A DNA stretch of 36,779 nt, from positions 1 through 36,779 of IMG/VR virus record IMGVR_UViG_3300043251_000087. One strand, 5' to 3'. Under the pieces are notes generated by a model that had not been told where the DNA came from, searched no databases, and worked only from the letters and a program-made list of their open reading frames with translations. Below are positions 1 to 36,779 of the stretch, in pieces. The translations under genes were made by a program, and so were the position numbers. This DNA is from a virus. The first letter of the stretch is position 1. Each line of letters opens with the position of its first letter.

Positions 1-1497
1 GCCGGTCTCGTAACGGCGCGCCCGCGGCGGCCATTCGATCTGGTAGTAGTCCTGCCGGGTGCGCACCTGCACGACGTTGCCGACGTTCGACAGCGGATAC
101 GGCAGAGTACGCGAGGTCATCAGCAGCGCGCCGGCGGGCATGTTGGGATGCACGCGGATGTCGAGCACTTTCGGCCCGGCCATGGAGAACTTGTTGAGAT
201 AGGTGCGCACCATGACGCCGCCGCCGAGCGCGCCCTGATCGGCATCGAACACGAAGCGCTGCGCCGCATTGGCGTTGCCGGCCAGGATCTTCTTCGACAG
301 GTCGTTGGCGACCTGCGAGCCGACCCACATGGTGTCGGGAGAAAGCCGGTAATTGTCCCAACGGTTCTTGAGCGCCGCGTCGATCTCGACGACGCCGCCG
401 GCGCCGTCGCCGGTCAAGGTCGAGCCGGTGCCGGCGGTGCCGGTGGCAAGATATTGCACATAGGCGTTGGAGCCGGACTTGAACGCCTGATAGAGCAGGC
501 CGTCGAACACCAGCGCGTTGGTCGAATTGTCGCTGCCGAGTGCGGCCGCAGTCTGCGTGCCGGCCGCGTTGGCGGTGATCACCAGCGAATTGATGGTGGT
601 GATGGCGCCGAGCACTTCGGAGCCGGCCGCACCCCAGAACCAGGCATAACCCATGGCGCCAGAGACCGGCGCGACGCTGGCGGCGATCGAGCCCGAGGTG
701 CCGGACGAGATCGACGCCGTGGCATTTGCCGATTTTCCGGCCGCGCCGCCGCCGAACGTATCCGACGAACCGTCGGCATTGCTGCGCGTGATGGCGCCCT
801 GGATGCCGCCGGTGATGGAACCGTTGACCATGGCGTCGAGCGACAGCGCAACGCAGATGACGCTATAGGGCGACGCAGCCGCGGTGAGACTGCCGCCGGA
901 GGTCGACGGCGCCAGCGACGGCGTCGGCGTGGTGCCGAGCGGCACCGACGTGTTGCCGCCCAGGATCAACAACTCCTCGCCGAGCATGCAGGCTTCGAGC
1001 CCGATCTTGGCGCCGATCGCCTTGATATCGTCAAAGCCCATGCCGGCATATTGTGCCTCGAAGTCGACCGAGGTTTCGATGCCGATGCCCTTGTAGGCGG
1101 CGCTGTAATCCTGCGTCGCCACCGCGCTGACGCCGCCGCGGTTGCCGCCGGAGACGCCGATGCGCAGGCCCGTGGTGTTGATGCCGGTCACCGCGCGCCA
1201 ATTGGCCTGGATGCCGCCCTTGCCGGAGACGCGCGGGATCTCGTTGCGCAGCGGCGTGAGCATCGGATAGACGAATTTGGCGCCGGTCTCGAGGTCGTAA
1301 TAGGTCAGGCCCGAGGTCGGCGAATTCGATTCCGAAAACGTCGTTTTCGCCAGCGGATCGCCGGGCAGCGGATTGGCATGCGCCTTCTCGATCTCGCGCA
1401 GGAAGCTGCCGGCATTGGTCAGCGCGGCGCTGTAATCCTGCATGGTGTGCGGCAAGGCCGACTTGGCAATGAGGTGCGGAAGGTTGGGCTGATACAT
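1..1497 (-). CDS. Phage major capsid protein, C-terminus beyond the window
   Basis: An open frame of 499 codons runs from an ATG at 1497 to the left edge without a stop, so the gene is partial at its 3' end. The protein starts MYQPNLPHL and has an N-terminal helical part, then a long Gly/Ala/Ser/Thr-rich beta-type body. Near the visible C-terminus it has segments such as VLDIRVHPNMPAGALLMTSRT and YYQIEWPPR. These are typical of major capsid proteins of the HK97 fold in rhizobial prophages. It would form the icosahedral shell. It is the last head gene in view, directly after the protease/scaffold gene and the palindromic element at 1548-1720. The capsid call rests on position and sequence style; I cannot place it in a specific family. 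Confidence 0.75.
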   Translation of the reverse strand, partial: MYQPNLPHLIAKSALPHTMQDYSAALTNAGSFLREIEKAHANPLPGDPLAKTTFSESNSPTSGLTYYDLETGAKFVYPMLTPLRNEIPRVSGKGGIQANWRAVTGINTTGLRIGVSGGNRGGVSAVATQDYSAAYKGIGIETSVDFEAQYAGMGFDDIKAIGAKIGLEACMLGEELLILGGNTSVPLGTTPTPSLAPSTSGGSLTAAASPYSVICVALSLDAMVNGSITGGIQGAITRSNADGSSDTFGGGAAGKSANATASISSGTSGSIAASVAPVSGAMGYAWFWGAAGSEVLGAITTINSLVITANAAGTQTAAALGSDNSTNALVFDGLLYQAFKSGSNAYVQYLATGTAGTGSTLTGDGAGGVVEIDAALKNRWDNYRLSPDTMWVGSQVANDLSKKILAGNANAAQRFVFDADQGALGGGVMVRTYLNKFSMAGPKVLDIRVHPNMPAGALLMTSRTLPYPLSNVGNVVQVRTRQDYYQIEWPPRARRYETG

Positions 1498-1510
1498 GGT
1501 GTGGTTCCCG

Positions 1511-1532
1511 TGGTTGGTTGGTTGGTTGGTTG
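1511..1532. repeat. Tetranucleotide (TTGG)n tract upstream of capsid gene
   Basis: About five and a half perfect copies of a 4-base unit (TTGG on the + strand, CCAA on the coding strand) begin 14 bases upstream of the capsid ATG. The tract lies in the probable leader, so slippage would change spacing to the ribosome binding site rather than reading frame. Confidence 0.7.
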
Positions 1533-1547
1533 ATCTGAAAAGATTTG

Positions 1548-1720
1548 CCTCCCCTGCAGGGGGGAGGCCCACAGGCGGCCTTCGGCCGCCGTACTTAAAT
1601 CGAAGGACGCCGGCGCGATGCGTCGGCTACGGCGCGAAGCGCGACAGGTGGGGAAGTGAGGAGGCTTCGCGGCACTTCCCCACCCGCCGCTGCGCGGCGC
1701 CCTCCCCCTGCAGGGGAGGG
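1548..1720. repeat. Composite GC-rich palindromic intergenic element
   Basis: The element is bounded by two related palindromes centred on CCCCTGCAGGGG (1548-1567 and 1700-1720). Inside it is a perfect 12-bp inverted repeat (1647-1658 against 1673-1684, 14-base loop). It fills the gap between protease and capsid genes. It resembles the short dispersed palindromic repeats of alphaproteobacterial genomes, and in RNA would form a strong structure that could act as terminator or attenuator. The function is inferred. Confidence 0.65.
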
Positions 1721-1726
1721 TTGCAA

Positions 1727-2743
1727 TCAGTCTCGACGCGGGCGAAAACCCGGAATGGCGCGCATCGGCTGGCTTTGCGCCTTGCGGATCGCGGCCTCGG
1801 CGAGCGCTTCGAGCGCGCCCGGTTGATCGAGCAGCGCTTCCGGTTTTGGAAAGATCGAGTCCTCGCTCTTCTCGGCAACGCGCACCGAGGTGGTGCCGAG
1901 CGGCAACGGCTGCGCCTCGATTTTCTTCACGCGTGCGGCGAGCTCGTCCATGTGCGAGGTGACGGCCTGTATCGCCTTGGCCAAAGAGTGATCGAAGACT
2001 TTTGCGAGCTTTACCGTCGCATCGTCACCGGCAGCTTCGGCTGCACCCTCGCCGGCCTGCGGCGAGAATTTCGGCCGCGTCTCCACCTTGGCGCCGGCGA
2101 CCGGCCCGGCCGCGGCGCAGCAATCCGGATCGAGCCCGACCAGAAGATCGTGGGTTTGCTTGATGCGCTCCTTGTCGGCCTTGGAATGGCGCGCGCCGAT
2201 CTTGGCGAGCGCCTCGGCCAGCGCGGCGGACACGGGATTGTCCTTGAACTTGCGCAGCTCGGTCGAGCCGTCGGCCTTGATCACCGCAAAAGTCGCTTCC
2301 GGCAGGCACGGATGATCGACCAGCGACACCTCCATGGGCTCGGCGGTGTAGCGCGTGAGCGCCGGCTCGTCGGGATCCGGCCAGCGCTTCAGATAGCGGC
2401 CGCCTTGCGAAAAGCCGGTATAGACGCCCTGCTCGACTTTTTCCCACTCAGCATCGTCGACCACCTTGCCGCAGATCTCGATGCGCTTGTGCTCGTCGTT
2501 GAAGGCGATCTCGACGAGCTTGCCGGCGGCCACGTTGGAATGCATGGCGCGCAGATTGCCGAGACTCTTGCCGTCGGTGGCGGACGCGAAATTGCGCGAC
2601 CATTTCTGATAGAGCGGCTTGGTCGAGGCATAGTCGCAGACTTCGCCGGACACATCCGGCCTCTCCGCGGTGACGACGCCGTAGACCAGGCGCTGCGCCG
2701 CATCGATCTTGGTAATGGGAACGAAGATGTTCATGTCGTCCAT
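1727..2743 (-). CDS. Prohead protease (XkdF-like) with C-terminal scaffold-like region
   Basis: The 338-residue protein starts at ATG 2743, with AAGGAG at 2750-2755 as ribosome binding site; a longer open frame upstream lacks such a site. The N-terminal ~180 residues match the style of XkdF/S78-type phage prohead serine proteases: YGVVTAERPD, a conserved His in RAMHSNVAAGKLVE, VYTGFSQGG, and a Ser/His segment MEVSLVDHPCLPEATF. The C-terminal half is charged and helical with a coiled-coil look (MDELAARVKKIEAQ) and ends RPRRD, as in protease-scaffold fusions. It would drive procapsid assembly and cleave the scaffold and capsid. It sits directly before the capsid gene as expected, but is separated from the portal gene by about 13.7 kb of toxin cassettes. 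The family is likely; the catalytic residues are only tentatively assigned. Confidence 0.72.
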   Translation of the reverse strand: MDDMNIFVPITKIDAAQRLVYGVVTAERPDVSGEVCDYASTKPLYQKWSRNFASATDGKSLGNLRAMHSNVAAGKLVEIAFNDEHKRIEICGKVVDDAEWEKVEQGVYTGFSQGGRYLKRWPDPDEPALTRYTAEPMEVSLVDHPCLPEATFAVIKADGSTELRKFKDNPVSAALAEALAKIGARHSKADKERIKQTHDLLVGLDPDCCAAAGPVAGAKVETRPKFSPQAGEGAAEAAGDDATVKLAKVFDHSLAKAIQAVTSHMDELAARVKKIEAQPLPLGTTSVRVAEKSEDSIFPKPEALLDQPGALEALAEAAIRKAQSQPMRAIPGFRPRRD

Positions 2744-2985
2744 TGCATACTCCTTGTTGCGTCGTTGCCGCGCGTGGGTGTTCGCCGGCCGGCGCCCTGC
2801 GCGCCGGTCGAAGGGCTGGGTTCGAGCGAAAAGGTGAAAGGAAATCGACGTAGCGATCAGCTGGGCTGGCGGCGCAGCGCGGCCATGGCCCATGACGTGG
2901 CGAAGAAATATTCGGTCAAAAATATCGCAGCGCGCGAAACGCTTCGACGCGACACGATAAGCGCACAGGCCCGCTGCCGCCTAAA

Positions 2986-3198
2986 TCATGGATGGGGTCT
3001 TCTAAGCGTCATAACCTCATGTGCGCGACAAACAGGGCATTGCATATGGCGGTCAGTCCTCTCGGCATCGCCGGCATCTATGACTTGCAAAATTCCCTGA
3101 CCGCATGCTGGGCAAGGGACGGCCGCCTTCGGATCGGCCGCCAGGATTTTTGCCGCTTCGATCCAGCGCCGCCGCTGGGCGTTGATGTCTCCGGTCAT
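2986..3198 (-). CDS. Small zinc-ribbon protein, probable immunity partner
   Basis: This 70-residue protein has two CxxC pairs (CPACG and CPVC, about 29 residues apart) forming a probable zinc ribbon, preceded by a short helix (RRRWIEAAKILAADP). Its ATG overlaps the stop of the upstream toxin-like gene as ATGA (3195-3198), so the two are translationally coupled. In polymorphic toxin loci the small gene coupled to the 3' end of a toxin gene usually encodes the immunity protein. That role is inferred from position; the fold itself says only metal binding. Confidence 0.65.
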   Translation of the reverse strand: MTGDINAQRRRWIEAAKILAADPKAAVPCPACGQGILQVIDAGDAERTDRHMQCPVCRAHEVMTLRRPHP

Positions 3199-4172
3199 TG
3201 ATCCATAACTCCCGATCGAAGGACTTTGTCCACAAACTTTCGCGCAGCGTCATACTCGACGGCGGCCGATTCAGCTGAATGGACGCCAGTAGCTCCCGCT
3301 TGCGATGTGTTGAGCCTATATAGTTCTTGCAACACCGTTGCTTGTGTTTCTTGCGGCGTTGCGAACGCGCCCGGTCCCAATGCAAAGCCGTTATTCTTAA
3401 AGTTGGTCATGCCCGATATATACGACGGTATATTCGGCTCGTACTGAATTGTTCGGCCGCCGATCGTAACGGTACTTTCTTGCTCGGCCAAATACGCCGC
3501 TCGAAGTTGCGCAAACTCTTGTGAGCTCAGCACGCTTTGCGCTTCATTGACGGTTATACCTTCGATGGCTGCCGCCAGTCGAGCGCTGTCCGCGGCTCGG
3601 GAGGCATTGACCGATTGTTGGACCGCGGCGGCCTCTTCCTCGGTGATCCTGCCAGTCGCAACAAGTCTTTCCAGGGTTGCCGCCAGGCCGACCGCCGGAG
3701 GGATATCGTTGACAAGTTGAACCTGCCCCGAAGGCGCCTTCTGCCAATTCGGATTGCTGCCGCTCGCCGTGGCGTCCGTCAACGTATCGGACACCCGTTG
3801 AGCGTAGTGGCGCGTCCCCGGCGTATCGCCTGCGGCATGGGACGTGTCTTTCGGCGACCCGCTCCCGTCCTCCGTCGTCCATTGCCCGCCCTTCGAATTT
3901 CCGGCCGGCACCCGCGGCTGATCGGGATTGTACTTATTCAGTGCCGCCCGCAGCTCCGCTTTCGCAAGTACCGCGGCCGCTTCGAAGGCGTTACGGATGT
4001 CAGCGGCAAGCAGCTCGAAATCGCGGCGGATCGCGGCGATTTCGGCGTGGCGCCGCCGCAGCAGCTCGCCCTCGTCCGGGCCCGCCAACGTGCGGATCGC
4101 TTTGGCGATTTCGAGTTGCACGTGCAACGCCCGGGGCACGGCGCTTTCGATGCGCGGCAGCGGAGGCTTCAT
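3195..4172 (-). CDS. Head-2 polymorphic toxin-like protein, unrecognised C-terminal domain
   Basis: The 325-residue protein belongs to the MKPPLP head family, seen five times in this window. Residues 1-80 are a predicted helical head (LEIAKAIRTLAGPDE, then charged helices). Residues 81-100 are the shared linker ending PRVPAGNSKGGQWT. The rest is unique. The start is taken at ATG 4172 because it aligns with the other family members; a GTG at 4202 would add ten residues. The tail contains GGRTIQYEPNIPSYISGM, LGPGAFATPQETQ, a possible active-site-like helix VLQELYRLNTS, and HSAESAAVEYDAARKF. I do not recognise the domain. Its coupling to a zinc-ribbon partner (2986-3198) fits a toxin/immunity pair. 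Confidence 0.7.
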   Translation of the reverse strand: MKPPLPRIESAVPRALHVQLEIAKAIRTLAGPDEGELLRRRHAEIAAIRRDFELLAADIRNAFEAAAVLAKAELRAALNKYNPDQPRVPAGNSKGGQWTTEDGSGSPKDTSHAAGDTPGTRHYAQRVSDTLTDATASGSNPNWQKAPSGQVQLVNDIPPAVGLAATLERLVATGRITEEEAAAVQQSVNASRAADSARLAAAIEGITVNEAQSVLSSQEFAQLRAAYLAEQESTVTIGGRTIQYEPNIPSYISGMTNFKNNGFALGPGAFATPQETQATVLQELYRLNTSQAGATGVHSAESAAVEYDAARKFVDKVLRSGVMDQ

Positions 4173-4338
4173 TTGCTTGATCTCGGTGTGGAAGGCTTTC
4201 ACGGCGCATGCGTGTTGGCTTGTCCGGTGCGGTGTGCGCTCCGGTCAGAGGGCAGTTCTGGATTCGGTTGAAAGCTCGAAGAAAAGAGCGGTGGGCGCGT
4301 CAGCTACGCCTTCGGCTTGCTGGGCCGCGACGTGCCGT

Positions 4339-4623
4339 TCAGCGCCACCAGACAAATACCACGACGATAACACTCAGCGGCAGGACCATGGCGGATAGCA
4401 GCCGCCGCCAAGCCCGCTCGCTTATCGCGGATATGCAGGCTATGACGCCGGCGCCGGCCGATATCAGCCAACACAAAAGTATTTCGAGCGGCGCAAAGTC
4501 CAAACCTGGTCCTGTGCGGTCGTACGTGATGAAAAGCCAGGACCAAAAGACAGCCAGTACAGTCGGCCAATAGAGGACCCGATCCTTGATCGGGATGATT
4601 TGATCGTCGCTCGCGGCTTGCAT
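4339..4623 (-). pseudogene. Truncated membrane immunity-family gene
   Basis: The frame from ATG 4623 encodes about 94 residues with three hydrophobic stretches. It opens with a short polar leader and DRVLYWPT, matching the start of the larger membrane proteins at 19129, 22585 and 23311. It also keeps the WRRLLSAMVLPLSVI segment. It then stops after FVWWR, so the extracytoplasmic part (the YPxYM...EPRFK...GIAYDES region) is missing. I read it as a decayed paralogue of that immunity family. A functional short form cannot be excluded. Confidence 0.6.
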
Positions 4624-4630
4624 ATCGGAC

Positions 4631-4880
4631 TTATTGCCTACTTTGCCGAATTCGTCCGGACTCATAGAGATCATAGCCCTTTAGATTATCTTCGACATCC
4701 CGTTTGGACAAGTGTGAGTAGACTTCGTCCCTCGGATCGCCTGCGCTAAAAGTAGACAACGCGCTGGCATAGGCATCCGCGATTGCGAGATAATCATCCC
4801 TGCTAACGCCCGCCGCCGCCATAAAGACGCCGGTCGCGATACTCGTATAGTGACGATAATCGCGAACGTAGGTGCGCTCA
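4631..4880 (-). pseudogene. Remnant of membrane-paired toxin C-terminal domain
   Basis: Only the last ~80 residues of a toxin tail remain: a YRHY segment, then MAAAGVSRDDY, DEVYSHLSKRDVED and GYDLYESGRIRQ. This matches the C-terminal signature of the genes at 19857 and 24934. No head domain or start is attached. The preceding gene (barstar-like, ending 4901) abuts it, suggesting the head was lost by recombination. It is followed directly by a truncated gene of the matching membrane immunity family, so a whole toxin/immunity pair has decayed here. Confidence 0.65.
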
Positions 4881-4900
4881 ATCTCTCCGCGATCGCTACC

Positions 4901-5356
4901 TCATCGTTCTCGAGAGCGCCCCGGTTTCAATTGTCGCCGAAGATTATCGGCTATCGAGCGGAGTTTGGGGTCGGGTCCTTCGTATTGCACTGCCTCAACC
5001 GCATCGCGAATCTTGGCCACTTGATCATCAGACATGCTGCCATCGTTCGCAGGTGCATTCACAATCGAGACTTCAACGTCATCGCCGTTGTGCCGTTTTC
5101 GATAAATGCGTCCTTCCACGAGCATACCGCTTACCAATTCGACATGGTCATGAACCTCTTTCGGCGTCGCTGAAAGGCCAGAGATTTGGACCGAATACGG
5201 CGGTTCCACAGCGTTGATTCCGCCCCAAATCATGGAATCGACCAAAGCGTCAGGGCTCTGGCCGTGCCGAGCCGGCGCACCAATCGAGGCGAGGAGCGCA
5301 TGATAAAAATCGATCACCGTTTTCCATTTTGTGGCATCAAGCTCGATGGTTCGCAT
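4901..5356 (-). CDS. Barstar-family immunity protein
   Basis: The 151-residue protein has the barstar arrangement: an N-terminal strand (MRTIELDATKW), a helix (FYHALLASIGAP), then HGQSPDALVDSMIWGGIN, equivalent to the barstar YGxNLDALWDxL segment that plugs the RNase active site. The C-terminal third is an extra charged extension. It starts five bases after the stop of the barnase-like gene, with AGGA just upstream of ATG 5356. It should bind and inhibit that RNase in the cytoplasm. Family and pairing are mutually supporting, so confidence is high. Confidence 0.85.
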   Translation of the reverse strand: MRTIELDATKWKTVIDFYHALLASIGAPARHGQSPDALVDSMIWGGINAVEPPYSVQISGLSATPKEVHDHVELVSGMLVEGRIYRKRHNGDDVEVSIVNAPANDGSMSDDQVAKIRDAVEAVQYEGPDPKLRSIADNLRRQLKPGRSRER

Positions 5357-5361
5357 GATTC

Positions 5362-6183
5362 CTACTCGCCGCGCGGGTTCAGGTTGAGACGATAGAAGCT
5401 GCGGTAATGATTGTTGGTGTAATACATCGCTCCAATACCAGCATCAATCACGATTCTGCCAACGCCTCTGCCGGCGCCAAGTCCCGGCACATCGAAAGCA
5501 ATATACCCGCTCGCGCCAGGAGGTAGAACAGCGCCTGTCTCATAGTGCGGACGGTTCTCGTAGGCATGCGGATACAACGTGCTGAAGTCCTGATTTAATA
5601 TAAGAGTCAGTGCGTCTGCAACATTTTGCTGTTCGTCCGGCAATATCGGACCGTTCAATCCTTTTGGGTCTAACGGATCTTTTCCTGGCGGACGCGCAAT
5701 CGTAAACCCGCGAGGCGTGACCTCGTTCTGTGCAAGCCGCGGACCGTTGTCAAAAGCGTTAGCCTCGCCGGTACCGGTCTCATCCGTCAGCGTGCCGGTA
5801 TCTATTGCGGCGTATCGTTTGGGCGACTCCGACCCAACGCCCGCAGCATTGAAACTATCTGCCGACGATCCGTTGCCACCGTCGCTCGTCCACTGCCCGC
5901 CATCGGGATTGCCGGCGGGCACGCGCGGTTGGTCGACGCTGTATTTTTTCAGCGCCGCCCGCAACTCCGCTTTCGCCAGCATTGCGGCCGCCTCGAAGGC
6001 TTTGTGCAGGTCGCGGGAAAGCGCCTCTAAATCGCGGCGGATCGCGGCGATCTCTGCGCGGCGCTGCCGCAGCAGTTCGTCCTCGTCCGGCCCGGCGAGC
6101 GTGCGGATCGCTTTGGCGATCTCGAGGCGCACGTGCAACGTCTGCGGCACGGCGCTCAAGGTGCGTGGCAGCGGAGGCTTCAT
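5362..6183 (-). CDS. Head-2 polymorphic toxin with barnase-like RNase domain
   Basis: The 273-residue protein has the MKPPLP head (1-80), the linker ending GNPDGGQWT (about 99), a variable spacer, and a C-terminal domain of about 90 residues resembling barnase/RNase N1. Visible family marks are YPHAYENR (about 204-211), GAGRGVGRIV with Arg239 and Arg243, and YYTNNHYRSF with His259. These correspond to barnase Arg83, Arg87 and His102. At the place of barnase Glu73 the sequence reads GYIAFDV, with Ala229 instead of Glu, so activity may be reduced. The start at ATG 6183 aligns with the other heads; the longer open frame reaching into the portal fragment is not a real fusion. The next gene is barstar-like. 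Confidence 0.82.
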   Translation of the reverse strand: MKPPLPRTLSAVPQTLHVRLEIAKAIRTLAGPDEDELLRQRRAEIAAIRRDLEALSRDLHKAFEAAAMLAKAELRAALKKYSVDQPRVPAGNPDGGQWTSDGGNGSSADSFNAAGVGSESPKRYAAIDTGTLTDETGTGEANAFDNGPRLAQNEVTPRGFTIARPPGKDPLDPKGLNGPILPDEQQNVADALTLILNQDFSTLYPHAYENRPHYETGAVLPPGASGYIAFDVPGLGAGRGVGRIVIDAGIGAMYYTNNHYRSFYRLNLNPRGE

Positions 6184-6216
6184 CCCTAAATCCTCGCATT
6201 GGTTGTTGCCGGTCAC

Positions 6217-6534
6217 GGCACCGAAAAGGCAAAGCAGATGATGCGGGCGAGCCATTCGTCGAAATCGTCCTTGTGCTGCGGCTCCTTGGTCTGGACGACC
6301 TTTGCCGCGGTCTCGCCGGGCACGAATTTTGCCCGCCGGCGCTTGGCCAGGTCGCCGGCGAAGCCCCCACCCTTCCCTCCCCCGCAAGCGGGGGAGGGTT
6401 AGGGAGGGGGAATCCTGGAACTGCTTGATCTGGTCCGGTGTCCAGCCCTGCGGCACGCCGATCAGCGCGTCGGGGATCGAGCCTTCGGTGAAATAATCGA
6501 GCTGCCAGAGCTGGCGGCGCAGCGCGATGTTGAC
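6217..6534 (-). pseudogene. Portal gene fragment, frame broken by a palindromic element
   Basis: The coding strand matches the middle of the portal gene from about NIALRRQLWQ to ICFAF, but is interrupted after PDQIKQFQD by the GC-rich palindrome at 6363-6410. The palindrome replaces 14 bases and shifts the reading frame. The fragment then runs out and joins the upstream region of the barnase-like gene. It is nearly identical to 13918-14235 up to the junction near 6228. It has no start of its own and is best seen as recombination debris or a homology anchor. Confidence 0.75.
6363..6410. repeat. GC-rich palindromic element in portal fragment
   Basis: The core is CCCTCCCCCGC-AA-GCGGGGGAGGG, flanked by ACCCTT and TTAGGG arms. 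It belongs to the same family as the elements at 8132, 14064, 15833, 18023 and 18791. Compared with the uninterrupted orphan copy near 12090 it replaces TTCGGTGTCCCAAT, which shifts the portal frame. Confidence 0.8.
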
Positions 6535-6582
6535 GATACAAACCGTCGATGGGCAATCGGATTTAACTTTGACTCTCAGTCG

Positions 6583-7911
6583 CTATTGTTTCCGAAGCCG
6601 CGGTATGTCTTGGGTTTTCAAGATGACTTGTCCTGGCTCTTCTACAGGCCAGTGAAGATATTTTTTTCTTGTCAGTTGTTCGATGGTCGTTCGGTTTTTG
6701 CGAAATGCCTCTACACGGCCCTCGTTCGTCACGTTGTTGGCTCCAAAGTGGTCCGCTAGGCCCTCACGACTCACGGCGCAACGCACCTCATCGCCGAACG
6801 ACTCGCCAGCAAATGCGACTATATCTCTCTGAAAGTCGTACCGTGGGGGCGGATTATTAAAAGTCAAATCGATTCCGGGAACGATATCCCGACTTTTGTC
6901 TACGGCTTTGAGTACAATGTCGCGTGGACTTATGGGCAACTGACTTAACCCTTCAAGAATAAGTCGACCCCACGTCTTTCCGCGCGCAGACGCTTCCTGC
7001 CAAGCTGACTTCAGGTCATAGGGGTTCTTTTCGGCAAGGATCACAAATAGTGATGCTGCTTGATCGATATCCTTTTGCCGTTTGGCAACCCCTTCGGGTC
7101 GAAGACGAGACACTATGAGCTTGTGGATGGCGTACCGGGCTGGTGATGGCACGAGCACGTAAATGCCAACAGCATGGAGTATCGCGGCAGGCTCGGGATC
7201 GCTGATCAAAAAGTCAAGGAACCTCAACGGTTCAGCCTCGGTTTGGAAGGCAGGTAGCGCCTTTGGTATGTCAGTATCGCGCCCTTGATTGGGCGTAAGA
7301 AAATCAACGCGTATTCCTCCCTTGCCGACGTAGCTCGTAACATCGCCCTTGTGAAGGTGGGGAATAGGTCGAAATGTTTTATCGACCTGCTTCAGGACAT
7401 CGAGGACCGGAGGTATGCGGTCTCCTACCGCCACGGACACGTTGCTAAATTGCGCGATATCCACGTCGCTTGTTTGCAAGATTGACCGGGGTAAACGCGT
7501 TCCGAGCATCGCGGAATAAGTCTGATAAGCGACGGTACCGACCAGAACACCGCGAAGACGGAATACCCCTGCGTTCGCCAAGGCATTAACTACCTCGCCG
7601 ATTTCGGGCGCAGGAGGCTGAAGCCCGAAAGAACGGACCAGCGTCGAAACCAGAGAGCGCCGTTCACGCTCGTCGCTTCGTATTTGCTTGTGGTGCGCAA
7701 TCTGGTCGAGCAGCTCGGGTGTCTCCGGCCCAACATACTTTTGTTCACGGCCTCCAGTCGTTGAGCGCTGGAAGTACCAATATCGCTGTCCCTTGATCGT
7801 CTTGACAACGAAAGCGCCGTCTTGCGGAAAATCGGTCTGAAACGCTGTCGCCCTGCACCGTTCAAGGAGTTCGGCGTAGGTTGTCTGCAGTAAAAGGGGT
7901 GGCGGTGCCAT
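6583..7911 (-). CDS. GSU2403-type nucleotidyltransferase-fold protein, copy 1
   Basis: The protein has 442 residues from ATG 7911, with GGAG just upstream; an in-frame TTG seven codons earlier lies inside the operator-like palindrome and is less likely. The nucleotidyltransferase core shows RGVLVGTVAYQTYSAMLG (about 121-137) and TSDVDIAQF, whose Asp149 and Asp151 would bind the catalytic metal. This is the pattern of the GSU2403/NTP_transf_8 family. The C-terminal half is helical and charged. Members of the wider nucleotidyltransferase superfamily act as toxins or abortive-infection effectors; a role in phage exclusion here is inference. It is AT-richer than the portal sequence around it, carries its own control region, and is identical to the copy at 14284. 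Confidence 0.72.
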   Translation of the reverse strand: MAPPPLLLQTTYAELLERCRATAFQTDFPQDGAFVVKTIKGQRYWYFQRSTTGGREQKYVGPETPELLDQIAHHKQIRSDERERRSLVSTLVRSFGLQPPAPEIGEVVNALANAGVFRLRGVLVGTVAYQTYSAMLGTRLPRSILQTSDVDIAQFSNVSVAVGDRIPPVLDVLKQVDKTFRPIPHLHKGDVTSYVGKGGIRVDFLTPNQGRDTDIPKALPAFQTEAEPLRFLDFLISDPEPAAILHAVGIYVLVPSPARYAIHKLIVSRLRPEGVAKRQKDIDQAASLFVILAEKNPYDLKSAWQEASARGKTWGRLILEGLSQLPISPRDIVLKAVDKSRDIVPGIDLTFNNPPPRYDFQRDIVAFAGESFGDEVRCAVSREGLADHFGANNVTNEGRVEAFRKNRTTIEQLTRKKYLHWPVEEPGQVILKTQDIPRLRKQ

Positions 7912-7922
7912 AGGAGCTCCAG

Positions 7923-8003
7923 TTATACTCAAAAAGCAAATTGAGTATAATATAGGGGGCCCACTAGGGCAAGAATTATACGCAGGTTGCGAAACGCGTA
8001 TAA
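7923..8003 (-). promoter_or_regulatory. Paired palindromes upstream of nucleotidyltransferase, copy 1
   Basis: Two inverted repeats lie just upstream of the gene. The nearer has arms TTATACTCAA and TTGAGTATAA (7923-7932 and 7941-7950). The farther has arms TTATACGC and GCGTATAA (7976-7983 and 7996-8003). The four half-sites share TTATAC. The AT-rich TATAAT-like bases also make this the likely promoter, so a repressor (possibly the gene product itself) would block transcription. Confidence 0.6.
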
Positions 8004-8013
8004 TAAAATTGCC

Positions 8014-8284
8014 ACTTATTTAACGGCGCCTGCGGAAGGCCCCTTGTGCTGCGGCTCCTTGGTCTGCACCACCTCGGCGGCCCTCTCGCCGGCACGAACT
8101 TGGTGTGGCGGCGCCCGGCGAGGTCGCCGACGCCCACACCCTTCCCTCCCCGCAAGCGGGAGAGGGTCAGGGAGGGGGTTAGTCCTCCGGACTGGCGAAT
8201 CTGGCCCGGGGTCCAGCTCTGCGGCACGCCGAGCAAGGCGTCGGGGATCAAACCTTCGGTGCAGCAATCGTGCCGCCAAAGCTG
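8014..8284 (-). pseudogene. Degenerate portal gene fragment, copy 1
   Basis: The coding strand resembles the portal middle (SRQLWRHDCCTEGLIPDALLGVPQSWTPGQI) but is clearly diverged from the other copies and interrupted by a palindromic element at 8132-8178. It continues out of frame toward the KEPQHK region. It starts directly after the immunity stop at 8289 and ends at the nucleotidyltransferase control region. It is an older relic than the other portal fragments. Confidence 0.65.
8132..8178. repeat. GC-rich palindromic element in degenerate portal fragment
   Basis: The core CCCTCCCCGCAAGCGGGAGAGGG, with ACCCTT and TCAGGG flanks, is a slightly diverged member of the element family. It sits near the same portal codon as the elements at 6363 and 14064. 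Confidence 0.7.
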
Positions 8285-8288
8285 GCGG

Positions 8289-8741
8289 CTACGAACCATC
8301 CAGGCGACGCGCTAATTCCTCCGCCTGCGGCAAATCGCGCTCAATGTCATGCACAACTTGTAATGACTCGTCCGCGGTCAGGAGTTTTCCCTCTTGCTCA
8401 TCAAAAACGACGCCGCCTGTCGCCCGCGCGTACGCCGTCGCCGCCATCCAAACAGCTATCAGCTCGTCAAAACCCGCTATCCAGGGGAAGGTAACAACAT
8501 ACTTCCAACTGTGACCGAAATTAATGTTCTTGTAGGTACTCATCAGATCCGCAGGATCCTCAATCCAACACTGAAAACTCGTTGGTCTGTCATGGAGGTG
8601 GGCGGTCAGAGTCCCACCGTCTTCATCAAACAGGACATCGTGCGCCAATCGCAAAGGCAAGCCTTCAGCGTCTAACGACCGCTGCCAGCTAGAAATTGAA
8701 TCAAGTCGCGAGTCGGAGAGAACGTTGATTTCGACTGACAT
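8289..8741 (-). CDS. Putative immunity protein to PD-(D/E)xK portal toxin, copy 1
   Basis: The 150-residue acidic protein starts MSVEINVLSDSRLDS. It has DAEGLPLRL, a Trp-rich middle (HSWKYVVTFPW) and the signature WMAATAYARATGGVVFDEQEGKL. It is paralogous to the proteins at 26206 and 26763, which also sit next to a PD-(D/E)xK toxin-like gene. The same family thus follows the same tail type in two places, which is good evidence that it neutralises this tail. It begins 47 bases after the toxin stop. It is identical to the copy at 15990. Confidence 0.72.
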   Translation of the reverse strand: MSVEINVLSDSRLDSISSWQRSLDAEGLPLRLAHDVLFDEDGGTLTAHLHDRPTSFQCWIEDPADLMSTYKNINFGHSWKYVVTFPWIAGFDELIAVWMAATAYARATGGVVFDEQEGKLLTADESLQVVHDIERDLPQAEELARRLDGS

Positions 8742-8788
8742 CTTATTCCCTCATCCGCTTCTAGTACGCCCTGGCGTCATAGTTTTGA

Positions 8789-10198
8789 CTAGTCCGGGTC
8801 GCCCTGCTGTGACTTTATGACTGGCCCGCGCTCGATGTGCAGATCAATGACCGGGACACGGGAGACCGCTTTTGTCGCGGCACGAAGTTGGTTCGCTCTA
8901 CCTGGCCTCAGGCTAGCGTCTAGGGTCTTAACATCGTAGATCGCGATTACATCACCACTATCATTGCGCAAAACAGCATCTGGCTTGACAGCCTTTCTAC
9001 GGCCACCGTAGTCGGAAGGCAAACTGAATGTGTGCTCAACATCGGAAGGACTAATGCCGCGTATCCGCTCAGCGATTACCGCGGCAGCGAACCGCTTGTG
9101 AATCAAAATTCCATAGAAACTTGGAGATAAGTGCGTCGGAGCAGTCTCGTCGACAACCCTTGCAAGAATTTCTGACAATCTTTTGGTTGTTTCATCGATT
9201 TGCTGAATTCCTGTCCATGCATTTGGCCCATATACAATGTCCCTCGGCGGGCCGGCATATTGCTCACCCTTGGGAACATTTGACGTGTCTGGTCGTCCCT
9301 CGGTTTCCAAAGCGGCATAGCGGGTCTCGGACCTCGAACTTTCGGCGGCAACAGGTGGGAAATTGTATGGAGTCTGACTACCCTCCCCGTCCTTCGGCCG
9401 AAACTTGCCGCCACGGCCTCCTGGGGTCCCGGTCGGCCAGCCGGGATGCTCAGGATCGTCCGAGCTCGCTTTCAGAAGCGCGAGTTTTGCGGATTGCGTC
9501 TCTGCACCCGCGCTATGCCCATTCGCGCCCGTGCGTCCGGTGTTGGCTCCCTGCCCGCCCGCATTCGCCTCGATCGGCACAAAGCCGGTGGCGGTGAGCA
9601 CCATCGGGCGGTCGGCGGCGGCGTTGTCGAAGGGGTCGAGGCCGAGGGCGTCGCGCATCTCGTTGAGCGTGAGCGCACCGACTTTCAGCCGGCCTTCGAG
9701 CACCGTCTCGGGATCGCCTTCGTCCTCGTCGAGCCAATGCAGCTCGAGATCCGGCGAGGCGAATTCCTCCGCCACGATCTCGTCGATCAAATCCTTGACC
9801 CACTCCTTGGTCGGCTCGAGCCCCTCTTCCTCGGCCTGCGCCGACTGGTTGTCGGCGGTGGCGCGGTTCATCGCCTTGGTGGCCCATTGCGGCGGCACCG
9901 AAAAGGCAAAGCAGATGATGCGGGCGAGCCACTCGTCGAAATCGTCCTTGTGCTGCGGCTCCTTGGTCTGCACGACTTTGGCCGCGGTCTCGCCGGGCAC
10001 GAATTTTGCCCGCCGGCGCTTGGCCAGGTCGCCGGCGAATTCGGTGTCCCAATAATCCTGGAACTGCTTGATCTGGTCCGGCGTCCAGCCCTGCGGCACG
10101 CCGATCAGCGCGTCGGGGATCGAGCCTTCGGTGAAATAATCGAGCTGCCAGAGCTGGCGGCGCAGCGCGATGTTGACGGTCATCAACACCTGCTGCAC
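8789..10198 (-). CDS. Orphan portal-toxin cassette, PD-(D/E)xK tail, copy of main CT
   Basis: This 469-codon frame is the 3' two-thirds of the full-length portal-toxin gene at 16490. Portal sequence begins at 10228 (after GRAHRVYG) with no portal N-terminus; the first ATG is 10198. It keeps the linker PEHPGWPTGTPGGRGGKFRP and the nuclease-like tail with VKPDAVLRNDSGDVIAIYDVK. No ribosome binding site stands before 10198, and upstream is the end of an unrelated immunity gene. I infer a silent or weakly expressed cassette. It could recombine with the full portal gene through more than 1 kb of identity. Confidence 0.7.
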   Translation of the reverse strand: MQQVLMTVNIALRRQLWQLDYFTEGSIPDALIGVPQGWTPDQIKQFQDYWDTEFAGDLAKRRRAKFVPGETAAKVVQTKEPQHKDDFDEWLARIICFAFSVPPQWATKAMNRATADNQSAQAEEEGLEPTKEWVKDLIDEIVAEEFASPDLELHWLDEDEGDPETVLEGRLKVGALTLNEMRDALGLDPFDNAAADRPMVLTATGFVPIEANAGGQGANTGRTGANGHSAGAETQSAKLALLKASSDDPEHPGWPTGTPGGRGGKFRPKDGEGSQTPYNFPPVAAESSRSETRYAALETEGRPDTSNVPKGEQYAGPPRDIVYGPNAWTGIQQIDETTKRLSEILARVVDETAPTHLSPSFYGILIHKRFAAAVIAERIRGISPSDVEHTFSLPSDYGGRRKAVKPDAVLRNDSGDVIAIYDVKTLDASLRPGRANQLRAATKAVSRVPVIDLHIERGPVIKSQQGDPD

Positions 10199-10265
10199 CG
10201 GCGAGAAGCCGTAGACCCGGTGGGCGCGACCTAATCGCCGATTCGCCTGATCGTGCGTTCAATAA

Positions 10266-10907
10266 TCAGTCACGGCACTCGCCGAATTCGGTTACGCGCC
10301 CGTCATATTTTTGGATTGAAGCGCACAAGCGGCTTGCCTCCGTAACGTCGCCTTCCTCTTTGCAGCTTCCTTTGATGCGCCAGTATTTGCCTTTGTCCTC
10401 TGCCAGCATCGGCGCTTGAACTTTAATATCATGGTGATGAGCATCAAAAAGCGCTTCGATGATGCTTGTGGCTAGCCTAGCATCAAAAACAACACCTCCG
10501 CGCGCCAATCCGGTTAAAAACATAATCCCCGACTCGGAAGCCGGGTCGGATCCTTCGTTTCTGAGCCGTGGTCCTGAAGCTGGAGCCGAATTCAAACTTG
10601 ATTTCTGTTCATTATGGCCGTCGCGTATTGCTTTGACGACCAAAGGATGCGGTGGGCATCGAACATACTCGCCAAAATCGATCACTCGCGCATCACGCTT
10701 CTCAATGGAGAGGAAGAATTCCGCAGGACCATTGATCGCTCCGTCGCGGTTTCGATTGCCTTCGACACGCCAATAATCTCCCCTATCTATCAACGACAGC
10801 GGCGATTGCTCCCGAAGGTCGCCATAATGCGCCTCGCAAAATAACTCCGCGAGCTTGATTGCTAGGTTTTTATCGGACAAGAGGTCATCTGAGAACGTTT
10901 CCATCAT
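10266..10907 (-). CDS. Tandem NTF2-fold-like immunity protein
   Basis: The 213-residue protein contains two similar units of about 65 residues. The first has LAELFCEAHYGDLREQSPL, YWRVEGNR and RVIDFGEY; the second has IIEALFDAHHHDIKVQAPM, YWRIKGSC and RVTEFGEC. This is the layout of NTF2-fold immunity proteins of polymorphic toxin loci, here duplicated in one chain. The start is set at ATG 10907 (an ATG pair, with AAGG about ten bases upstream). It follows the PD-(D/E)xK-like cassette whose stop is at 10957, so that tail is the likely partner. Confidence 0.72.
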   Translation of the reverse strand: MMETFSDDLLSDKNLAIKLAELFCEAHYGDLREQSPLSLIDRGDYWRVEGNRNRDGAINGPAEFFLSIEKRDARVIDFGEYVRCPPHPLVVKAIRDGHNEQKSSLNSAPASGPRLRNEGSDPASESGIMFLTGLARGGVVFDARLATSIIEALFDAHHHDIKVQAPMLAEDKGKYWRIKGSCKEEGDVTEASRLCASIQKYDGRVTEFGECRD

Positions 10908-10956
10908 GATCACAAGCCTTGCTGTGAGATGCGATGAAATCAAGCAATTGCTTCTG

Positions 10957-12330
10957 TCAATGCGTCGGTTTCGATCCACGCGGCAGCAGCTTAAGCGGAG
11001 GCAACTCGGTCACACTGTACTCCTTTCCCGGCCCAGGCGCTCGGATAAAGAAGACCCTCATAGGTGGAAAGGGGGCACCGGGCTCCCAGCCCAGTTCCGT
11101 AACGCGAAGATCATTGCTATAGACGTGCCACCCCAGCTGCATCATTTGAAGATAGATAGTCTGATTTGGTGTTAGAGTTATAGTTTCGTCGCCGGTCTTT
11201 ATTTCAAGAACTGAGGGCCCCATGCCAGGCATAATCGCTATGATATCGGGATATCCAAGAATATCTTCCGGCAAACCGATCATATGCACGGCCGGCTCCT
11301 TGATGGCCGGTATACCGATGCTCTTAAGATAAGCCATCCAGTGATTGACATTCGCTTCGTGAAATCCCGCACTGAAGTCTACGACAGGAATCGGTGCCGC
11401 GGCGCTTGAAAAATCAGTCGCAGCATCCTTCGGGCGAAACTTTCCGCCCTTCCCTCCGGCGGTTCTTGCGGGCCATCCGGGGTGTTCAGGATCGTCCGGG
11501 CTCGCTTTTCCAAGCGCGTGATTCGCGAACCGCTTTCCCACATTTGCACTTTGCCCGTTCGCGTTGGCATTTCCGTCACTCGCCCCCTCCCCGCCCGCAT
11601 TGGCCTCGATCGGCACAAAGCCCGTCGCCGTGAGCACCATCGGGCGATCGGCTGCGGCGTTGTCGAAGGGGTCGAGGCCGAGGGCGTCGCGCATTTCGTT
11701 GAGGGTAAGCGCGCCGACTTTCAACCGGCCTTCCAGCACCGTCTCGGGATCGCCCTCGTCCTCGTCGAGCCAATGCAGCTCGAGATCGGGCGAGGCAAAT
11801 TCCTCCGCCACGATCTCGTCGATCAGATCCTTGACCCACTCCTTGGTCGGCTCGAGCCCCTCCTCTTCGGCCTGCGCCGATTGATTCTCCGCCGTGGCGC
11901 GGTTCATCGCCTTGGTGGCCCATTGCGGCGGCACCGAAAAGGCAAAGCAGATGATGCGGGCGAGCCACTCGTCGAAATCGTCCTTGTGCTGTGGCTCTTT
12001 GGTCTGGACGACCTTGGCCGCCGTCTCGCCGGGCACGAATTTTGCGCGCCGCCGCTTGGCCAGGTCGCCTGCGAACTCGGTGTCCCAATAATCCTGGAAC
12101 TGCTTGATCTGGTCCGGCGTCCAGCCCTGCGGCACGCCGATCAGCGCGTCGGGGATCGAGCCTTCGGTGAAATAGTCGAGCTGCCAGAGCTGGCGGCGCA
12201 GCGCGATATTGACCGTCATCAGCACCTGCTGCACCGGCGAAAAACCGTAGACCCGGTGAGCGCGCACGTTGCGCGGCCGGTAGACGATATCGCGCGCCGA
12301 GTAATTGACCGCGGGCAGGCCTTTGAGCAC
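10957..12330 (-). CDS. Orphan portal-toxin cassette with PD-(D/E)xK-like tail 2
   Basis: Portal homology begins at about 12436 (LDGATIKRVIDDWG), immediately after an in-frame TAG, so the portal N-terminal half is missing. The 457-codon frame is counted from a GTG at 12330 that lacks a convincing ribosome binding site. This copy keeps the uninterrupted FAAADGTTIYPPAYQQ, where the full gene carries a palindromic insert. After the linker PEHPGWPARTAGGKGGKFRP the tail contains GYPDIIAIMPGMGPSVLEIKTG, a good PD-(D/E)xK nuclease motif of the VRR-NUC or Holliday-resolvase type. A tandem NTF2-like immunity gene follows. It is probably a silent donor cassette. Confidence 0.7.
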   Translation of the reverse strand: MLKGLPAVNYSARDIVYRPRNVRAHRVYGFSPVQQVLMTVNIALRRQLWQLDYFTEGSIPDALIGVPQGWTPDQIKQFQDYWDTEFAGDLAKRRRAKFVPGETAAKVVQTKEPQHKDDFDEWLARIICFAFSVPPQWATKAMNRATAENQSAQAEEEGLEPTKEWVKDLIDEIVAEEFASPDLELHWLDEDEGDPETVLEGRLKVGALTLNEMRDALGLDPFDNAAADRPMVLTATGFVPIEANAGGEGASDGNANANGQSANVGKRFANHALGKASPDDPEHPGWPARTAGGKGGKFRPKDAATDFSSAAAPIPVVDFSAGFHEANVNHWMAYLKSIGIPAIKEPAVHMIGLPEDILGYPDIIAIMPGMGPSVLEIKTGDETITLTPNQTIYLQMMQLGWHVYSNDLRVTELGWEPGAPFPPMRVFFIRAPGPGKEYSVTELPPLKLLPRGSKPTH

Positions 12331-12475
12331 CTGCTGATAGGCCGGCGGATAGATCGTCGTGCCGTCGGCCGCGGCGAACGGCTGCGGCGTGCGGCCCCAA
12401 TCGTCGATGACGCGCTTGATGGTCGCGCCGTCGAGCTATCCAATTGAGTTGGACCGCCGGCGGATTCCCTAGGTC

Positions 12476-12925
12476 TTAATCCAACACGGTACCTCGCCGA
12501 GCACCATCATATGCGAGATCCTGAAAATCCTTCGGAAAATATTGCCGCTGAAGGTCGTCCACAATTTCATTCGCGCGAATGGAAATGCCCATATTGGGCC
12601 AATCTTTCAGGTGGTTCCACAGTCCCACCATGAGATCAATTCGCCAACCGGGAAACTCCTTCACTAGCTCCTGAAGCGCACTGACAACCGGGCGCTCCAA
12701 CAGTTTGAGGTTATGAACGAAGACAACAACTTGCGGATATTCGCTATAATCGCCGTGGACCGAATAATCACCATGGCGCTGTCCTGGTAAAAAATCAGGC
12801 CTGCCAAAGCGCTCGAGCAGTGCATCGACGCGAGGGTAGAGCCGCTCAAAAACATCATATTGCTCGGCTTGGCGACGATCGTACTCGTCCCGACTCATCG
12901 TATTGATGTCATCTCTAGTTATCAT
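12476..12925 (-). CDS. Unrecognised putative immunity protein for HHxVP tail
   Basis: The 149-residue protein is taken from ATG 12925 (MITRDDINTM), with GGGAG about a dozen bases upstream; an in-frame GTG at 12970 would overlap the toxin gene. It is acidic and soluble, with YPQVVVFVHNLKLLERPVV and FPGWRIDLMVGLWNHLKDW. I do not recognise its family. Its position directly after the HHxVP cassette makes it the likely immunity partner, which is inference. Confidence 0.62.
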   Translation of the reverse strand: MITRDDINTMSRDEYDRRQAEQYDVFERLYPRVDALLERFGRPDFLPGQRHGDYSVHGDYSEYPQVVVFVHNLKLLERPVVSALQELVKEFPGWRIDLMVGLWNHLKDWPNMGISIRANEIVDDLQRQYFPKDFQDLAYDGARRGTVLD

Positions 12926-12956
12926 TTTCTGCTGCTCCCGATCATCGCTAGACGGC

Positions 12957-14024
12957 TTAGTCTGGATCACCGCCCCTGCCTCCTCTTATTCCGCGCGGGC
13001 CGTAAACACGAATATATCTCAATACTTCCCGTTGGATCTTTAGTACCAGTCCATGAATTCTGGGCTCGCTCGACGCCTTAACTTCCTCGATGAGTTCGCG
13101 CGCTTGATCCGGTGTCATCTGCTCAGAGGTTATCTTATTCCTATTCAAGTAGGCTTCAAATAGCTCATCTACCGCCTCGTTGTATTCAATATGCTCTGCG
13201 TTGTTCCTATTAACGCTTGGATCAGCAAGTGTGCCCGACTTCGTCTTATCAAAGACCTCCCATGTTTCCGGCTTGATGTCCTTTTTATTGTAAACCACCT
13301 TCGGAACCCAATGATGCCCCTCACCATATCTCTGATAGCGCACCAGGGCATCATCGGGCCCATCCGATTTATCATTCTCATCATCGGCTGCTGCAATTCT
13401 AGTCCACTGGCCAGCGCCAGGATTGCGCTTGGGCACACGTGGTTCACCAGGGTCGTAACCATATTTTTGAATGAGAGGTGTCCCGTTATTTCGCTTGCGG
13501 AGGCTCGATATATTGGTTTGTTGAGCAACAACTAGTTGTTCACCCCCGCTTTGCTCGCCAGCGTCTTTCGCCCCTTCCCCGCCCGCATTCGCCTCGATCG
13601 GCACATAACCCGTCGCCGTGAGCACCATCGGGCGGTCGGCGGCGGCGTTGTCGAAGGGGTCGAGGCCGAGCGCGTCGCGCATCTCGTTGAGCGTGAGCGC
13701 GCCGACTTTCAGCCGGCTTTCGAGCACCGTCTCGGGATCGCCTTCGTCCTCGTCGAGCCAATGCAGCTCGAGATCGGGCGACGAAAATTCCTCCGCCACG
13801 ATCTCGTCGATCAAATCCTTGACCCATTCCTTGGTCGGCTCGAGCCCCTCCTCTTCGGCCTGCGCCGATTGATTCTCCGCGGTGGCGCGGTTCATCGTCT
13901 TGGTGGCCCATTGCGGCGGCACCGAAAACGCAAAGCAGATGATGCGGGCGAGCCATTCGTCGAAATCGTCCTTGTGCTGCGGCTCCTTGGTCTGGACGAC
14001 CTTTGCCGCGGTCTCGCCGGGCAC
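12957..14024 (-). CDS. Orphan portal-toxin cassette with HHxVP nuclease-like tail
   Basis: The frame carries the portal C-terminal part (from PGETAAKVVQ to YVPIEANAGG) and a distinct tail. Instead of the PEHPGWP linker it has EPRVPKRNPGAGQWT, a variant of the linker used by the MKPPLP head family. The tail contains GEGHHWVPKVVY and NNAEHIEYNEAVDELFEAYL, suggesting an HNH/endonuclease VII-like fold of the GHH type. The portal frame upstream is broken by the palindrome at 14064, and the only start is a GTG at 14024. The cassette is therefore unlikely to make a portal fusion. Confidence 0.65.
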   Translation of the reverse strand: MPGETAAKVVQTKEPQHKDDFDEWLARIICFAFSVPPQWATKTMNRATAENQSAQAEEEGLEPTKEWVKDLIDEIVAEEFSSPDLELHWLDEDEGDPETVLESRLKVGALTLNEMRDALGLDPFDNAAADRPMVLTATGYVPIEANAGGEGAKDAGEQSGGEQLVVAQQTNISSLRKRNNGTPLIQKYGYDPGEPRVPKRNPGAGQWTRIAAADDENDKSDGPDDALVRYQRYGEGHHWVPKVVYNKKDIKPETWEVFDKTKSGTLADPSVNRNNAEHIEYNEAVDELFEAYLNRNKITSEQMTPDQARELIEEVKASSEPRIHGLVLKIQREVLRYIRVYGPRGIRGGRGGDPD

Positions 14025-14235
14025 GAATTTTGCCCGCCGGCGCTTGGCCAGGTCGCCGGCGAAGCCCCCACCCTTCCCTCCCCCGCAAGCGGGGGAGGGT
14101 TAGGGAGGGGGAATCCTGGAACTGCTTGATCTGGTCCGGTGTCCAGCCCTGCGGCACGCCGATCAGCGCGTCGGGGATCGAGCCTTCGGTGAAATAATCG
14201 AGCTGCCAGAGCTGGCGGCGCAGCGCGATGTTGAC
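14025..14235 (-). pseudogene. Portal fragment upstream of HHxVP cassette, frameshifted
   Basis: Portal codons from NIALRRQLWQ to KQFQD are readable, then the palindromic element shifts the frame, and a TAA in the original portal frame lies inside the element. The frame resumes downstream as the cassette at 12957-14024. The portal-toxin fusion is therefore split in two and presumably silent. Confidence 0.72.
14064..14111. repeat. GC-rich palindromic element in portal fragment, right copy
   Basis: Identical to 6363-6410. It replaces 14 bases of portal sequence and disrupts the frame of the HHxVP cassette. Confidence 0.8.
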
Positions 14236-14283
14236 GATACAAACCGTCGATGGGCAATCGGATTTAACTTTGACTCTCAGTCG

Positions 14284-15612
14284 CTATTGTTTCCGAAGCC
14301 GCGGTATGTCTTGGGTTTTCAAGATGACTTGTCCTGGCTCTTCTACAGGCCAGTGAAGATATTTTTTTCTTGTCAGTTGTTCGATGGTCGTTCGGTTTTT
14401 GCGAAATGCCTCTACACGGCCCTCGTTCGTCACGTTGTTGGCTCCAAAGTGGTCCGCTAGGCCCTCACGACTCACGGCGCAACGCACCTCATCGCCGAAC
14501 GACTCGCCAGCAAATGCGACTATATCTCTCTGAAAGTCGTACCGTGGGGGCGGATTATTAAAAGTCAAATCGATTCCGGGAACGATATCCCGACTTTTGT
14601 CTACGGCTTTGAGTACAATGTCGCGTGGACTTATGGGCAACTGACTTAACCCTTCAAGAATAAGTCGACCCCACGTCTTTCCGCGCGCAGACGCTTCCTG
14701 CCAAGCTGACTTCAGGTCATAGGGGTTCTTTTCGGCAAGGATCACAAATAGTGATGCTGCTTGATCGATATCCTTTTGCCGTTTGGCAACCCCTTCGGGT
14801 CGAAGACGAGACACTATGAGCTTGTGGATGGCGTACCGGGCTGGTGATGGCACGAGCACGTAAATGCCAACAGCATGGAGTATCGCGGCAGGCTCGGGAT
14901 CGCTGATCAAAAAGTCAAGGAACCTCAACGGTTCAGCCTCGGTTTGGAAGGCAGGTAGCGCCTTTGGTATGTCAGTATCGCGCCCTTGATTGGGCGTAAG
15001 AAAATCAACGCGTATTCCTCCCTTGCCGACGTAGCTCGTAACATCGCCCTTGTGAAGGTGGGGAATAGGTCGAAATGTTTTATCGACCTGCTTCAGGACA
15101 TCGAGGACCGGAGGTATGCGGTCTCCTACCGCCACGGACACGTTGCTAAATTGCGCGATATCCACGTCGCTTGTTTGCAAGATTGACCGGGGTAAACGCG
15201 TTCCGAGCATCGCGGAATAAGTCTGATAAGCGACGGTACCGACCAGAACACCGCGAAGACGGAATACCCCTGCGTTCGCCAAGGCATTAACTACCTCGCC
15301 GATTTCGGGCGCAGGAGGCTGAAGCCCGAAAGAACGGACCAGCGTCGAAACCAGAGAGCGCCGTTCACGCTCGTCGCTTCGTATTTGCTTGTGGTGCGCA
15401 ATCTGGTCGAGCAGCTCGGGTGTCTCCGGCCCAACATACTTTTGTTCACGGCCTCCAGTCGTTGAGCGCTGGAAGTACCAATATCGCTGTCCCTTGATCG
15501 TCTTGACAACGAAAGCGCCGTCTTGCGGAAAATCGGTCTGAAACGCTGTCGCCCTGCACCGTTCAAGGAGTTCGGCGTAGGTTGTCTGCAGTAAAAGGGG
15601 TGGCGGTGCCAT
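14284..15612 (-). CDS. GSU2403-type nucleotidyltransferase-fold protein, copy 2
   Basis: This 442-residue protein is identical to the product of 6583-7911. Its start is ATG 15612, with GGAG six bases upstream. The GTVAYQTYS and SDVDIAQF motifs mark a nucleotidyltransferase core with an Asp pair (about 149 and 151) for metal binding. It lies between a degenerate portal fragment and a frameshifted portal fragment, so it was carried in as cargo of a cassette. No partner gene lies in the same operon. Possible roles are a toxin or a phage-defence effector; neither is shown by the sequence. Confidence 0.72.
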   Translation of the reverse strand: MAPPPLLLQTTYAELLERCRATAFQTDFPQDGAFVVKTIKGQRYWYFQRSTTGGREQKYVGPETPELLDQIAHHKQIRSDERERRSLVSTLVRSFGLQPPAPEIGEVVNALANAGVFRLRGVLVGTVAYQTYSAMLGTRLPRSILQTSDVDIAQFSNVSVAVGDRIPPVLDVLKQVDKTFRPIPHLHKGDVTSYVGKGGIRVDFLTPNQGRDTDIPKALPAFQTEAEPLRFLDFLISDPEPAAILHAVGIYVLVPSPARYAIHKLIVSRLRPEGVAKRQKDIDQAASLFVILAEKNPYDLKSAWQEASARGKTWGRLILEGLSQLPISPRDIVLKAVDKSRDIVPGIDLTFNNPPPRYDFQRDIVAFAGESFGDEVRCAVSREGLADHFGANNVTNEGRVEAFRKNRTTIEQLTRKKYLHWPVEEPGQVILKTQDIPRLRKQ

Positions 15613-15623
15613 AGGAGCTCCAG

Positions 15624-15704
15624 TTATACTCAAAAAGCAAATTGAGTATAATATAGGGGGCCCACTAGGGCAAGAATTATACGCAGGTTGCGAAACGCGT
15701 ATAA
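15624..15704 (-). promoter_or_regulatory. Paired palindromes upstream of nucleotidyltransferase, copy 2
   Basis: The same two inverted repeats as at 7923-8003: arms TTATACTCAA/TTGAGTATAA at 15624-15633 and 15642-15651, and TTATACGC/GCGTATAA at 15677-15684 and 15697-15704. The common TTATAC half-site in four places suggests cooperative repressor binding over an AT-rich promoter. Confidence 0.6.
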
Positions 15705-15714
15705 TAAAATTGCC

Positions 15715-15985
15715 ACTTATTTAACGGCGCCTGCGGAAGGCCCCTTGTGCTGCGGCTCCTTGGTCTGCACCACCTCGGCGGCCCTCTCGCCGGCACGAAC
15801 TTGGTGTGGCGGCGCCCGGCGAGGTCGCCGACGCCCACACCCTTCCCTCCCCGCAAGCGGGAGAGGGTCAGGGAGGGGGTTAGTCCTCCGGACTGGCGAA
15901 TCTGGCCCGGGGTCCAGCTCTGCGGCACGCCGAGCAAGGCGTCGGGGATCAAACCTTCGGTGCAGCAATCGTGCCGCCAAAGCTG
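15715..15985 (-). pseudogene. Degenerate portal gene fragment, copy 2
   Basis: Duplicate of 8014-8284. Diverged portal codons (CCTEGLIPDALLGVPQSW) are interrupted by the element at 15833-15879. It lies between the immunity stop at 15990 and the nucleotidyltransferase control region. Confidence 0.65.
15833..15879. repeat. GC-rich palindromic element, right copy of 8132
   Basis: Same sequence as 8132-8178 inside the second copy of the degenerate portal fragment. Confidence 0.7.
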
Positions 15986-15989
15986 GCGG

Positions 15990-16442
15990 CTACGAACCAT
16001 CCAGGCGACGCGCTAATTCCTCCGCCTGCGGCAAATCGCGCTCAATGTCATGCACAACTTGTAATGACTCGTCCGCGGTCAGGAGTTTTCCCTCTTGCTC
16101 ATCAAAAACGACGCCGCCTGTCGCCCGCGCGTACGCCGTCGCCGCCATCCAAACAGCTATCAGCTCGTCAAAACCCGCTATCCAGGGGAAGGTAACAACA
16201 TACTTCCAACTGTGACCGAAATTAATGTTCTTGTAGGTACTCATCAGATCCGCAGGATCCTCAATCCAACACTGAAAACTCGTTGGTCTGTCATGGAGGT
16301 GGGCGGTCAGAGTCCCACCGTCTTCATCAAACAGGACATCGTGCGCCAATCGCAAAGGCAAGCCTTCAGCGTCTAACGACCGCTGCCAGCTAGAAATTGA
16401 ATCAAGTCGCGAGTCGGAGAGAACGTTGATTTCGACTGACAT
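15990..16442 (-). CDS. Putative immunity protein to PD-(D/E)xK portal toxin, copy 2
   Basis: This 150-residue acidic protein is identical to that at 8289-8741, and here follows the full-length portal-toxin gene by 47 bases. The family signature is AWMAA.AYARATGGV..D, shared with 26206 and 26763. As the only immunity gene directly behind the intact portal fusion, it is the one that would protect the lysogen if the tail is active. The role is inferred from pairing in two independent places. Confidence 0.74.
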   Translation of the reverse strand: MSVEINVLSDSRLDSISSWQRSLDAEGLPLRLAHDVLFDEDGGTLTAHLHDRPTSFQCWIEDPADLMSTYKNINFGHSWKYVVTFPWIAGFDELIAVWMAATAYARATGGVVFDEQEGKLLTADESLQVVHDIERDLPQAEELARRLDGS

Positions 16443-16489
16443 CTTATTCCCTCATCCGCTTCTAGTACGCCCTGGCGTCATAGTTTTGA

Positions 16490-18736
16490 CTAGTCCGGGT
16501 CGCCCTGCTGTGACTTTATGACTGGCCCGCGCTCGATGTGCAGATCAATGACCGGGACACGGGAGACCGCTTTTGTCGCGGCACGAAGTTGGTTCGCTCT
16601 ACCTGGCCTCAGGCTAGCGTCTAGGGTCTTAACATCGTAGATCGCGATTACATCACCACTATCATTGCGCAAAACAGCATCTGGCTTGACAGCCTTTCTA
16701 CGGCCACCGTAGTCGGAAGGCAAACTGAATGTGTGCTCAACATCGGAAGGACTAATGCCGCGTATCCGCTCAGCGATTACCGCGGCAGCGAACCGCTTGT
16801 GAATCAAAATTCCATAGAAACTTGGAGATAAGTGCGTCGGAGCAGTCTCGTCGACAACCCTTGCAAGAATTTCTGACAATCTTTTGGTTGTTTCATCGAT
16901 TTGCTGAATTCCTGTCCATGCATTTGGCCCATATACAATGTCCCTCGGCGGGCCGGCATATTGCTCACCCTTGGGAACATTTGACGTGTCTGGTCGTCCC
17001 TCGGTTTCCAAAGCGGCATAGCGGGTCTCGGACCTCGAACTTTCGGCGGCAACAGGTGGGAAATTGTATGGAGTCTGACTACCCTCCCCGTCCTTCGGCC
17101 GAAACTTGCCGCCACGGCCTCCTGGGGTCCCGGTCGGCCAGCCGGGATGCTCAGGATCGTCCGAGCTCGCTTTCAGAAGCGCGAGTTTTGCGGATTGCGT
17201 CTCTGCACCCGCGCTATGCCCATTCGCGCCCGTGCGTCCGGTGTTGGCTCCCTGCCCGCCCGCATTCGCCTCGATCGGCACAAAGCCGGTGGCGGTGAGC
17301 ACCATCGGGCGGTCGGCGGCGGCGTTGTCGAAGGGGTCGAGGCCGAGGGCGTCGCGCATCTCGTTGAGCGTGAGCGCACCGACTTTCAGCCGGCCTTCGA
17401 GCACCGTCTCGGGATCGCCTTCGTCCTCGTCGAGCCAATGCAGCTCGAGATCCGGCGAGGCGAATTCCTCCGCCACGATCTCGTCGATCAAATCCTTGAC
17501 CCACTCCTTGGTCGGCTCGAGCCCCTCTTCCTCGGCCTGCGCCGACTGGTTGTCGGCGGTGGCGCGGTTCATCGCCTTGGTGGCCCATTGCGGCGGCACC
17601 GAAAAGGCAAAGCAGATGATGCGGGCGAGCCACTCGTCGAAATCGTCCTTGTGCTGCGGCTCCTTGGTCTGCACGACTTTGGCCGCGGTCTCGCCGGGCA
17701 CGAATTTTGCCCGCCGGCGCTTGGCCAGGTCGCCGGCGAATTCGGTGTCCCAATAATCCTGGAACTGCTTGATCTGGTCCGGCGTCCAGCCCTGCGGCAC
17801 GCCGATCAGCGCGTCGGGGATCGAGCCTTCGGTGAAATAATCGAGCTGCCAGAGCTGACGGCGCAGCGCGATGTTGACGGTCATCAGCACCTGCTGCACC
17901 GGCGAGAAGCCGTAGACCCGGTGGGCGCGCACGTTGCGCGGCCGGTAGACGATGTCGCGCGCCGAATAATTGACCGCCGGCAGGCCTTTGAGCACCTGCT
18001 GATAGGCCGGCGGATAGACCATTCCCCCACCCTTCCCTCCCCCGCTTGCGGGGGAGGATAGGAGGGGGTCCCAATACGGCTGCGGCGTGCGGCCCCAATC
18101 GTCGATCACGCGCTTGATGGTCGCGCCGTCGAGCTGCTGCAGCGCGCAGAGCTGGCCGGAGCGCGTGCGCTGGCAATACAGCGTCGCCGCGTCGATGACG
18201 AACATGTCCTCGAGCAGCGCCCGCAGCCAGGTCTTCCAGCGCGTGATGCCGTCGGGCTTTTGCAAGAAAGCCTCGATGCCGGCGATGCGCGCGGTCACGT
18301 CGGGATCGATCGCGGCGCTGCGACGCTTGGATTTTGCATCGCGCGGCCGGATGCGCCAGCGCTGGCGCTCCATCTGGTCCTTGCGTGTCTCGATGACCAG
18401 CCGCAACAGATCGTAGGCGTCGGCGAAACCGCGCAGCTCGGCAAAACCGATGCTCTCGTAGGCACGCGGCCGGGTGACGAGGTTGTAGCCGGGCGGGAAG
18501 TCGAACCGCCTGCCGGCGACGTCGGGCGGCGCGATCGGCCGCATCGGGTCGAGCGGGCCGAACCAGTCGGCGCCCGAGCCGCGCGCAATGCCATTGCTTG
18601 ACGTGGCTTGGCTCGACGTGCCTTGGCTCGACGTGCCTTGGCTCGACGTGCTTTGGCTTTGGCCGTAGGACACCTGGATCTGATACGGCGACAGCGGCCA
18701 AGTCGGCTGGCCGGCGCCGCGCACCTGTTCGCTCAT
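16490..18736 (-). CDS. Phage portal protein with C-terminal PD-(D/E)xK toxin-like domain
   Basis: The 748-residue protein is taken from ATG 18736 (MSEQVRGAG), with AGGA eight bases upstream; a longer frame to 18943 runs through a palindromic element and is not needed. Residues 27-46 are four 5-residue repeats. From about 70 to 510 is the portal fold (RLVIETRKDQMERQRWRI, DIVYRPRNVRAHRVYGFSPV, WLARIICFAFSVPPQW), forming the dodecameric DNA channel at one capsid vertex. Linker PEHPGWPTGTPGGRGGKFRP lies at about 528-547. The ~200-residue tail has VKPDAVLRND and AIYDVK (about 681-701), a PD-(D/E)xK nuclease motif. Portal proteins do not need such a tail. A palindrome at 18023-18068 adds residues in frame. 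An immunity gene follows. Confidence 0.85.
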   Translation of the reverse strand: MSEQVRGAGQPTWPLSPYQIQVSYGQSQSTSSQGTSSQGTSSQATSSNGIARGSGADWFGPLDPMRPIAPPDVAGRRFDFPPGYNLVTRPRAYESIGFAELRGFADAYDLLRLVIETRKDQMERQRWRIRPRDAKSKRRSAAIDPDVTARIAGIEAFLQKPDGITRWKTWLRALLEDMFVIDAATLYCQRTRSGQLCALQQLDGATIKRVIDDWGRTPQPYWDPLLSSPASGGGKGGGMVYPPAYQQVLKGLPAVNYSARDIVYRPRNVRAHRVYGFSPVQQVLMTVNIALRRQLWQLDYFTEGSIPDALIGVPQGWTPDQIKQFQDYWDTEFAGDLAKRRRAKFVPGETAAKVVQTKEPQHKDDFDEWLARIICFAFSVPPQWATKAMNRATADNQSAQAEEEGLEPTKEWVKDLIDEIVAEEFASPDLELHWLDEDEGDPETVLEGRLKVGALTLNEMRDALGLDPFDNAAADRPMVLTATGFVPIEANAGGQGANTGRTGANGHSAGAETQSAKLALLKASSDDPEHPGWPTGTPGGRGGKFRPKDGEGSQTPYNFPPVAAESSRSETRYAALETEGRPDTSNVPKGEQYAGPPRDIVYGPNAWTGIQQIDETTKRLSEILARVVDETAPTHLSPSFYGILIHKRFAAAVIAERIRGISPSDVEHTFSLPSDYGGRRKAVKPDAVLRNDSGDVIAIYDVKTLDASLRPGRANQLRAATKAVSRVPVIDLHIERGPVIKSQQGDPD
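18023..18068. repeat. Palindromic element inserted in frame in the portal gene
   Basis: The core is CCCTCCCCCGCTTGCGGGGGAGG. Where the orphan copy near 12360 encodes PFAAADGTTIYPP, this gene encodes PYWDPLLSSPASGGGKGGGMVYPP. The element thus replaced a short stretch and kept the frame open, adding a Gly/Ser-rich loop to the portal protein. Confidence 0.8.
18600..18659. repeat. 15-bp tandem repeat, four copies, portal N-terminus
   Basis: Four head-to-tail copies of a unit close to GACGTGCCTTGGCTC encode repeated SQGTS-type pentapeptides (residues about 27-46 of the portal protein). Changes in copy number would keep the frame and only lengthen or shorten a disordered N-terminal arm. Confidence 0.8.
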
Positions 18737-19128
18737 CGTGGTCCTGTTCTGTCTGGTCGTTGTCGCGGCTGACGGCGCACGGAAAAAATTCCCCTCCCCC
18801 TTGTGGGGAGGGGTTAGGGGTGGGGGCCGGGATGCTGCCGTCAAAATACTTGCGGCAGACCCCGGCCCGGCGACCCACGCCGCCCTTTCGCTATCCGCTG
18901 TCCGGGAGGGACATGCGTTCCGCCGGAGCTGAAGTCGGAACACACGGGCGTTGCAGCGGTGCGCGAAGGCAAGCGTGGATCAGGCCCGCGCAAAGCGGGC
19001 CGTCGCGTACCGCCGCGGCTCGCGGCCGCGGCGGCACGACTGAAAATCCAATGCTGAAAGTGGACTTCTAATTCCGGCTGACGCCAAACGAAGCTACCAA
19101 CCATAGGCACCGCAGGCCGTCCAGGCCG
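18737..19128. other. Non-coding gap with two strong hairpins before portal
   Basis: I see no gene in this 392-base stretch. It holds the palindromic element at 18791-18828 and two perfect hairpins: GGCCCGC/GCGGGCC (18983-19001, 5-base loop) and CCGCCGCGG/CCGCGGCGG (19010-19034, 7-base loop). Neither is followed by a clear U-run. They follow the upstream membrane immunity gene on the coding strand and may limit read-through into the portal gene. Confidence 0.5.
18791..18828. repeat. Palindromic element upstream of portal start
   Basis: CCCCTCCCC-CTTGT-GGGGAGGGG with a TTAGGGGTGGGGG flank, of the same family as the in-gene elements. It lies in the leader about 55 bases upstream of the portal ATG. 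Confidence 0.7.
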
Positions 19129-19860
19129 TCAATGATTGCACTGCCGAGAATTGTCGTAACGATCAAGCGGGCAAATGGTGACAAAATAAAAATGCCGGAA
19201 CATGCGGGAATCGCGAGAAACCGGTGTGCCTGATACTTCCGACGACATGTGATAACCCTCGAATGGTCCAGCACAAATCCCGGAACGGAGCCCGGTCGCA
19301 TCGCTCTCATCATAGGCGACCCCAATACCGCAAGGCGCAGTGTCAGCCCAGCCCCACACCTTGAATCGCGGCTTGTCGGCGGGCAGCCTGGATATCTCGG
19401 CCGTGTAACGAGGATACATGACGGAAAGATAGACGTAGTCCCCGCCGCGCCTGAAGGCATCGAGATTGGCTGCCGCAACAATCGCGGTCAGCAGCAAAAT
19501 GAGCGTGGATAACAGCCGACGCCAAGTGTGTTTGAGTCCGTGCTCGACACAGTTCATCGCGGCAATAATGGCGACGGTTACGCCCGCCCCGCCCCAGAAC
19601 AAAAACAACAGGGGAATGAAGAATGCGTATAGAAAATATGGACCGGCAATCCCAAAGGCAGTGGCCAGCGGACAGGCCTTCGCAATGTCGGCGCCGTCGC
19701 AAGCAAAAGTGGCAAGGCCGAAAGGGACAAAGACAATATACAGGAGGGATTTGAGGAATGGACCCGGATAAGCAATCAAGCAGGTCAGCGCACAGCCAGC
19801 AGCGGTAGCGACCGGCCAATAGAGAATTCGGTCGTCAGTCGCGCCTTGCACGGCAGTCAT
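19129..19860 (-). CDS. Membrane protein, probable immunity partner of 19857 toxin
   Basis: The 243-residue protein has about four hydrophobic segments in its first half (from DRILYWPVATAAGCALTCLI to LSTLILLLTAIVAAANL), then a soluble C-terminal part with YVYLSVMYPRYTAEI, DKPRFKVWGW, GIAYDES and FRHFYFVTIC. The same layout occurs at 22585, 23311 and 24361 and as a truncated relic at 4339. Its ATG overlaps the toxin stop (ATGA at 19857-19860), so it is translationally coupled. A membrane immunity protein suggests that the paired toxin tail acts at the inner membrane. That is inference from pairing. Confidence 0.72.
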   Translation of the reverse strand: MTAVQGATDDRILYWPVATAAGCALTCLIAYPGPFLKSLLYIVFVPFGLATFACDGADIAKACPLATAFGIAGPYFLYAFFIPLLFLFWGGAGVTVAIIAAMNCVEHGLKHTWRRLLSTLILLLTAIVAAANLDAFRRGGDYVYLSVMYPRYTAEISRLPADKPRFKVWGWADTAPCGIGVAYDESDATGLRSGICAGPFEGYHMSSEVSGTPVSRDSRMFRHFYFVTICPLDRYDNSRQCNH

Positions 19861-20930
19861 CGCCCCGGCCGAATACGTCCCGATTGGTACAATCTATAGC
19901 CCAGTTTCGTATCTTCGACATCCTGCTTCGCCGAATGAGTGTAGACGTCGTCCAGCCGGTCATTACGGCCGAATCGGGAAAAATTTAGGGCATAATCGTC
20001 TATTGTCGAGAGGACATCGTTCTGATCCAAGCCTGCTGCCGCGCCGTAAACGCCGATCATGATGTTCAGATAGTGGCGGTAATCGATAACACGACTGAAG
20101 TCGAAACGTTCGGCATCCAGAGACCCTCCAGGGGAAACAGGAAGCAGCAACGAATAAAGGATCCCCCGAGCCACAGACGGTGTAACGTCCCAAGGCCCGA
20201 CCTGATCTTGCGGGCTCATCAACGCGCTCAACGCTGTCCCCGAGAATGGGTTTGCCAAGCCCGCCTGAACATATCTTTCCGGTGGCATGCTAGCAGGCCG
20301 AAAAATAGGTTGACCCTGATTGTCGTGGATCGGGACGCCATCACTGTCCACAAATTCCACTGGGGCCCTTGGATGATCCTCAGGAAGTGTATACGACCAA
20401 ATATTCTGACGCCGCGGATCATGTACAGTCAGAAGAGTGTAGAGCACACCAGGAAGGTTACCCTGAATTGACGTGTCGTACGCGGCCGTGTTGGCCGCGT
20501 TGCGGCTTGTCTCGTCCGTACGCGTATTAGTCTCGGCCTGAGCGTATTGCACGCGCGCACCAGAGACCTCGCTCGTGTTGTCGTCTGAAAGATGCGATGC
20601 CTCGCCGCTCCCGGCGACAGGCTCACTCCCGCTCGTCCACTGCCCACCGTCGGGGTTTCCGGCCGGCACGCGCGGCTGGTCGGGGCTGTATTTTTTCAGC
20701 TCCGATTGCAGCTCCGCCATCGCCAGTGCCGGCAATTCTTCGCCGAGCTTGCGAACGCCGCGCGCGAGCACATCCAAATCGCGGCGGATCGCGGCGATCT
20801 CCGCGCGCCGCTGCCGCAGCAATTCGTCCTCGTCCGGCCCGGCGAGCGTGCGGATCGCCTTGGCGATCTCGAGCTGGGTGTGCAAGTTCCGCGGCACGGC
20901 GGTCAAAATGCGAGGTCCGTTGGGGTTCAT
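19857..20930 (-). CDS. Head-2 polymorphic toxin-like protein, membrane-paired tail
   Basis: The 357-residue protein begins MNPNGPRILTAVPRNLH, has the helical head (to about 80) and the linker ending GNPDGGQWT at 99. The tail includes PRAPVEFVDSDGVPIHDNQGQPIF, MPPERYVQAGLANPFSGT, LDAERFDFSRVIDYRHYLNIM, and the end motif DDVYTHSAKQDVED...YRLYQSGRIR. The gene at 24934 has the same tail, and remnants lie at 4631 and 23884. It overlaps the terminase stop by ATGA, so it is embedded in the packaging operon and is the best candidate for a member expressed with virion genes. No catalytic motif is recognised. Confidence 0.72.
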   Translation of the reverse strand: MNPNGPRILTAVPRNLHTQLEIAKAIRTLAGPDEDELLRQRRAEIAAIRRDLDVLARGVRKLGEELPALAMAELQSELKKYSPDQPRVPAGNPDGGQWTSGSEPVAGSGEASHLSDDNTSEVSGARVQYAQAETNTRTDETSRNAANTAAYDTSIQGNLPGVLYTLLTVHDPRRQNIWSYTLPEDHPRAPVEFVDSDGVPIHDNQGQPIFRPASMPPERYVQAGLANPFSGTALSALMSPQDQVGPWDVTPSVARGILYSLLLPVSPGGSLDAERFDFSRVIDYRHYLNIMIGVYGAAAGLDQNDVLSTIDDYALNFSRFGRNDRLDDVYTHSAKQDVEDTKLGYRLYQSGRIRPGR

Positions 20931-22462
20931 GCGATCGACCCTTTGTCGTCATCGACCAACTGCTGGTAGCCGGCCTTGAGGAGGGGCTCGACGTCGCCCG
21001 GCGCCACCGCGATCACACGGTCAGCGCCGACCATATAATATGTCGTGGACAGACCATGAACGCCGGAGATGTTCTCCGGCACGCGCAAGCGGATCGTCGC
21101 CGGCGCTTCGGGGGCCGCCGCGGCCGCGGCCGGCCGGGCCTGGTCCTCCACCTTGAGACGGTAGAATTCGATGATCGCGGTGTTGTCGGCTTTCAGCATC
21201 AGCTCGGTGACGGCAAAGATCAGCGCGTCGGCGTGATCCGGACTGCCCTCGCCGCGATAGCCCGCGGTGGTGAAGGCGCAGAGCTGGTCCTCCAGCACGG
21301 CGAAACGGCCGACGTGATGTACGATACCCTGCTCGTACAGCGCCGACACCGGCTCGGCGCGCAGCACCTTGCCGCGCGAGGCCGAGATCATGTGCACCGG
21401 CAGATTGGGATCGGCGGCGCGGATGACGAAGCGCACCATCTCGCCGCCGAAATTCTCCTCCGCCACGATGCGGTCGGCGTCGAAATCGTGATAGGCCTGC
21501 ACCGCGACGCGGCCCCACGCGGCGGGCGCATCGCGCAGCGAGCGGTCGGCGAGCACGTAAGCGTGGCCGTCGGCGCCGCGCGCGGCAACGACGATGCCGA
21601 TCTCGTCGGCGCGTTCGTCGTCGCGGCTCGAGGCGCCCGACGGATCGACCGCGACGACGACGCGCCGGCGGTCGGCCTTCGGCAGGTCGGCAACGCGCGC
21701 GCGGGCGATCATCTCGTAGCTGAACAGCGCACCGTCGAGATTGTCGATATAGACGCCTTCGAAGAAGCGCTTGCGCTGCCGCTCGGGCAGCCGTTCGAGG
21801 CTCTTGAGGTAATCCGCCGATAGATTGTCGGCGTTGTCGCGTGGATTGAGAAATATCCGCTCGTAGTTGTCAGGATCGTCAAGCGGCAGTTGCGAGATCG
21901 GATCGCGCTTCTCGCCGAACAGAACGTTGGTCCAGTGGCCCTTGCTGGTCGGGTTCAAGTCGTAATAGGCGGCCTGGCGGAGATCGCCGGCAACCTGCGC
22001 CAGCCGGGTCAGCGCGACCAGCACCGAGGAGTAGGGAATCTGCGAGCATTCGTTGAGAAAGATCGTGACATATTCCTTGCCCAGAATCTTCTCGACCCGC
22101 TCCTGGTCGTCGAGGCCGGCGAACCAGATTTCCGATTCGTTATTGAGCGAAAAATACCCCTCGGTGCGGTGGTGTTTGTGCGGCACCATGGGGTCCCAGA
22201 AGCGAAACACCTTCGGCAGCGTGTCAAGCGCGATCGAGGGCCGCACCGCATTGGCGCGGAACCGCAGGATAGCGTGACGCGAGGCGTCGGCGCGCAGCGC
22301 ACGGGTGACGATTTCATGGACCAGGAGCGTGGTCTTGCCGGACCGCGCGCCGCCCACGAGCAGCGTGTGCCGCTGCGACCGTCCCAGGAGCTTTTGCGCG
22401 TCCTGCTGCCTGGCAGTGCGCTTGAATTGGGACTTTTGAGACGGCTCGTTCTCGCTTCCCAT
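20927..22462 (-). CDS. Phage terminase large subunit
   Basis: This 511-residue packaging motor cuts concatemeric phage DNA and pumps it through the portal. The ATPase shows Walker A GGARSGKT (37-44) and a Walker B-like TIFLNECS (133-140). The RNase H-like nuclease shows VVAVDPSG (Asp273), VAEENFGG (Glu335/336) and SPDHADALIFAV (Asp409/412). Length and layout are normal for TerL. A C-terminal extension of about 80 residues contains an Ala-rich linker and a small domain ending DDDKGSIA. Its stop overlaps the next toxin-like gene by four bases. No small subunit is recognised next to it; membrane immunity genes lie upstream instead. Confidence 0.9.
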   Translation of the reverse strand: MGSENEPSQKSQFKRTARQQDAQKLLGRSQRHTLLVGGARSGKTTLLVHEIVTRALRADASRHAILRFRANAVRPSIALDTLPKVFRFWDPMVPHKHHRTEGYFSLNNESEIWFAGLDDQERVEKILGKEYVTIFLNECSQIPYSSVLVALTRLAQVAGDLRQAAYYDLNPTSKGHWTNVLFGEKRDPISQLPLDDPDNYERIFLNPRDNADNLSADYLKSLERLPERQRKRFFEGVYIDNLDGALFSYEMIARARVADLPKADRRRVVVAVDPSGASSRDDERADEIGIVVAARGADGHAYVLADRSLRDAPAAWGRVAVQAYHDFDADRIVAEENFGGEMVRFVIRAADPNLPVHMISASRGKVLRAEPVSALYEQGIVHHVGRFAVLEDQLCAFTTAGYRGEGSPDHADALIFAVTELMLKADNTAIIEFYRLKVEDQARPAAAAAAPEAPATIRLRVPENISGVHGLSTTYYMVGADRVIAVAPGDVEPLLKAGYQQLVDDDKGSIA

Positions 22463-22584
22463 TCGCGTTCTGTCGTTCTGTTGTTCGGTGAATCACACTC
22501 CTGCGCCAGAGAAAGCGGCGCTCACTGTTGAGCCAAGGATGGACAGAATTCCGAATCCGAATGCAAGCGGCCGTTGGCCAACGA

Positions 22585-23283
22585 CTAGCAGGTGAGAACG
22601 AAATAGAAGTGGCCGAACGCACGGGAAACATACTCAACTTCGACGGTGCCGATACGTTCGTCTGTTACCCATCGGGTGCGAAACACCAACGCGCCGCTCT
22701 CGTCATAGGCTATACCCGTGCCGCACGGTCCGTAGAAGTACCGTTGCCACACCTTGAACCGCGGCTCATCGGCTGGCAGTTGCGCCACTTCGACCATGTA
22801 GCCGGGATATCGGGCAAGCAGATAAATGTAGTCGCCAGCGGTATGTCCTGCGCGCCAGAAAAACTCGACATTGTACAGCGCAACCAGCGAAACCAACGGC
22901 AAAATCACGATGGACAAGAGCCGGCGCCAAGAGTGCTTAAACCCCCTTTCCACTCCCTCCATGACGGCAATCAAAGGAACAACCACACCCGCGCCAAGCC
23001 AGACTCCAAAGGCCAGAGGACCTATTATCAGGGAGAGCAATCCAGCGAGAATGAATGGACCGGTAATCCATGCCAACGAGCAGACAACGCCGCCACTCTT
23101 ACAGGCCGCAGCGTCAATAATGAGGGAGACGAAAGTGACGAACGGCGTGAACGGGCCACAAATGAGCTGAACGAGGAACGTATCGGACCAGGCGAGTATA
23201 CAGATCACCGGACAGCCAATGGCGATAGCAAGAGGCCAATAGAGAACTCGGTCGTTATCTGCCCCTTGCACGCCGGACCTCAT
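22585..23283 (-). CDS. Membrane protein, immunity family paralogue
   Basis: The 232-residue protein begins MRSGVQGADNDRVLYWPLAIA and has several hydrophobic segments, followed by the family C-terminus: GDYIYLLARYPGYMVEVAQL, DEPRFKVWQRYFYGPCG, GIAYDESGA and FGHFYFVLTC. It is a close relative of 19129 and 23311. It stands alone between another paralogue and the terminase gene, without a toxin directly before it, so it is probably an orphan immunity gene. Such orphans can protect against toxins of related phages. This is inference. Confidence 0.65.
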   Translation of the reverse strand: MRSGVQGADNDRVLYWPLAIAIGCPVICILAWSDTFLVQLICGPFTPFVTFVSLIIDAAACKSGGVVCSLAWITGPFILAGLLSLIIGPLAFGVWLGAGVVVPLIAVMEGVERGFKHSWRRLLSIVILPLVSLVALYNVEFFWRAGHTAGDYIYLLARYPGYMVEVAQLPADEPRFKVWQRYFYGPCGTGIAYDESGALVFRTRWVTDERIGTVEVEYVSRAFGHFYFVLTC

Positions 23284-23310
23284 TCACGGCGCAGCCGAAT
23301 GCGCTGCCGC

Positions 23311-23871
23311 CTAGCAATCATGGCCGACAAAGTAGAAATGGCCGAAGATCGGTGTGTAGCCGTACACGCAATTTGCATCGGTCAAGGCGGCTCGTCTCTT
23401 CCACGCGTCGGAGCGCTCGGTCGCCGGCCGCGTGATCTCATCGCTTGCATCGTACACGACCCCGCGCGATACCGCTAAAAATCCACCCCAATCCTGGAAC
23501 ATGAACCGCGGCTCGTCAGTAGGCAGCTTCGATATCTCGATGAGATAGATCGGTAGCATGGCGTAAAAATGGACGTAGTCTCCGGCCCCTTGTCCGGCGC
23601 GCCAAGCAAAGCCCGGATTGAGACCCGCCACGAGCACGGTCAGCGGCAACACAATCGTCGACAAGAACCGGCGCCACGTCCGCAGATAGAGCCATGCCAA
23701 ACAAATCAAAGTAGCGACTCCAGCTGATAAGGCCCACAAGGCAATGACCAACGGACCGCCATAGAATGATAAGTCAAACGGCCCCGCCCAAGCCAAAATA
23801 AAGGCGATAGGCCAAGCCACAGAGAGAATGATCGGCCAGTAGAGGATGCGATCTGGACGACCAAATTGCAT
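23311..23871 (-). CDS. Membrane protein, immunity family paralogue
   Basis: The 186-residue protein starts MQFGRPDRILYWPIIL, with three or four hydrophobic segments, WRRFLSTIVLPLTVLVAGLN, then GDYVHFYAMLPIYLIEISKL, DEPRFMFQDW, GVVYDAS and FGHFYFVGHDC. It follows the remnant of a membrane-paired toxin tail (stop at 23884) by 12 bases, so it was the partner of that now headless toxin. It may persist as an orphan immunity gene. Confidence 0.66.
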   Translation of the reverse strand: MQFGRPDRILYWPIILSVAWPIAFILAWAGPFDLSFYGGPLVIALWALSAGVATLICLAWLYLRTWRRFLSTIVLPLTVLVAGLNPGFAWRAGQGAGDYVHFYAMLPIYLIEISKLPTDEPRFMFQDWGGFLAVSRGVVYDASDEITRPATERSDAWKRRAALTDANCVYGYTPIFGHFYFVGHDC

Positions 23872-23883
23872 GTCGTTCTCCGG

Positions 23884-24101
23884 CTATCGTCCGGCCGCGA
23901 TTCGACCGGACTCGTAAAGATCGTAACCCATCTTCATGTCGAGCACGTCCCGCTTTGGCAAATGGGTGTAGATTTCATCCATTGGCTCATGGAAGCTGGA
24001 AGAATACTTTGCATAGGTGTCTGCAAACCACATACCGTCCTCAAATTTAATTCCCGCTGCGGCAAAATAAAGGCCAATCACAAGGTTTGCATAGTCGCGG
24101 T
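23884..24101 (-). pseudogene. Headless remnant of membrane-paired toxin tail
   Basis: It keeps about 70 residues: CYRDYANLVIGLYFAAAGI, then MDEIYTHLPKRDVLDMKMGY and YESGRIAAGR, which match the ends of the genes at 19857 and 24934. In place of the head it is joined at about 24102 to a duplicated fragment of the terminase 5' end. The open frame to 24252 reads the terminase fragment in a wrong frame and is not a real gene. Confidence 0.68.
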
Positions 24102-24290
24102 AGCAGCGTGTGCCGCTGCGACCTTCCCAGGAGCTCTTGCGCGTCCTGCTGCCTGGCAGTGCGCTTGAATTGGGAGTCTTGAGACGGCTTGCGCTCGGTT
24201 CCCGTTCGCGTTCTGTCGTTTTGTTGTTCGGTGAATCACACTCCTGCGCCAAGGGGCGCTTACGGTTAAGCCAAGATCAAGAGAGCTAAC
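24102..24290 (-). pseudogene. Duplicated terminase 5' fragment and leader
   Basis: The coding strand repeats the terminase leader and its first ~35 codons (PSQ.SQFKRTARQQDAQ.LLG, then RSQRHTLL), with scattered differences from 22361-22530. The start ATG is changed to ACG. It breaks off just before the Walker A codons and joins a toxin-tail remnant. It marks a past duplication that copied the cassette together with its neighbour. Confidence 0.72.
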
Positions 24291-24360
24291 TTGCGGTCTG
24301 TTGGTTCTAATCGGCGAAGTCCGTCTCTGCTGGGCTCGGCGCTTTGCGCTCGGCCTGCTA

Positions 24361-24921
24361 CTAACAAAAGGTCGCGAAATAGAAATGTCCGAATGCGCGG
24401 GAGTTGCCGTGCACGTCCACCGTGCCAACAAGTCCATCGCTCGTCGAGCGGTGCCTGGACGCAATCGCGTCGCTTTCATCGTAGGCAATCCCGCTGCCGC
24501 AAGGCCCGGCGAAATGCCATTGCCACGCCTTAAAGCGCGGTTCCGGCAGGTCCGATATCTCGGCCATGTACCAAGGATACAAGGCAAAGAGGTGAACATA
24601 ATCGCCTGACGCGGCAGCCGACTGCCAAGCCCATCCGAGATTCACTCCGGTTACGACCATGACCAGCAGCAGGATCAGCTTCGACGGGAAACGGCGCCAT
24701 TCGCGTTGGTAGGCCGAGACGGCAAGCGCCAGGGCATCGAGATAAGTCAAGCCGGCCCAGGCGACAAAGACGACGAGCAATATCGCGCCACAGATGAAGA
24801 GGACAATGATTCGATCGCTTACAATATCGATAAGAATACGGACACCAAAAACGGACAATGGTCCAAGCACCGCAAAGATCCACGTCCAAATTCGCACGCG
24901 ACTATCAAGTGTGCTCTGCAT
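24361..24921 (-). CDS. Membrane protein, immunity partner of 24934 toxin
   Basis: The 186-residue protein has a diverged N-terminus (MQSTLDSRVRIWTWIFAVLG) with hydrophobic segments, then the family pattern WRRFPSKLILLLVMVVTGVN, GDYVHLFALYPWYMAEISDL, EPRFKAWQW, GIAYDESDA and FGHFYFATFC. It starts 12 bases after the stop of the toxin-like gene at 24934, which carries the matching tail. That makes it the cognate immunity candidate. Confidence 0.7.
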   Translation of the reverse strand: MQSTLDSRVRIWTWIFAVLGPLSVFGVRILIDIVSDRIIVLFICGAILLVVFVAWAGLTYLDALALAVSAYQREWRRFPSKLILLLVMVVTGVNLGWAWQSAAASGDYVHLFALYPWYMAEISDLPEPRFKAWQWHFAGPCGSGIAYDESDAIASRHRSTSDGLVGTVDVHGNSRAFGHFYFATFC

Positions 24922-24933
24922 CTCAGATACCGT

Positions 24934-26040
24934 CTATCGTCTCAACCGAATGCGCCCGGACTCGTACAATCTATAGCCCAATTTCGTGTCTTCGACATCC
25001 TGCTTGGCTGAGTGCGTGTAGACTTCGTCCATCAACTCTTCGGTCGCGAATGTCGATTTGCGGGAGGCGTAGAAATCTATGGCGGAGAGGACGTCTTCGC
25101 GGTTTAAACCCGCAGCCGCAGAATAAACACCGATCATTATGTTTAGATAGTGGCGATAGTCGAGAACGTAATTCCCATCGAACCGTTCAGCGTCCAACAA
25201 TCCTCCGGGCGCGACTGGAAGTAATGCCGAATAAAGTGCGACTACCGCACCTAAGACCTTGGCGTCCGAAACCCCATCACCCGTCCCAGGCTGCAGCAAT
25301 CCAGCGGATTGCGCGCCCAAAAATCGATTTGCAAGTCCAGCTCGGAGATATCTTTCGGGCGGAAGGTCATCCGGTCTGGAGATGGGATTATCCAGGATGT
25401 CGAGAACGGGTTGGCCATCACTGTCTACGAATCGCACCGGATGCCTTGGATGATCCGCCACTATCTCATTCGACCAAATCAAGTCACGAGGTATTGTCGA
25501 TTGGACAGTGTGGAGCACGCTCTGAAGATTGGTCAGAATTTGCGTGTCTTGCGTGGCGCTGTCTGTCGTACCGCCGCTCCTGCCCACCGCCGCCGGACTC
25601 GTGCCTGGAATTTCCAGCGACGCATACCGTATGCGCGTTTCAGCATTTTCATTAACGGCATCTGCTTGACCATCCTTGGGCCGGAATCGACCTCCCTGGC
25701 GGTCTGGCGCTCCAGCCGGCCAACCTGGATGCTCTGGGTCATCGACTGCTGCTTTCGTGGTTCCACGGCGGTCCGGCACCCGCGGATGGTCGGGGTTATA
25801 TTTTCTCGGTGTCCCGCACAGCTCCGCTTTCACCAGCGCCGAAGCCTCCTTGAAGGCCCTCGGAATCTCGCGGGCAAGCGCCTCCAGGTCTTGGCGGATG
25901 GCGGCGATCTCAGCACGGCGCTGGCGCAGCGGATCATCCCCATTGGGCGCCGTCAGCGTGCGGACGGCCTTGGCGATTTCGAGCTGCGCGTGCAGCGTTC
26001 GCGGCACGGCGCTCTCGATACGCGGCAGCGGTGGTTTCAT
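24934..26040 (-). CDS. Head-2 polymorphic toxin-like protein with composite linker
   Basis: The 368-residue protein starts at ATG 26040 (MKPPLPRIESAVPRTLH). The head is normal, but the first linker is damaged (DHPRVPDRRGTTKAAV) and followed at once by the portal-type linker DDPEHPGWPAGAPDRQGGRFRP. The protein therefore carries both linkers in series, as if a tail had moved from a portal fusion to this head. The tail is the membrane-paired type: DLPPERYLRAGLANRFLG, LDAERFDGNYVLDYRHYLNI, DEVYTHSAKQDVED and YRLYESGRIRLRR. A longer frame upstream only reads a cold-shock gene fragment. A membrane immunity gene follows. Confidence 0.72.
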   Translation of the reverse strand: MKPPLPRIESAVPRTLHAQLEIAKAVRTLTAPNGDDPLRQRRAEIAAIRQDLEALAREIPRAFKEASALVKAELCGTPRKYNPDHPRVPDRRGTTKAAVDDPEHPGWPAGAPDRQGGRFRPKDGQADAVNENAETRIRYASLEIPGTSPAAVGRSGGTTDSATQDTQILTNLQSVLHTVQSTIPRDLIWSNEIVADHPRHPVRFVDSDGQPVLDILDNPISRPDDLPPERYLRAGLANRFLGAQSAGLLQPGTGDGVSDAKVLGAVVALYSALLPVAPGGLLDAERFDGNYVLDYRHYLNIMIGVYSAAAGLNREDVLSAIDFYASRKSTFATEELMDEVYTHSAKQDVEDTKLGYRLYESGRIRLRR

Positions 26041-26072
26041 CGGATTGGCCTTTTCCGCGCCGAGCGCCGCGA

Positions 26073-26203
26073 TCATTCGAACGCGATGTTGATGGCGCGA
26101 AGCCCGCGGTGGGTACGATCGATCTCGAAGCTGACCGGCCGGCCCTCGAAAAGCGCGCCGGCATTCGCCGGCAGGTCGGTGCGATGCACGAACACGTCGC
26201 CCC
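26073..26203 (-). pseudogene. 3' fragment of the cold-shock gene
   Basis: This repeats the last ~43 codons of the cold-shock gene at 28425 ([18 protein letters not shown] to the stop) with few changes, and begins abruptly at the stop of the immunity gene at 26206. It shows that the head-2 gene was duplicated together with the cold-shock sequence that precedes it at 28391. Confidence 0.8.
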
Positions 26204-26205
26204 AA

Positions 26206-26685
26206 TTAAGTTTGTTTGCGTTGCGTCGCCAATCGCCGCATCAAATGCTGCTTACGCTCCCGCAATTCCGGCAAGAACTGCTCAAGATCGCGCGCGACAT
26301 CGAGCGCCGCCGCCGGGCTGAAAAGTTTGCCCTCCTCGTCGTCGTATATGACACCGCCGGTAGCACGCGCATAAGCTATCGCAGCCATCCACGCCGCCGT
26401 TGAATTGTTGACATTCAGCCCGCCCCAGATAAATGCAAACGCGTACTTCCATTTGCGATCGAATTTCTCAGTTCCGTAACACTCCATCGTCTCCTGTGCG
26501 TCTCTGGGGTGAAACTCGAAATCGGTCAGTTCGTCGTGCAATTGGCCGAGCCATTTGCCGTTGATCTCGCTTGGGGGCACGTCATCGGATAGCCACAGCC
26601 GGAAACCCTCGGCGTCGATCGCCTGCTGCCATTGGGCAATCGAGCCAAGAATCCGATCGGAGAAGACACATATCTGCATCGACAT
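26206..26685 (-). CDS. Immunity protein paralogue, probable orphan
   Basis: The 159-residue protein is taken from ATG 26685 (MSMQICVFSDRILGS), aligned to the start of its paralogues. It has DAEGFRLWLSDD, a Trp-rich middle (RKWKYAFAFIWGG) and WMAAIAYARATGGVIYDDEEGKL, close to the proteins at 15990 and 26763. It is the second of two immunity paralogues behind one PD-(D/E)xK toxin-like gene, so it may be the partner of a tail that has been lost. A longer frame to 26751 has no better start. Confidence 0.68.
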   Translation of the reverse strand: MSMQICVFSDRILGSIAQWQQAIDAEGFRLWLSDDVPPSEINGKWLGQLHDELTDFEFHPRDAQETMECYGTEKFDRKWKYAFAFIWGGLNVNNSTAAWMAAIAYARATGGVIYDDEEGKLFSPAAALDVARDLEQFLPELRERKQHLMRRLATQRKQT

Positions 26686-26762
26686 GACGAGCGCCGTCGA
26701 CCTCAGGTCAATGAATGCGCAGGCTTGATAACTTGCATGTTCGGGGCACATTCTCTGACAGA

Positions 26763-27206
26763 TCAGTGCCGCGACTGCAGCTCACGCAACATCCTTGGCA
26801 TGTCACGCACGATTTTTCTTGCTGCTTGTCTAGCCTCCTCCACAGGAAGGATCGACCCATCCTCACCATCAAACACGACGCCGTTCGTGGCGCTGGCATA
26901 AGCGGCTGCGGCCGTCCACGCAGCCTCAAATTCATGGAAATCGCCCCTCCAGCGGAACCCAAGCACAAATTTCCATTCGTGGCCGAAATCGATATCGGAA
27001 TTTTCACTTATAAATTCGTCAGCTGAATCGTGATAGCATTCAAAACCAGTCAGCTTTCCATTTAATCGCGCGGGTAAAAATCCTGAATGCCATCGAAAGT
27101 CTGTGTCATCCAACTTGACGGCGAAGCCCTCGGCATCGATCGCCGCCTGCCACTCAGCAATTGATCCTAATTGCCGGTCGGACAAGACAAACATCTCCAT
27201 CGCCAT
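26763..27206 (-). CDS. Immunity protein for head-2 PD-(D/E)xK toxin
   Basis: The 147-residue acidic protein starts at ATG 27206, with GGAGG about ten bases upstream. It has MFVLSDRQLGS, DAEGFAVKLDD, HEWKFVLGFRWRGD and AYASATNGVVFDGEDGSI, the family pattern of 15990. It follows the toxin-like gene by 33 bases. The same immunity family behind the same tail type on a different head supports the pairing. Confidence 0.72.
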   Translation of the reverse strand: MAMEMFVLSDRQLGSIAEWQAAIDAEGFAVKLDDTDFRWHSGFLPARLNGKLTGFECYHDSADEFISENSDIDFGHEWKFVLGFRWRGDFHEFEAAWTAAAAYASATNGVVFDGEDGSILPVEEARQAARKIVRDMPRMLRELQSRH

Positions 27207-27239
27207 GTGAAAGCCCTCCCGCCTCCATTGCCGCCACGA

Positions 27240-28391
27240 TTACCGGCGTTTCAAAATAGCGCCTCGTACGCGATTCAACTCGATCACCGGTATGGTACGG
27301 CCGGAATCGGTCATATAGCGAATCTTAATGACTCGGAGCTCGCTCATACCGCGTCCCGTCTTGATATCATAAATCGCAGCGATGTTGCCGGTGTCGCGTC
27401 GAAGTATCGCGTCAGGTCTGATACTGTATTTGGCTCCATAAAACGCCTTATCGGTTAACGAGAAAGTTCTTTCCACGTCATTGGGCTCTATGCCCGGCAG
27501 ACCCTTCGCACGCAACATCTCAGCAAAATCCGTGTGAACGCGGATACCATATTGGCCCGGGTCCAGGTCTGCTCGAGGTCCAACTCCGTCCATGACATCG
27601 CCAAGGAGGTCCATCAGCTTTGCTGTTGTGCTGTCAATTAAGGGATCGCCCGTCTTTGTGTTTGGTGGGAAAATGAAGCGGCGGCCGGTACTTAGATCGC
27701 GGGGAAATCCAAGGCCGCGAAGCCGTGCGAGGAATTCCTCCGCCTCTTGCGCTCGGGCCTCCAGATTTGTGATCTTACCTTCGATATCTTCGTAAACACC
27801 AGGACTCGGACTCCAGTTTTGATCAATTTTTCGCGCTTGCGCGATCAAATCGTTGAGCCGAGCCTGGGCGACATCCAGCCTTATCAGCTGCCCGGGCGAC
27901 GCTTCCATACCGCCTTCACGTTCATTTTCCTCATTGCTCTCATTACCGGCCGCGTATCGCGTCCCCGATGCCGGTGCATCCGTCAGCACATTGTTTGGTG
28001 AAGTTTCGAGTGAGGCATACCTCACAGGCACTCCGGAGCGTTCTGTAGATGTTCGACTGGAGGGGGTTGACGGTTGGTTTCCGCCGTCTCCCTTCGTCCA
28101 CTGTCCACCGTCGGGATTTCCAGCCGAAACGCGTGGTTGGTCGGGGCTATATTTCTGCAGCGTTGCCCGCAGATCCGCTTTCAGCAGTGCCGCAGCTTCT
28201 TCGAAAGCTTTGCGGATATCGCCGGCGAGCACCTCAAGATCGCGACGCAGCGCAATGATCTCGGCGCGGCGCCAGCGAAGCAGCTCGTCCTCATCCGGCG
28301 CCATCAGCGTGCGCATGGCTTTGGCGATCTCAAGCTGTGCGTGCAGCGTTCGCGGTACGGCGCTTTCGCTGTGCGGCAGCGGAGGTTTCAT
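27240..28391 (-). CDS. Head-2 polymorphic toxin with PD-(D/E)xK-like tail
   Basis: The 383-residue protein begins MKPPLPHSESAVPRTLH, has the helical head and linker PRVSAGNPDGGQWT, then a helical middle (VAQARLNDLIAQARKID). Its C-terminal domain contains GIRVHTDFAEML, DVERTFSL, IRPDAILRRD and AAIYDIKTG (about 325-346), a PD-(D/E)xK pattern. The last ~110 residues clearly resemble the tail of the portal fusion at 16490, so the same toxin domain occurs on both heads. It follows the cold-shock gene by 33 bases and precedes two immunity paralogues. DNA is the likely target. Confidence 0.76.
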   Translation of the reverse strand: MKPPLPHSESAVPRTLHAQLEIAKAMRTLMAPDEDELLRWRRAEIIALRRDLEVLAGDIRKAFEEAAALLKADLRATLQKYSPDQPRVSAGNPDGGQWTKGDGGNQPSTPSSRTSTERSGVPVRYASLETSPNNVLTDAPASGTRYAAGNESNEENEREGGMEASPGQLIRLDVAQARLNDLIAQARKIDQNWSPSPGVYEDIEGKITNLEARAQEAEEFLARLRGLGFPRDLSTGRRFIFPPNTKTGDPLIDSTTAKLMDLLGDVMDGVGPRADLDPGQYGIRVHTDFAEMLRAKGLPGIEPNDVERTFSLTDKAFYGAKYSIRPDAILRRDTGNIAAIYDIKTGRGMSELRVIKIRYMTDSGRTIPVIELNRVRGAILKRR

Positions 28392-28424
28392 TAGGTCTGC
28401 CCTTTGCGACGCGCGGCGTCGCGG

Positions 28425-28628
28425 TCACTCGAACGCGATATTGATGGCGCGAAGCCCGCGGTGGGTGCGATCGATCTCGAAGCTGACCGGCCGGCCCTCG
28501 AAAAGCGCGCCGGCATTCGCCGGCAGGTCGGTGCGATGCACGAACACGTCGCCCGAGCCGTCGTCGCGGGTGAAAAAGCCGTAGCCTTTGGTGTCGTTGA
28601 AAAACTTGACCTTGCCGGTGACGCTCAC
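28425..28628 (-). CDS. Cold-shock domain protein (CspA family)
   Basis: The 67-residue protein is a single cold-shock domain that binds single-stranded nucleic acid. RNP1 is KGYGFFTRD and RNP2 is DVFVH; the start is GTG 28628, with GGAGGA eight bases upstream. Length is normal for the family. It is the first gene of the leftward module after the early operon, and its 3' part was copied to 26073-26203. A role as RNA chaperone or regulator for the phage is possible but not shown. Confidence 0.88.
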
Positions 28629-28991
28629 GGTTCATCCTCCGATGCGCTGATGAAACCCGCGCGAATGTGCGCGCGGCCGCCGGGTGCGTGAATGCGTCAC
28701 GCGCCGGTGCGGCCTCGCGCGTCGTTCGCGAGTTTGCTGGTGTTTGAAGATTGTGAGTGAGTTGCGAAGCGCGCCGCACGCAGTTCGGCAAGGCGCGCCC
28801 GCACGCGAGGCAATGCCGCAAAAAACCGGAGCGCGTCAAGCGCACGGATCGGAGCTTGCTCTGAAAATTTCACGTATCGTATTGAAGACGCGACGGAAAA
28901 TATTTTGTGCGGCAAAGGCGAAAAACCGGCCGCCACGACCGGCCGCATCGCTTCACTCCGATTTTTGGCAAAGATTCGCAAACAACGATCG
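28629..28991. other. Intergenic region before the cold-shock gene
   Basis: There is no gene in these 363 bases. It contains a terminator-like hairpin at 28921-28945 for the leftward operon. It must also hold the promoter for the cold-shock and toxin module, but I could not pick a convincing -35/-10 pair. Confidence 0.5.
28921..28945 (-). terminator. Rho-independent terminator of early operon
   Basis: On the coding strand the inverted repeat CGGCCG-GTCGTGG-CGGCCG (28945-28927) is followed by G and five T residues (28925-28921). It lies 47 bases after the last stop of the operon at 28992. Confidence 0.6.
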
Positions 28992-29522
28992 TCACAGATA
29001 GCGCAGCGTGGCGGCGAGCTTGCGCACAAGCTCTTCCTTGTAGCCGAGCATCCATTGCGCATAGGGCACGACGCGCTCGCCTTTGGCGGCGGCGTCGCGC
29101 CGGTACGATTGGTAGGACTTGTTGATCGGCCGCAAATCTCCGGACTGGCGCAAGCGTTCGATCTCGTCGTCGATTCTGGCGATGACGGCCATGGCTTGTT
29201 CCAGAATTTCTTCATCCAAATGCAGATCGACATGGCGCTGCTTGGCGGCGCGAACGACCGCTTGGCAGGCCGATATCGCCGCGCCATCGCAGCTTTCGCG
29301 GCTGTGCAGGCGGGCGGCGACTGCCGTCGCGATGGACGCGGCTTCATAAGCCCGCGGGCACCACCAGCGGCACTGCACGGTTTCCGCAGGCGCGCAGGCG
29401 ATTTCGGCGCCCGGCGCCGCCGCCGTGACGCGAACGCCATCCGGCCCGTCGATCACCGCGATCGCGGCCAGGCCGAAACCTTCGCGAAACGCCGCGACCA
29501 GGCGCGCGCGCGAGGCGTTCAC
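28992..29522 (-). CDS. Unknown protein, third gene of early operon
   Basis: This 176-residue protein starts at a GTG overlapping the previous stop as GTGA (29519-29522). The N-terminal half has mixed strands and a segment with Cys and Trp residues (VQCRWWCPRAYEAA). The C-terminal half is helical and charged (DDEIERLRQSGDLRPINKSY) and ends KEELVRKLAATLRYL. I do not recognise it. Coupling to the GcrA-like regulator gene suggests an early phage function; a small terminase subunit or DNA-binding role is possible but unsupported. Confidence 0.7.
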   Translation of the reverse strand: MNASRARLVAAFREGFGLAAIAVIDGPDGVRVTAAAPGAEIACAPAETVQCRWWCPRAYEAASIATAVAARLHSRESCDGAAISACQAVVRAAKQRHVDLHLDEEILEQAMAVIARIDDEIERLRQSGDLRPINKSYQSYRRDAAAKGERVVPYAQWMLGYKEELVRKLAATLRYL

Positions 29523-30154
29523 CGCACCGGCACCCGGCGCTGGGCCAGCTCACGGGCAATGATTCGCAGACCGTGGAGCTTGCGGGCGTGGAAGGCGCGG
29601 CGCGTGATCTTGAGCCGCTTCACGCGCGCGTCGATATCGGCGTCGAACGCCGCCCACAGCGCGCCGAGATTCACGGCGCGGGCCAAGTGATGAAAGTCCG
29701 GTCCGGAGAGATAAAGCGCCGGCCAGCGCAGCGCTTCCTCCATTCTGGCGATCTCGGCTGGCGACGGCGGGATGCGCACGCGGTTACGCATGCGCGCCAT
29801 GCGTTCGAGCTCGTGGGTTTCGAGTTGCGAATTGAGATCGGCGCGGTCGTAAAGATAGACCGGCATGGAGTTGATATAGCCGCGCGGCCGCGTCGGCAGC
29901 GGCAAACGCGACAGCGTGCGAAAGCCCTCCTCCATGCGCGCCATGACGTGAAAGAACGACCAGCGTTCGGGCACGCGGCGCGGCCGCGTCAGCGGCGACA
30001 GCGTGGAACGCCCGATGGCGCCGAGGATATTTGCGCGTTCGCCACGCAACTCGGCGGCCGCGGCGGCGGCGGCGCGGTCGGCGAGCGGCACGGCTGCATC
30101 GGCGCTTGCGGGCGCGCCGCGATTGCGACCGCTGCCGATCGGTTTGGTGCTCAA
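29519..30154 (-). CDS. Unknown protein, second gene of early operon
   Basis: The 211-residue protein starts at a TTG overlapping the previous stop as TTGA (30151-30154), with GGAAGGAAG just upstream as a strong ribosome binding site. The N-terminal ~40 residues are Ala-rich and low-complexity. The rest is basic and helical, with RWSFFHVMARMEEGFRTL, MPVYLYDRADLNSQLE and repeated Arg/Met clusters. I do not recognise the family. The basic nature would allow nucleic-acid binding. Confidence 0.68.
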   Translation of the reverse strand: MSTKPIGSGRNRGAPASADAAVPLADRAAAAAAAELRGERANILGAIGRSTLSPLTRPRRVPERWSFFHVMARMEEGFRTLSRLPLPTRPRGYINSMPVYLYDRADLNSQLETHELERMARMRNRVRIPPSPAEIARMEEALRWPALYLSGPDFHHLARAVNLGALWAAFDADIDARVKRLKITRRAFHARKLHGLRIIARELAQRRVPVR

Positions 30155-30693
30155 GATCGCTTCCTCCCTTGACTGAAGACGAACCGTTTCACGCCAAACG
30201 GCACGATGGAGGGCGATGTGATTGGCGGATCCGCCGCGCCGGCAGGCGCTGCCGGCGTCTTGCGGTGGCCGACATAGGCGCGCCGCGCATGGCGCTCGCA
30301 GTATGGCCGGCCGCCTTCCAAATCCGCGCCCGGCGCGCCGCAGAAGTGAAATGTTTTGGTGCCGGGCTGGCCGTGCGGCCAGCGGCAGGAGCCGTTGGTC
30401 AATTCGAACAGCGTTTTCCCCGATGGCATTGCCACGGGTGCGGCCGGCTTCGGCCGATGCTTGATCGGCGGCCGTCTTTGGTGACGCCGCCTGAGGATTG
30501 CTGTGCCGCTGCGCGCCGAAGCTGCCGTAGCCGCCGCAGCTTTTTTCGCCGGGCGAAGCCGCAGGCGGAACACCTTGCCGAGCACCGCGGAGCGCGACAT
30601 GCGCAGTCGCGCCGCAATGGCCGTGGCGGTCTCGCCGTCAGTCCAAAGCTTTTTCAGAAGCGCGATCCGTTCGCGCGTCCATATTCCACGCAT
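30151..30693 (-). CDS. GcrA-like cell-cycle regulator family protein
   Basis: The 180-residue protein starts at ATG 30693 (MRGIWTRERIALLKKLW). The N-terminal helix-turn-helix (ATAIAARLRMSRSAVLGKVFRL) and the C-terminal Cys/His segment (SCRWPHGQPG, FHFCGAP, YCERHARRAY) are the two hallmarks of GcrA, the alphaproteobacterial sigma-70 partner that acts at methylated promoters. The Lys/Arg/Ala-rich middle is longer than in host GcrA. It heads the early operon facing the repressor, so it may be a phage transcription activator. The longer open frame upstream runs into the control region and is rejected. Confidence 0.83.
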   Translation of the reverse strand: MRGIWTRERIALLKKLWTDGETATAIAARLRMSRSAVLGKVFRLRLRPAKKAAAATAASARSGTAILRRRHQRRPPIKHRPKPAAPVAMPSGKTLFELTNGSCRWPHGQPGTKTFHFCGAPGADLEGGRPYCERHARRAYVGHRKTPAAPAGAADPPITSPSIVPFGVKRFVFSQGRKRS

Positions 30694-30741
30694 AACTTTT
30701 TCCCGCCATCGCGGGCCCCTAGGCGTCGCCCGCTTGTCCCT

Positions 30742-30771
30742 TAAATAGCGACAAAATAGACTTGTCAAGTC
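30742..30771 (-). promoter_or_regulatory. Early promoter with repressor operator-like palindrome
   Basis: On the minus strand TTGACA (30768-30763) and TATTTA (30747-30742, 15-base spacer; TTTAAG at 17 is an alternative) form a promoter toward the GcrA-like operon. The -35 lies inside the palindrome GACTTG-A-CAAGTC (30759-30771). A second inverted repeat, GACAA...TTGTC (30750-30766), overlaps it. This is the expected place for CI-type repressor binding. Confidence 0.55.
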
Positions 30772-30820
30772 ACCAATTTTGATGCTAGGCGTTCTGCACC
30801 GAATTTGTGACAATGGGGCC

Positions 30821-31573
30821 ATGGCACGAAAGATTCGCAGCGGCCGACAGCTCACCGGGCTCTATCATGCGCGCGAGGCGCGCCACATGAGCCGCTCGGA
30901 ATTGGTGCGGTTGTCGGGGGTATCCAAGCAGCAATTATCGCGGCTCGAGGGCGGCCAGATCCGGATGCGGCTCGATCACCTCAAGCCCTTTGCCAAGCAT
31001 CTCGGCTTTACGCCGGAGCAGATTTTGCTGTGGGGCCGCTATCCCGGCACCATGCCGGACGACCATATCGAGTCGAGCGACGTGCTAGGCGCGCATCGCG
31101 AGCGCGGCGAGCCGGTCGGTCCGCCGCGCGGCCAGATCCCCGAGCTCGACACAAGGGCCGGCCTCGGCGGCGGCGGCGTGCCGGCGCGCGAAGTGCGCAA
31201 GGAAGGACGCCACACCGACCCGCTAAAGGCCGAAGGATGGGTGTTTCCAACCAGTTTTGTCCGCGAGCAGCTGCACTCAGCGCCGGCGCAGCTTCTGGTG
31301 CTCGACACCAGTGGCGACAGCATGGCGCCAACGATCCTGTCGGGCGAGCGCGTGGTCGTCGATACCGGCCACAAGACGCCGACGCCCGACGGCCTCTACG
31401 CCATCCGCGACACCTTTGGCAGCATCGTCGTCAAGCGCCTGCAGGTGATGCGCAACACGAAACCCACCAAAGTGAAAATCATTTCCGACAATCCGAATCA
31501 TAACAACGAAGAGACGCCGCTCGCCGATCTCGAGGTCGTCGGCAAAGTGCTGTCCTGCCTCAAGCTGTTCTGA
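30821..31573 (+). CDS. CI-like phage repressor, XRE helix-turn-helix plus S24 peptidase
   Basis: This 250-residue protein is taken from ATG 30821 (MARKIRSGRQLTG); an upstream ATG at 30779 would run through the control region. Residues about 10-65 form an XRE helix-turn-helix (MSRSELVRLSGVSKQQLSRL). The C-terminal half is a LexA/CI S24 autoprotease with Ser167 in GDSMAP and Lys205 in IVVKRLQ. A likely Ala-Gly cleavage site lies at 113-114 (TRAGLGGGG). It would hold the prophage silent and self-cleave with RecA after DNA damage. It is divergent from the GcrA-like operon, with an operator-like palindrome between them. It is the rightmost clear prophage gene. Confidence 0.85.
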   Translation: MARKIRSGRQLTGLYHAREARHMSRSELVRLSGVSKQQLSRLEGGQIRMRLDHLKPFAKHLGFTPEQILLWGRYPGTMPDDHIESSDVLGAHRERGEPVGPPRGQIPELDTRAGLGGGGVPAREVRKEGRHTDPLKAEGWVFPTSFVREQLHSAPAQLLVLDTSGDSMAPTILSGERVVVDTGHKTPTPDGLYAIRDTFGSIVVKRLQVMRNTKPTKVKIISDNPNHNNEETPLADLEVVGKVLSCLKLF

Positions 31574-31612
31574 GCGCAAACCTCGTATCCCAATGATCGA
31601 AATTTTCAGGCA

Positions 31613-31650
31613 GGCCGGCGGCGAATCGCGTCACCGGCCGGCTTTCGTTT
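31613..31650 (+). terminator. Possible terminator after the repressor gene
   Basis: Inverted repeat GGCCGG (31613-31618) and CCGGCC (31634-31639) is followed by GGCTTTCGTTT. The 15-base loop and short stem make this a weak candidate. Confidence 0.35.
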
Positions 31651-31695
31651 GCTGCGCAACGCTTCCTGCGTTGTCCCCAATATAGTCACACGGCC

Positions 31696-31724
31696 TTGAC
31701 TCTTGTCCTCGTAATGGTTACAAC
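31696..31724 (+). promoter_or_regulatory. Candidate promoter for the 31731 gene
   Basis: TTGACT (31696-31701), a 17-base spacer and TACAAC (31719-31724) stand directly before ATG 31731. The -10 lies only six bases from the ATG, so the transcript would be leaderless or nearly so. Confidence 0.35.
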
Positions 31725-31730
31725 AGCGCC

Positions 31731-32192
31731 ATGCCATACCGCCGGCGCCAAGAGCGTGACCGCGAGCGAGCTCGCCGCGCCGCCGCCGTCGAACGGGCCA
31801 AGGGACAATCGGCGCTCGACGTTGCGCTGACGGAAATCGGCGCGGCGTTCGATCAGGCCGCCGTCGTCAACGATTTCAAGATCCGGGTCGAGCGGCTGAT
31901 CCGGCGCGGGCCGCGCCACCCGGCGCTACGCGCGCGCTTCGGCGCGCGGGCCACGCGACTCCATGGCCGCGACCTCGACGCGGCGATCGCCACGGTCGAG
32001 CGCTGGTGGCGCGACGAGCGAAAAGCCTTTCAGATTGCCAGTGCGCTCGGCGGCGGCAGCCGGCTGTCGCTGGAAGTTTTGCGCGACATGCGACTCGTTC
32101 TTCGCTTGATACGCATTAAGAGAATGGAGGCCGAATATTTCGAGACCATGGCAGCGCTGTCCGATCCGCCGGCCGCACTCGCGGCCGAGTGA
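31731..32192 (+). CDS. Unknown small basic protein next to aspS
   Basis: The 153-residue protein begins with a very basic helix (MPYRRRQERDRERARRAAA), followed by helical segments (ALTEIGAAFDQAAVVNDFKI, AAIATVERWWRDERKAFQIA). It ends in a coiled-coil-like stretch (LRDMRLVLRLIRIKRMEAEY). I do not recognise it. It is convergent with aspS, with 12 bases between the stops. It could be the last element gene or a host gene; the prophage edge is not visible. Confidence 0.6.
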   Translation: MPYRRRQERDRERARRAAAVERAKGQSALDVALTEIGAAFDQAAVVNDFKIRVERLIRRGPRHPALRARFGARATRLHGRDLDAAIATVERWWRDERKAFQIASALGGGSRLSLEVLRDMRLVLRLIRIKRMEAEYFETMAALSDPPAALAAE

Positions 32193-32204
32193 ATGGCGCG
32201 CCGC

Positions 32205-34097
32205 TCACGAGCGCTCGGGCAGCACAGTGCGGATATGCAGTTCGCGCAATTGCTTTGCCGTGACCTCCGACGGCGCGCCCATCAGCAAATCCTCGGCGCG
32301 CTGGTTCATCGGGAACAGCACGACCTCGCGCAGATTCTCCTCGCCACACAGCAGCATGACGATGCGATCGATGCCGGGCGCGATGCCGCCGTGCGGCGGC
32401 GCGCCAAGCGACAGCGCCCGCAACATGCCGCCGAATTTCTGCTCGAGCACGCTCTCGTCGTAGCCGGCGATGGCAAACGCCTTCTTCATCACGTCGGGGC
32501 GATGATTGCGGATGGCGCCCGAGGACAATTCCACGCCGTTGCAGACGATATCGTATTGGATGGCCTTGAGCGAAAGAATCTTTTCGTTGTCTTTCGCATC
32601 GAGTGCCAAAAAATCTTCGACCGACGCGTTCGGCATCGAGAACGGATTGTGGGAGAAATCGACCTTCTTGTCCTCTTCGTTCCATTCGTACATCGGAAAG
32701 TCGACGATCCAGCACAGCTCGAAGCGGTCTTTCTGGACGAGGTGGAGCTCCTCGCCGATCTTGGTGCGCGCCGGCCCGGCGAATTTGACGAAGTCCTTCG
32801 GCTTGCCGGCAATGAAAAAGCAGGCGTCGCCGACGCCGAGCCCAAGCTGACTGCGAATCTGCTCCGTGCGTTCAGGACCGATATTATTGGCGAGCGGACC
32901 ACGCCCGATCACTTTCCCAGTTTGATCCAAGTTGCGCTCTGCAAACTCCTCGAGCGTCCCGCCTTGCGCTTTGAACGCCTTTGCCACGGATTCCTTCGAC
33001 GACCCCTCGTATGGAGCAAAAATTATATAGCCCAAGCCCGGTTGCCCCTCGCCTTGCGCCCAGGAGTTCATGCGGTCGCAGAAGGCGCGGTTGCCCCCGT
33101 TGGGCGCCGGGATCGCCCACACTGCGCCGTTTGGATCGTTGGCGAGAATGTTGGCGAAGATCTTGAAGCCGGAGCCGCGGAAGGCTTCGCTTACGTCCTG
33201 CATGACGAGCGGATTGCGCAGGTCGGGTTTGTCGGAGCCGTATTTGCTCAGCGCCTCGGCGTAAGGAATGAGCGGGAATTTCTTGGTCACCGGCTTGCCG
33301 CCGGAAAACTCCTCGAACACGCCGCGGATCACCGGCTCGACGGCGTCGAACACGTCCTGCTGGGTGACAAAGCTCATTTCGAGATCGAGCTGATAGAACT
33401 CGCCAGGCGAGCGGTCGGCGCGGGCGTCTTCGTCGCGAAAGCACGGCGCGATCTGGAAATAACGATCGAAGCCGGCGATCATGATCAGCTGCTTGAACTG
33501 CTGCGGCGCCTGCGGCAGCGCGTAGAATTTTCCCGGATGGATGCGCGACGGCACCAGATAATCGCGCGCGCCTTCGGGCGACGAGGCGGTGAGGATCGGT
33601 GTCTGGAACTCGAAGAAGCCTTGCTCCTTCATGCGCCGCCGGATCGAATCAATGACCTGGCCGCGCTTCATAATGTTTTGATGCAAGTGCTCGCGACGCA
33701 GGTCGAGGAAACGGTACTTGAGCCTTGTTTCCTCAGGATATTCCTGGTCGCCGAACACCGGCATCGGCAGCTCGCCGGCCGGCCCCAAAACCTCGATCTC
33801 GCGGATATAGACCTCGACCGCGCCAGTCGGCAGGTCGGGGTTCTCGGTGCCGCCCGGCCGCCGCCGCACCTTGCCGTCGATCCGCACCACCCATTCCGAG
33901 CGCAGCGTCTCGGCGACCTTGAAAGCCGGGCTGTCGGGATCGGCCACCACCTGGGTCAGCCCGTAATGGTCGCGCAGATCGATGAACAGCACGCCGCCAT
34001 GGTCGCGGATGCGGTGGCACCAGCCCGACAGCCGGGCCTCGATGCCGATGTCGCTCTCGCGGAGCGCGCCGCAGGTATGGGTGCGGTAGCGGTGCAT
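32205..34097 (-). CDS. aspS: Aspartyl-tRNA synthetase
   Basis: This class II synthetase charges tRNA-Asp (possibly also tRNA-Asn, as in many alphaproteobacteria) in the cytoplasm. The start is ATG 34097 ([18 protein letters not shown]), with GGA seven bases upstream; ATG 34103 is too close to that site. The N-terminal OB fold contains [20 protein letters not shown]. Motif 2 is in [20 protein letters not shown], a GAD-type insertion lies in the middle, and motif 3 is [14 protein letters not shown]. About 630 residues, slightly longer than the usual ~590-600. It is a normal housekeeping gene and marks host chromosome to the right of the prophage. Confidence 0.95.
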
Positions 34098-34222
34098 GCT
34101 CATTCCAATGGGTGAAAAGGTGGCGCACAACCACCCGCTACGCGCCGATTTGTCAAGCACCAAGCAAGCGCCTCGACAGAACCGCGCCGATCTGCACACT
34201 CGCCGCCGAACCAGGAGCAGGA

Positions 34223-35887
34223 ATGCCGAAGCAACGTAAAAAGCCGGCCGGCCAAGCGGCAGGCTTGACCATGACCGCAGCCGAAGCGGTGATCGCGACG
34301 CTGATCGGCCACGGCCTCGACACGATTTATGCCCTGCCAGGCGTGCAGAACGATTTCCTGTTCGAGGCTTTGTTCGGTGCACAGGACCGGCTGCGCACCA
34401 TCCACACCCGCCACGAGCAGGGCGCGGCCTATATGGCGCTCGGCGCGGCGCTTGCCACCGGCAAGCCGGCGGCCTTCGCCGTGGTGCCCGGGCCGGGGCT
34501 TCTCAACGCCGGCGCGGCGCTGCTCACCGCCTATGGGATGAACGCGCCGGTGCTCGGCCTGATCGGGCAAATTCCCGACGCCGATATCGGCCGCGGGCTG
34601 GGCCAGTTGCACGAAATCCGCGACCAGGGCGGCATCGTCAAGCGGCTGGTCGATCATTCGTCGCTGATCCGCAAGCCGGAGCAGGCGTCGCGGGCAACGG
34701 CGCTGGCGCTGCGCGCGATGCAAAGCGGCCGGCCGGGACCAGCGGTGCTCGAATGCGCCATCGATGTGTGGGGCAAATCCGGGCCGGTGACCTTGCAAGC
34801 GCCGCTGCCGGTTCCGGCAACCAAGATCGATCCGGGCGCGATCCGCAAGGCGGCAAAGCTTCTCGGCGCCGCGAAGCGGCCGCTGATCATCTGCGGCGGC
34901 GGCGCGCAAGGTGCTTCGCAAGAAGTCACGGCGCTCTCGGCCATGCTGCAGGCGCCGGTGCTCGGCTTTCGCCGTGGCCGCGGCGTGCTCGACGCCCGCG
35001 ATCCGCTCAGCGTCACGCTGCCGCTGGGCCGCGATCTGTGGGGCGAAGCCGATGTGGTGCTAGCCGTCGGCACGCGTCTCCTCATTCAGTTCCGGCAATG
35101 GGGTATTGATCGCGAACTCAAGATCGTCCGCGTCGACGCCGATGCCGAGGAACACGGCCGCCTGCACAAGCCGGCGGTGGCGCTGATCGGCGACGCCGCG
35201 CCGATCCTGCAAAGTCTGCTTGAGGAATTGCCGGCGCATAACGCCAAACGCGCCTCGCGCCGCGCCGAGATGCAGGAGCGGCAAGGTGCGTGGCGCAAGC
35301 GCTTGGAAAAAATCGCACCCCAGATCGCGTTCCTCGACGCGATCCGCGCCGAATTGCCCGAAGACGGAATTTTCGTCGACGAAGTCACGCAAATGGGTTT
35401 TGCCGCGCGGATAGCCTTTCCGGTCTACAAACCGCGCACCTTTCTCTCGCCAGGCTATCAGGACCCGCTCGGCTGGGGCTTTGCCACCGCGCTTGGCGCG
35501 CAGCATGCCCGGCCCGACGTGCCGGTCGTCGCCATCTCGGGCGACGGCGGCTTCCTGTTCACCGCAACCGAGATGGCGACCGCGATCCGGCACCGCATCC
35601 CGCTGGTGACCATCGTGTTCAATGACGGCGCGTTCGGCAATGTCCGGCGCATCCAGCAGGAGCGCTTCGGCAACCGCTTGATCGGCAGCGATCTGGCCAA
35701 TCCGGATTTCGTCGCCTTCGGCAAGAGTTTTGGCGCCGCGGCCGTGCGTGCCAAAGGCCCGGACGAGTTGCGTCAGGCGTTACGCCAGGCCTTCGCGCAG
35801 CGCAATGGGCCGACGCTGATCGAGGTTCCGGTGGGTGCCTTCCCGAGTCCGTGGGAATTCATCAACATGCCCAAGATCCGCGGGTAA
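34223..35887 (+). CDS. Thiamine-diphosphate enzyme, acetolactate synthase-like
   Basis: The 554-residue protein starts at ATG 34223, with AGGAG upstream. The N-terminal pyrimidine-binding domain holds catalytic Glu65 in [14 protein letters not shown] central domain follows ([18 protein letters not shown]). The C-terminal PP domain shows the ThDP motif [12 protein letters not shown] through NDGAFGN (about 440-470). This is the architecture of acetolactate synthase, benzoylformate decarboxylase and related enzymes. The substrate cannot be told from the sequence; lacking an adjacent small subunit, biosynthetic IlvB is less likely. It is divergent from aspS. Confidence 0.87.
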
Positions 35888-35962
35888 TCTGCGTCGCAAC
35901 AGGCTTTGTGTCGGCACCAGACCGGCCTTGCCACACGCCTCATATCTGAACAGACTAGCGCA

Positions 35963-36779
35963 ATGCCGATGTCGAGTGCCGCCGCAGTCTCCTATTCAAC
36001 GCACCCGATCACCGCGACGTCGGAGCTGGCCGGCGCGTGCAAGCGGATGGCTGCCCATCCCTTCGTCACCATCGACACCGAGTTCCTGCGCGAGACCACC
36101 TACTATCCGCTGCTGTGCGTGGCGCAGATGGCCTCGCCAGAGGAAGCGGTCGTCGTCGATGCGCTCGCGCCCGGCATCGATCTTGCGCCGTTCTACGCGC
36201 TGATGGCCGACGAAAAGGTGATGAAGGTGTTTCATGCCGCGAGGCAGGACATCGAAATCATCTGGCACGGCGCAAAACTCATTCCGCATCCGATCTTCGA
36301 CACCCAGGTCGCCGCCATGGTGCTCGGCTATGGCGATTCCATTTCCTACGATCAACTGGTGCAACGCATCACCGGCGACGCGCTCGACAAATCGCACCGC
36401 TTCACCGACTGGACGCGCCGGCCGCTGTCCGAGGCGCAACTCGCCTACGCCATTTCCGACGTCACCCATCTGCGCGACGTCTATCACGCGCTGGTCGAAG
36501 ATCTCGGCCGCCGCGGCCGCGTCGATTGGGTCGAGGACGAAATGCAGGTGCTGACCTCGCCCGAGACCTATCGCATGGATCCGCAGAGCGCGTGGCAGCG
36601 GCTCAAAACGCGCGTGCGCAAGCCCAAGGAACTCGCGGTCCTGATCGAGGTCGCGGCCTGGCGCGAGCGCGAGGCGCAATCCCGCGACGTGCCGCGCTCG
36701 CGCGTGCTCAAGGACGACGCGATCGCCGACATTGCCGTGCAGGCGCCGACGACCATCGAGAAGCTCAAGCACCTGCGCT
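35963..36779 (+). CDS. rnd: Ribonuclease D, C-terminus beyond the window
   Basis: This 3'-5' exoribonuclease trims tRNA 3' ends. From ATG 35963, 272 codons are visible. The DEDDy catalytic set is complete: Asp38 and Glu40 in FVTIDTEF, Asp96 in [10 protein letters not shown], and Tyr162/Asp166 in [10 protein letters not shown]. The first HRDC domain begins after about residue 200 ([38 protein letters not shown]). The N-terminal ~15 residues are variable, so a later start is possible. It lies 75 bases after the thiamine-diphosphate enzyme gene. Confidence 0.93.

What the first reader, a model, noticed from the sequence alone, without database searches (positions are those of the whole stretch)
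8789..18736. Phage portal gene as the head of a polymorphic toxin, with an array of orphan tail/immunity cassettes
The full portal gene (16490-18736) ends in a linker and a PD-(D/E)xK nuclease-like tail with an immunity gene. Downstream, partial portal copies without N-terminus or clear start carry other tails (HHxVP type, second PD-(D/E)xK type, and a copy of the first), each followed by a different small gene. Each orphan keeps several hundred bases of portal sequence, enough for recombination with the full gene to swap tails. This is the logic of CdiA-CT and Rhs orphan cassettes, and phages are known to carry MuF polymorphic toxins. Here, however, the carrier is the portal, which sits at the capsid vertex through which DNA leaves. 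I infer a phage-borne exclusion or delivery system with a silent repertoire.
Basis: partly seen in the sequence, partly recalled or inferred. Interest (0 to 1): 0.93.

Follow-up and report, generated by a model that had tools for sequence, protein, structure and literature searches.

The report
Phage portal carrying swappable toxin tails
In soil bacteria, the gene for the doorway protein of a virus-derived particle ends in an exchangeable toxin, with spare toxin-plus-antidote cassettes stored behind it, and near-identical copies of the locus show these toxins being swapped by recombination.

Summary
Window 16490-18736 is one intact portal ORF (PF04860, phrog_2662) ending in a linker and a PD-(D/E)xK toxin-like domain. 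It is followed by an immunity-like gene and three truncated portal copies with HHxVP, second PD-(D/E)xK and repeat-of-first tails. In about 80 related contigs the body is conserved while tails fall into at least eight families, including RNase A/CdiA-CT, AHH and barnase. Each tail family travels with its own small gene (26/26, 25 of 26, 8/8; barnase with barstar). Orphan arrays follow 26 of 31 close relatives and 0 of 15 distant ones. Three near-identical pairs show the switch: a new tail is loaded and the old tail-immunity pair is displaced behind it as an orphan. For this window both crossovers map to 176-bp and 134-bp identity tracts. More distant relatives carry a MuF domain where the toxin sits. 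The cluster lies next to aspS in seven contigs, without integrase, so it looks like a resident, phage-derived particle rather than a typical prophage. Particle delivery is inferred, not shown. Closest known: MuF toxins and CdiA/Rhs orphan arrays. I found no description of a portal as carrier in the papers held.

The parts
16490..18736 (-). Full-length portal gene, 748 aa; body about residues 1-493
   Evidence: PF04860 7.9e-15, phrog_2662 1.2e-71
17096..17161 (-). Linker motif DDPEHPGWPTGTPGGRGGKFRPK between portal body and toxin
   Evidence: Motif of this type in 94 of 102 close-clade tails and 44 of 54 standalone carriers, 1 of 17 distant tails
16493..16954 (-). Tail A: PD-(D/E)xK nuclease-like toxin domain
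   Evidence: Invariant E73, D92, D107 and near-invariant K109 in A1; AF2 pLDDT 88, pTM 0.84; Foldseek to Cas4-like ACE1 and DrdV, prob 0.94-0.99
15990..16442 (-). immA, putative immunity gene of tail A, with Shine-Dalgarno
   Evidence: 25 of 26 members of this family follow a cluster-0 tail; GAGGG upstream
14284..15633 (-). Nucleotidyltransferase (NTP_transf_8) + DUF1488 gene inside the repeated unit
   Evidence: PF12281 2.9e-63, PF07369 6.7e-14
12957..14063 (-). Orphan B: truncated portal body (residues 333-497) + HHxVP tail; this tail is on the full portal in L018
12476..12970 (-). immB, putative immunity gene of the HHxVP tail
   Evidence: 26 of 26 members of this family follow cluster-1 tails
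10957..12437 (-). Orphan C: portal body (residues 202-505) + second PD-(D/E)xK-like tail (YPDIIAI...VLEIKTG)
   Evidence: motif read directly, no Pfam match
10266..10979 (-). immC, NTF2-fold immunity protein
   Evidence: PF15631 Imm-NTF2-2 9.9e-9
8789..10228 (-). Orphan A: portal body (residues 270-505) + copy of tail A
8289..8741 (-). Second copy of immA
   Evidence: identical to 15990-16442
6195..6579 (-). Portal-body fragment without its own tail, used as right homology arm in the duplication
6216..10228 (.). Downstream copy of the 4,013-bp repeated unit
   Evidence: 99.93% to 13917-17929
13917..17929 (.). Upstream copy of the repeated unit, fused to the active portal
17682..17857 (.). Crossover window 1 (full portal x orphan A), 176 bp of identity
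13930..14063 (.). Crossover window 2 (fragment x portal body), 134 bp of identity
5362..6189 (-). Standalone carrier with barnase-like C-terminus
   Evidence: PF00545 8.6e-7
4901..5356 (-). Barstar-like immunity gene
   Evidence: PF01337 1.4e-5
27240..28391 (-). Standalone carrier whose C-terminus is homologous to tail A
   Evidence: 74% identity over 104 aa to a portal tail; 39% to tail A
26206..27206 (-). Two immA homologues (26206-26751, 26763-27206) behind that standalone carrier
   Evidence: 42% identity to immA
3195..4202 (-). Standalone carrier, C-terminus 64% identical to the L012 portal tail
19857..20930 (-). Standalone carrier, weak Ntox44 match
   Evidence: PF15607 E 0.027, below cut-off
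24934..26205 (-). Standalone carrier, weak Ntox44 match
   Evidence: PF15607 E 0.067, below cut-off
20927..22462 (-). Terminase large subunit
   Evidence: PF17289, PF04466, phrog_979
1727..2893 (-). Head maturation protease, S78/XkdF-like
   Evidence: PF14550 7.9e-5; phrog_80, phrog_9427
1..1572 (-). Probable major capsid protein (runs off contig)
   Evidence: Position after the protease; homologues 84-98% in close relatives; no domain search made
30779..31573 (+). S24 (LexA/CI-type) repressor
   Evidence: PF00717 8.9e-13, HTH
32205..34097 (-). Host aspS, flank of the element
   Evidence: Same neighbour in WIN, L010, L049, L052, L124, L130, L132; identified by sequence

Best explanation
This is a polymorphic toxin locus whose carrier is the portal protein of a resident, phage-derived particle in Xanthobacteraceae-type soil bacteria. 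The conserved portal body is followed by a linker and one exchangeable toxin domain, and the next gene encodes the matching immunity protein. Behind it lies an array of toxin-immunity cassettes, each preceded by a truncated portal body. The bodies serve as homology arms: recombination loads a stored or incoming tail onto the full portal, and in the pairs seen here the displaced tail and its immunity gene stay behind as an orphan, so immunity to the old toxin is kept. Shown from sequence: architecture, tail diversity, toxin-immunity co-segregation, tail exchange, missing start signals on the window's orphan tails, and recurrent location. Inferred: the portal C-terminus faces the capsid interior (as other portals' crown or barrel does, and where relatives carry MuF), so toxin domains are packaged and enter recipient cells with the DNA, possibly after the S78-type protease cuts at the shared linker; cells without the cognate immunity gene are poisoned.
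For: Portal identity and intact ORF. Tail A fold. Known toxin families as tails: RNAse_A_bac in 7 tails (8e-15), AHH in 4, barnase in 2. Toxin-immunity co-segregation: 26/26, 25 of 26, 8/8, 5/5, 3/3, 3/3, 2/2, with barnase-barstar. Orphans in 26 of 31 close relatives and 0 of 15 distant ones. Tail switches: window vs L018 with both crossovers mapped; L030 vs L028/L031; L020 and L066 vs L027. L028 and L030 have identical N-terminal bodies and different tails. Orphan starts lack SD, immA and immB have it. The same toxin domains occur on standalone carriers (19 of 44), one at 99% identity. MuF occupies the portal C-terminus in more distant relatives, including phage Polewnik. aspS neighbour in seven contigs, no integrase. 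Purifying selection on the body.
Against: No toxicity, immunity, particle or delivery data exist. Twelve portal subunits with 25-kDa tails might hinder packaging unless cleaved or tolerated. A portal normally stays in the virion, so ejection needs release of the tail. Tail B has no matching fold in the PDB. The window junctions are seen in no other viral contig and reads are not available. G002 carries the cluster about 41 kb away from aspS. Some close relatives (L038, L042) have no toxin tail, so it is dispensable.
Confidence: 0.66

Rival explanations
1. Ordinary prophage with a superinfection-exclusion or abortive device: the portal-bound nuclease acts in the producing cell or on incoming phage DNA, not in recipients.
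For: S24 repressor next to GcrA suggests lysogeny-type control; nuclease tails could attack phage DNA; an endolysin gene in a relative.
Against: RNase A-like, barnase and diverse other tails with cognate immunity genes fit polymorphic toxins better than DNA-targeted exclusion. No PADLOC match among ten window proteins. No integrase in related records of 35-46 kb.
Confidence: 0.12
2. Toxin-immunity pairs act as addiction cassettes that stabilise the resident element; the fusion to the portal is only a convenient promoter and start codon.
For: immA and immB have their own Shine-Dalgarno sites; cassettes are kept intact in arrays; some genomes have lost the element (L125).
Against: A long conserved portal body under purifying selection and a conserved linker shared with a second carrier are not needed for addiction; the families are polymorphic-toxin families.
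Confidence: 0.1
3. The toxin is released by lysis like a bacteriocin and the portal has no delivery role.
For: Endolysin in a relative.
Against: No receptor-binding or translocation domain was recognised on the tails; the portal is assembled into the capsid vertex; MuF sits in the same place in relatives.
Confidence: 0.06
4. The window's tail switch is a chimeric assembly at identical portal tracts.
For: Both junctions lie in exact-identity tracts of 176 and 134 bp, as a chimera would; no other viral contig has them.
Against: The same 4-kb segment appears twice in one contig, which short-read assembly cannot normally produce. Two other switches show the same topology, one with identical new arrangements in two contigs from different datasets (L020, L066).
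Confidence: 0.15

Closest known systems
MuF polymorphic toxins of temperate phages (Jamet 2017 PMC5576092; Zhang 2012 PMC3482391; Bxa, PMC11699363)
   Same: Head-morphogenesis protein fused to variable C-terminal toxins, small immunity gene behind, next to portal and terminase; capsid delivery proposed
   Different: Carrier here is the portal itself; no MuF domain in the toxin clade, while more distant relatives have portal-MuF fusions. The MuF paper's text does not contain the word 'orphan'
CdiA-CT/CdiI orphan arrays (Poole 2011 PMC3150448)
   Same: Fragmentary carrier copies without start signals, each with toxin and immunity gene, downstream of the full carrier; varying lengths of carrier homology
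   Different: No CdiA, VENN or two-partner secretion; carrier is a virion protein
Rhs orphan activation by duplication plus recombination (Koskiniemi 2014 PMC3967940)
   Same: That paper proposes duplication followed by recombination between main and orphan so that the old immunity gene is retained; the window/L018 pair has that product, with both breakpoints mapped
   Different: Phage portal instead of Rhs; seen in natural sequences, not in an evolution experiment
Gene transfer agents of Alphaproteobacteria
   Same: No integrase found, recurrent chromosomal location, DUF2460 / hub / NlpC-CHAP tail-tip genes, head genes under selection
   Different: S24 repressor, standalone toxins and portal toxins; packaging of host DNA unknown; homology to known GTAs not tested

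Membership tests
Polymorphic toxin system | Conserved N-terminal trafficking part with variable C-terminal toxin domains | tested here: met
   Body 74-100% identical, tails in at least eight families
Polymorphic toxin system | Cognate immunity gene immediately downstream | tested here: met
   Family-to-family co-segregation; barstar with barnase; Imm-NTF2-2. Protection itself not tested
Polymorphic toxin system | Toxin activity neutralised by the immunity protein | not testable with these tools
   needs expression assays
MuF toxin | MuF domain N-terminal to the toxin | tested here: not met
   No PF04233 in the window portal or in 61 tails of the toxin-carrying loci; present in distant relatives
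CdiA / Rhs orphan array | CdiA or Rhs carrier protein | tested here: not met
   Carrier is PF04860 portal
CdiA / Rhs orphan array | Start-less carrier fragments with toxin and immunity gene; recombination with the main gene | tested here: met
   (works like it, not a member)
Gene transfer agent | No integrase, resident chromosomal locus | tested here: inconclusive
   No PF00589 in six related records of 35-46 kb; aspS neighbour in 7 contigs, exception G002
Gene transfer agent | Packages random host DNA | not testable with these tools
   needs particle DNA sequencing
Temperate prophage | Integrase and attachment sites | tested here: not met
   No integrase found; attachment sites not searched

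The most novel reading that the evidence does not exclude
A domesticated, GTA-like particle has been turned into a toxin-delivery machine: its portal and standalone cargo proteins share a linker that loads or releases toxins, so that only recipients with the matching immunity gene survive receipt of a particle, and lineages change specificity by recombining portal tails.
Probability: 0.3. Interest if true: 0.93.

Novelty: new variant of a known kind. Interest (0 to 1): 0.83.

Why it matters
Phage-head polymorphic toxins have been described with MuF as carrier, and their delivery is unproven. Here the carrier is the portal, a subunit of fixed copy number at the DNA exit. It comes with an orphan array and natural before-and-after pairs that show how a tail is switched while the old immunity gene is kept, a weakness that Poole et al. 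raised for CdiA. The linker shared by two unrelated carriers makes packaging or cleavage of capsid-borne toxins directly testable.

Tried and rejected
Site-specific recombination: orphan 5' ends lie at many different portal positions with no common motif, so general homologous recombination is preferred. Relaxed selection on orphan bodies: pairwise dN/dS of the body is as low for orphans (median 0.05) as for full portals (0.07), which suggests recent displacement rather than long decay, although 5 of 32 orphan segments contain stops. PDB sequence search with the portal gave nothing useful. Fold search of tail B gave nothing. PADLOC gave no match. NCBIfam added only an RNase A-like domain model. 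My first aspS query was in the wrong frame and was corrected. Literature searches for portal-toxin fusions and for GTA plus polymorphic toxins found no such description in the held papers. Independent support for the window's two junctions was sought and not found.
Full report
1. The observation. The window is an IMG/VR record of 36,779 bp. On the minus strand, 16490-18736 is one open frame of 748 aa whose first ~490 residues are a portal protein (PF04860 7.9e-15, phrog_2662 1.2e-71). The remainder is a linker and a C-terminal domain. Three truncated portal copies follow, with tails B (HHxVP), C and A again. Each tail is followed by a small gene.

2. The tails. Tail A has invariant E73, D92, D107 and near-invariant K109 over 22 homologues. 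It gives a confident AlphaFold2 model (pLDDT 88, pTM 0.84) whose best PDB neighbours are PD-(D/E)xK nucleases (Cas4-like ACE1, DrdV; prob 0.94-0.99, E about 1e-3). Tail B models well but matches nothing in the PDB; four tails in the whole set match the AHH nuclease family. Tail C carries a YPDIIAI...VLEIKTG motif typical of PD-(D/E)xK enzymes (read directly; no Pfam match). Across 61 tails from related loci Pfam finds RNAse_A_bac (7), AHH (4) and barnase (2).

3. The small genes are immunity-like. I took the next ORF behind each tail in all loci and clustered toxins and small genes separately. The families map one to one: 26/26 for the HHxVP tail, 25 of 26 for the PD-(D/E)xK tail, 8/8 for RNase A, and 5/5, 3/3, 3/3 and 2/2 for smaller ones, barnase going with a barstar-like gene. 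One window gene is Imm-NTF2-2, another a barstar. In the window, immA and immB have Shine-Dalgarno sequences, whereas the orphan ORFs start at internal portal codons without one. So orphans are probably silent as toxins but may give immunity, as shown for CdiI orphans (PMC3150448).

4. Relatives. Scans gave 77 viral and 9 genome loci. Among 31 close relatives (body identity at least 72%, at least 3 kb downstream, duplicates removed) 26 have portal-body orphans behind the full gene; none of 15 distant relatives does. In two close relatives without toxin (L038, L042) the protease follows within about 120 bp. Distant relatives, among them L058 (65% identity) and Brevundimonas phage Polewnik, carry a MuF domain at the portal C-terminus. 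MuF binds the portal in SPP1 (PMC5576092) and is hypothesised to target toxins to the capsid (PMC11699363). The toxin therefore occupies the MuF position.

5. Tail exchange caught in the act. L018 is almost identical to the window (99.78% over 11.5 kb, 100% over 10.5 kb) but has tail B on the full portal and tail A only as orphan. The window equals L018 plus a 4-kb segment (orphan A, immA, nucleotidyltransferase, portal fragment) joined into the portal body. The only three differences between the two 4-kb copies are sites that match the recipient portal, which places the crossovers in a 176-bp and a 134-bp tract (window 17682-17857 and 13930-14063). Simplest path: unequal duplication between the fragment and the portal, then recombination between portal and orphan A; integration of an excised circle fits as well. 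Two further switches have the same topology: L030 vs L028/L031 and L020 (=L066) vs L027; L028 and L030 have identical N-terminal bodies with different tails. In all three the old tail and immunity gene remain as an orphan. Poole et al. noted that simple reloading would lose the old immunity gene (PMC3150448), and Koskiniemi et al. proposed duplication plus recombination as the way round it for Rhs (PMC3967940). Caveat: the window's junctions occur in no other viral contig and chimeric assembly would also join at identity tracts; against this, the window contig contains the 4-kb segment twice, and another switch is present in two datasets.

6. A second carrier. The cluster also holds standalone proteins with a shared helical N-terminus (helical by inspection only) and the same linker (KYSPDQPRVPAGNPDGGQWT or DDPEHPGWPAGTPGGRGGKFRPK). 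The linker is in 94 of 102 close portal tails, 44 of 54 standalone carriers and 1 of 17 distant tails. Nineteen of 44 standalone C-termini are homologous to portal tails, one at 99% identity. A linker common to two unrelated carriers is a good candidate for a processing or loading signal; this is inference.

7. The element. Gene order is aspS, p31731, S24 repressor, GcrA, p29519, putative TerS, TerL, portal, S78-type protease, probable MCP, adaptor, tape measure, DUF2460, hub, CHAP/NlpC, fibre. It lies next to aspS in seven contigs (WIN, L010, L049, L052, L124, L130, L132); L125 keeps aspS-S24-GcrA without the head genes; G002 has the cluster about 41 kb away on the same contig. Integrase is absent from six related records of 35-46 kb. 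TerL identity between loci (72-78%) is similar to that of neighbouring host genes (67-84%). The portal was found in 8 of 20 genomes of one genus, many of them fragmentary. This looks like a resident, vertically inherited particle, possibly GTA-like, but DNA packaging is unknown.

8. Verdict. The portal as carrier of an orphan-array polymorphic toxin is well supported by sequence (about 0.9). Delivery inside particles is the best inference (about 0.5). It works like CdiA/Rhs arrays and MuF toxins but is a member of neither, because the defining carrier domains are absent. I rate it a new variant of a known kind.

Noticed in passing
window 18022-18068; 14067-14113: A Bradyrhizobium-like palindromic repeat (CCCTCCCCCGC...GCGGGGGAGGG) is inserted in frame in the full portal (LLSSPASGGGKGGGMV) and out of frame in orphan fragments, similar to Rickettsia palindromic elements.
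   Followed up: partly
window 19129-19860, 22585-23283, 23311-23871, 24361-24921: A family of small, apparently membrane-embedded proteins (RILYWP...) follows the Ntox44-like standalone carriers; membrane immunity would suggest an envelope or periplasmic target.
   Followed up: no
window 6583-7932 and 14284-15633: NTP_transf_8 + DUF1488 protein, possibly a nucleotidyltransferase toxin, carried inside the cassette array and duplicated with it.
   Followed up: partly
L015:11231-13036: Portal-MuF fusion with an intein-like domain next to the MuF region, in a Planctomycetota MAG.
   Followed up: no
L017:11234-12064: A 46%-identical portal from another alphaproteobacterial MAG has a different tail with the same linker (HPRWPGGSPDGTGGEFAPKG) and no MuF, so the arrangement may reach beyond this clade.
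   Followed up: partly
L125:3402-4830: aspS-S24-GcrA is kept in a genome without the head genes, perhaps a remnant after loss of the particle genes.
   Followed up: no
L120:5408, L114:7902, L117:4918: A 430-aa gene of unknown family lies behind the fibre genes in three records and may mark the right border.
   Followed up: partly

What the first reader, a model, noticed from the sequence alone, without database searches (positions are those of the whole stretch)
24934..26040. Composite linker shows tail exchange between the two head systems
This head-2 protein has the remains of its own linker (DHPRVPD) followed immediately by the portal-type linker PEHPGWPAGAP..GGRFRP. Conversely, the portal cassette at 12957 uses EPRVPKRNPGAGQWT, a head-2-type linker. 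Both systems thus seem to trade tails at the linker, which would be the recombination joint.
Basis: seen in the sequence. Interest (0 to 1): 0.68.

Follow-up and report, generated by a model that had tools for sequence, protein, structure and literature searches.

The report
Phage toxin tails swapped at linkers
A bacterial virus carries a row of toxin tails attached to its head-assembly proteins; the odd double linker in one of them marks where a new tail was spliced in, but that tail came from the same kind of protein and not, as first thought, from the virus's portal protein.

Summary
Gene 24934-26040(-) encodes a head-2 N-domain, the stub of its own A-type linker (KYNPDHPRVP), six bridge residues, a full B-type linker (KAAVDDPEHPGWPAGAPDRQGGRFRPKDG) and an Ntox44-like tail.

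The linker is a recombination joint. A near-identical phage (L011) matches this gene over its N-domain, loses similarity at the linker, and still holds the last ~70 bp of this tail downstream of a different one. Tails also cross carriers: a head-2 protein (L022) and a portal (L134) share a 95%-identical RNase A-type tail plus downstream immunity DNA, with homology starting at the linker's first codons.

This composite is not evidence of portal exchange. Linkers are not carrier-specific (head-2 61 A/14 B; portal 42 A/22 B). Its B linker is closest to head-2 B linkers. Its tail family was not found directly behind a portal, but occurs behind a near-identical B linker in three bacterial genomes. 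The 12957 linker is a variant mainly found on portals.

Overall: a polymorphic-toxin array on phage head proteins (portal, head-2 and, in relatives, prohead protease), with a barnase/barstar pair in the window. It is a new variant of a known kind; delivery and toxicity are untested.

The parts
24934..26040 (-). Head-2 toxin-tail gene with composite linker (368 aa)
   Evidence: Open frame, N-domain and linkers aligned; tail weakly Ntox44-like, PF15607 E 0.05, below cutoff
25804..26040 (-). Head-2 N-terminal domain (residues 1-79, predicted helical hairpin, low confidence)
   Evidence: 93.5% DNA identity to L011 over csp fragment, N-domain and stub; AF2 pLDDT about 40-65 here
25774..25803 (-). 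Stub of the A-type linker, KYNPDHPRVP
   Evidence: Alignment with four other head-2 genes; similarity to L011, L021, L028 and others ends within these codons
25756..25773 (-). Bridge DRRGTT, no clear homologue; the left joint of the cassette
   Evidence: Gap between A homology (ends at query 436-438) and B-block homology (starts at query 450-456)
25669..25755 (-). Full B-type linker KAAVDDPEHPGWPAGAPDRQGGRFRPKDG
   Evidence: 80% DNA to L034 head-2, 79% to L012 head-2, 69% to the window's own portal; same APDRQGGRFRPKD in L255, L257, L266
24937..25668 (-). Toxin-like tail (Ntox44-like cluster)
   Evidence: Tail cluster of 20; Pfam PF15607 in 5 of 16 members, best E 0.0086; AF2 pLDDT 80.7, no PDB fold match
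24361..24921 (-). Membrane protein, probable immunity gene of this tail
   Evidence: Directly downstream; about 95-99% identical in L011; no Pfam/NCBIfam family
24102..24251 (-). Duplicated 5' end of the terminase gene, right edge of the inserted block
   Evidence: 93% copy of 22359-22508; base-level junction at 24102
23884..24101 (-). 3' remnant of the displaced older tail
   Evidence: 99% identical to the 3' part of intact genes in L021 and L028
22585..23871 (-). Two membrane proteins (23311-23871, 22585-23283), probable immunity genes left by displaced cassettes
   Evidence: Retained downstream of the remnant, collinear with L021/L028
26046..26202 (-). Duplicate of the 3' end of an upstream gene (cold-shock-protein-like by eye), left edge of the inserted block
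   Evidence: 92% copy of 28398-28554; about 90-98% to L011, lower to L021
27240..28391 (-). Head-2 gene, A linker, tail with RPDAIL...IYDIKT motif
   Evidence: L011 portal carries the same tail family, 65% aa, and homologous downstream gene, 67% DNA over 1011 nt
26763..27206 (-). Probable immunity gene of 27240
   Evidence: Inside the 1011-nt match to the L011 portal cassette
19857..20930 (-). Head-2 gene, intact A linker, same tail family as 24934
   Evidence: 53% identity over the protein
5362..6183 (-). Head-2 gene, A linker, barnase-type ribonuclease tail
   Evidence: PF00545 E 8e-7, above cutoff; same tail on L067 portal
4901..5356 (-). Barstar-type immunity gene for 5362
   Evidence: PF01337 E 1.4e-5, above cutoff
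3195..4172 (-). Head-2 gene, A linker, unidentified tail
16490..18943 (-). Intact portal gene with B linker and toxin-like tail
   Evidence: PF04860 E 9e-15, phrog_2662 E 2e-71
12957..14024 (-). N-truncated portal cassette with PRVPK-type A linker and another tail
   Evidence: the same tail sits on the intact portal of the 99.7% identical contig L010/L015
10957..12330 (-). N-truncated portal cassette, B linker; followed by Imm-NTF2-2 gene 10266-10979
   Evidence: PF04860; PF15631 E 1e-8
8789..10198 (-). N-truncated portal cassette identical in tail to 16490
   Evidence: 6216-10228 equals 13917-17929 at 99.93%

Best explanation
The window is the head-gene region of a phage carrying an array of polymorphic-toxin cassettes. 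Each cassette is linker + toxin tail + immunity gene, attached to a carrier that is either the portal protein or a small head-2 protein. New cassettes enter at the linker and push older ones downstream, where they persist as remnants with their immunity genes. The composite linker at 24934 is the left joint of one such insertion: a B-linker cassette joined an A-linker head-2 gene just 3' of its PRVP codons and out of register, so both linkers remain in series. The whole composite block was later moved into the window's array from a relative of L011, displacing an L021/L028-type tail. Shown: the joint, the displaced remnants, and exchange of tails between portal and head-2 elsewhere. Inferred: that the composite's B cassette came from a head-2-type donor; that the tails are toxins carried in the virion; that the linker is kept because it also works as a protein, as a hinge or a cleavage site.
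For: (1) L011 matches the composite gene at 93.5% DNA from upstream to the PRVP codons, about 98-100% over most of the N-domain and about 80% in the stub, then loses similarity. Identity resumes at L011:5126 = window 25009 and continues at 93.9% for 919 nt. The last ~70 nt of the composite tail survive in L011 behind a different A-linker tail. (2) L021 and L028 are collinear with the window up to the csp duplicate and again, at 99%, from 24102; they hold intact the tail whose 3' end is only a remnant in the window. (3) L022 head-2 and L134 portal: 94.9% aa over 195 residues of tail, DNA 92% over linker and tail and 87% over the next 736 nt, homology beginning at the K-Y codons of the linker and none before; both tails are PF18431 RNAse_A_bac. 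(4) Over 27 portal/head-2 pairs with related tails, DNA identity is 0.23-0.34 upstream and 0.73-0.81 from -15 nt on. (5) Same tail family already behind a near-identical B linker in L255, L257, L266. (6) Cognate pair barnase/barstar.
Against: The direct parent of the composite was not found; its B block has no close DNA relative (at most 80%), so the donor carrier is inferred. Linker identity alone cannot show recombination, because the protein motif is under selection: about 70-75% DNA identity in the linker is also seen between cassettes with unrelated tails. IMG/VR contigs are assemblies, and repeats can be misjoined. No toxicity, virion or cleavage data exist. The tail is only weakly Ntox44-like (5 of 16 members match weakly) and has no PDB fold match.
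Confidence: 0.8

Rival explanations
1. One reading: the B linker and tail of 24934 came from a portal cassette, so the composite is a direct record of portal to head-2 tail exchange.
For: B linkers are on many portals of the same phages, including this window; portal/head-2 tail exchange does occur elsewhere.
Against: Nearest B blocks are on head-2 (L034, L012, L013, L054). Four-fold silent sites: composite versus portal B 0.17, versus other head-2 B 0.28, expectation 0.31. The tail family was not found directly behind a portal but is behind a B linker with a short N-terminal stub in three bacterial genomes.
Confidence: 0.1
2. Both linkers in series are an old, normal state of one head-2 lineage; nothing was recombined recently.
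For: Other head-2 genes also have A or A remnants before B: L037 15576 (both intact), L037 9977, L012 4975, and perhaps L009 2623.
Against: Only 1 of 14 head-2 B genes has both linkers intact, each case is joined at a different point, and L011 and L021/L028 show replacement at DNA level.
Confidence: 0.1
3. The linker is shared only because the protein needs it (cleavage site, hinge or binding site); recombination joints merely happen to lie there because domain boundaries tolerate joins.
For: PR(V/I)P...GG.W(T) is nearly invariant over unrelated carriers; B linkers of portal and head-2 have saturated silent sites (0.34 versus 0.31 expected), so the peptide and not the DNA is conserved.
Against: A linkers keep excess silent-site identity (0.50) between portal and head-2, and the L022/L134 homology begins exactly at the linker. 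The two explanations are compatible.
Confidence: 0.35
4. Assembly artefact: repeats of head-2 and portal pieces were misjoined.
For: The window holds near-identical 4-kb copies (6216-10228 and 13917-17929).
Against: An independent contig (3300043205_000037) contains the composite gene at 100%; the two 4-kb copies differ at about 3 positions; L011, L021 and L028 come from other contigs.
Confidence: 0.04

Closest known systems
MuF polymorphic toxins of temperate phages (PMC5576092)
   Same: Toxin C-termini on a head-associated phage protein encoded near portal and terminase, with small immunity genes; cassettes can be shared with other toxin systems
   Different: No MuF domain found in the scanned window proteins; carriers are the portal itself, a small head-2 protein and, in relatives, the prohead protease, joined by a common linker
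Portal- or MuF-fused effectors and polyvalent proteins (PMC5512222, PMC9503650)
   Same: Portal proteins with C-terminal enzymatic domains such as PBECR RNase or 2H, predicted to be injected
   Different: Here with immunity genes, orphan arrays and interchangeable tails on several carriers
CDI/Rhs orphan toxin-immunity arrays (PMC4927057)
   Same: New CT/immunity modules displace older ones downstream; orphans keep homology to the carrier and can be redeployed
   Different: Carrier is a phage head protein, and the joint is a short PRVP..GGQWT or HPGWP..GGKFRPK linker

Membership tests
Polymorphic toxin system | Conserved N-terminal carrier with variable C-terminal toxin domains | tested here: met
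   Five head-2 and four portal copies with differing tails; barnase PF00545 in window, RNAse_A_bac PF18431 in relatives
Polymorphic toxin system | Cognate immunity gene directly downstream | tested here: met
   Barstar PF01337 after the barnase gene, Imm-NTF2-2 PF15631 after portal cassette 10957
Polymorphic toxin system | Recombination with standalone or orphan cassettes | tested here: met
   L011, L021/L028 and L010 comparisons
Polymorphic toxin system | Toxicity neutralised by immunity protein | not testable with these tools
   Needs expression assay
MuF toxins | MuF domain N-terminal to the toxin | tested here: not met
   Pfam scans of the portal and head-2 proteins show Phage_portal or nothing; MuF-like hit (below cutoff) only in a Brevundimonas phage portal relative
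MuF toxins | Gene next to portal/terminase in a tailed phage | tested here: met
   Terminase 20927-22462 and portal 16490-18943
Ntox44 (tail of 24934) | Match above curated cutoff of PF15607 | tested here: not met
   14.4 bits versus cutoff 24; weak matches in 5 of 16 relatives, best E 0.0086
CDI/Rhs | CdiA or Rhs N-terminal part | tested here: not met
   None in Pfam scans of carriers
Phage portal protein | Portal profile above cutoff | tested here: met
   16490-18943, PF04860 55 bits versus 39

The most novel reading that the evidence does not exclude
One linker family defines a mobile linker-toxin-immunity cassette that docks onto several unrelated phage head proteins (portal, prohead protease, head-2), so a phage can switch both its toxin and the virion part that carries it; the linker may also be the site where the toxin is released.
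Probability: 0.4. Interest if true: 0.78.

Novelty: new variant of a known kind. Interest (0 to 1): 0.6.

Why it matters
Polymorphic toxins on phage head proteins are known mainly for MuF. Here tails with their immunity genes move between several head carriers at a defined short joint, and related phage contigs show before, after and displaced states. That makes the model of cassette displacement, proposed for CDI and Rhs, directly readable in phages. It also gives a marker (PRVP..GGQWT or HPGWP..GGKFRPK) for finding such toxins in alphaproteobacterial prophages.

Tried and rejected
Fold search of the full composite model (mean pLDDT 62) and of its tail (80.7): no PDB match with E at or below 0.001. 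Profile search of solved structures: none. NCBIfam on window tails, head-2 and immunity genes: nothing. Known phages: head-2 protein absent, portal core only up to 50% identity. A frame-shifted A-linker inside the composite bridge, suggested by the alignment, was rejected because the same bases align better with the B block of other head-2 genes. The papers searched contain no description of the linker motif. One ORF (L015 7591) was first classed as portal and corrected to head-2; the apparent 97% portal/head-2 pairs it gave were discarded. The largest tail cluster (68 ORFs) is single-linkage and probably merges several families, so the 7-of-17 count is indicative. The nearest-neighbour test on linkers is not corrected for phylogeny.

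Full report
OBSERVATION. The window is a complete IMG/VR record of 36,779 bases. Gene 24934-26040(-) has the reported composite linker. Its N-domain is shared with four further head-2 genes in the window, and its B linker with the portal gene 16490-18943 and two of the three N-truncated portal cassettes. The head-2 N-domain matches no family in Pfam or PHROGs and the protein has no match in 50,697 phage records, so 'head' is only a label from its position next to terminase and portal.

ARE THE LINKERS CARRIER-SPECIFIC? No. Pattern and protein scans of IMG/VR plus bacterial contigs gave 195 unique linker ORFs: head-2 61 A and 14 B, portal 42 A and 22 B, other carriers 55 A and 1 B. Of 19 'other' carriers sharing an EPFQIW motif, 18 match the protease region of L137, which is a Peptidase_S78 prohead protease with an A linker and a tail. 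A and B look like variants of one motif (K-x-x-x-D-x-P ... P-A-G ... G-G-x-W/F). Linkers still carry some carrier signature: the nearest neighbour has the same carrier in 77% of cases against 48-53% expected.

IS THE LINKER A RECOMBINATION JOINT? Yes, on three lines of evidence. First, the closest relative, L011, shares the region upstream and the N-domain (93.5% DNA), loses similarity at the linker, and regains it at window 25009. L011 keeps the last ~70 bases of the composite's tail as a remnant behind another A-linker tail and a truncated membrane gene, followed by the same downstream gene. So in L011 a cassette entered at the linker and displaced a tail like that of the window. Second, a head-2 protein (L022) and a portal (L134) carry the same RNAse_A_bac tail: 94.9% aa, with the homology running 736 nt past the tail. 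DNA homology starts at the K-Y codons of the linker and is absent before. Third, over 27 portal/head-2 pairs with related tails, DNA identity steps from 0.23-0.34 upstream to 0.73-0.81 at the linker.

WHERE DID THE COMPOSITE COME FROM? Not visibly from a portal. The B block is nearest to head-2 B blocks (80, 79 and 77% DNA against 69% for the window's portal). Silent sites show no recent kinship with portal B linkers: 0.17, where composition alone predicts 0.31. The tail cluster (20 ORFs) is on head-2 plus one unclassed carrier, not on a portal. A wider search found the tail family on head-2 genes and on a B linker with a short stub in three genomes from the family of a Xanthobacteraceae MAG, with the same APDRQGGRFRPKD; in the one examined (L257) the same kind of membrane gene follows. 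One ORF, L106 5928, has portal, A, tail, head-2, A, tail in one frame; there too the tail follows head-2. The donor was probably a B-linker cassette of head-2 type. The donor itself was not found.

HOW IT GOT INTO THIS ARRAY. L021 and L028 are collinear with the window except for a block from the csp-like duplicate (about 26200) to 24102. There the window has csp 3' end, composite gene, membrane gene and 150 nt of a terminase gene; the junction at 24102 is resolved to the base. L021 and L028 instead have an intact head-2 gene whose tail 3' end survives in the window as 23884-24101. The block is L011-like (mostly 90-98% on both sides of L011's own replacement). So the composite gene was imported as a block and displaced an older tail, whose presumed immunity genes remain.

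PORTAL SIDE. Contig 3300043205_000037 (L010, L015) is 99.7% identical to the window, but its intact portal carries the tail that is an orphan (12957) in the window. The window has an extra copy of a 4,013-bp piece (99.93% identical to 6216-10228) that gives the intact portal the tail of orphan 8789. This resembles redeployment of an orphan cassette as discussed for CDI and Rhs (PMC4927057), with joints in portal coding DNA. Misassembly is not excluded.

FUNCTION. Barnase (PF00545) with barstar (PF01337) directly downstream, and an Imm-NTF2-2 gene after another cassette, argue for toxin-immunity pairs. Portal fusions to RNase-like domains and MuF toxins are published (PMC5512222, PMC9503650, PMC5576092). 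A Brevundimonas phage portal 50% identical to this one ends in a MuF-like domain, just below Pfam's cutoff, which suggests that toxin tails may have replaced MuF; this is inference. The linker peptide is conserved while B silent sites are saturated, so it probably also has a protein role such as hinge or cleavage site. Delivery in the virion and toxicity are not shown.

VERDICT. Observation confirmed. 'Linker is the joint' and 'tails pass between the two carriers' are supported by other genes. 'This composite shows portal exchange' and '12957 uses a head-2 linker' are not supported.

Noticed in passing
window 6216-10228 and 13917-17929: Near-identical 4-kb copies (99.93%); a 99.7% identical contig has one copy and a different tail on its intact portal, as if an orphan tail was redeployed.
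   Followed up: partly
window 4901-6183: Head-2 protein with barnase-type tail followed by a barstar gene; the same barnase tail is on a portal in L067.
   Followed up: yes
L137:8725-10494: Prohead protease (Peptidase_S78) with the same A linker and a C-terminal tail; many related ORFs in L110, L125, L147.
   Followed up: partly
L150:2884-5208 (Brevundimonas phage Polewnik): Portal about 50% identical to the window's, with a C-terminal MuF-like domain where the window has a toxin tail.
   Followed up: partly
window 6583-7932 and 14284-15633: Nucleotidyltransferase (NTP_transf_8) plus DUF1488 gene sitting between portal cassettes, in two identical copies; role unknown.
   Followed up: no
L106:5928-8000: One open frame with portal part, A linker, tail, head-2 part, A linker and a second tail: a head-to-tail fusion of both systems.
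   Followed up: no
L022:about 6980-7440: The DNA downstream of the RNAse_A tail also encodes a protein close to the window's barstar-like gene 4901-5356, so immunity genes may accumulate.
   Followed up: no
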